Shown here piece after piece: positions 1-20,127 of a stretch of 20,127 nt of DNA. The position numbers and the translations under genes were made by a program. Below the pieces are notes generated by a model, which was given only the letters and a program-made list of their open reading frames with translations, was not told where the DNA came from and searched no databases. Origin of the DNA: a virus; IMG/VR virus record IMGVR_UViG_3300025892_000210, positions 1-20,127 of that record, one strand, 5' to 3'. Each line of letters begins with the position of its first letter. Positions within the stretch are counted from its first letter, which is position 1.

Positions 1-1
1 A

Positions 2-3000
2 AGCACAGCAGGGTTGACAACGACAGATTTTGATGCTATTGTTGCGAACAGATTAATCATTCAAAACGATGTAATTGATTTTGTAAACGATAGCACACTC
101 TCTAATAATTTTGATCAGCACAAATGCGAAAGAGACACCGGGCTGATTGTAGACGCAATCGCGCTTGACTTACAGAACAATACGAACTATAATAGTACCA
201 CTGCTGGTCTTGCGTATCGCAGAGGAAACGCACAAAAGGTTCAGAGCGATCAATTAATCTATACAGTCCAATCTATTGAATATTTGAGAGACCAGATCAA
301 CGCATCTGGTATTAACGCAGACAGTCAAACTTTTGTTACTGCACGTATCAAAGAGATTACTGATCTCCTTACAGAGTCAACTGAATACGGTGCTTATGAT
401 GGAGACCCATTAACTTTTACTGGATCAGGATCAGAAGACGCGGCAAAAAGAAATGCTGCGAATGCTTTAATCGTCAATCGTTTAACTATTCAAAATCAAT
501 TGATTACTTGGATTCAAGACAATTACGATGCACTTGAATATGATCAAGACAAATGTAAACGAGATGTTGGTTACATTGTTGACGCATTGACTCACGACAT
601 TTTGTTTGATGGATCGTTTGCAACAGATACAAATGCCCGATCCTACTGGGTAGGAAAAGACCTCAACATCGAAGGTTTAACAGATTACGAAAACCTAGAT
701 GGTGTTGCTGATGTATGGATTAACCAATTAGGTGCTGGTGAGATTGTAGCATCTGCCGCAGCATACGAGCAACTTAAAACTATTGTCAATAATTATATCA
801 CAACTTCTACCGAAGAGTCAAGAGTAGAAACGCTTATTGATGTTATTATCTCGTCTATTCAAGCAGCAGACGGCACTGGAATCACGGTCACGCTTCCTGC
901 AATTACCGGAGAGAGTGCAACTTTCTATACTAACAGATCTACACTTCAAGAGCAAGTAGTTTCTTATGCGAATAGTATTTTCCCAACCTACTCATACGAT
1001 CAGGCAACTTGTCGCAGAGATGTAGGTTATATTCTTGATGGGTTAGTATATGATCTCAAGTACGGTGGCAACAGTGCAACCTCTATTGCGATGCGAGCAT
1101 ACTTCTCTATTTTCGGAAACGGATATGCTGATCGTTTAGGTAACAGCGAATTCACTGCAACGATTGCCGCATACGAGCAACTCAAGTCTATCATTGCTGG
1201 TTATACAGCAGGAACCGACACGGGTAACATCACTAAGATTCAAAACCTGTTAAATATTATTATCCAAGCAGTTACTCAATCAAGAGCAGGAACTTTCCAA
1301 CTAGGAGATTTCTTTAACCCTGCTGGTGATGTTACTGGAACGAAATATGCATATGCTTATCCAGCAGGTCTTCCTGCGGGTTATAATTCTTTGGTGTTTC
1401 CAAATTTAGATACACTAGGTATTACCGCAACTTTCCCGTTAATTCAACTAGCATGGACTCAGTTTAACATAGGAACTCCGGAACGTCAAACTATTATTAG
1501 ACAGTCTTCGGAAACTGCACAGAACCAAGGGACTGATTCAACTATCTTCTTGAAGTCGGGTGACTACACTGTTAACAACCCGATCAAACTACCACCCAAA
1601 ACTTCTATCATTGGTGACGCATTAAGGGCAACAACGATTCGTCCTCGTAACGTTGATAGCGATATTTTCTGGGTAGACAATGGTTGTTACGTGAAAGAGA
1701 TCACATTCCGTGATCACCAGAATGGTGCTGCTTGTGTAGCATTCGATCCAAGAGAAAGCGCAGGGTCCGGTTCTTTCATTACTCAATCACCATACGTTCA
1801 GAACTGTACTTCATTGACAACATCAGGTATCGGTATGAAGATTGATGGGTCAAAAGTATCGGGTCTACGATCAATGGTGCTTGATGCGTTCACACAGTTC
1901 AATGCTGATGGCATTGGTGTCTTGATGCAGAATCGCGCATACGCACAGTTAGTATCTTGTTTTACTATTTCAACTTCCACTTCTATTAAAGCAGAAAGCG
2001 GTTCGCAATGTTCTCTAACCAACTCTAACTCATCGTTTGGTGACTTTGGATTGGTAGCAACTGGAGGATCAAAGAGTATTTACAACGGTGATCTCCATGC
2101 AGATTATAACCTGAATGATGATATTATTCGTGTGAATGGAATTATCAACACCGATTCCGCGAACTACTCATTACAATTGGGTGATTTTAAGAAACCGAAT
2201 TACAATGACGCAATTAAGTTTGCGAACGATTCGTATTATTACACCATTCTTAATGTATCAGATGAGATCACACAAAACTGGTCTGTGTCTCTTAATAATG
2301 ATCAGGTTGTTGTTAACTCTACTGATCTGCCCCAAGGAACAAATACAGGTAAATCTGTTCTTATATCTAAAGACGATAACATACTTGCTTTCACTTCACC
2401 AAGTAACTCGGTAGAAGTAGAGGTGTTCCAAAGAAGCGGAACTGCTTGGAATGCGTTGGATCGTCCACAGACAACTAATCCGATTAACACTTTTGGAGCA
2501 ACAAGTTCAAACTTTGGAACTAGGTTAGCATCAAACAGAGAAGGCACGACTATTGCTGTGAATCAAACAGGGAATAAGTATGTTGTTGGTGCCACTAATT
2601 CTACCACCTTACATGGTGCTGTTTATATTTTGCAGACCACAGACGGAATCAACTATAATCAAATACAATTTATTACTGATTCAGTATCTTCATCACCAAA
2701 CCCAACAACAAACAGAAAATTGGGTAGTGAATTATCAATGTCTGGAGATGGCAACACTTTGTTGATCTCAAATGAAGCAGACTCTGATAGTTTATTTGTA
2801 AATGGTGCAGTCAATATTTACAATAGAGATTCTGCTAATGATATTAATGGATTTCAGAAAGCACAAAAATTGTTGTTCCCGAAAGGAACAACATCGGGTG
2901 CACCGACTACTGCACTTTCAGAAGACGGGGCAAGTATATTAGTAAGTTGGAGAGGTAATGTACATTACTATTACACCAAGAATCAATTTGGGGTATTCAG

Positions 3001-4198
3001 TTTATCTCAAAACATTGTATCTCAACTAGGTCAAAATGATGAGGCAAACTTTGAGGTAACCATAAACGGTGATGCTTCTTATGCTGCGTTCTCTTCACCC
3101 GATACTGGGGAAACGTTTAATACTACGGTCCCTGCTCAAGTAGGGAATAGTGTTTTCTTTGATGTTGATGATACTACTGGTTTTGAAGTAGGAATGAAAA
3201 TCTATTATGGAACTTCTATTGTAACAGAAGATCCCGGATTTTCAGTTGTTCCTAATACAATACCGGCACAAACTTACATTGTAGATGTTGTCTCGGCAAC
3301 ATCGCTTGAATTATCAAACCCTGTTGGTCCAGCATTCGATGGTGTAGGTGATTTTGCACTAGCATATTTCGAGAATGAAGGTGGAGCAGAATTCTTCCAG
3401 TTTGATGAAGGAGCATGGAATTTACAAGAAACCGTCTATCCTTCGAATGGTAGAGGGAATCAAGAACTCGGCGCTGGAACCAATACTCGATACGGACAGT
3501 CTCTTGACATGAATGATACTGGCGATATCGCTATCATTGGAGCAGTTAACGGTTCCTCTAGTGTGCTTAATAACGACTCTTCTGCTGCCGCATATATTGT
3601 AGAACGAGCAGGAACAAACTGGGCAGAGGTTGCTATATTACAACCACAGAATCCTCAATTTAACGGAGACACTAATGGATCTGGCACGGATGATAGATTC
3701 GGTGAAGCAGTAACCGTAGGCGGCACAGGTGATTATATTGCCGTAGGAGCAAGTAATCGTTTGGTTGAAGGCACAAGTGGTTCAGTATTTACTTACTCTT
3801 CTATTCTCCCTGAAACAGGAAGTTTTGAATTAACGATTGCTCCACCCCTAAATAAAAATGCGGCAGGACAACAAAAGGTTGATTTCCATCAGAGATCATT
3901 GATTAGTGCGTCTTCCCACACGTTTGAGTTTGTAGGATCAGGTACTAATATGTTCGCGGCAGTGCCACAAAACGGTGGCATACCCAGAAAAGAAAACGAA
4001 ATCGTATTTGACTCTGCTGAGTCGCTACAACCTAACTTTGGTTTGGTTTACTTCACAGCAACAGATGAACTAGGTGATTTTAGGATTGGTGGTGATTTAA
4101 CTATCAACCGTGAATCAGGAACAATTACAGGAACAACTTTTGACAGATCGTTGTTTGCGGTGTTAACACCATACATTCTGGCATTAGAGGGATCATAA
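2..4198 (+). CDS. Large tail-fibre/baseplate-associated structural protein (5' end outside the window)
   Basis: The frame is open from the first bases, so the true start lies upstream. Residues below count from the TTG codon at 14, which I do not take as the start. Residues 12-430 hold three helical repeats, each with a CxRDxGxIxDAxxxDL motif. About residues 490-690 look like a right-handed beta-helix and contain ITQSPYVQNCTS, GLRSMVLDAFTQFN and NSNSSFGDFGL, motifs I recall from fibre proteins of T4-like marine phages. About residues 780-1265 show seven FG-GAP-like blades (for example RYGQSLDMNDTGDIAIIGA and RFGEAVTVGGTGDYIAVGA), with a small domain inserted in blade five. The last 100 residues carry SSHTFEFVGSGTN, a GDFRIGGDLTINR segment and SLFAVLTPYILAL, a conserved C-terminus. 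I infer an extracellular, trimeric or baseplate-bound adhesin. The stop TAA directly abuts the next ATG. Its exact T4 equivalent (gp10-like or separate fibre) is unresolved. Confidence 0.8.
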   Translation, partial: STAGLTTTDFDAIVANRLIIQNDVIDFVNDSTLSNNFDQHKCERDTGLIVDAIALDLQNNTNYNSTTAGLAYRRGNAQKVQSDQLIYTVQSIEYLRDQINASGINADSQTFVTARIKEITDLLTESTEYGAYDGDPLTFTGSGSEDAAKRNAANALIVNRLTIQNQLITWIQDNYDALEYDQDKCKRDVGYIVDALTHDILFDGSFATDTNARSYWVGKDLNIEGLTDYENLDGVADVWINQLGAGEIVASAAAYEQLKTIVNNYITTSTEESRVETLIDVIISSIQAADGTGITVTLPAITGESATFYTNRSTLQEQVVSYANSIFPTYSYDQATCRRDVGYILDGLVYDLKYGGNSATSIAMRAYFSIFGNGYADRLGNSEFTATIAAYEQLKSIIAGYTAGTDTGNITKIQNLLNIIIQAVTQSRAGTFQLGDFFNPAGDVTGTKYAYAYPAGLPAGYNSLVFPNLDTLGITATFPLIQLAWTQFNIGTPERQTIIRQSSETAQNQGTDSTIFLKSGDYTVNNPIKLPPKTSIIGDALRATTIRPRNVDSDIFWVDNGCYVKEITFRDHQNGAACVAFDPRESAGSGSFITQSPYVQNCTSLTTSGIGMKIDGSKVSGLRSMVLDAFTQFNADGIGVLMQNRAYAQLVSCFTISTSTSIKAESGSQCSLTNSNSSFGDFGLVATGGSKSIYNGDLHADYNLNDDIIRVNGIINTDSANYSLQLGDFKKPNYNDAIKFANDSYYYTILNVSDEITQNWSVSLNNDQVVVNSTDLPQGTNTGKSVLISKDDNILAFTSPSNSVEVEVFQRSGTAWNALDRPQTTNPINTFGATSSNFGTRLASNREGTTIAVNQTGNKYVVGATNSTTLHGAVYILQTTDGINYNQIQFITDSVSSSPNPTTNRKLGSELSMSGDGNTLLISNEADSDSLFVNGAVNIYNRDSANDINGFQKAQKLLFPKGTTSGAPTTALSEDGASILVSWRGNVHYYYTKNQFGVFSLSQNIVSQLGQNDEANFEVTINGDASYAAFSSPDTGETFNTTVPAQVGNSVFFDVDDTTGFEVGMKIYYGTSIVTEDPGFSVVPNTIPAQTYIVDVVSATSLELSNPVGPAFDGVGDFALAYFENEGGAEFFQFDEGAWNLQETVYPSNGRGNQELGAGTNTRYGQSLDMNDTGDIAIIGAVNGSSSVLNNDSSAAAYIVERAGTNWAEVAILQPQNPQFNGDTNGSGTDDRFGEAVTVGGTGDYIAVGASNRLVEGTSGSVFTYSSILPETGSFELTIAPPLNKNAAGQQKVDFHQRSLISASSHTFEFVGSGTNMFAAVPQNGGIPRKENEIVFDSAESLQPNFGLVYFTATDELGDFRIGGDLTINRESGTITGTTFDRSLFAVLTPYILALEGS
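47..1300 (+). repeat. Three diverged ~145-residue helical repeats with CxRDxGxIxDA motif
   Basis: The units begin at 47, 476 and 932 (spacing 143 and 152 codons). Each opens with NRxxxQxxVxxx, followed by a short YDQxxC segment and then C-x-RD-x-G-x-I-x-D. The second and third units share AAYEQLK about 95 residues further on. At the DNA level they are strongly diverged, so these are old protein repeats rather than recent duplications. The upstream part of the gene outside the window may hold more copies. Confidence 0.8.
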
Positions 4199-4570
4199 AT
4201 GGCCACTCCATTAAATCAGTTTAAAACTAAAACCTATATCATACAGGATAAAGATGCTACCGAAGCAGTAAAAGCAAGGGGAACTGATGTGGTATATACA
4301 GTTCCCGCAGGTGTTTCTGCGATTATTTTGATGGCACAGATATCGAATATTGCGAATGACGCAACTTATGATGTCAACTTTGTCCACCATGATGTAGGAA
4401 CCGACACTAGCACTTACCTCGTTAAAGAATTTGGTGTTCAATCGAACGATGCAGTATCTCCTTTAACAGGAAAGTTAGTAGTTCAAGAAGGCAATCAGAT
4501 TGCTATTTGGGCAGATCAAGCAGATAAACTCGAACTCACATTGAGTTTTTTGGAATCATTAAATGGCTAG
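4199..4570 (+). CDS. Small beta-rich virion structural protein
   Basis: This gene encodes 123 residues. It starts at an ATG abutting the previous stop, with a good ribosome site, GAGGGA at 4187-4192, six bases upstream. The sequence alternates short hydrophobic strands and loops (VVYTVPAGVSAIILMAQISN, TSTYLVKEFGV, TGKLVVQEGNQIAIWA, LELTLSFLESL), which suggests a single beta-sandwich or jelly-roll. It has no signal peptide or membrane segment. It resembles small virion proteins that I recall beside fibre genes in marine T4-like phages, but I cannot name a T4 counterpart. Lying between two giant fibre genes and overlapping the second by eight bases, it may be a fibre-associated cap, adaptor or assembly partner; that role is inferred from position only. 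Confidence 0.75.
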   Translation: MATPLNQFKTKTYIIQDKDATEAVKARGTDVVYTVPAGVSAIILMAQISNIANDATYDVNFVHHDVGTDTSTYLVKEFGVQSNDAVSPLTGKLVVQEGNQIAIWADQADKLELTLSFLESLNG

Positions 4571-7500
4571 AAGACTTATATCGTTAGCAGGTAAAGTAGT
4601 TAGAAAATCGGCAGGGGATTTAGATGCCGATCGTTATCTTTATCTGTCGTTAGATCAGGCAGAACCCAACCCAGGTAATCCTGACAGCGATAATTCGTTG
4701 TTCTTTTCGAACGCGGATGGTACCCGTGGGTTTACTAAAAGACCCAAGGTTAATGGTCTAGCATTCGGAGATGGAAAATTACCAGAAGCAGGAGCAGATG
4801 ATGATTATGCTCTTATTCTAAATACGAACCCTACTGTTGCTGGAGATGACAGTGTAGGATTTCGTAAACTAGGCGATTTAGCATTTACTAACGAATCAGA
4901 AATTACTCTGCAATCTGTTACTGAAACCGGAAATACAACTACCGAAGGTATAGTCGTTAATGCTTTACCGGGTGGAGGATCGTTTTCGGGTAACAACTCT
5001 AACACTTACGGTGTAGAAATTAATGGGTTTACTGGGCAGTCTCCCCAACAAGCACTCTTTATCGGTGACGGTACTAATTCATTAATTGAAGGTGATTTAC
5101 AAATCACTGGTGCTTTCAACATTAACACAACAGATGGGGACGTTAGTGGTCCTGGGATTGTCGGTTTAAACAGCATACAACTGCTTGTGATGGACAGCGC
5201 AAATGCGCCAATTCCATATAAAATTGGTAAAAGAGATTTTAACTTTACTGCTTTTGATCCTCCTACTTTAAGAGAAGTCACTGAATTTACAATCGCATCG
5301 GGTGATGCAGCGAGCACCTTTACAAGTGGTGCAACTACACCTAATGGCATTAGAGCAAAATTTTTCAAATCTGATACATTACAAAATAGAACTTCTAATG
5401 ATGCTGGTGGTATATTAGACGGTAGCGTACAACAGTATAGAAAAGCATTAGTAGTCGATACTACTGCTGATTCAATAGGTTACAGAAACCTTACTGAACT
5501 TGCTTTGTTTGATAGTTCTACAACTGCTATTAATGTTCCTCAAATCTTTGTTAAAGATCCTGGAGTAGGAGACATATCACAGATCAGCAATACGATTCCG
5601 TTGGTCTTCCAAGATTCTGTTACTAAAGAATATAAAATTTTAGACATTAATGTTGTCAACCTTGACGAGACTTTTGAAACCCTTCACTCTGTTTCAGGAA
5701 GAACAGAGACTGGTTTTGATCAAGGTGAAACAGGTAACCCTGTTATATTCAGCAACACAGTAAAACTTCGTGGCAATACCGGCGATCAAGCATTAGCATC
5801 AAAAACTTCGAACACAGTTATTGTTGCTGACTATGGTTTGACAAACGACAGTGCTTTCGTCGGTGTCAGACTTGCTGAAGATATTGCGTTTAACGATAGT
5901 CTGATTAATCTAAATTTCGTTTTAAGCAGAGGAGACTCTACTAACCTTGCTGCTAATTTGGGTGGACCAGTCCGATTAATAAACAACGACTCCAAAGGAT
6001 TCATTTCGGGACAACCAACCGTTGTTGCTATTCGTTCTAATGACAGTGTTGGTTTCGTTACATTAGATCAAATTGCTTTTACCGGAGAAGAAACCTACGG
6101 TCTTTTTGAAACCGTAGAACTTAATGATAGTGCTGATAAACCAATCAAGGTTGGTGGATTAGTTATAAGACCAACGAGTGCTAGATCTGGCACAGAAGCA
6201 ATAGCAATCGATTCAGATTTATTAGGATCTTCTAACACTGTCAATCAGTTTTTAGTATACGAAAAAACTCTTGGTAGTTCAACTCCTGGTAAAGTAATTC
6301 TTCGTGAACTTGACAACAATGTTCTCGATGGTGATGACACAACACTTCAAACCGCAACCGAGCGCGGAAGAACTACTACGTTAGAAATTATCGCGCAAGG
6401 TTTTGTGGGGGATAGTGCTACCGTCCAAAACCTAGAAGCAACTACTCAGGCAACTCTTGCAAGCGCAAGCGTTACAGACTTGACCACGGATCGTGTAGTG
6501 TTCTCTGGTGCTGCTGGCGAACTCGAAGACGATGCTAATCTTACTTTCGACGGAACATCACTTCAAGTTGGTGTAAATCTTAACGTAGATGGTATTACAA
6601 CATTAGACTCAACTTCGATAGTTGGAACACTTGATGTCGAGGGAGTAACGAATCTTGACTCTACTTCAATAGTAGGAACACTTGATGTCGATGGTATTAC
6701 AACATTAGACTCAACTTCGATAGTTGGAGGATTTGATGTAACGGGAGAAACTACTCTCGATAAAACAACTATTGACGGTTTACTTGATGCTAATGCTGGC
6801 ATCGATGCTTCATCAGTTAAAGTAGAAGATTTAACCAGTGGTCGGGTGGTCATTGCTGGAACTAATGGTGAATTAGAAGACGATGCTGACTTAACGTTTA
6901 GTAATACCACATTAACTGCCACCAATATTAATGTCACAACGGATCTTGATGTTGGTGGTATTACAACATTAGATTCTACTTCAATAGTAGGAACACTTGA
7001 TGTTGATGGTATTACAACATTAGACTCTACCACAATAGTAGGAGCGGTAAATCTAACTGGACTGATAGGTACTGAATCATTAGAAGTATTAACAATCGAT
7101 GGTTCTAATGAAGTTGCTCGAAGAACAGTTGAATCTACTGCTTTTACAGGCGAAACATTAACTACTGTCACAGATCCTACGAGACCTGTTGGATATGATG
7201 TCACCTCAACACCATTGTATTTAAATGGTGGTATCTCTCTCGCAGCAAACGCAACGGACACACAAGCAACATATAAACTGTTGAATCTCGGATCAGGTGT
7301 ATCGGGAGACAGTGTAGAATTTTTAGAAGTTGATGCTTCAATCCTTGATGGGTCTGCTTTGGGATTAAACGAAGTATTGACAGTTGGTAATACTTCGAAT
7401 TTAGATATTCTTTTAGGCGGCACTTCTGCGATAACTGCCGATAGTGCTACTTTTGCGTCTAATTTGAGTGTCGGTACCCAAGCAACATTAGCAAGTGCAG

Positions 7501-10500
7501 CAGTGAGCGATCTGACAGATAATCGGGTAGTGATCGCAGGAACTTCTGGTGAATTAGAAGACGATGCCAACTTCACTTTCGATGGAACTATTTTAAACTT
7601 AGTTGCTGATTTTGATGTCTCGGGTATATCCACATTTGATTCTGTCACCGTAAGAAAAGATCTTGTAGTACTAGGAAACCTTCGAGTCGATGGTGCCACT
7701 ACAGTTATAAACAGTACAGAACTTTCGGTTGACGATAAAAATATTACTTTAGCAGATGGTGCAACACAACCGTCCGATGCCAATGGCGGCGGTATCACTT
7801 TGAATTTAGGAACTGGTGGCGCAGCTACTCTTTTATATTCGAATACAAACGACGATTGGACTTTTAACAAATCTATTCACACTGATAGTGATCTTGATGT
7901 GGGGAACAATCTTACGGTTGTTGGTAGTACTACATTAGATTCCACCACGATTGATGCAACTAACGCAGGGTTGGTTGTTACAGGACTATCTGATCAAGGT
8001 ACCGAATTTACTATTGTAACTATTGCCGCAGACGGAACAGTAGGAACCCGCGAAGCATCTGCTTCTGCTTTCTCGAATCCGGATTTACAGAACGTTACCG
8101 ATGAAGGTTATGTTACAACCAGACCAATAGTTGCGTTGGGATTCAGTGGCGACTCTGCTACATTAGGAACCGCCAAAGTATCTGATTTAACTGCGACTAG
8201 AATAGTTTTAGCAGGAACAGACGGTGAGTTAGAAGATAATGGCAGTCTAACTTATTCAAATGATAGACTTAATACAAATAGGGCAAACATAGGTGCTGGT
8301 GGATTAACGGTAGGCACGACTAATTTATCAGATGCAGTATCAGATAATACTCTTATTTTAGGTCTTACTGCACTTGATAGTGTAGTAGATAGAACTCTTG
8401 GTAATATACTAGACATTGCTACGTTACAATATGTAACAGATCACGGTGCTTCTACTGATAACAAACTGACTTTGACGGGTGGGTTAAGACTTTCACCTGC
8501 TTTCAACGTAGACGACCAATTAACTTTATTAGGTTTGGTCGGAGATAGTGTAGTATCAACAGTAGTAGAAACAACTGCTCATACACCGTTAAATTATTTT
8601 ACGATAGACAAAGCATCAGAAACGGGTGCAGACACTTTATCGAGAAGACTTGATGTTACTAACGCTATTGATTTAGATGGTGGGTTTACTGCTGCATTAA
8701 CAAATCCCGGAACGCCAGCAGGACAGTTTGACGTTATTCGTCTTGCAGATGCTGGAGGAACCGATAGCGCATTTAGAGTCACTTTGCAAAGCGGTGCTAC
8801 CAAACCGTTAGAGGATTTTACTTGGGAGTTTGTTCTTAACAACGGAGACTCGACTGGTGCAGAAGATGTTTACATTAGAAACCAGTTTTATTTAAACAGA
8901 TCTTCTTTACCTACTTCATCGCCTTTTGATACAAGTCTTGTAGTTCCTGTATTTAATCCTACAAAACTTACTACGTTTGATAGTGTTGGTACACGAACAT
9001 TAGGGAATGCTGCTAATCAGAATACCGATTTTTGGACTCTCCAAGTAGTAACCGATAATTCGAATCAAACAATTGGCACAGAAGCATTTGCTACTACTAC
9101 AAGAAGTCTTAAAATTGATGGTCTTATCATCGACGGCATCAAAGATTTTAGCACACTTCCTGCCAAATATAATCCAGCAGGAGATGGTAATGCACTTTTC
9201 TTGGGACCACAGGATAGTGTGGGTTATCGTGACGTAGGGGCATTTGCTTTTAAAGATACCACTACGTTACAAGAAGTTACTACTGCTGTTTCTGGTGGTG
9301 ACAGCACGACTGCGTCAATCACTACGCACGGATTGACTATTAGAAACGCTGACGCTTTTTATGTGAAACAAGATTTTGGTTCTTGGCCATCTATTGCGGA
9401 TGTTGATGATGCGGTTATGTGGGACGTTAACACTGAGCAATTGACTGTAAGAAATCTTGCTCCTTCTGCTTTTGAGGTTCCGTCTTTACAAGATGTCACA
9501 ACAGCAGGAGATTCAACTAATATAAGATCTGTGTTTGCTGGTGGTATAGATTTTGATCTAGAAAATACAAATGGTCTGCCAATAATTACTGAACAAAATG
9601 TTATTGATAATGGTGTCGGTTATTATAATATGCTTCTCGTTCAAACCGGAGGAGCAGAATCAGGGGTAGTTAAACGTGGATCACAAGGCGTTGTTTCTAG
9701 ACTGACAGAACGAGATACTCTTCGCAGTGTAACTGATAGAGGGGCAAGTCTCAGTGCAGTTGGTGCAGACTCTGCAAGAGTTCCGCTTATTTTTAGCAAC
9801 TACCATATTAAATTTACTGGGTTACAAGATTCAGAAACCAGAGATACTCTTGTAGCAATTAATCCAAGTACTGGTCAAATTTCTAGAAGATCTGTTTCAA
9901 GTATCAATGCTAATGATACTTTGAGTGCTGTTACCGGACGAGGTAATAAAACTGCACTGAGACTTGGAACCACCGGAATAGAATTACAAAGAGGCGCATT
10001 TGCGGGTGCTACTGATACTACAGACGATCTAGCGGATTATGATTTGGTTCTGAGCACCGTTGGTGGAGTTAACAACTCCACTTTACTATCTGTTGATCGT
10101 GGTCAATTCGATAGCGACTTAAACGTAGATGGTATCACCACACTCGACTCAACGACGATTGATGGTAAACTACTGGTCAAGGTAGGAAACACCTTTCCAC
10201 AAACCGAAGATAGACTTTATATTGGAGGTAGTGGTTTAGATGGTGAAGATGCTTCCATTTATTTAGGTAATCACGGTGATGGTACTGGTTATGGTTGGAG
10301 ATTTTTTTATCAAGGAACTGGCTCCGCCAACCTCAATAAATTAATTATTAGATCTGAAAATCTTGGCAGTCCGGTTGATGCATTAACATTTACTCAAGAC
10401 GGTGTAGCAACATTTGATAGTACAATAATTGCCAGCGGCGGTATTGAGGGATTGACTCTAGCTAATGGTGGTATCAGTGGCACTAATTTTGATATTTCAG

Positions 10501-11747
10501 GCGTCAATGAGTTAGTCATCGCTGATCCCGGCGAAGGTATTAGATTTAGCAACAATGCTTCTGGAGATATTACCTTAGCGGTTGTGGATGATGCCTCTGA
10601 TAACATCTTAGCGGTTACTGGTGGTGATGATACAATATTCCAAACACCAAATTTAAACGTTATTGGTATCACCACACTAGACTCAACTGCGATAGATGCT
10701 GGTGTTAATGGTGATGGACTAACTATACCGAATCTTGGTACTGAAATTGCCAATACTGATGTACTGACTATCAATGGCGATGTCGTAAGTAAGACTGCTT
10801 TCAGTGATCTTTATCAAGTTCCAACTCTACAATTAGTAACTGACGAAGGGAGAGTTACTACTGAAGAGATACAAGCTCTTGGTTTTATAGGGGATTCTGC
10901 GAGTATTTTTTATCATGTACAGATTGATCCAGAAGATGGTTATCAGTTAAATTTAGGTAATGGTTTTAGAACCTTTGAAACCAGAGGATTCCCAACCAAC
11001 TCGCCAGTCACGCCTCGTACTGCTCTTACTGGAACTGGAGCAGATCAAGCATCGTTTGCTATTACCAGAACTAGTGCTGATGAGTTCCCTCCATATTTAA
11101 TTTTAGGTAAGTCACGTGGAACTGATAACAACACTCTTAACGATGTTAGAGTAAACAGTGGTGATGAATTAGGTCGTATTGTTTTCGCAGGTATTGATCA
11201 GACTGGAGCAGGTGGTAACTATTTTCCCGGTGTAGACATAAGAGCAGTGGTAAACGGTGCTCCCGGTGATGAGGATATGTATTCTGACCTCATAGTTATG
11301 CAGCACAATGCATTTGGCGATCAAGAAAGATTGTTGGTTGGACAAGGTGGTCTTACTCTTTATGATTATGGGTACCCGTTAACTGGCAGTCTTAGCACAC
11401 TTACTTTAAATCATCGAAGCGTCTCTGGAACGAGATCTCAACAACTTGCATTTAAAGCAGGTAATTCTATTGACTCAGATGCTGGCGTAGAAATGTCTGT
11501 AGTCAAGTCTATCGCAAGAGTAAGAACAAACGGTAGTGAAGAAGCAGATTTTGAGATCTCAACAGTGATTGGTGGAACCCTTGAAAGAAAACTTCACATT
11601 GATGCCGATCAGAGTGGCGAAAAGGTAATGGATGTTGAAAATGTAGATGCTTTGAAACTTACTACGGGTGTTGAATTCCGAGATGCCGCTGGCACAAATT
11701 TAGTTATTTACGATTCTGCTGGTGCAGTCCTCTGGGGCAATGTATAA
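4563..11747 (+). CDS. Giant repeat-built tail-fibre-like protein, 2394 residues
   Basis: The ATG lies inside the end of the preceding gene (8-base overlap) with only a weak GGAA at 4552-4555, which suggests translational coupling. The N-terminus (MARRLISLAGKVVRKSAG) is followed by four interleaved repeat families. These are: a module with AF...TLQxVTxxGxxTT at about residues 116, 594, 1175, 1288, 1491, 1568, 1641, 1719, 1787 and 2088; DLTxxRVVxAGTxGELEDDAxLTF with GELED at residues 652, 769, 996 and 1221; GITTLDST-type 17-residue units; and one INSTELSVDDKNITLADG domain near residues 1029-1110. Residues ~1875-1953 (GWRFFYQGTGSANLNKLIIR) and ~2180-2260 (SGDELGRIVFAGID) resemble distal fibre domains seen ahead of S74 chaperone domains. 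However, the protein ends in SAGAVLWGNV, with no chaperone domain visible. I infer an elongated, probably trimeric host-contact fibre. The final stop lies inside the downstream late promoter box. Confidence 0.85.
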   Translation: MARRLISLAGKVVRKSAGDLDADRYLYLSLDQAEPNPGNPDSDNSLFFSNADGTRGFTKRPKVNGLAFGDGKLPEAGADDDYALILNTNPTVAGDDSVGFRKLGDLAFTNESEITLQSVTETGNTTTEGIVVNALPGGGSFSGNNSNTYGVEINGFTGQSPQQALFIGDGTNSLIEGDLQITGAFNINTTDGDVSGPGIVGLNSIQLLVMDSANAPIPYKIGKRDFNFTAFDPPTLREVTEFTIASGDAASTFTSGATTPNGIRAKFFKSDTLQNRTSNDAGGILDGSVQQYRKALVVDTTADSIGYRNLTELALFDSSTTAINVPQIFVKDPGVGDISQISNTIPLVFQDSVTKEYKILDINVVNLDETFETLHSVSGRTETGFDQGETGNPVIFSNTVKLRGNTGDQALASKTSNTVIVADYGLTNDSAFVGVRLAEDIAFNDSLINLNFVLSRGDSTNLAANLGGPVRLINNDSKGFISGQPTVVAIRSNDSVGFVTLDQIAFTGEETYGLFETVELNDSADKPIKVGGLVIRPTSARSGTEAIAIDSDLLGSSNTVNQFLVYEKTLGSSTPGKVILRELDNNVLDGDDTTLQTATERGRTTTLEIIAQGFVGDSATVQNLEATTQATLASASVTDLTTDRVVFSGAAGELEDDANLTFDGTSLQVGVNLNVDGITTLDSTSIVGTLDVEGVTNLDSTSIVGTLDVDGITTLDSTSIVGGFDVTGETTLDKTTIDGLLDANAGIDASSVKVEDLTSGRVVIAGTNGELEDDADLTFSNTTLTATNINVTTDLDVGGITTLDSTSIVGTLDVDGITTLDSTTIVGAVNLTGLIGTESLEVLTIDGSNEVARRTVESTAFTGETLTTVTDPTRPVGYDVTSTPLYLNGGISLAANATDTQATYKLLNLGSGVSGDSVEFLEVDASILDGSALGLNEVLTVGNTSNLDILLGGTSAITADSATFASNLSVGTQATLASAAVSDLTDNRVVIAGTSGELEDDANFTFDGTILNLVADFDVSGISTFDSVTVRKDLVVLGNLRVDGATTVINSTELSVDDKNITLADGATQPSDANGGGITLNLGTGGAATLLYSNTNDDWTFNKSIHTDSDLDVGNNLTVVGSTTLDSTTIDATNAGLVVTGLSDQGTEFTIVTIAADGTVGTREASASAFSNPDLQNVTDEGYVTTRPIVALGFSGDSATLGTAKVSDLTATRIVLAGTDGELEDNGSLTYSNDRLNTNRANIGAGGLTVGTTNLSDAVSDNTLILGLTALDSVVDRTLGNILDIATLQYVTDHGASTDNKLTLTGGLRLSPAFNVDDQLTLLGLVGDSVVSTVVETTAHTPLNYFTIDKASETGADTLSRRLDVTNAIDLDGGFTAALTNPGTPAGQFDVIRLADAGGTDSAFRVTLQSGATKPLEDFTWEFVLNNGDSTGAEDVYIRNQFYLNRSSLPTSSPFDTSLVVPVFNPTKLTTFDSVGTRTLGNAANQNTDFWTLQVVTDNSNQTIGTEAFATTTRSLKIDGLIIDGIKDFSTLPAKYNPAGDGNALFLGPQDSVGYRDVGAFAFKDTTTLQEVTTAVSGGDSTTASITTHGLTIRNADAFYVKQDFGSWPSIADVDDAVMWDVNTEQLTVRNLAPSAFEVPSLQDVTTAGDSTNIRSVFAGGIDFDLENTNGLPIITEQNVIDNGVGYYNMLLVQTGGAESGVVKRGSQGVVSRLTERDTLRSVTDRGASLSAVGADSARVPLIFSNYHIKFTGLQDSETRDTLVAINPSTGQISRRSVSSINANDTLSAVTGRGNKTALRLGTTGIELQRGAFAGATDTTDDLADYDLVLSTVGGVNNSTLLSVDRGQFDSDLNVDGITTLDSTTIDGKLLVKVGNTFPQTEDRLYIGGSGLDGEDASIYLGNHGDGTGYGWRFFYQGTGSANLNKLIIRSENLGSPVDALTFTQDGVATFDSTIIASGGIEGLTLANGGISGTNFDISGVNELVIADPGEGIRFSNNASGDITLAVVDDASDNILAVTGGDDTIFQTPNLNVIGITTLDSTAIDAGVNGDGLTIPNLGTEIANTDVLTINGDVVSKTAFSDLYQVPTLQLVTDEGRVTTEEIQALGFIGDSASIFYHVQIDPEDGYQLNLGNGFRTFETRGFPTNSPVTPRTALTGTGADQASFAITRTSADEFPPYLILGKSRGTDNNTLNDVRVNSGDELGRIVFAGIDQTGAGGNYFPGVDIRAVVNGAPGDEDMYSDLIVMQHNAFGDQERLLVGQGGLTLYDYGYPLTGSLSTLTLNHRSVSGTRSQQLAFKAGNSIDSDAGVEMSVVKSIARVRTNGSEEADFEISTVIGGTLERKLHIDADQSGEKVMDVENVDALKLTTGVEFRDAAGTNLVIYDSAGAVLWGNV
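6579..6782 (+). repeat. Four tandem 51-base (17-residue) repeats, unit LDVDGITTLDSTSIVGT
   Basis: The units start at 6579, 6630, 6681 and 6732 in exact 51-base register and stay in frame. Units 1 and 3 share 39 identical bases (6588-6626 and 6690-6728); unit 4 has diverged to a GETTLDKT core. The period, with alternating hydrophobic residues and a DST turn, suits a beta-solenoid or triple beta-helix shaft. Confidence 0.9.
6945..7046 (+). repeat. Second pair of the 51-base repeat
   Basis: Two more units (start 6945 and 6996) follow a GELEDDA module. The stretch 6975-7027 matches 6660-6712 with a single mismatch (T for C at 7004), 315 bases or 105 codons apart. Looser copies of the GxxTxDST core occur near 7623, 7923, 10131, 10401 and 10665. 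The near identity over 53 bases, including third positions, indicates recent duplication or gene conversion. Confidence 0.85.
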
Positions 11748-11750
11748 ATA
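11743..11750 (+). promoter_or_regulatory. T4-type late promoter box TATAAATA
   Basis: This is an exact match to the T4 late consensus recognised by the phage sigma factor gp55 with its clamp-linked co-activators. It lies 19 bases upstream of the gp13 ATG and overlaps the TAA stop of the fibre gene. Initiation some 6-7 bases downstream would begin near 11757 and leave a short leader holding the AAAAGGT ribosome site at 11756-11762. It is the only exact TATAAATA I found on either strand of the window. Confidence 0.8.
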
Positions 11751-11768
11751 CAGGTAAAAGGTATCTAA

Positions 11769-12521
11769 ATGGCACAACCTAATTCCAGACAAACGTTGAT
11801 CGATCATTGCCTTCGAAGGTTAGGTGATCCTGTGATCGAAATAAATGTGGATGAAGATCAGATAGAAGATAAAGTCGATGATACTATTCAGTTGTATCAA
11901 GAGTTCCATAGTGATGCAACTTATCGTACTTATTTAAAACATTTGATTACGCAAACTGATGTCGATAACGGTTGGATTCCGATTTCGAGTGAGGTTTTAT
12001 ATATCTCACAACTGTTTCCTATTAATCCAACATTTTCTACTGTTAATATGTTTGATGTTAAATATCAAATGATGTTAAATAGTATGGGTGACTTTTTAAA
12101 TTTTGGTGGTGGGTTGTCTTACTACATTCAATTTGAACAGTACTTAGATTTTATGGATCAACTTCTTCACGGCAATCCGCAAACTTCTTGGTCTAGGCAT
12201 CAAGATCGTCTTTATATTTGGGGCGAATGGATCAATGATGATCTTAGGGTTGGTGATTACGTTGTTGCTGAAATATATTCTGCTATTGATCCGGATTCAT
12301 TTACTAGCGTCTATAATGATATGTTTGTAAAAAATTATCTCACTGCTTTAATTAAACAACAGTGGGGTATCAACATGTCTAAATTTGAAGGCATGCAGTT
12401 ACCCGGAGGTGTTACTGTTAATGCGCGACAAATGCTTGATGATGCTAATTCTGAATTAGAAAAGTTAGAAGAGAAGTTAAGAATCGAGCAAGAGTTACCG
12501 CCAGATTTCTTCGTAGGTTAA
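11769..12521 (+). CDS. gp13: Neck protein, T4 gp13 homologue (head completion)
   Basis: The product is 250 residues, somewhat shorter than T4 gp13 (about 309). In T4, gp13 and gp14 form the neck that seals the filled head and provides the tail attachment surface. The recognisable features are the acidic N-terminal segment after MAQPNSRQTLIDHCLRRLGD, then DDTIQLYQEFHSDATYRTYL, a central aromatic-rich MLNSMGDFLNFGGG region, a RLYIWGEW segment, and a C-terminal charged helix (about residues 225-244) ending in PPDFFVG. There is no export signal, as expected for a protein assembled in the cytoplasm. The start is set by ATG with AAAAGGT upstream. The gene follows a late promoter and is followed after three bases by gp14, the T4 order. 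Base composition is more AT-rich than the fibre gene before it. Confidence 0.88.
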   Translation: MAQPNSRQTLIDHCLRRLGDPVIEINVDEDQIEDKVDDTIQLYQEFHSDATYRTYLKHLITQTDVDNGWIPISSEVLYISQLFPINPTFSTVNMFDVKYQMMLNSMGDFLNFGGGLSYYIQFEQYLDFMDQLLHGNPQTSWSRHQDRLYIWGEWINDDLRVGDYVVAEIYSAIDPDSFTSVYNDMFVKNYLTALIKQQWGINMSKFEGMQLPGGVTVNARQMLDDANSELEKLEEKLRIEQELPPDFFVG

Positions 12522-12524
12522 TAA

Positions 12525-13442
12525 ATGGCAACTAATAAGTATTTTTCACAAGGTGCCAGATCAGAGCAGGTCTTATACGAAGACTTGATAGTCGAGTCTT
12601 TAAAAATGTATGGGCAGGATGTTTATTACCTGCCTCGTGACTCTGTAAATCAAGACACTATCTTTGGCGATGAAACCTCTGCTGTTTTTGATGATGCATA
12701 TAAAATAGAAATGTACATTGAGAATGTAGAAGGGTTCGATGGCGAGGGTGACTTGTTCACGAAATTTGGTGTAGAGATTCGTGACCAAGCAACCTTTGTG
12801 GTTTCTCGGCGTAGATGGTTACAACAAGTAGCGCCATACGAACATGAGCAGGACACTAATAATTTTTTTAGACCGAGGGAAGGTGATCTAATATTTTTAC
12901 CTTTGTCCGGTTCTATATTTGAAATTCAAAAAACTTTTGATGAAACTCCTTTCTATCAATTGAAAAATTTACCCGTATTCAGATTGTCTTGTGAGTTGTT
13001 TGAATTTAGCGGAGAAAATTTTGATACTAATATTGCAGAAATTGATAACGTAGAAATATTTGGTCATCAATATCAAATGACTTTTACAGAAGTTTTTACA
13101 ACAGAATTTTTTGGAGAGAATGGTGCGTTTGAAGTTGGCGAAAGGGTTAGACAGATTCAAGGGGAAGGGGATTCTCAAATTTACATATATGCTGATGTTG
13201 TAGAATATGATGCATCCGTTTCATCTGCTAGAATATTAAGTATAACTAATATAAGTACTTCGGATGGTTTGTTTCATTCATTTAATACAGTAGATAGTGT
13301 GATAGGACTAGAAAGTAATGCTGTCGGAATACCTACGATTGTAAGTGAAAAAGAAATGAATCAAAATCAGAATGATATATTCGAAACTGTTGCAGACGGA
13401 ATTTTAGATTTCTCTGAGTCTAATCCGTTTGGAGATCCTTAA
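12525..13442 (+). CDS. gp14: Neck protein, T4 gp14 homologue
   Basis: The product has 305 residues (T4 gp14 is about 256) and is the expected partner of gp13 in the neck. The N-terminus (MATNKYFSQGARSEQVLYED), the LKMYGQDVYYLPRDSVNQD stretch, and a later EIRDQATFVVSRRRW segment are typical of gp14 proteins of marine T4-like phages as I know them. FRPREGDLIFLPLSG and the following EIQKTF region suit the conserved beta-rich core, and residues ~215-275 may account for the extra length. The AGG at 12515-12517 is seven bases before the ATG. The stop overlaps the next start as TAATG at 13440-13444, so translation of gp15 is probably coupled. The gene is very AT-rich (15 G or C of 60 bases at 13021-13080 by hand count). 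Confidence 0.88.
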   Translation: MATNKYFSQGARSEQVLYEDLIVESLKMYGQDVYYLPRDSVNQDTIFGDETSAVFDDAYKIEMYIENVEGFDGEGDLFTKFGVEIRDQATFVVSRRRWLQQVAPYEHEQDTNNFFRPREGDLIFLPLSGSIFEIQKTFDETPFYQLKNLPVFRLSCELFEFSGENFDTNIAEIDNVEIFGHQYQMTFTEVFTTEFFGENGAFEVGERVRQIQGEGDSQIYIYADVVEYDASVSSARILSITNISTSDGLFHSFNTVDSVIGLESNAVGIPTIVSEKEMNQNQNDIFETVADGILDFSESNPFGDP

Positions 13443-15403
13443 TGTTAACTAATTGGTTTTATCACGAAAGAATTCGAAAGTCTGTTGCTGTTTTCGGTTC
13501 GTTGTTTAATAACATTTATGTTGTTAGACATAATTCTGCGGGTGAAATTATTAACCAAACCAAGGTTCCTTTGTCTTATGCACCTCGCCGTGATTTTATT
13601 GACAGAATCGCAGGGATGGAAGTGGGTGAAGAACAAGAAAGACAAATTGCTATTAAGTTACCAAGAATGTCATTTGAAATTCTTGCTATTCAATATGATG
13701 CTCAACGGCAATTGTCTAAGGTGGGAAAACGAACTATTGCCGACACTACTGATAGTGGGCGAGCAAGAAGGATGTATAACCCCGTTCCGTACAATTTACA
13801 ATTTCAATTAAACGTATATGCAAGAAGTCAAGATGATGCGCTTCAAGTTGTCGAACAAATTATACCTTTTTTCACACCTCAATATACAGTATCTGTTAAA
13901 CCACTAGAAGGATATGATGTCACAGAAGATACTCCTATAAGATTAGACGGTGTGGTTATGCAGGATGACTACGAGGGAGCAATCGAAACCCGTAGAACTA
14001 TCATCTACACACTAGATTTTGAAATGAAAATTAATATGTATAAAGTTGTTGAATCTGCTTCTGCTATTATTAGAACAGTAGAAACTAATTTTCTCGATTT
14101 CGATACAGGCGGTTTGCTTGCATTCTGTAAAGTCGAATCCAATATTCTTTCAGGAGACAGTGCTAGTCTTCCTGGTAACATACTAGAAGATTCAGGACAA
14201 ACTGCAACTAACACCTTATCATTAGTGAATACACTAAATGACATACAGGGTTATGAAATAACTACTTCTCCGGAGTTTGGTACTGCGGCGGTTGACTCAG
14301 ACGGTACATGGATCTACACACCTAACCCAGATGCTTATGGACCTGATAGTTTTGTCATTGGTGTTGATGTTGGTCAAAATGTTGTAGAACAAATTAGCAT
14401 TACCGTTAATGGACCTTCTAATGCTGGTGTGGATGATGCAATTGATGACACCTTCTCGTTAGATTACTCTGGCAGTGAAACAATTACTATGAATGTTTCT
14501 AGTAACGATCTGTTCGAAACTACTGGTGACATCACCCACGTTGTGGAAGATCAACCACCTTCTGGGCAAGGTACGGTTACACTTATCGATGCGCTTGCAG
14601 GAACATTCTTGTATACACCTCCTGCGGCACCATTCAGTGGCACCGTGGTTTGGAGATATCGAGCAATACCAGATGGTGCAGAGAACTCAGCAGAAGTGGG
14701 CGAAGTTACGATCACGGTTACAGACACTAGTAATATAGATCCCAACTTTGCTAACGTAGTATTCTTAGTTAATGCAGTTGATGGTGAGAGTAGTCCTACA
14801 ACATACGCAAGTGATGCTTCTACTTTTAATAATTCACTAGTCACAGTTAATGGTGTCCATGTGGAAGCGGGATTGACTACATTATTCCAAGCAAAGTCAA
14901 TGGAAGGAAATGGCACTAGTGGCAGAATTGAAAGTACGTTCACAGGCACAGGCGGAGTATTAGGTGCTGGTGATTTCACCATGGAAGGGTGGTTTTACAC
15001 GTTACAGTCAGGTAACTACGAGATGGCAACCACCCATTCAACTAACGGGGTGAATGACGGTTTAGGGTTAGAACAAATCGCAGTTACTCACGAAGTAAGA
15101 GTGGTTAGAGGATTTAGTAATTTTGATACTTCTGGAACTCCCTTAAATCTTAACGCATGGAATCACGTAGCAGTAACACGAGAAGGCACTGACCTAAGAA
15201 TTTTTGTCAACGGTGTTCTGGGACGTACTGAAACGAACGATACTCAAGACTATAGTTCAAACTTTTTACAAATAATGGATGCAACACGTAATGCGTCAGG
15301 CATTGCCTGGGGAGGATTCATTGAAGATTTTAGAATCACAAAAGGTGTCGCACGATATACTTCTAACTTCGCTGTTCCAACACAAGCATTTCCAACGGCA
15401 TAA
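13442..15403 (+). CDS. gp15: Tail sheath terminator/stabiliser, T4 gp15 homologue, with Ig-like and LamG-like C-terminal extension
   Basis: Residues 1 to ~220 match gp15, the hexamer that caps the tail tube and sheath and joins the tail to the neck: FYHERIRKSVAVFGSLFNNI at the start, KVPLSYAPRRDF, KLPRMSFEILAIQYDAQRQL, RMYNPVPYNLQFQLNVYARS and VEQIIPFFTPQYTVSV. These align in order with T4 gp15 (for example its YNPSPIKMIYELSIF and VEQILPYFQPHF). T4 gp15 is 272 residues; this protein is 653. The extra part comprises two Ig/cadherin-like domains (~236-327, with GTWIYTPNPDAYGPDSF; ~330-430, with GTFLYTPP) and a LamG/concanavalin-like domain (~438-653, with FTMEGWFY, AWNHVAVTREGTDLRIFVNG and FIEDFRITKGVARYTSNF). 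I infer a glycan-binding or decorative element displayed at the neck. The reading frame is continuous. GC content rises sharply at the junction. GGAG at 13431-13434 precedes the start. Confidence 0.88.
   Translation: MLTNWFYHERIRKSVAVFGSLFNNIYVVRHNSAGEIINQTKVPLSYAPRRDFIDRIAGMEVGEEQERQIAIKLPRMSFEILAIQYDAQRQLSKVGKRTIADTTDSGRARRMYNPVPYNLQFQLNVYARSQDDALQVVEQIIPFFTPQYTVSVKPLEGYDVTEDTPIRLDGVVMQDDYEGAIETRRTIIYTLDFEMKINMYKVVESASAIIRTVETNFLDFDTGGLLAFCKVESNILSGDSASLPGNILEDSGQTATNTLSLVNTLNDIQGYEITTSPEFGTAAVDSDGTWIYTPNPDAYGPDSFVIGVDVGQNVVEQISITVNGPSNAGVDDAIDDTFSLDYSGSETITMNVSSNDLFETTGDITHVVEDQPPSGQGTVTLIDALAGTFLYTPPAAPFSGTVVWRYRAIPDGAENSAEVGEVTITVTDTSNIDPNFANVVFLVNAVDGESSPTTYASDASTFNNSLVTVNGVHVEAGLTTLFQAKSMEGNGTSGRIESTFTGTGGVLGAGDFTMEGWFYTLQSGNYEMATTHSTNGVNDGLGLEQIAVTHEVRVVRGFSNFDTSGTPLNLNAWNHVAVTREGTDLRIFVNGVLGRTETNDTQDYSSNFLQIMDATRNASGIAWGGFIEDFRITKGVARYTSNFAVPTQAFPTA
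14146..15400 (+). other. Acquired adhesin-type module inside the gp15 gene
   Basis: This stretch encodes the two Ig-like domains and the LamG-like domain. Hand counts of 60-base samples give about 25-28% GC before it (13021, 13501, 13981 and 14041), 50-52% inside it (14281, 14521 and 15001), and 32% after it (15481 and 15781). The composition block matches the protein-domain boundary, supporting separate ancestry from the gp15 core. No flanking repeats or recombinase remnants are visible. Confidence 0.6.
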
Positions 15404-15406
15404 ATA
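15399..15406 (+). promoter_or_regulatory. Candidate late promoter box CATAAATA
   Basis: One mismatch (first base) from TATAAATA. It matches the looser NATAAATA late motif that I recall for marine T4-like phages. It overlaps the stop region of the gp15 gene. Only six bases separate it from the ATG at 15413, so a start 6-7 bases downstream would produce an almost leaderless message. No clear Shine-Dalgarno sequence precedes that ATG. It may be chance. Confidence 0.35.
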
Positions 15407-15412
15407 AGAATT

Positions 15413-18400
15413 ATGGCACACGATAACTTCATAGACAAGAGAAGACGTAAATTAAATTTACGGGACGTTCATATCGAAAATGTTCTACCTGAACATTTTG
15501 CCTCGTCTTATCCAAAATTTATTACTTTGCTCGAAAAATATTACGAGTGGCAAAATCAATATGATGCAACAGAATTATTAAACCATCTTTTCCTTGCTCG
15601 TGATATTACAGAGACTGATATCACACTTTTAAATTTCATAGAAGACGAATTGCTGTTAGGCGGAAGTTATTTTGAAGGGTCAGGAGACAAACGTGCTGCT
15701 GCTAATTTTTCAAGTGTGTTGTTTAGAGCAAAAGGTTCTAAGTACTCTATCGAATGGTTTTTCAGATCTTTTTTTGATATCGATCCAGAAGTTATTTACA
15801 CAAAAGAAAACATTTTTCTTATAGCAGACGATAACAATCCGTTATCTTTGATATCTAAAATTGGTCCATCTTCTTTAAGATTTCTTACCAACGATAAGTT
15901 ATACCAAACATTTGCTATACTTGTTCGTGCTGGTATACCTGTAAATCAATGGAAAAATTTATTCAAACTATTTGTTCATCCTGCTGGTATGTATTTGGGT
16001 GGAGAGGTGTTACTCGAAAGTAATGCGGATCTAAATCTAACTTCTCAGAGTTCTGGTGAAACAACTTCGCTAAATTCTCCGGTAATTACTTTAATTCCTT
16101 CATACGAACCAGTTCCCGAAGGTCTTACAGTTAATTATGTAGTGGGAACAGGAACTTCTTTAAATGGTCTAGGAGCACCAGAACAAACATATCTTTATCC
16201 TGGAACTTATAAATGGTATTTAGAACACGTAACGACAGTTGATTCTGATTTTGTGACAATTCCTCCTCAATTAGTCACTGCAACTCCTAGTATACAAGCA
16301 GGGAATCCAGCAACCGAAGGCGATATTACGCTTACTCTAAACAGTGTCAGTGCTGATTGGATTGGATATGATATTACTGGTTTAGGAATTTATAGAGGAT
16401 CGACTATTATCAATGTAATTGGTGCACCAACTAACCAAATAACTTTGTCGAATCCTATCACACAGGATCTTCCTGCTTTGACAGAATTTGAAGTACTAGG
16501 TGGGTGGCAAGATTTAGAGGTAGGTGTTCAAACAGAATTACCGATAGCAGACCCTGTAAATTCAGGTCCCGGAAATGTGCCAGGTAAAGTTTATGATACT
16601 CCGACATCTGGGAGTTTTAATTTTACTATTGCAAACGACTTTTTCTTAAATGCTGAAGGTTTAGAACAATACAATATCATTATTAGAGATTGGTGCAATG
16701 CGCCTTACAGAAAATTAATTTTTAATGTTGAATATAATATTGCTGATGTTCATTACATTGTCCAGACTAGTTCAGTTAACGAAACAGGAACTGCTCAAAC
16801 TATTACTATAAACGGAACCAATTTACCTGATGGTGATATAAATTACTACTTAGCAGACGCAACTACTGCTACTGGTTCATCTTTAAGTCTTGATGCCGCA
16901 TTAACTGCTGATCCTGGTACAGATCAAACTGGTTTTGGTGTTGGTGGGATTGGGTATAATAATGGATATGGTGATTGGGACGCGGCACAAACAAATGTTT
17001 TCGGTTTCAATCAACGACAAACAATTACAGTATCAGGAAACACCGCTTCTTTTGATGTTTATCCTAGAAAAGATTTTATTACCGATAGCGGTGGTGGTCA
17101 AACGTTCAGGGTTTTCTTGACGGGTCCTGCTACTTATAGTGATTATCATGCTGATCCTAATAATGTAGAATTGTTAGCATATCTCAACCCAAGCAATACA
17201 CAAGAACAGGGCGCGATTGTAACAATTAATGACACTTCTGTATATCCACAGTATGCTGTTTCTCAAAGTGATATTACTGAGGGCGGTTCTATTGTTCCGA
17301 CAATCACTGTAACGAACGAACACAATCCAAACGGTGATTATTTTTACAATCAAAGCACAGAAACACTTACCTCTGATGGAGTGCTTTGGGAAATCCTTGA
17401 TGACTTGGATGGAAGAATTACAACTACCAGCGGAAGAATTGCTTTTAACGCAGCATCACAAACACCTACATTATCTGCAACCACAGTAGATGGGTATTAT
17501 AGAGGAACACAAACCTCAACGATTAGAATTACAAACCACGATGTTCCTGCTCAAATATCTACGAATACTTTTGACATGGTTGATGCTGCTCCTAGTGCTG
17601 CTGTAATCACCGGACCTACTGCCATATCAGAAGGAGCATCTGGTTCGTTTGCATTTACTCGAAAGAATACTGCGCCCGGAACAAATTATTATTGGTGGGT
17701 TACTGGGGCAGAAGACGAAGATTTTGCCTCTGTTCCAAGGACAGGTTCACGATCAACCTTGACAGTAGGCACAACTGCTGCTAGTATTACTGCTGGCGGC
17801 GATACCATGATCATGACATCCACCATGGATCTTACTGCTGTCTTAGATCAACTTCCTCCAGAAGGCACACAAGCATTCGTAGTGAACGTTTCAGATACTG
17901 TTGGCGGTGCCGCGATTGCAACCTTCAACTCTTCGATCACTGATGTTGTTCCTGTATACACAGTTCTGACTTCGGCAGGATCATACACAGAAGGTAACAC
18001 TGTTGTTATTGGTTTGGATGTTACCAACTCTGTCGGAGAAAATGTAGACTACGCAATTGAAGATGATGGCACCGGAAGATACAGTGTTGCTGGCGGAACT
18101 TTCATCTGGGGCGGAACAAGTTATGCAAATCTAAATCTTCCTACAACTGTTCTTGCAACGGAAGAGGGGACTCAGACTATCACCATTACGGTTACAGGTC
18201 AGAGCACAGGAATACAAGATACAGTTGAATTCGATTTGACAGACCTTGTTCCTACATATGGATTGACTATTGCCTCACCTGTAACGGAAGGCAATGACAT
18301 AACACTAGATTTGAGTGTAACCAATTCTGTTGGCGAAACCGTTAGTTGGGCATTGACCGGTGATTCTCAAGGACGTGCTGGTGCTTCGAGTGGTGACTTT

Positions 18401-19939
18401 ACCTCACCAACCTATGCAAACGTTGTTGTCACTACAACAGAAGACGCAGGATTTGTTGGTCCCGAAGTTTGGACGTTCACGGTTACCGGTGATGACAGTG
18501 GTCAAACCGCACAACAAACAGTTACCGTCAATGAAGCAGGAATAGTAAGAACTAATTTAATCGACATGGTTGCTACAACCGTAACAGAAGGCGATGGTTA
18601 CAGTTTCACTGTCACTCAAACATTACAGAACACCGCCACTTATGCGGATTTTGCATATGAGATTACTGGTGATGCACGTGCTAATGTTGGATCGACTACT
18701 ATTACTGCTGCTACATTTGCGTCTAATAGTGGTGTGGTCACAATCAGTCCTACCACGACTTCTAGTGATGTTTATGAAGGTCCACAGACGATTACAATTT
18801 CTGGAACTGGAACAAGTGATACGTTTAGTCTTGTAGATGCTGCAACTGTTTACAATGCTGGATCGTTCAATGTATCAAGTATTGCAGAACAAGGCGGTGT
18901 TGCTAGGTTCACCCTTTCGGGCACCAATATTCCAAACGGTACTCTTGTTCCCTATACAATTACAGGTGTTCAAGCAGCAGATATTGATGTAGCATTGACT
19001 GGAAACATTACAATGGGTGGCAGTAACAGTGGGTTTATTGATGTCACTGCTGTCTATGATAATGTTGCGATTGAAAACGAAACTCTAACTTTGACTGCGG
19101 GTGGTCAATCCGATACGGTTGATATTACTGATGCTGTTCCTACTGTTACTTACACTGCGTCAACCAATACACCGGTAACAGAAGGTTTCCCAATAGAATA
19201 TACTATCGTAGCAACGCAAGTAAACGGTGGTTCGTATGAAGATGTTACGGTTACAATTACGGGCACTGCTTCGGGTAGGGTCACCGATGGTACTTTTGCA
19301 ATCACCGCAGCAGAATTTACTTCGGGTAGCGGTACGGTAACAAAGAATTACAGTGTAATAAGCGATCCTGTATATCAAGGGGACGAAAATGTCACCATCG
19401 ATGCGGTTGGTGATACTTACGGTAATTCAGCACCGCAACAAACCGTGACTATTACAGATCAGGCAGCAGCAATCAATAGTGTCTCTGGTCCTGCTGAGAT
19501 TAATGATGGAGGAGCAACGACTTTGGTTGATCTTGGCGCAACAGTAAATGCTACTGCAAATTCCGGACCTGCACCTGGACCGGACAAAGCAGAAGTTACA
19601 TTTAGTTGGAACTCTCTATCAGACGGTGATTTCAGATTCACTGATACAAGCACCGGTTCCGGTAGTAGCAACCTTCCGATCGCCAGAACATGGTTGCTTG
19701 CAGGATCGTCAAGCGATTACGATATCAGATTCGATCTCGACGGTTCATCATCGGCATTATTTTCAGGCACTACCGGATCATGGTTAGACGCAAGCGGTAG
19801 TCATGTTTGGGTCTCGCGGGACGAATCACTTACGCAAGCAAATGGCAATGTGTTCGGCACTCTTAGTATAAGAGATGGCACAACACTAGATCTTTTAGAT
19901 GCCATAACTGTCACTATGACAGCAACTTATGAACAGTAA
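15413..19939 (+). CDS. Baseplate wedge gp7-like N-terminal domain fused to a long array of Calx-beta-like repeats
   Basis: The protein has 1508 residues. Residues 1-205 resemble the C-terminal part of T4 gp7. FITLLEKYYEWQNQ parallels its FEAFCEAYIQYL; DKRAAANFSSVLFRAKGSKY and the next WFFRSFF parallel its DKRDAVARFFESRSYDFYSTKG and YKFLFKVLYNEEVE; QWKNLFKLFVHPAGMYLGGE parallels its RWKSDVIRFVHPVGFGF. The large N-terminal part of T4 gp7 is absent. Residues ~206-442 are beta-rich linker domains. From ~443 onward run about nine beta-sandwich repeats, most spaced 97-120 residues. Their boundaries fall near 606, 723, 843, 943, 1040, 1141, 1239 and 1348, and carry a D(A/L/V)VPxY...VTEGxxxxxxxxxTNSVGE-like signature reminiscent of Calx-beta domains. 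I infer a wedge-anchored adhesin projecting from the baseplate. No clear ribosome site precedes the ATG; translation may be coupled to gp15 (nine-base gap). Confidence 0.75.
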   Translation: MAHDNFIDKRRRKLNLRDVHIENVLPEHFASSYPKFITLLEKYYEWQNQYDATELLNHLFLARDITETDITLLNFIEDELLLGGSYFEGSGDKRAAANFSSVLFRAKGSKYSIEWFFRSFFDIDPEVIYTKENIFLIADDNNPLSLISKIGPSSLRFLTNDKLYQTFAILVRAGIPVNQWKNLFKLFVHPAGMYLGGEVLLESNADLNLTSQSSGETTSLNSPVITLIPSYEPVPEGLTVNYVVGTGTSLNGLGAPEQTYLYPGTYKWYLEHVTTVDSDFVTIPPQLVTATPSIQAGNPATEGDITLTLNSVSADWIGYDITGLGIYRGSTIINVIGAPTNQITLSNPITQDLPALTEFEVLGGWQDLEVGVQTELPIADPVNSGPGNVPGKVYDTPTSGSFNFTIANDFFLNAEGLEQYNIIIRDWCNAPYRKLIFNVEYNIADVHYIVQTSSVNETGTAQTITINGTNLPDGDINYYLADATTATGSSLSLDAALTADPGTDQTGFGVGGIGYNNGYGDWDAAQTNVFGFNQRQTITVSGNTASFDVYPRKDFITDSGGGQTFRVFLTGPATYSDYHADPNNVELLAYLNPSNTQEQGAIVTINDTSVYPQYAVSQSDITEGGSIVPTITVTNEHNPNGDYFYNQSTETLTSDGVLWEILDDLDGRITTTSGRIAFNAASQTPTLSATTVDGYYRGTQTSTIRITNHDVPAQISTNTFDMVDAAPSAAVITGPTAISEGASGSFAFTRKNTAPGTNYYWWVTGAEDEDFASVPRTGSRSTLTVGTTAASITAGGDTMIMTSTMDLTAVLDQLPPEGTQAFVVNVSDTVGGAAIATFNSSITDVVPVYTVLTSAGSYTEGNTVVIGLDVTNSVGENVDYAIEDDGTGRYSVAGGTFIWGGTSYANLNLPTTVLATEEGTQTITITVTGQSTGIQDTVEFDLTDLVPTYGLTIASPVTEGNDITLDLSVTNSVGETVSWALTGDSQGRAGASSGDFTSPTYANVVVTTTEDAGFVGPEVWTFTVTGDDSGQTAQQTVTVNEAGIVRTNLIDMVATTVTEGDGYSFTVTQTLQNTATYADFAYEITGDARANVGSTTITAATFASNSGVVTISPTTTSSDVYEGPQTITISGTGTSDTFSLVDAATVYNAGSFNVSSIAEQGGVARFTLSGTNIPNGTLVPYTITGVQAADIDVALTGNITMGGSNSGFIDVTAVYDNVAIENETLTLTAGGQSDTVDITDAVPTVTYTASTNTPVTEGFPIEYTIVATQVNGGSYEDVTVTITGTASGRVTDGTFAITAAEFTSGSGTVTKNYSVISDPVYQGDENVTIDAVGDTYGNSAPQQTVTITDQAAAINSVSGPAEINDGGATTLVDLGATVNATANSGPAPGPDKAEVTFSWNSLSDGDFRFTDTSTGSGSSNLPIARTWLLAGSSSDYDIRFDLDGSSSALFSGTTGSWLDASGSHVWVSRDESLTQANGNVFGTLSIRDGTTLDLLDAITVTMTATYEQ
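17228..19936 (+). repeat. Array of eight Calx-beta/Ig-like protein repeats
   Basis: Repeat starts at nucleotides 17228, 17579, 17939, 18239, 18530, 18833, 19127 and 19454. Several begin at a (T/V/N)D-x(1-3)-P linker and then have an EG pair (ITEGGS, ISEGAS, YTEGNT, VTEGND, VTEGDG, VTEGFP). The units starting at 17939 and 18239 share VTNSVGE(N/T)V and a GR turn. DNA similarity is only moderate, so duplication is not recent. A probable earlier, more divergent unit starts near 16736 (VNETGTAQTITING). Confidence 0.75.
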
Positions 19940-19952
19940 TAGATAAGATACT

Positions 19953-20127
19953 ATGGCTAATCCAACATATCAATTTAGTGTGCTTCATTCAAATATGCCC
20001 AATGCATCTACGGTGTATTGGAGAATTGTTAATGGCACCGGCGGAAATATAGCAGTAGATTTTCCGAGCAGAGACAGTGGAACTGAAACCACGGACGGTA
20101 CTAGAAATTCTAGTATAGAATTAGAAG
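19953..20127 (+). CDS. Start of a further beta-sandwich structural protein (3' end outside the window)
   Basis: An ATG at 19953, 13 bases after the previous stop, opens a frame that runs uninterrupted for 58 codons to the window edge. It begins MANPTYQFSVLHSNMPNAST and continues VYWRIVNGTGG, with FPSRDSGTE further on. The YWRIVNGTGG segment resembles GTNYYWWVTGAE in the repeats of the preceding gene, so this is probably another protein made of the same Ig/Calx-beta-like material, here without a visible wedge domain. The ribosome site is weak (TAAGATA just upstream). The short visible length limits confidence. Confidence 0.65.
   Translation, partial: MANPTYQFSVLHSNMPNASTVYWRIVNGTGGNIAVDFPSRDSGTETTDGTRNSSIELE

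Follow-up and report, generated by a model that had tools for sequence, protein, structure and literature searches.

In a group of mostly uncultured T4-like phages the small protein that caps the tail below the head, the tail terminator gp15, carries a predicted stalk of Ig-like domains that sometimes ends in an exchangeable adhesin-like tip, which suggests that the phage neck may serve as an extra place to grip surfaces. The case studied here, in which the tip is a lectin-type domain, lies in a 20,127-nucleotide stretch of virus DNA (positions 1 to 20,127 of IMG/VR record IMGVR_UViG_3300025892_000210), hereafter called the window. Contigs and loci retrieved in our searches are given L numbers.

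Results

A tail terminator gene with a C-terminal extension

The gene is a single uninterrupted frame on the plus strand, from the ATG at 13442 to the stop at 15403, that encodes a protein of 653 aa. A Pfam search showed that residues 6-218 match the T4 gp15 family (T4-gp15_tss, PF16724; E 1.5e-66, 224.5 bits against a cut-off of 25), that two stretches match the bacterial Ig-like family Big_9 (E 4.1e-9; Cadherin_5 was also matched) and that residues 505-634 match Laminin_G_3 (PF13385; E 8.1e-13, 49.2 bits against a cut-off of 27.6). The protein also matched PHROG 227, tail sheath stabilizer (E 9.8e-70), and T4 gp15 PDB sequences matched residues 4-218 (2.4e-23 and 2.7e-23). Fibritin_C (PF07921) was not among the five Pfam hits of this protein at E values up to 1. 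The gene follows those of a gp13-like head-tail adaptor (11769-12521, plus strand; phrog_211, E 9.2e-39) and a gp14-like neck protein (head closure Hc2; 12525-13442, plus strand; PF11649, E 4.4e-31; phrog_460, E 1.8e-79), and thus the T4 gene order gp13-gp14-gp15 is retained. Behind it, at 15413-19939 on the plus strand, lies a gene for a 1508-aa protein with a baseplate-wedge-like N-terminus (PF23786, E 2.6e-7), the homologue of which is found between gp15 and terS in L111 (terS and terL of L111 were named by eye from resemblance to genes of relatives).

The extended protein is conveniently divided into five segments, all on the plus strand: (i) the gp15 core (13442-14095, residues 1-218), (ii) a junction (14096-14149, residues 219-236) in the place of the C-terminal tail (motif like PDSDYGF) of unextended relatives, (iii) a first Ig/cadherin-like domain (14150-14407, about residues 237-322), (iv) a second Ig-like domain (14432-14734, residues 331-431), and (v) the LamG, or concanavalin-A-like, tip (14729-15400).

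The observation made in the sequence-only reading, a gp15 core followed in the same frame by two Ig-like domains and a LamG-like lectin fold, was confirmed. An open frame across 14100-14160 and folding of the extension in structure prediction had been named as the points on which it could fail. The frame across 14100-14160 was also open in eight of the nine contigs L006-L014, the exception being L014, in which the frame breaks at the core/Ig junction. An AlphaFold model of the full-length protein was weak overall (mean pLDDT 58.8, pTM 0.34), with the core and the two Ig domains partly to well resolved (10-residue means of 55-95 in the Ig part) and LamG unresolved (about 25) for want of homologues. 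A first large alignment that included LamG fragments had placed these on the gp15 core and was not used for folding. Because the full-length model left LamG unresolved, LamG was modelled alone with its own alignment, which gave a jelly roll with pLDDT 77.4 and pTM 0.82.

Given these models we compared the predicted folds with known structures. The core matched T4 gp15 (4huh) with a VIA Z of 17.4 over 173 residues (rmsd 3.8). The first Ig domain, which was modelled less surely than the second, shows modelled strands, and tandem cadherin structures were matched. The best structural matches of the second Ig domain were decorating domains of phage neck collars: Milano collar gp13 (8fxr, 8fwc; Z 11.5, rmsd 1.8 over 87 residues) and the phage 7-7-1 collar (Z 11.1). 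The LamG tip matched AbnA (5hp6) with a Z of 20.0 (rmsd 2.6 over 190 residues). Its fold and profile matches also include clostridial neurotoxin-type binding domains, but this is a shared jelly-roll fold and we claim no toxin relation.

Recurrence of the extension

To test if the gene was an assembly or annotation artefact, we searched for related loci. The same architecture was present at 81-100% identity in six contigs with six different IMG dataset numbers (L006-L011), and related extensions were found in dozens of others. An Ig-extended query retrieved 80 loci, of which 11 run off the contig and 69 are complete genes. Of these 69, 64 keep an open extension, up to 1269 aa, and five are core only. 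Most of the extended genes (43) end after the two Ig domains, whereas the others add LamG (5), BspA-like DUF285 repeats (3), an FG-GAP-containing region of over 600 aa (4) or smaller pieces (9). Pfam marks only one repeat in the FG-GAP tips, and hence a beta-propeller is a guess; the third region of the 535-aa form has no Pfam hit. These numbers give the make-up of the retrieved set rather than a prevalence, because each scan kept at most 80 loci found through two to six short patterns (one scan kept 80 of 86 loci), ranking favours the length of the query, and several contigs look like the same virus in different samples.

Each record tested held exactly one gp15, the fused one: eight of eight contigs of this group (in L014 the frame is broken) and four of four of the second type described below, including contigs of 137 kb and 160 kb. 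No second gp15 was found in these 12 contigs, although they may be incomplete. Fibritin_C was not found in the 137-kb and 160-kb fused contigs or in phage C48C1, but was found in the control phage ime09 (1.7e-35). Likewise, PF00124 (psbA family) was absent from the 137-kb and 160-kb contigs, C48C1 and the 45-kb L009 contig but was found in the control S-BM3, a result that does not name a host. Among 2381 records with a core match we looked up the gene in 13 annotated named phages, in which gp15 is 226-319 aa, and none has such a fusion. No named record (0 of 2131) matches 80% of the window protein.

As L014 breaks between the core and the Ig domains and five relatives (L355, L357, L358, L359 and L360) stop there, we suspected a programmed frameshift. 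However, inspection by eye of the translations of the five showed no Ig domain in another frame (although for L359 the search reported an unresolved match to query residue 371), and no slippery site was seen by eye in L014. We therefore regard the L014 break as an error or a lone pseudogene.

Exchange of the distal modules

The tips behave as cassettes. Between the window and L010 only 18 of 49 four-fold sites are identical in the core, whereas 81 of 85 are identical in the LamG tip; for L008 against L010 the values are 23 of 49 and 89 of 90. Behind the tip identity falls again, the first three 30-codon blocks of the next gene being 73-81% identical between the window and L009 or L010 (93, 69 and 76% between L009 and L010). 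L014 has the core of L008 (97.1% nt), Ig domains nearer those of L010 (91.0%, against 76.3% to L008) and a DUF285 tip. L115 and L116, which are closely alike in gp14 (97.0%) and the core (96.5% nt), differ by the absence and presence, respectively, of a DUF285 tip, and L332 and L334, with identical cores in the tree alignment, differ in the same way. Fisher tests run on nine chosen comparisons all gave p below 1e-7.

A second type of fusion was found in relatives of phage C48C1, on which a literature search returned no paper. In these a complete gp15 followed by a proline-rich linker carries DUF285 repeats. Among 78 loci 14 such fusions are complete (L218, which lacks its start, is not counted), on contigs of up to 160 kb, and Pfam detected no Ig domain in the four proteins scanned. 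Cores of different groups are 67-78% alike at the nucleotide level and tips 94-98%. However, terS, the gene behind the tip, is itself 85-96% alike between groups, and hence only the upstream border of the exchanged tract is sharp there. In a quick tree with SH-aLRT support only, from which open-ended genes were left out and in which 217 rows were reduced to 126, all 35 Ig-extended rows lie in one 40-row group (SH-aLRT 97), whereas the four DUF285 rows of the other lineage need four separate changes. L339 and L014 are sisters with different tips (SH-aLRT 91).

Discussion

The best explanation, to which we give a probability of about 0.6, is that this is a genuine T4-type tail terminator whose C-terminus has become a display platform. 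In this view the gp15 core still caps sheath and tube as a ring (six copies in T4, inferred here from homology), the two cadherin/Ig-like domains form a short stalk that carries the chain away from the ring, and the swappable distal module, or nothing in many relatives, acts as an accessory adhesin at the neck, probably for cell-surface or extracellular glycans. Our analysis establishes the one-frame architecture, its recurrence, the folds (by prediction), the exchange of cassettes and the second route of fusion in another gp15 lineage. Presence in the virion, six copies, outward orientation, ligand binding and a benefit to adsorption are inferences from sequence and predicted structure. The sequence-only reading, which proposed six lectin arms at the neck as a different way to hold fibres or to stick to host surfaces or mucus-like glycans at a place where T4 has whiskers, is thus supported in part: its anatomy is right and the repeated exchange of unlike tips at the same place makes a display or adhesion role more likely, but six arms, glycan binding and a whisker-like role remain inference, and the lectin is one of several tips and not the essential feature. 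The resemblance of the second Ig domain to decorating domains of phage neck collars speaks for the display view. Against it, 43 of 69 complete genes have no tip, the full-length model is weak, none of the 13 annotated named phages looked up has such a fusion, and a cyanophage neck fibre protein with a carbohydrate-binding module, A-1(L) gp80, did not bind its host when tested (PMC10966104). LamG and DUF285 are fold or family labels, and LamG folds need not bind sugar. Moreover, in phages XM1, E217 and Milano the C-terminal arm of the terminator is tied into the sheath (PMC10457771, PMC10329688, PMC10491603), and a fused stalk must leave from that arm without blocking it.

An unlikely but reasonable alternative is structural reinforcement, in which the Ig domains clamp the head-tail joint as a collar does and the tips are passengers or decoration. 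The 43 of 69 complete genes without a tip and the resemblance of the second Ig domain to the Milano and 7-7-1 collar domains favor this view, as the Milano collar is thought to add stability (PMC10491603) and XM1 gp40 uses Ig-like N-terminal domains to bind the neck and terminator rings and reinforce the joint (PMC10457771). However, reinforcement explains neither the repeated exchange of unlike tips at the same position nor the second route, in which Pfam detected no Ig domain in the four proteins scanned. Gain, loss or replacement of tips between close relatives (L115/L116, L332/L334, L339/L014) looks like turnover of a receptor-binding domain, but that the neck tip is a main determinant of host range seems doubtful, as genes without a tip are common and the large mosaic tail protein at 15413-19939 is a better candidate for primary recognition. 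Still less likely is neutral accretion, in which recombination behind gp15 drops in-frame cassettes that are tolerated, cut off or not displayed. The clade carries other variable genes behind gp15, tips come and go and L014 has a broken frame, but 64 of 69 complete genes keep an open extension, tips stay full length and well conserved when transferred, and two separate gp15 lineages took up the same domain family. A chimeric contig or missed stop, for which only the L014 frame break could be cited, is refuted by the other contigs.

A broader possibility, which we hold only tentatively, is that the terminator of these phages is a general-purpose docking post: six gp15 C-termini would hold Ig stalks or proline-rich linkers ending in LamG, BspA-like repeat or FG-GAP-containing modules, and the phages would change what the neck grips by swapping this cassette, independently of their baseplate fibres and without fibritin whiskers. 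gp15 is a conserved joint of T4-like virions and is treated as scaffold in the structural papers we consulted. Its conversion to a likely adhesin carrier in two gp15 lineages, with cassette exchange visible between close environmental relatives, makes a concrete, testable case for neck-level attachment and provides natural variant pairs (tip present, absent or of another kind) for adsorption tests. It also means that a PF16724 annotation can hide a host-interaction gene.

Neck-displayed adhesins are a known theme, and carbohydrate-binding modules on separate neck proteins have been described (PMC6669499, PMC10966104). What we did not find in print is the route taken here. Ig-like domains appended to phage structural proteins are reported (Fraser et al. 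2006, cited in PMC5259590), but our literature searches, which were in part incomplete, returned no described case on a terminator or with an exchangeable tip. T4 gp15 (4huh, 4hud, 9mkb) shares the core fold, the gene order and the single copy per contig tested, but here about 435 further residues form the two Ig domains and the LamG tip. The T4 fibritin (wac) whiskers are also a neck appendage, and the fibritin loop was placed against gp15 in older maps (PMC3004832), but fibritin is a coiled-coil protein and recent work puts its binding site on gp13 (PMC12270204). The neck fibre gp82-gp81-gp80 of cyanophage A-1(L) has a distal carbohydrate-binding module but consists of separate proteins on neck gp5, and gp80 did not bind its host when tested (PMC10966104). 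The collar spike gp40 of Vibrio phage XM1 likewise has an Ig-like domain next to the terminator ring and a distal tailspike-like part with a proposed role in host sensing (PMC10457771), but it is a separate trimeric protein that docks on gp4/gp5. The Milano gp13 and 7-7-1 collars, the decorating domain of which is matched by the second Ig-like domain, are found at the neck and have been likened to glycan-interacting proteins (PMC10491603), but the collar is a separate protein, in Milano a pentadecameric sheath-like collar without fibres. The neck passage structure (NPS) of lactococcal 936/TP901-1 phages has a conserved anchor at the neck with variable C-terminal carbohydrate-binding modules in several groups, one of which bound host cells weakly (PMC6669499). 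However, NPS is a separate collar protein of siphophages with a BppU-like anchor and is dispensable in TP901-1, whereas here the N-terminus is gp15 and the modules are fused to the terminator itself in T4-like myophages.

Domain architecture and predicted folds of the fused gp15 protein

The reading frame at 13442-15403 encodes a protein of 653 aa without a stop codon. Residues 6-218 are T4 gp15 (PF16724, E 1.5e-66), and these are followed by two Big_9/Cadherin_5 stretches and by a Laminin_G_3 (LamG) domain at residues 505-634. The PHROG search agreed, with PHROG 227 (tail sheath stabilizer) at E 9.8e-70, whereas the LamG part resembled parts of phage families either of unknown function or named baseplate wedge. 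Upstream of the gene lie genes encoding a gp13-like adaptor and gp14, and downstream (15413-19939) lies the gene of a 1508-aa protein having a baseplate-wedge-like N-terminus. The window is a 20,127-base IMG/VR record and is probably a fragment. It also encodes a 1394-aa protein (14-4198) with a sub-threshold FG-GAP match in its C-terminal half (E 5.2e-4), the same repeat family as that of the tip of L012 (an IMG/VR contig having the same Ig stalk but another ending), and a 2394-aa protein (4563-11747) that lacks a Pfam match and contains short arrays of 51-base tandem repeats.

The full-length protein was modelled with a 35-row alignment. The model was weak overall (pLDDT 58.8, pTM 0.34), but gave the gp15 core and two beta-strand domains, with LamG left unresolved. 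When the tip was modelled alone with an alignment of 29 rows, the prediction reached pLDDT 77.4 and pTM 0.82. The best structural neighbour of the modelled tip was the arabinanase AbnA, domain 4 of which it covers (Z 20.0, rmsd 2.6 over 190 residues), and the tip profile found an S-layer-domain protein, neurexin, AbnA, pappalysin and pentraxin chains among 30 sequences. The modelled core matched T4 gp15 (Z 17.4). The second Ig domain was closest to the decorating domain of the Milano neck collar (Z 11.5, rmsd 1.8 over 87 residues) and to the phage 7-7-1 collar (Z 11.1), whereas the tandem as a whole gave weaker matches (Z about 8-10, rmsd mostly 8-15) to cadherins and bacterial adhesins.

The architecture recurs in other contigs

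To test if the fusion is an artefact, IMG/VR was scanned with the whole protein. The scan found six further contigs with the full architecture (L006, L007 and L011 at 99-100% identity, L008 and L009 at 87% and L010 at 81%), plus three contigs (L012, L013 and L014) with the same Ig stalk but another ending. The other 12 of the 21 loci matched only the C-terminal, LamG-containing part. Of these nine contigs, the eight tested (all but L007) hold a single gp15 each. The L007 gene (991-2925) is a near-identical copy of that of the window, but with an in-frame loss of nine residues in the second Ig domain. Hence, the fused frame is not an artefact.

Distribution of the extensions

Two surveys, each limited to the loci it retrieved, were made to learn how widely gp15 is extended. 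The core-based survey gave at least 80 loci, 75 of which are complete. Of these, 70 encode proteins of 252-284 aa and 5 are extended, and of the 5 genes that run off the contig 3 are visibly extended. The extension-based survey also gave at least 80 loci, of which 69 are complete. These comprise 43 genes having only the two Ig domains (416-433 aa; the Ig domains of such tip-less genes were checked with Pfam in a few representatives only), 7 with a short tail (457-460 aa), 2 of 535 aa, 3 with DUF285 (625-636 aa), 5 with LamG (644-653 aa), 4 above 1000 aa and 5 that are core only (234-238 aa). Pfam confirmed the tip kind in all three DUF285 and all four FG-GAP genes, and confirmed LamG in the window, L009 and L010 (L341 and L321 of this survey are the contigs of L012 and of L116, a contig with a DUF285 tip). 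In L012 and L113 the ORF that follows the 1269-aa gp15 begins inside gp15 when called from the first start codon, although the real start is probably the later MAHDNF.

In another gp15 lineage 79 of 79 complete genes retrieved encode 327-342 aa, although the ranking favours the length of the query. Among named phages, 13 of 13 annotated genes looked up, out of 2381 records with a core match, code for 226-319 aa, and the unannotated AG-345-E15 has 337 aa. The Ig part of L115 (a close relative of L116 that lacks the tip) had no match in the phage collection at E 0.01.

A second route to a gp15 fusion

A second type of fusion was found in the contig L067 and its relatives. These keep the whole unextended gp15, including its tail motif, followed by a proline-rich, often (PE)n, linker and DUF285 (BspA-like) repeats, which are 399 aa in each of the seven measured. 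Among 78 loci there were 14 complete fusions of 673-696 aa, 4 partial fusions, 3 contigs with only the tip and 57 unfused genes. The fusions include contigs of 137 and 160 kb that hold one gp15 each and no DUF285 match outside that gene. Genes that look like terS, terL and sheath follow, as in phage C48C1. One locus, L230, has the linker and the last three residues but no repeats, as after loss of the cassette. C48C1 itself has an unfused gp15 and a separate 420-aa DUF285 gene 46% identical to this tip. Unfused arrangements were also seen with core-only gp15 genes. In the contig L357 such a gene is directly followed by a separate 383-aa DUF285 protein (3794-4945) of the same tip family and with a similar beginning, and in the contig L360 by an ORF of at least 929 aa with the same repeats, as judged by eye.

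Exchange of the tips as cassettes

Comparison of four-fold sites showed that the LamG tips are far more alike than the cores that carry them. For the window against L008, 28/58 core sites were identical versus 80/85 in the LamG tip, for the window against L010 the values were 18/49 and 81/85, and for L008 against L010 they were 23/49 and 89/90. Between L009 and L010 the alike tract already begins within the second Ig domain. Behind the tip, the next gene opens at 80-81% between the window and the other two, and at 93% then 69% between L009 and L010. This downstream 1508-aa protein is a mosaic of its own, as against L009 its start is 71-86% alike per 30-codon block, the middle 52-70% and the last 60% of it 88-100%. 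The next gene is a further variable spot in the closely related contigs L109 (9667-10944), L112 (13894-15189) and L111 (13852-15072), where it has different lengths (425, 431 and 406 aa, respectively) and different C-termini.

In the linker route, L205 against L208 (two of the linker-type loci) gave 20/59 identical four-fold sites in the core and 122/129 in the tip. Over all 21 pairs of seven representatives the tips are 94-100% alike in DNA, whereas cores of different groups are 67-78% alike. However, terS behind these tips is 85-96% alike between groups, so in this case the downstream border is not sharp. L014 combines the core of L008, Ig domains nearest those of L010 and a DUF285 tip. In L115 and L116 gp15 is 83-100% alike per 30-codon block up to the tip, and the next gene is 93-100% alike over its first 11 blocks and dissimilar after that, yet only L116 has the tip. 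On the core tree all 35 Ig-extended rows fall in one 40-row group (SH-aLRT 97) that also holds 5 core-only rows. The tips are scattered inside this group, and DUF285 in the other lineage needs 4 changes.

Proposed mechanism and relation to known neck proteins

In T4, gp15 is a hexamer that binds gp3 and the last sheath ring (PMC3004832), and the C-terminal part of gp14 contacts gp15 residues 203-245 (PMC12270204). Our profile aligns with T4 gp15 to residue 229, so the stalk starts near this contact zone. In E217 six terminator C-termini extend outward to the sheath (PMC10329688), which makes an outward stalk plausible. The analysis itself establishes the architecture, the folds (as predictions), the recurrence of the fusion and the exchange of tips, whereas the presence of six copies, their exposure, the binding of a ligand and any benefit to the phage are inferred.

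Upon searching the literature we found no paper on a terminator fused to such modules, although the search covered openly accessible papers only in part and no subscription papers. Neck-borne carbohydrate-binding modules exist on separate proteins. These are the NPS of lactococcal phages, where one module bound host cells weakly (PMC6669499), and A-1(L) gp80, which did not bind its host (PMC10966104). XM1 gp40 carries a tailspike-like part at the neck (PMC10457771). Ig-like adhesins of gut phages bind epithelia (PMC13370021).
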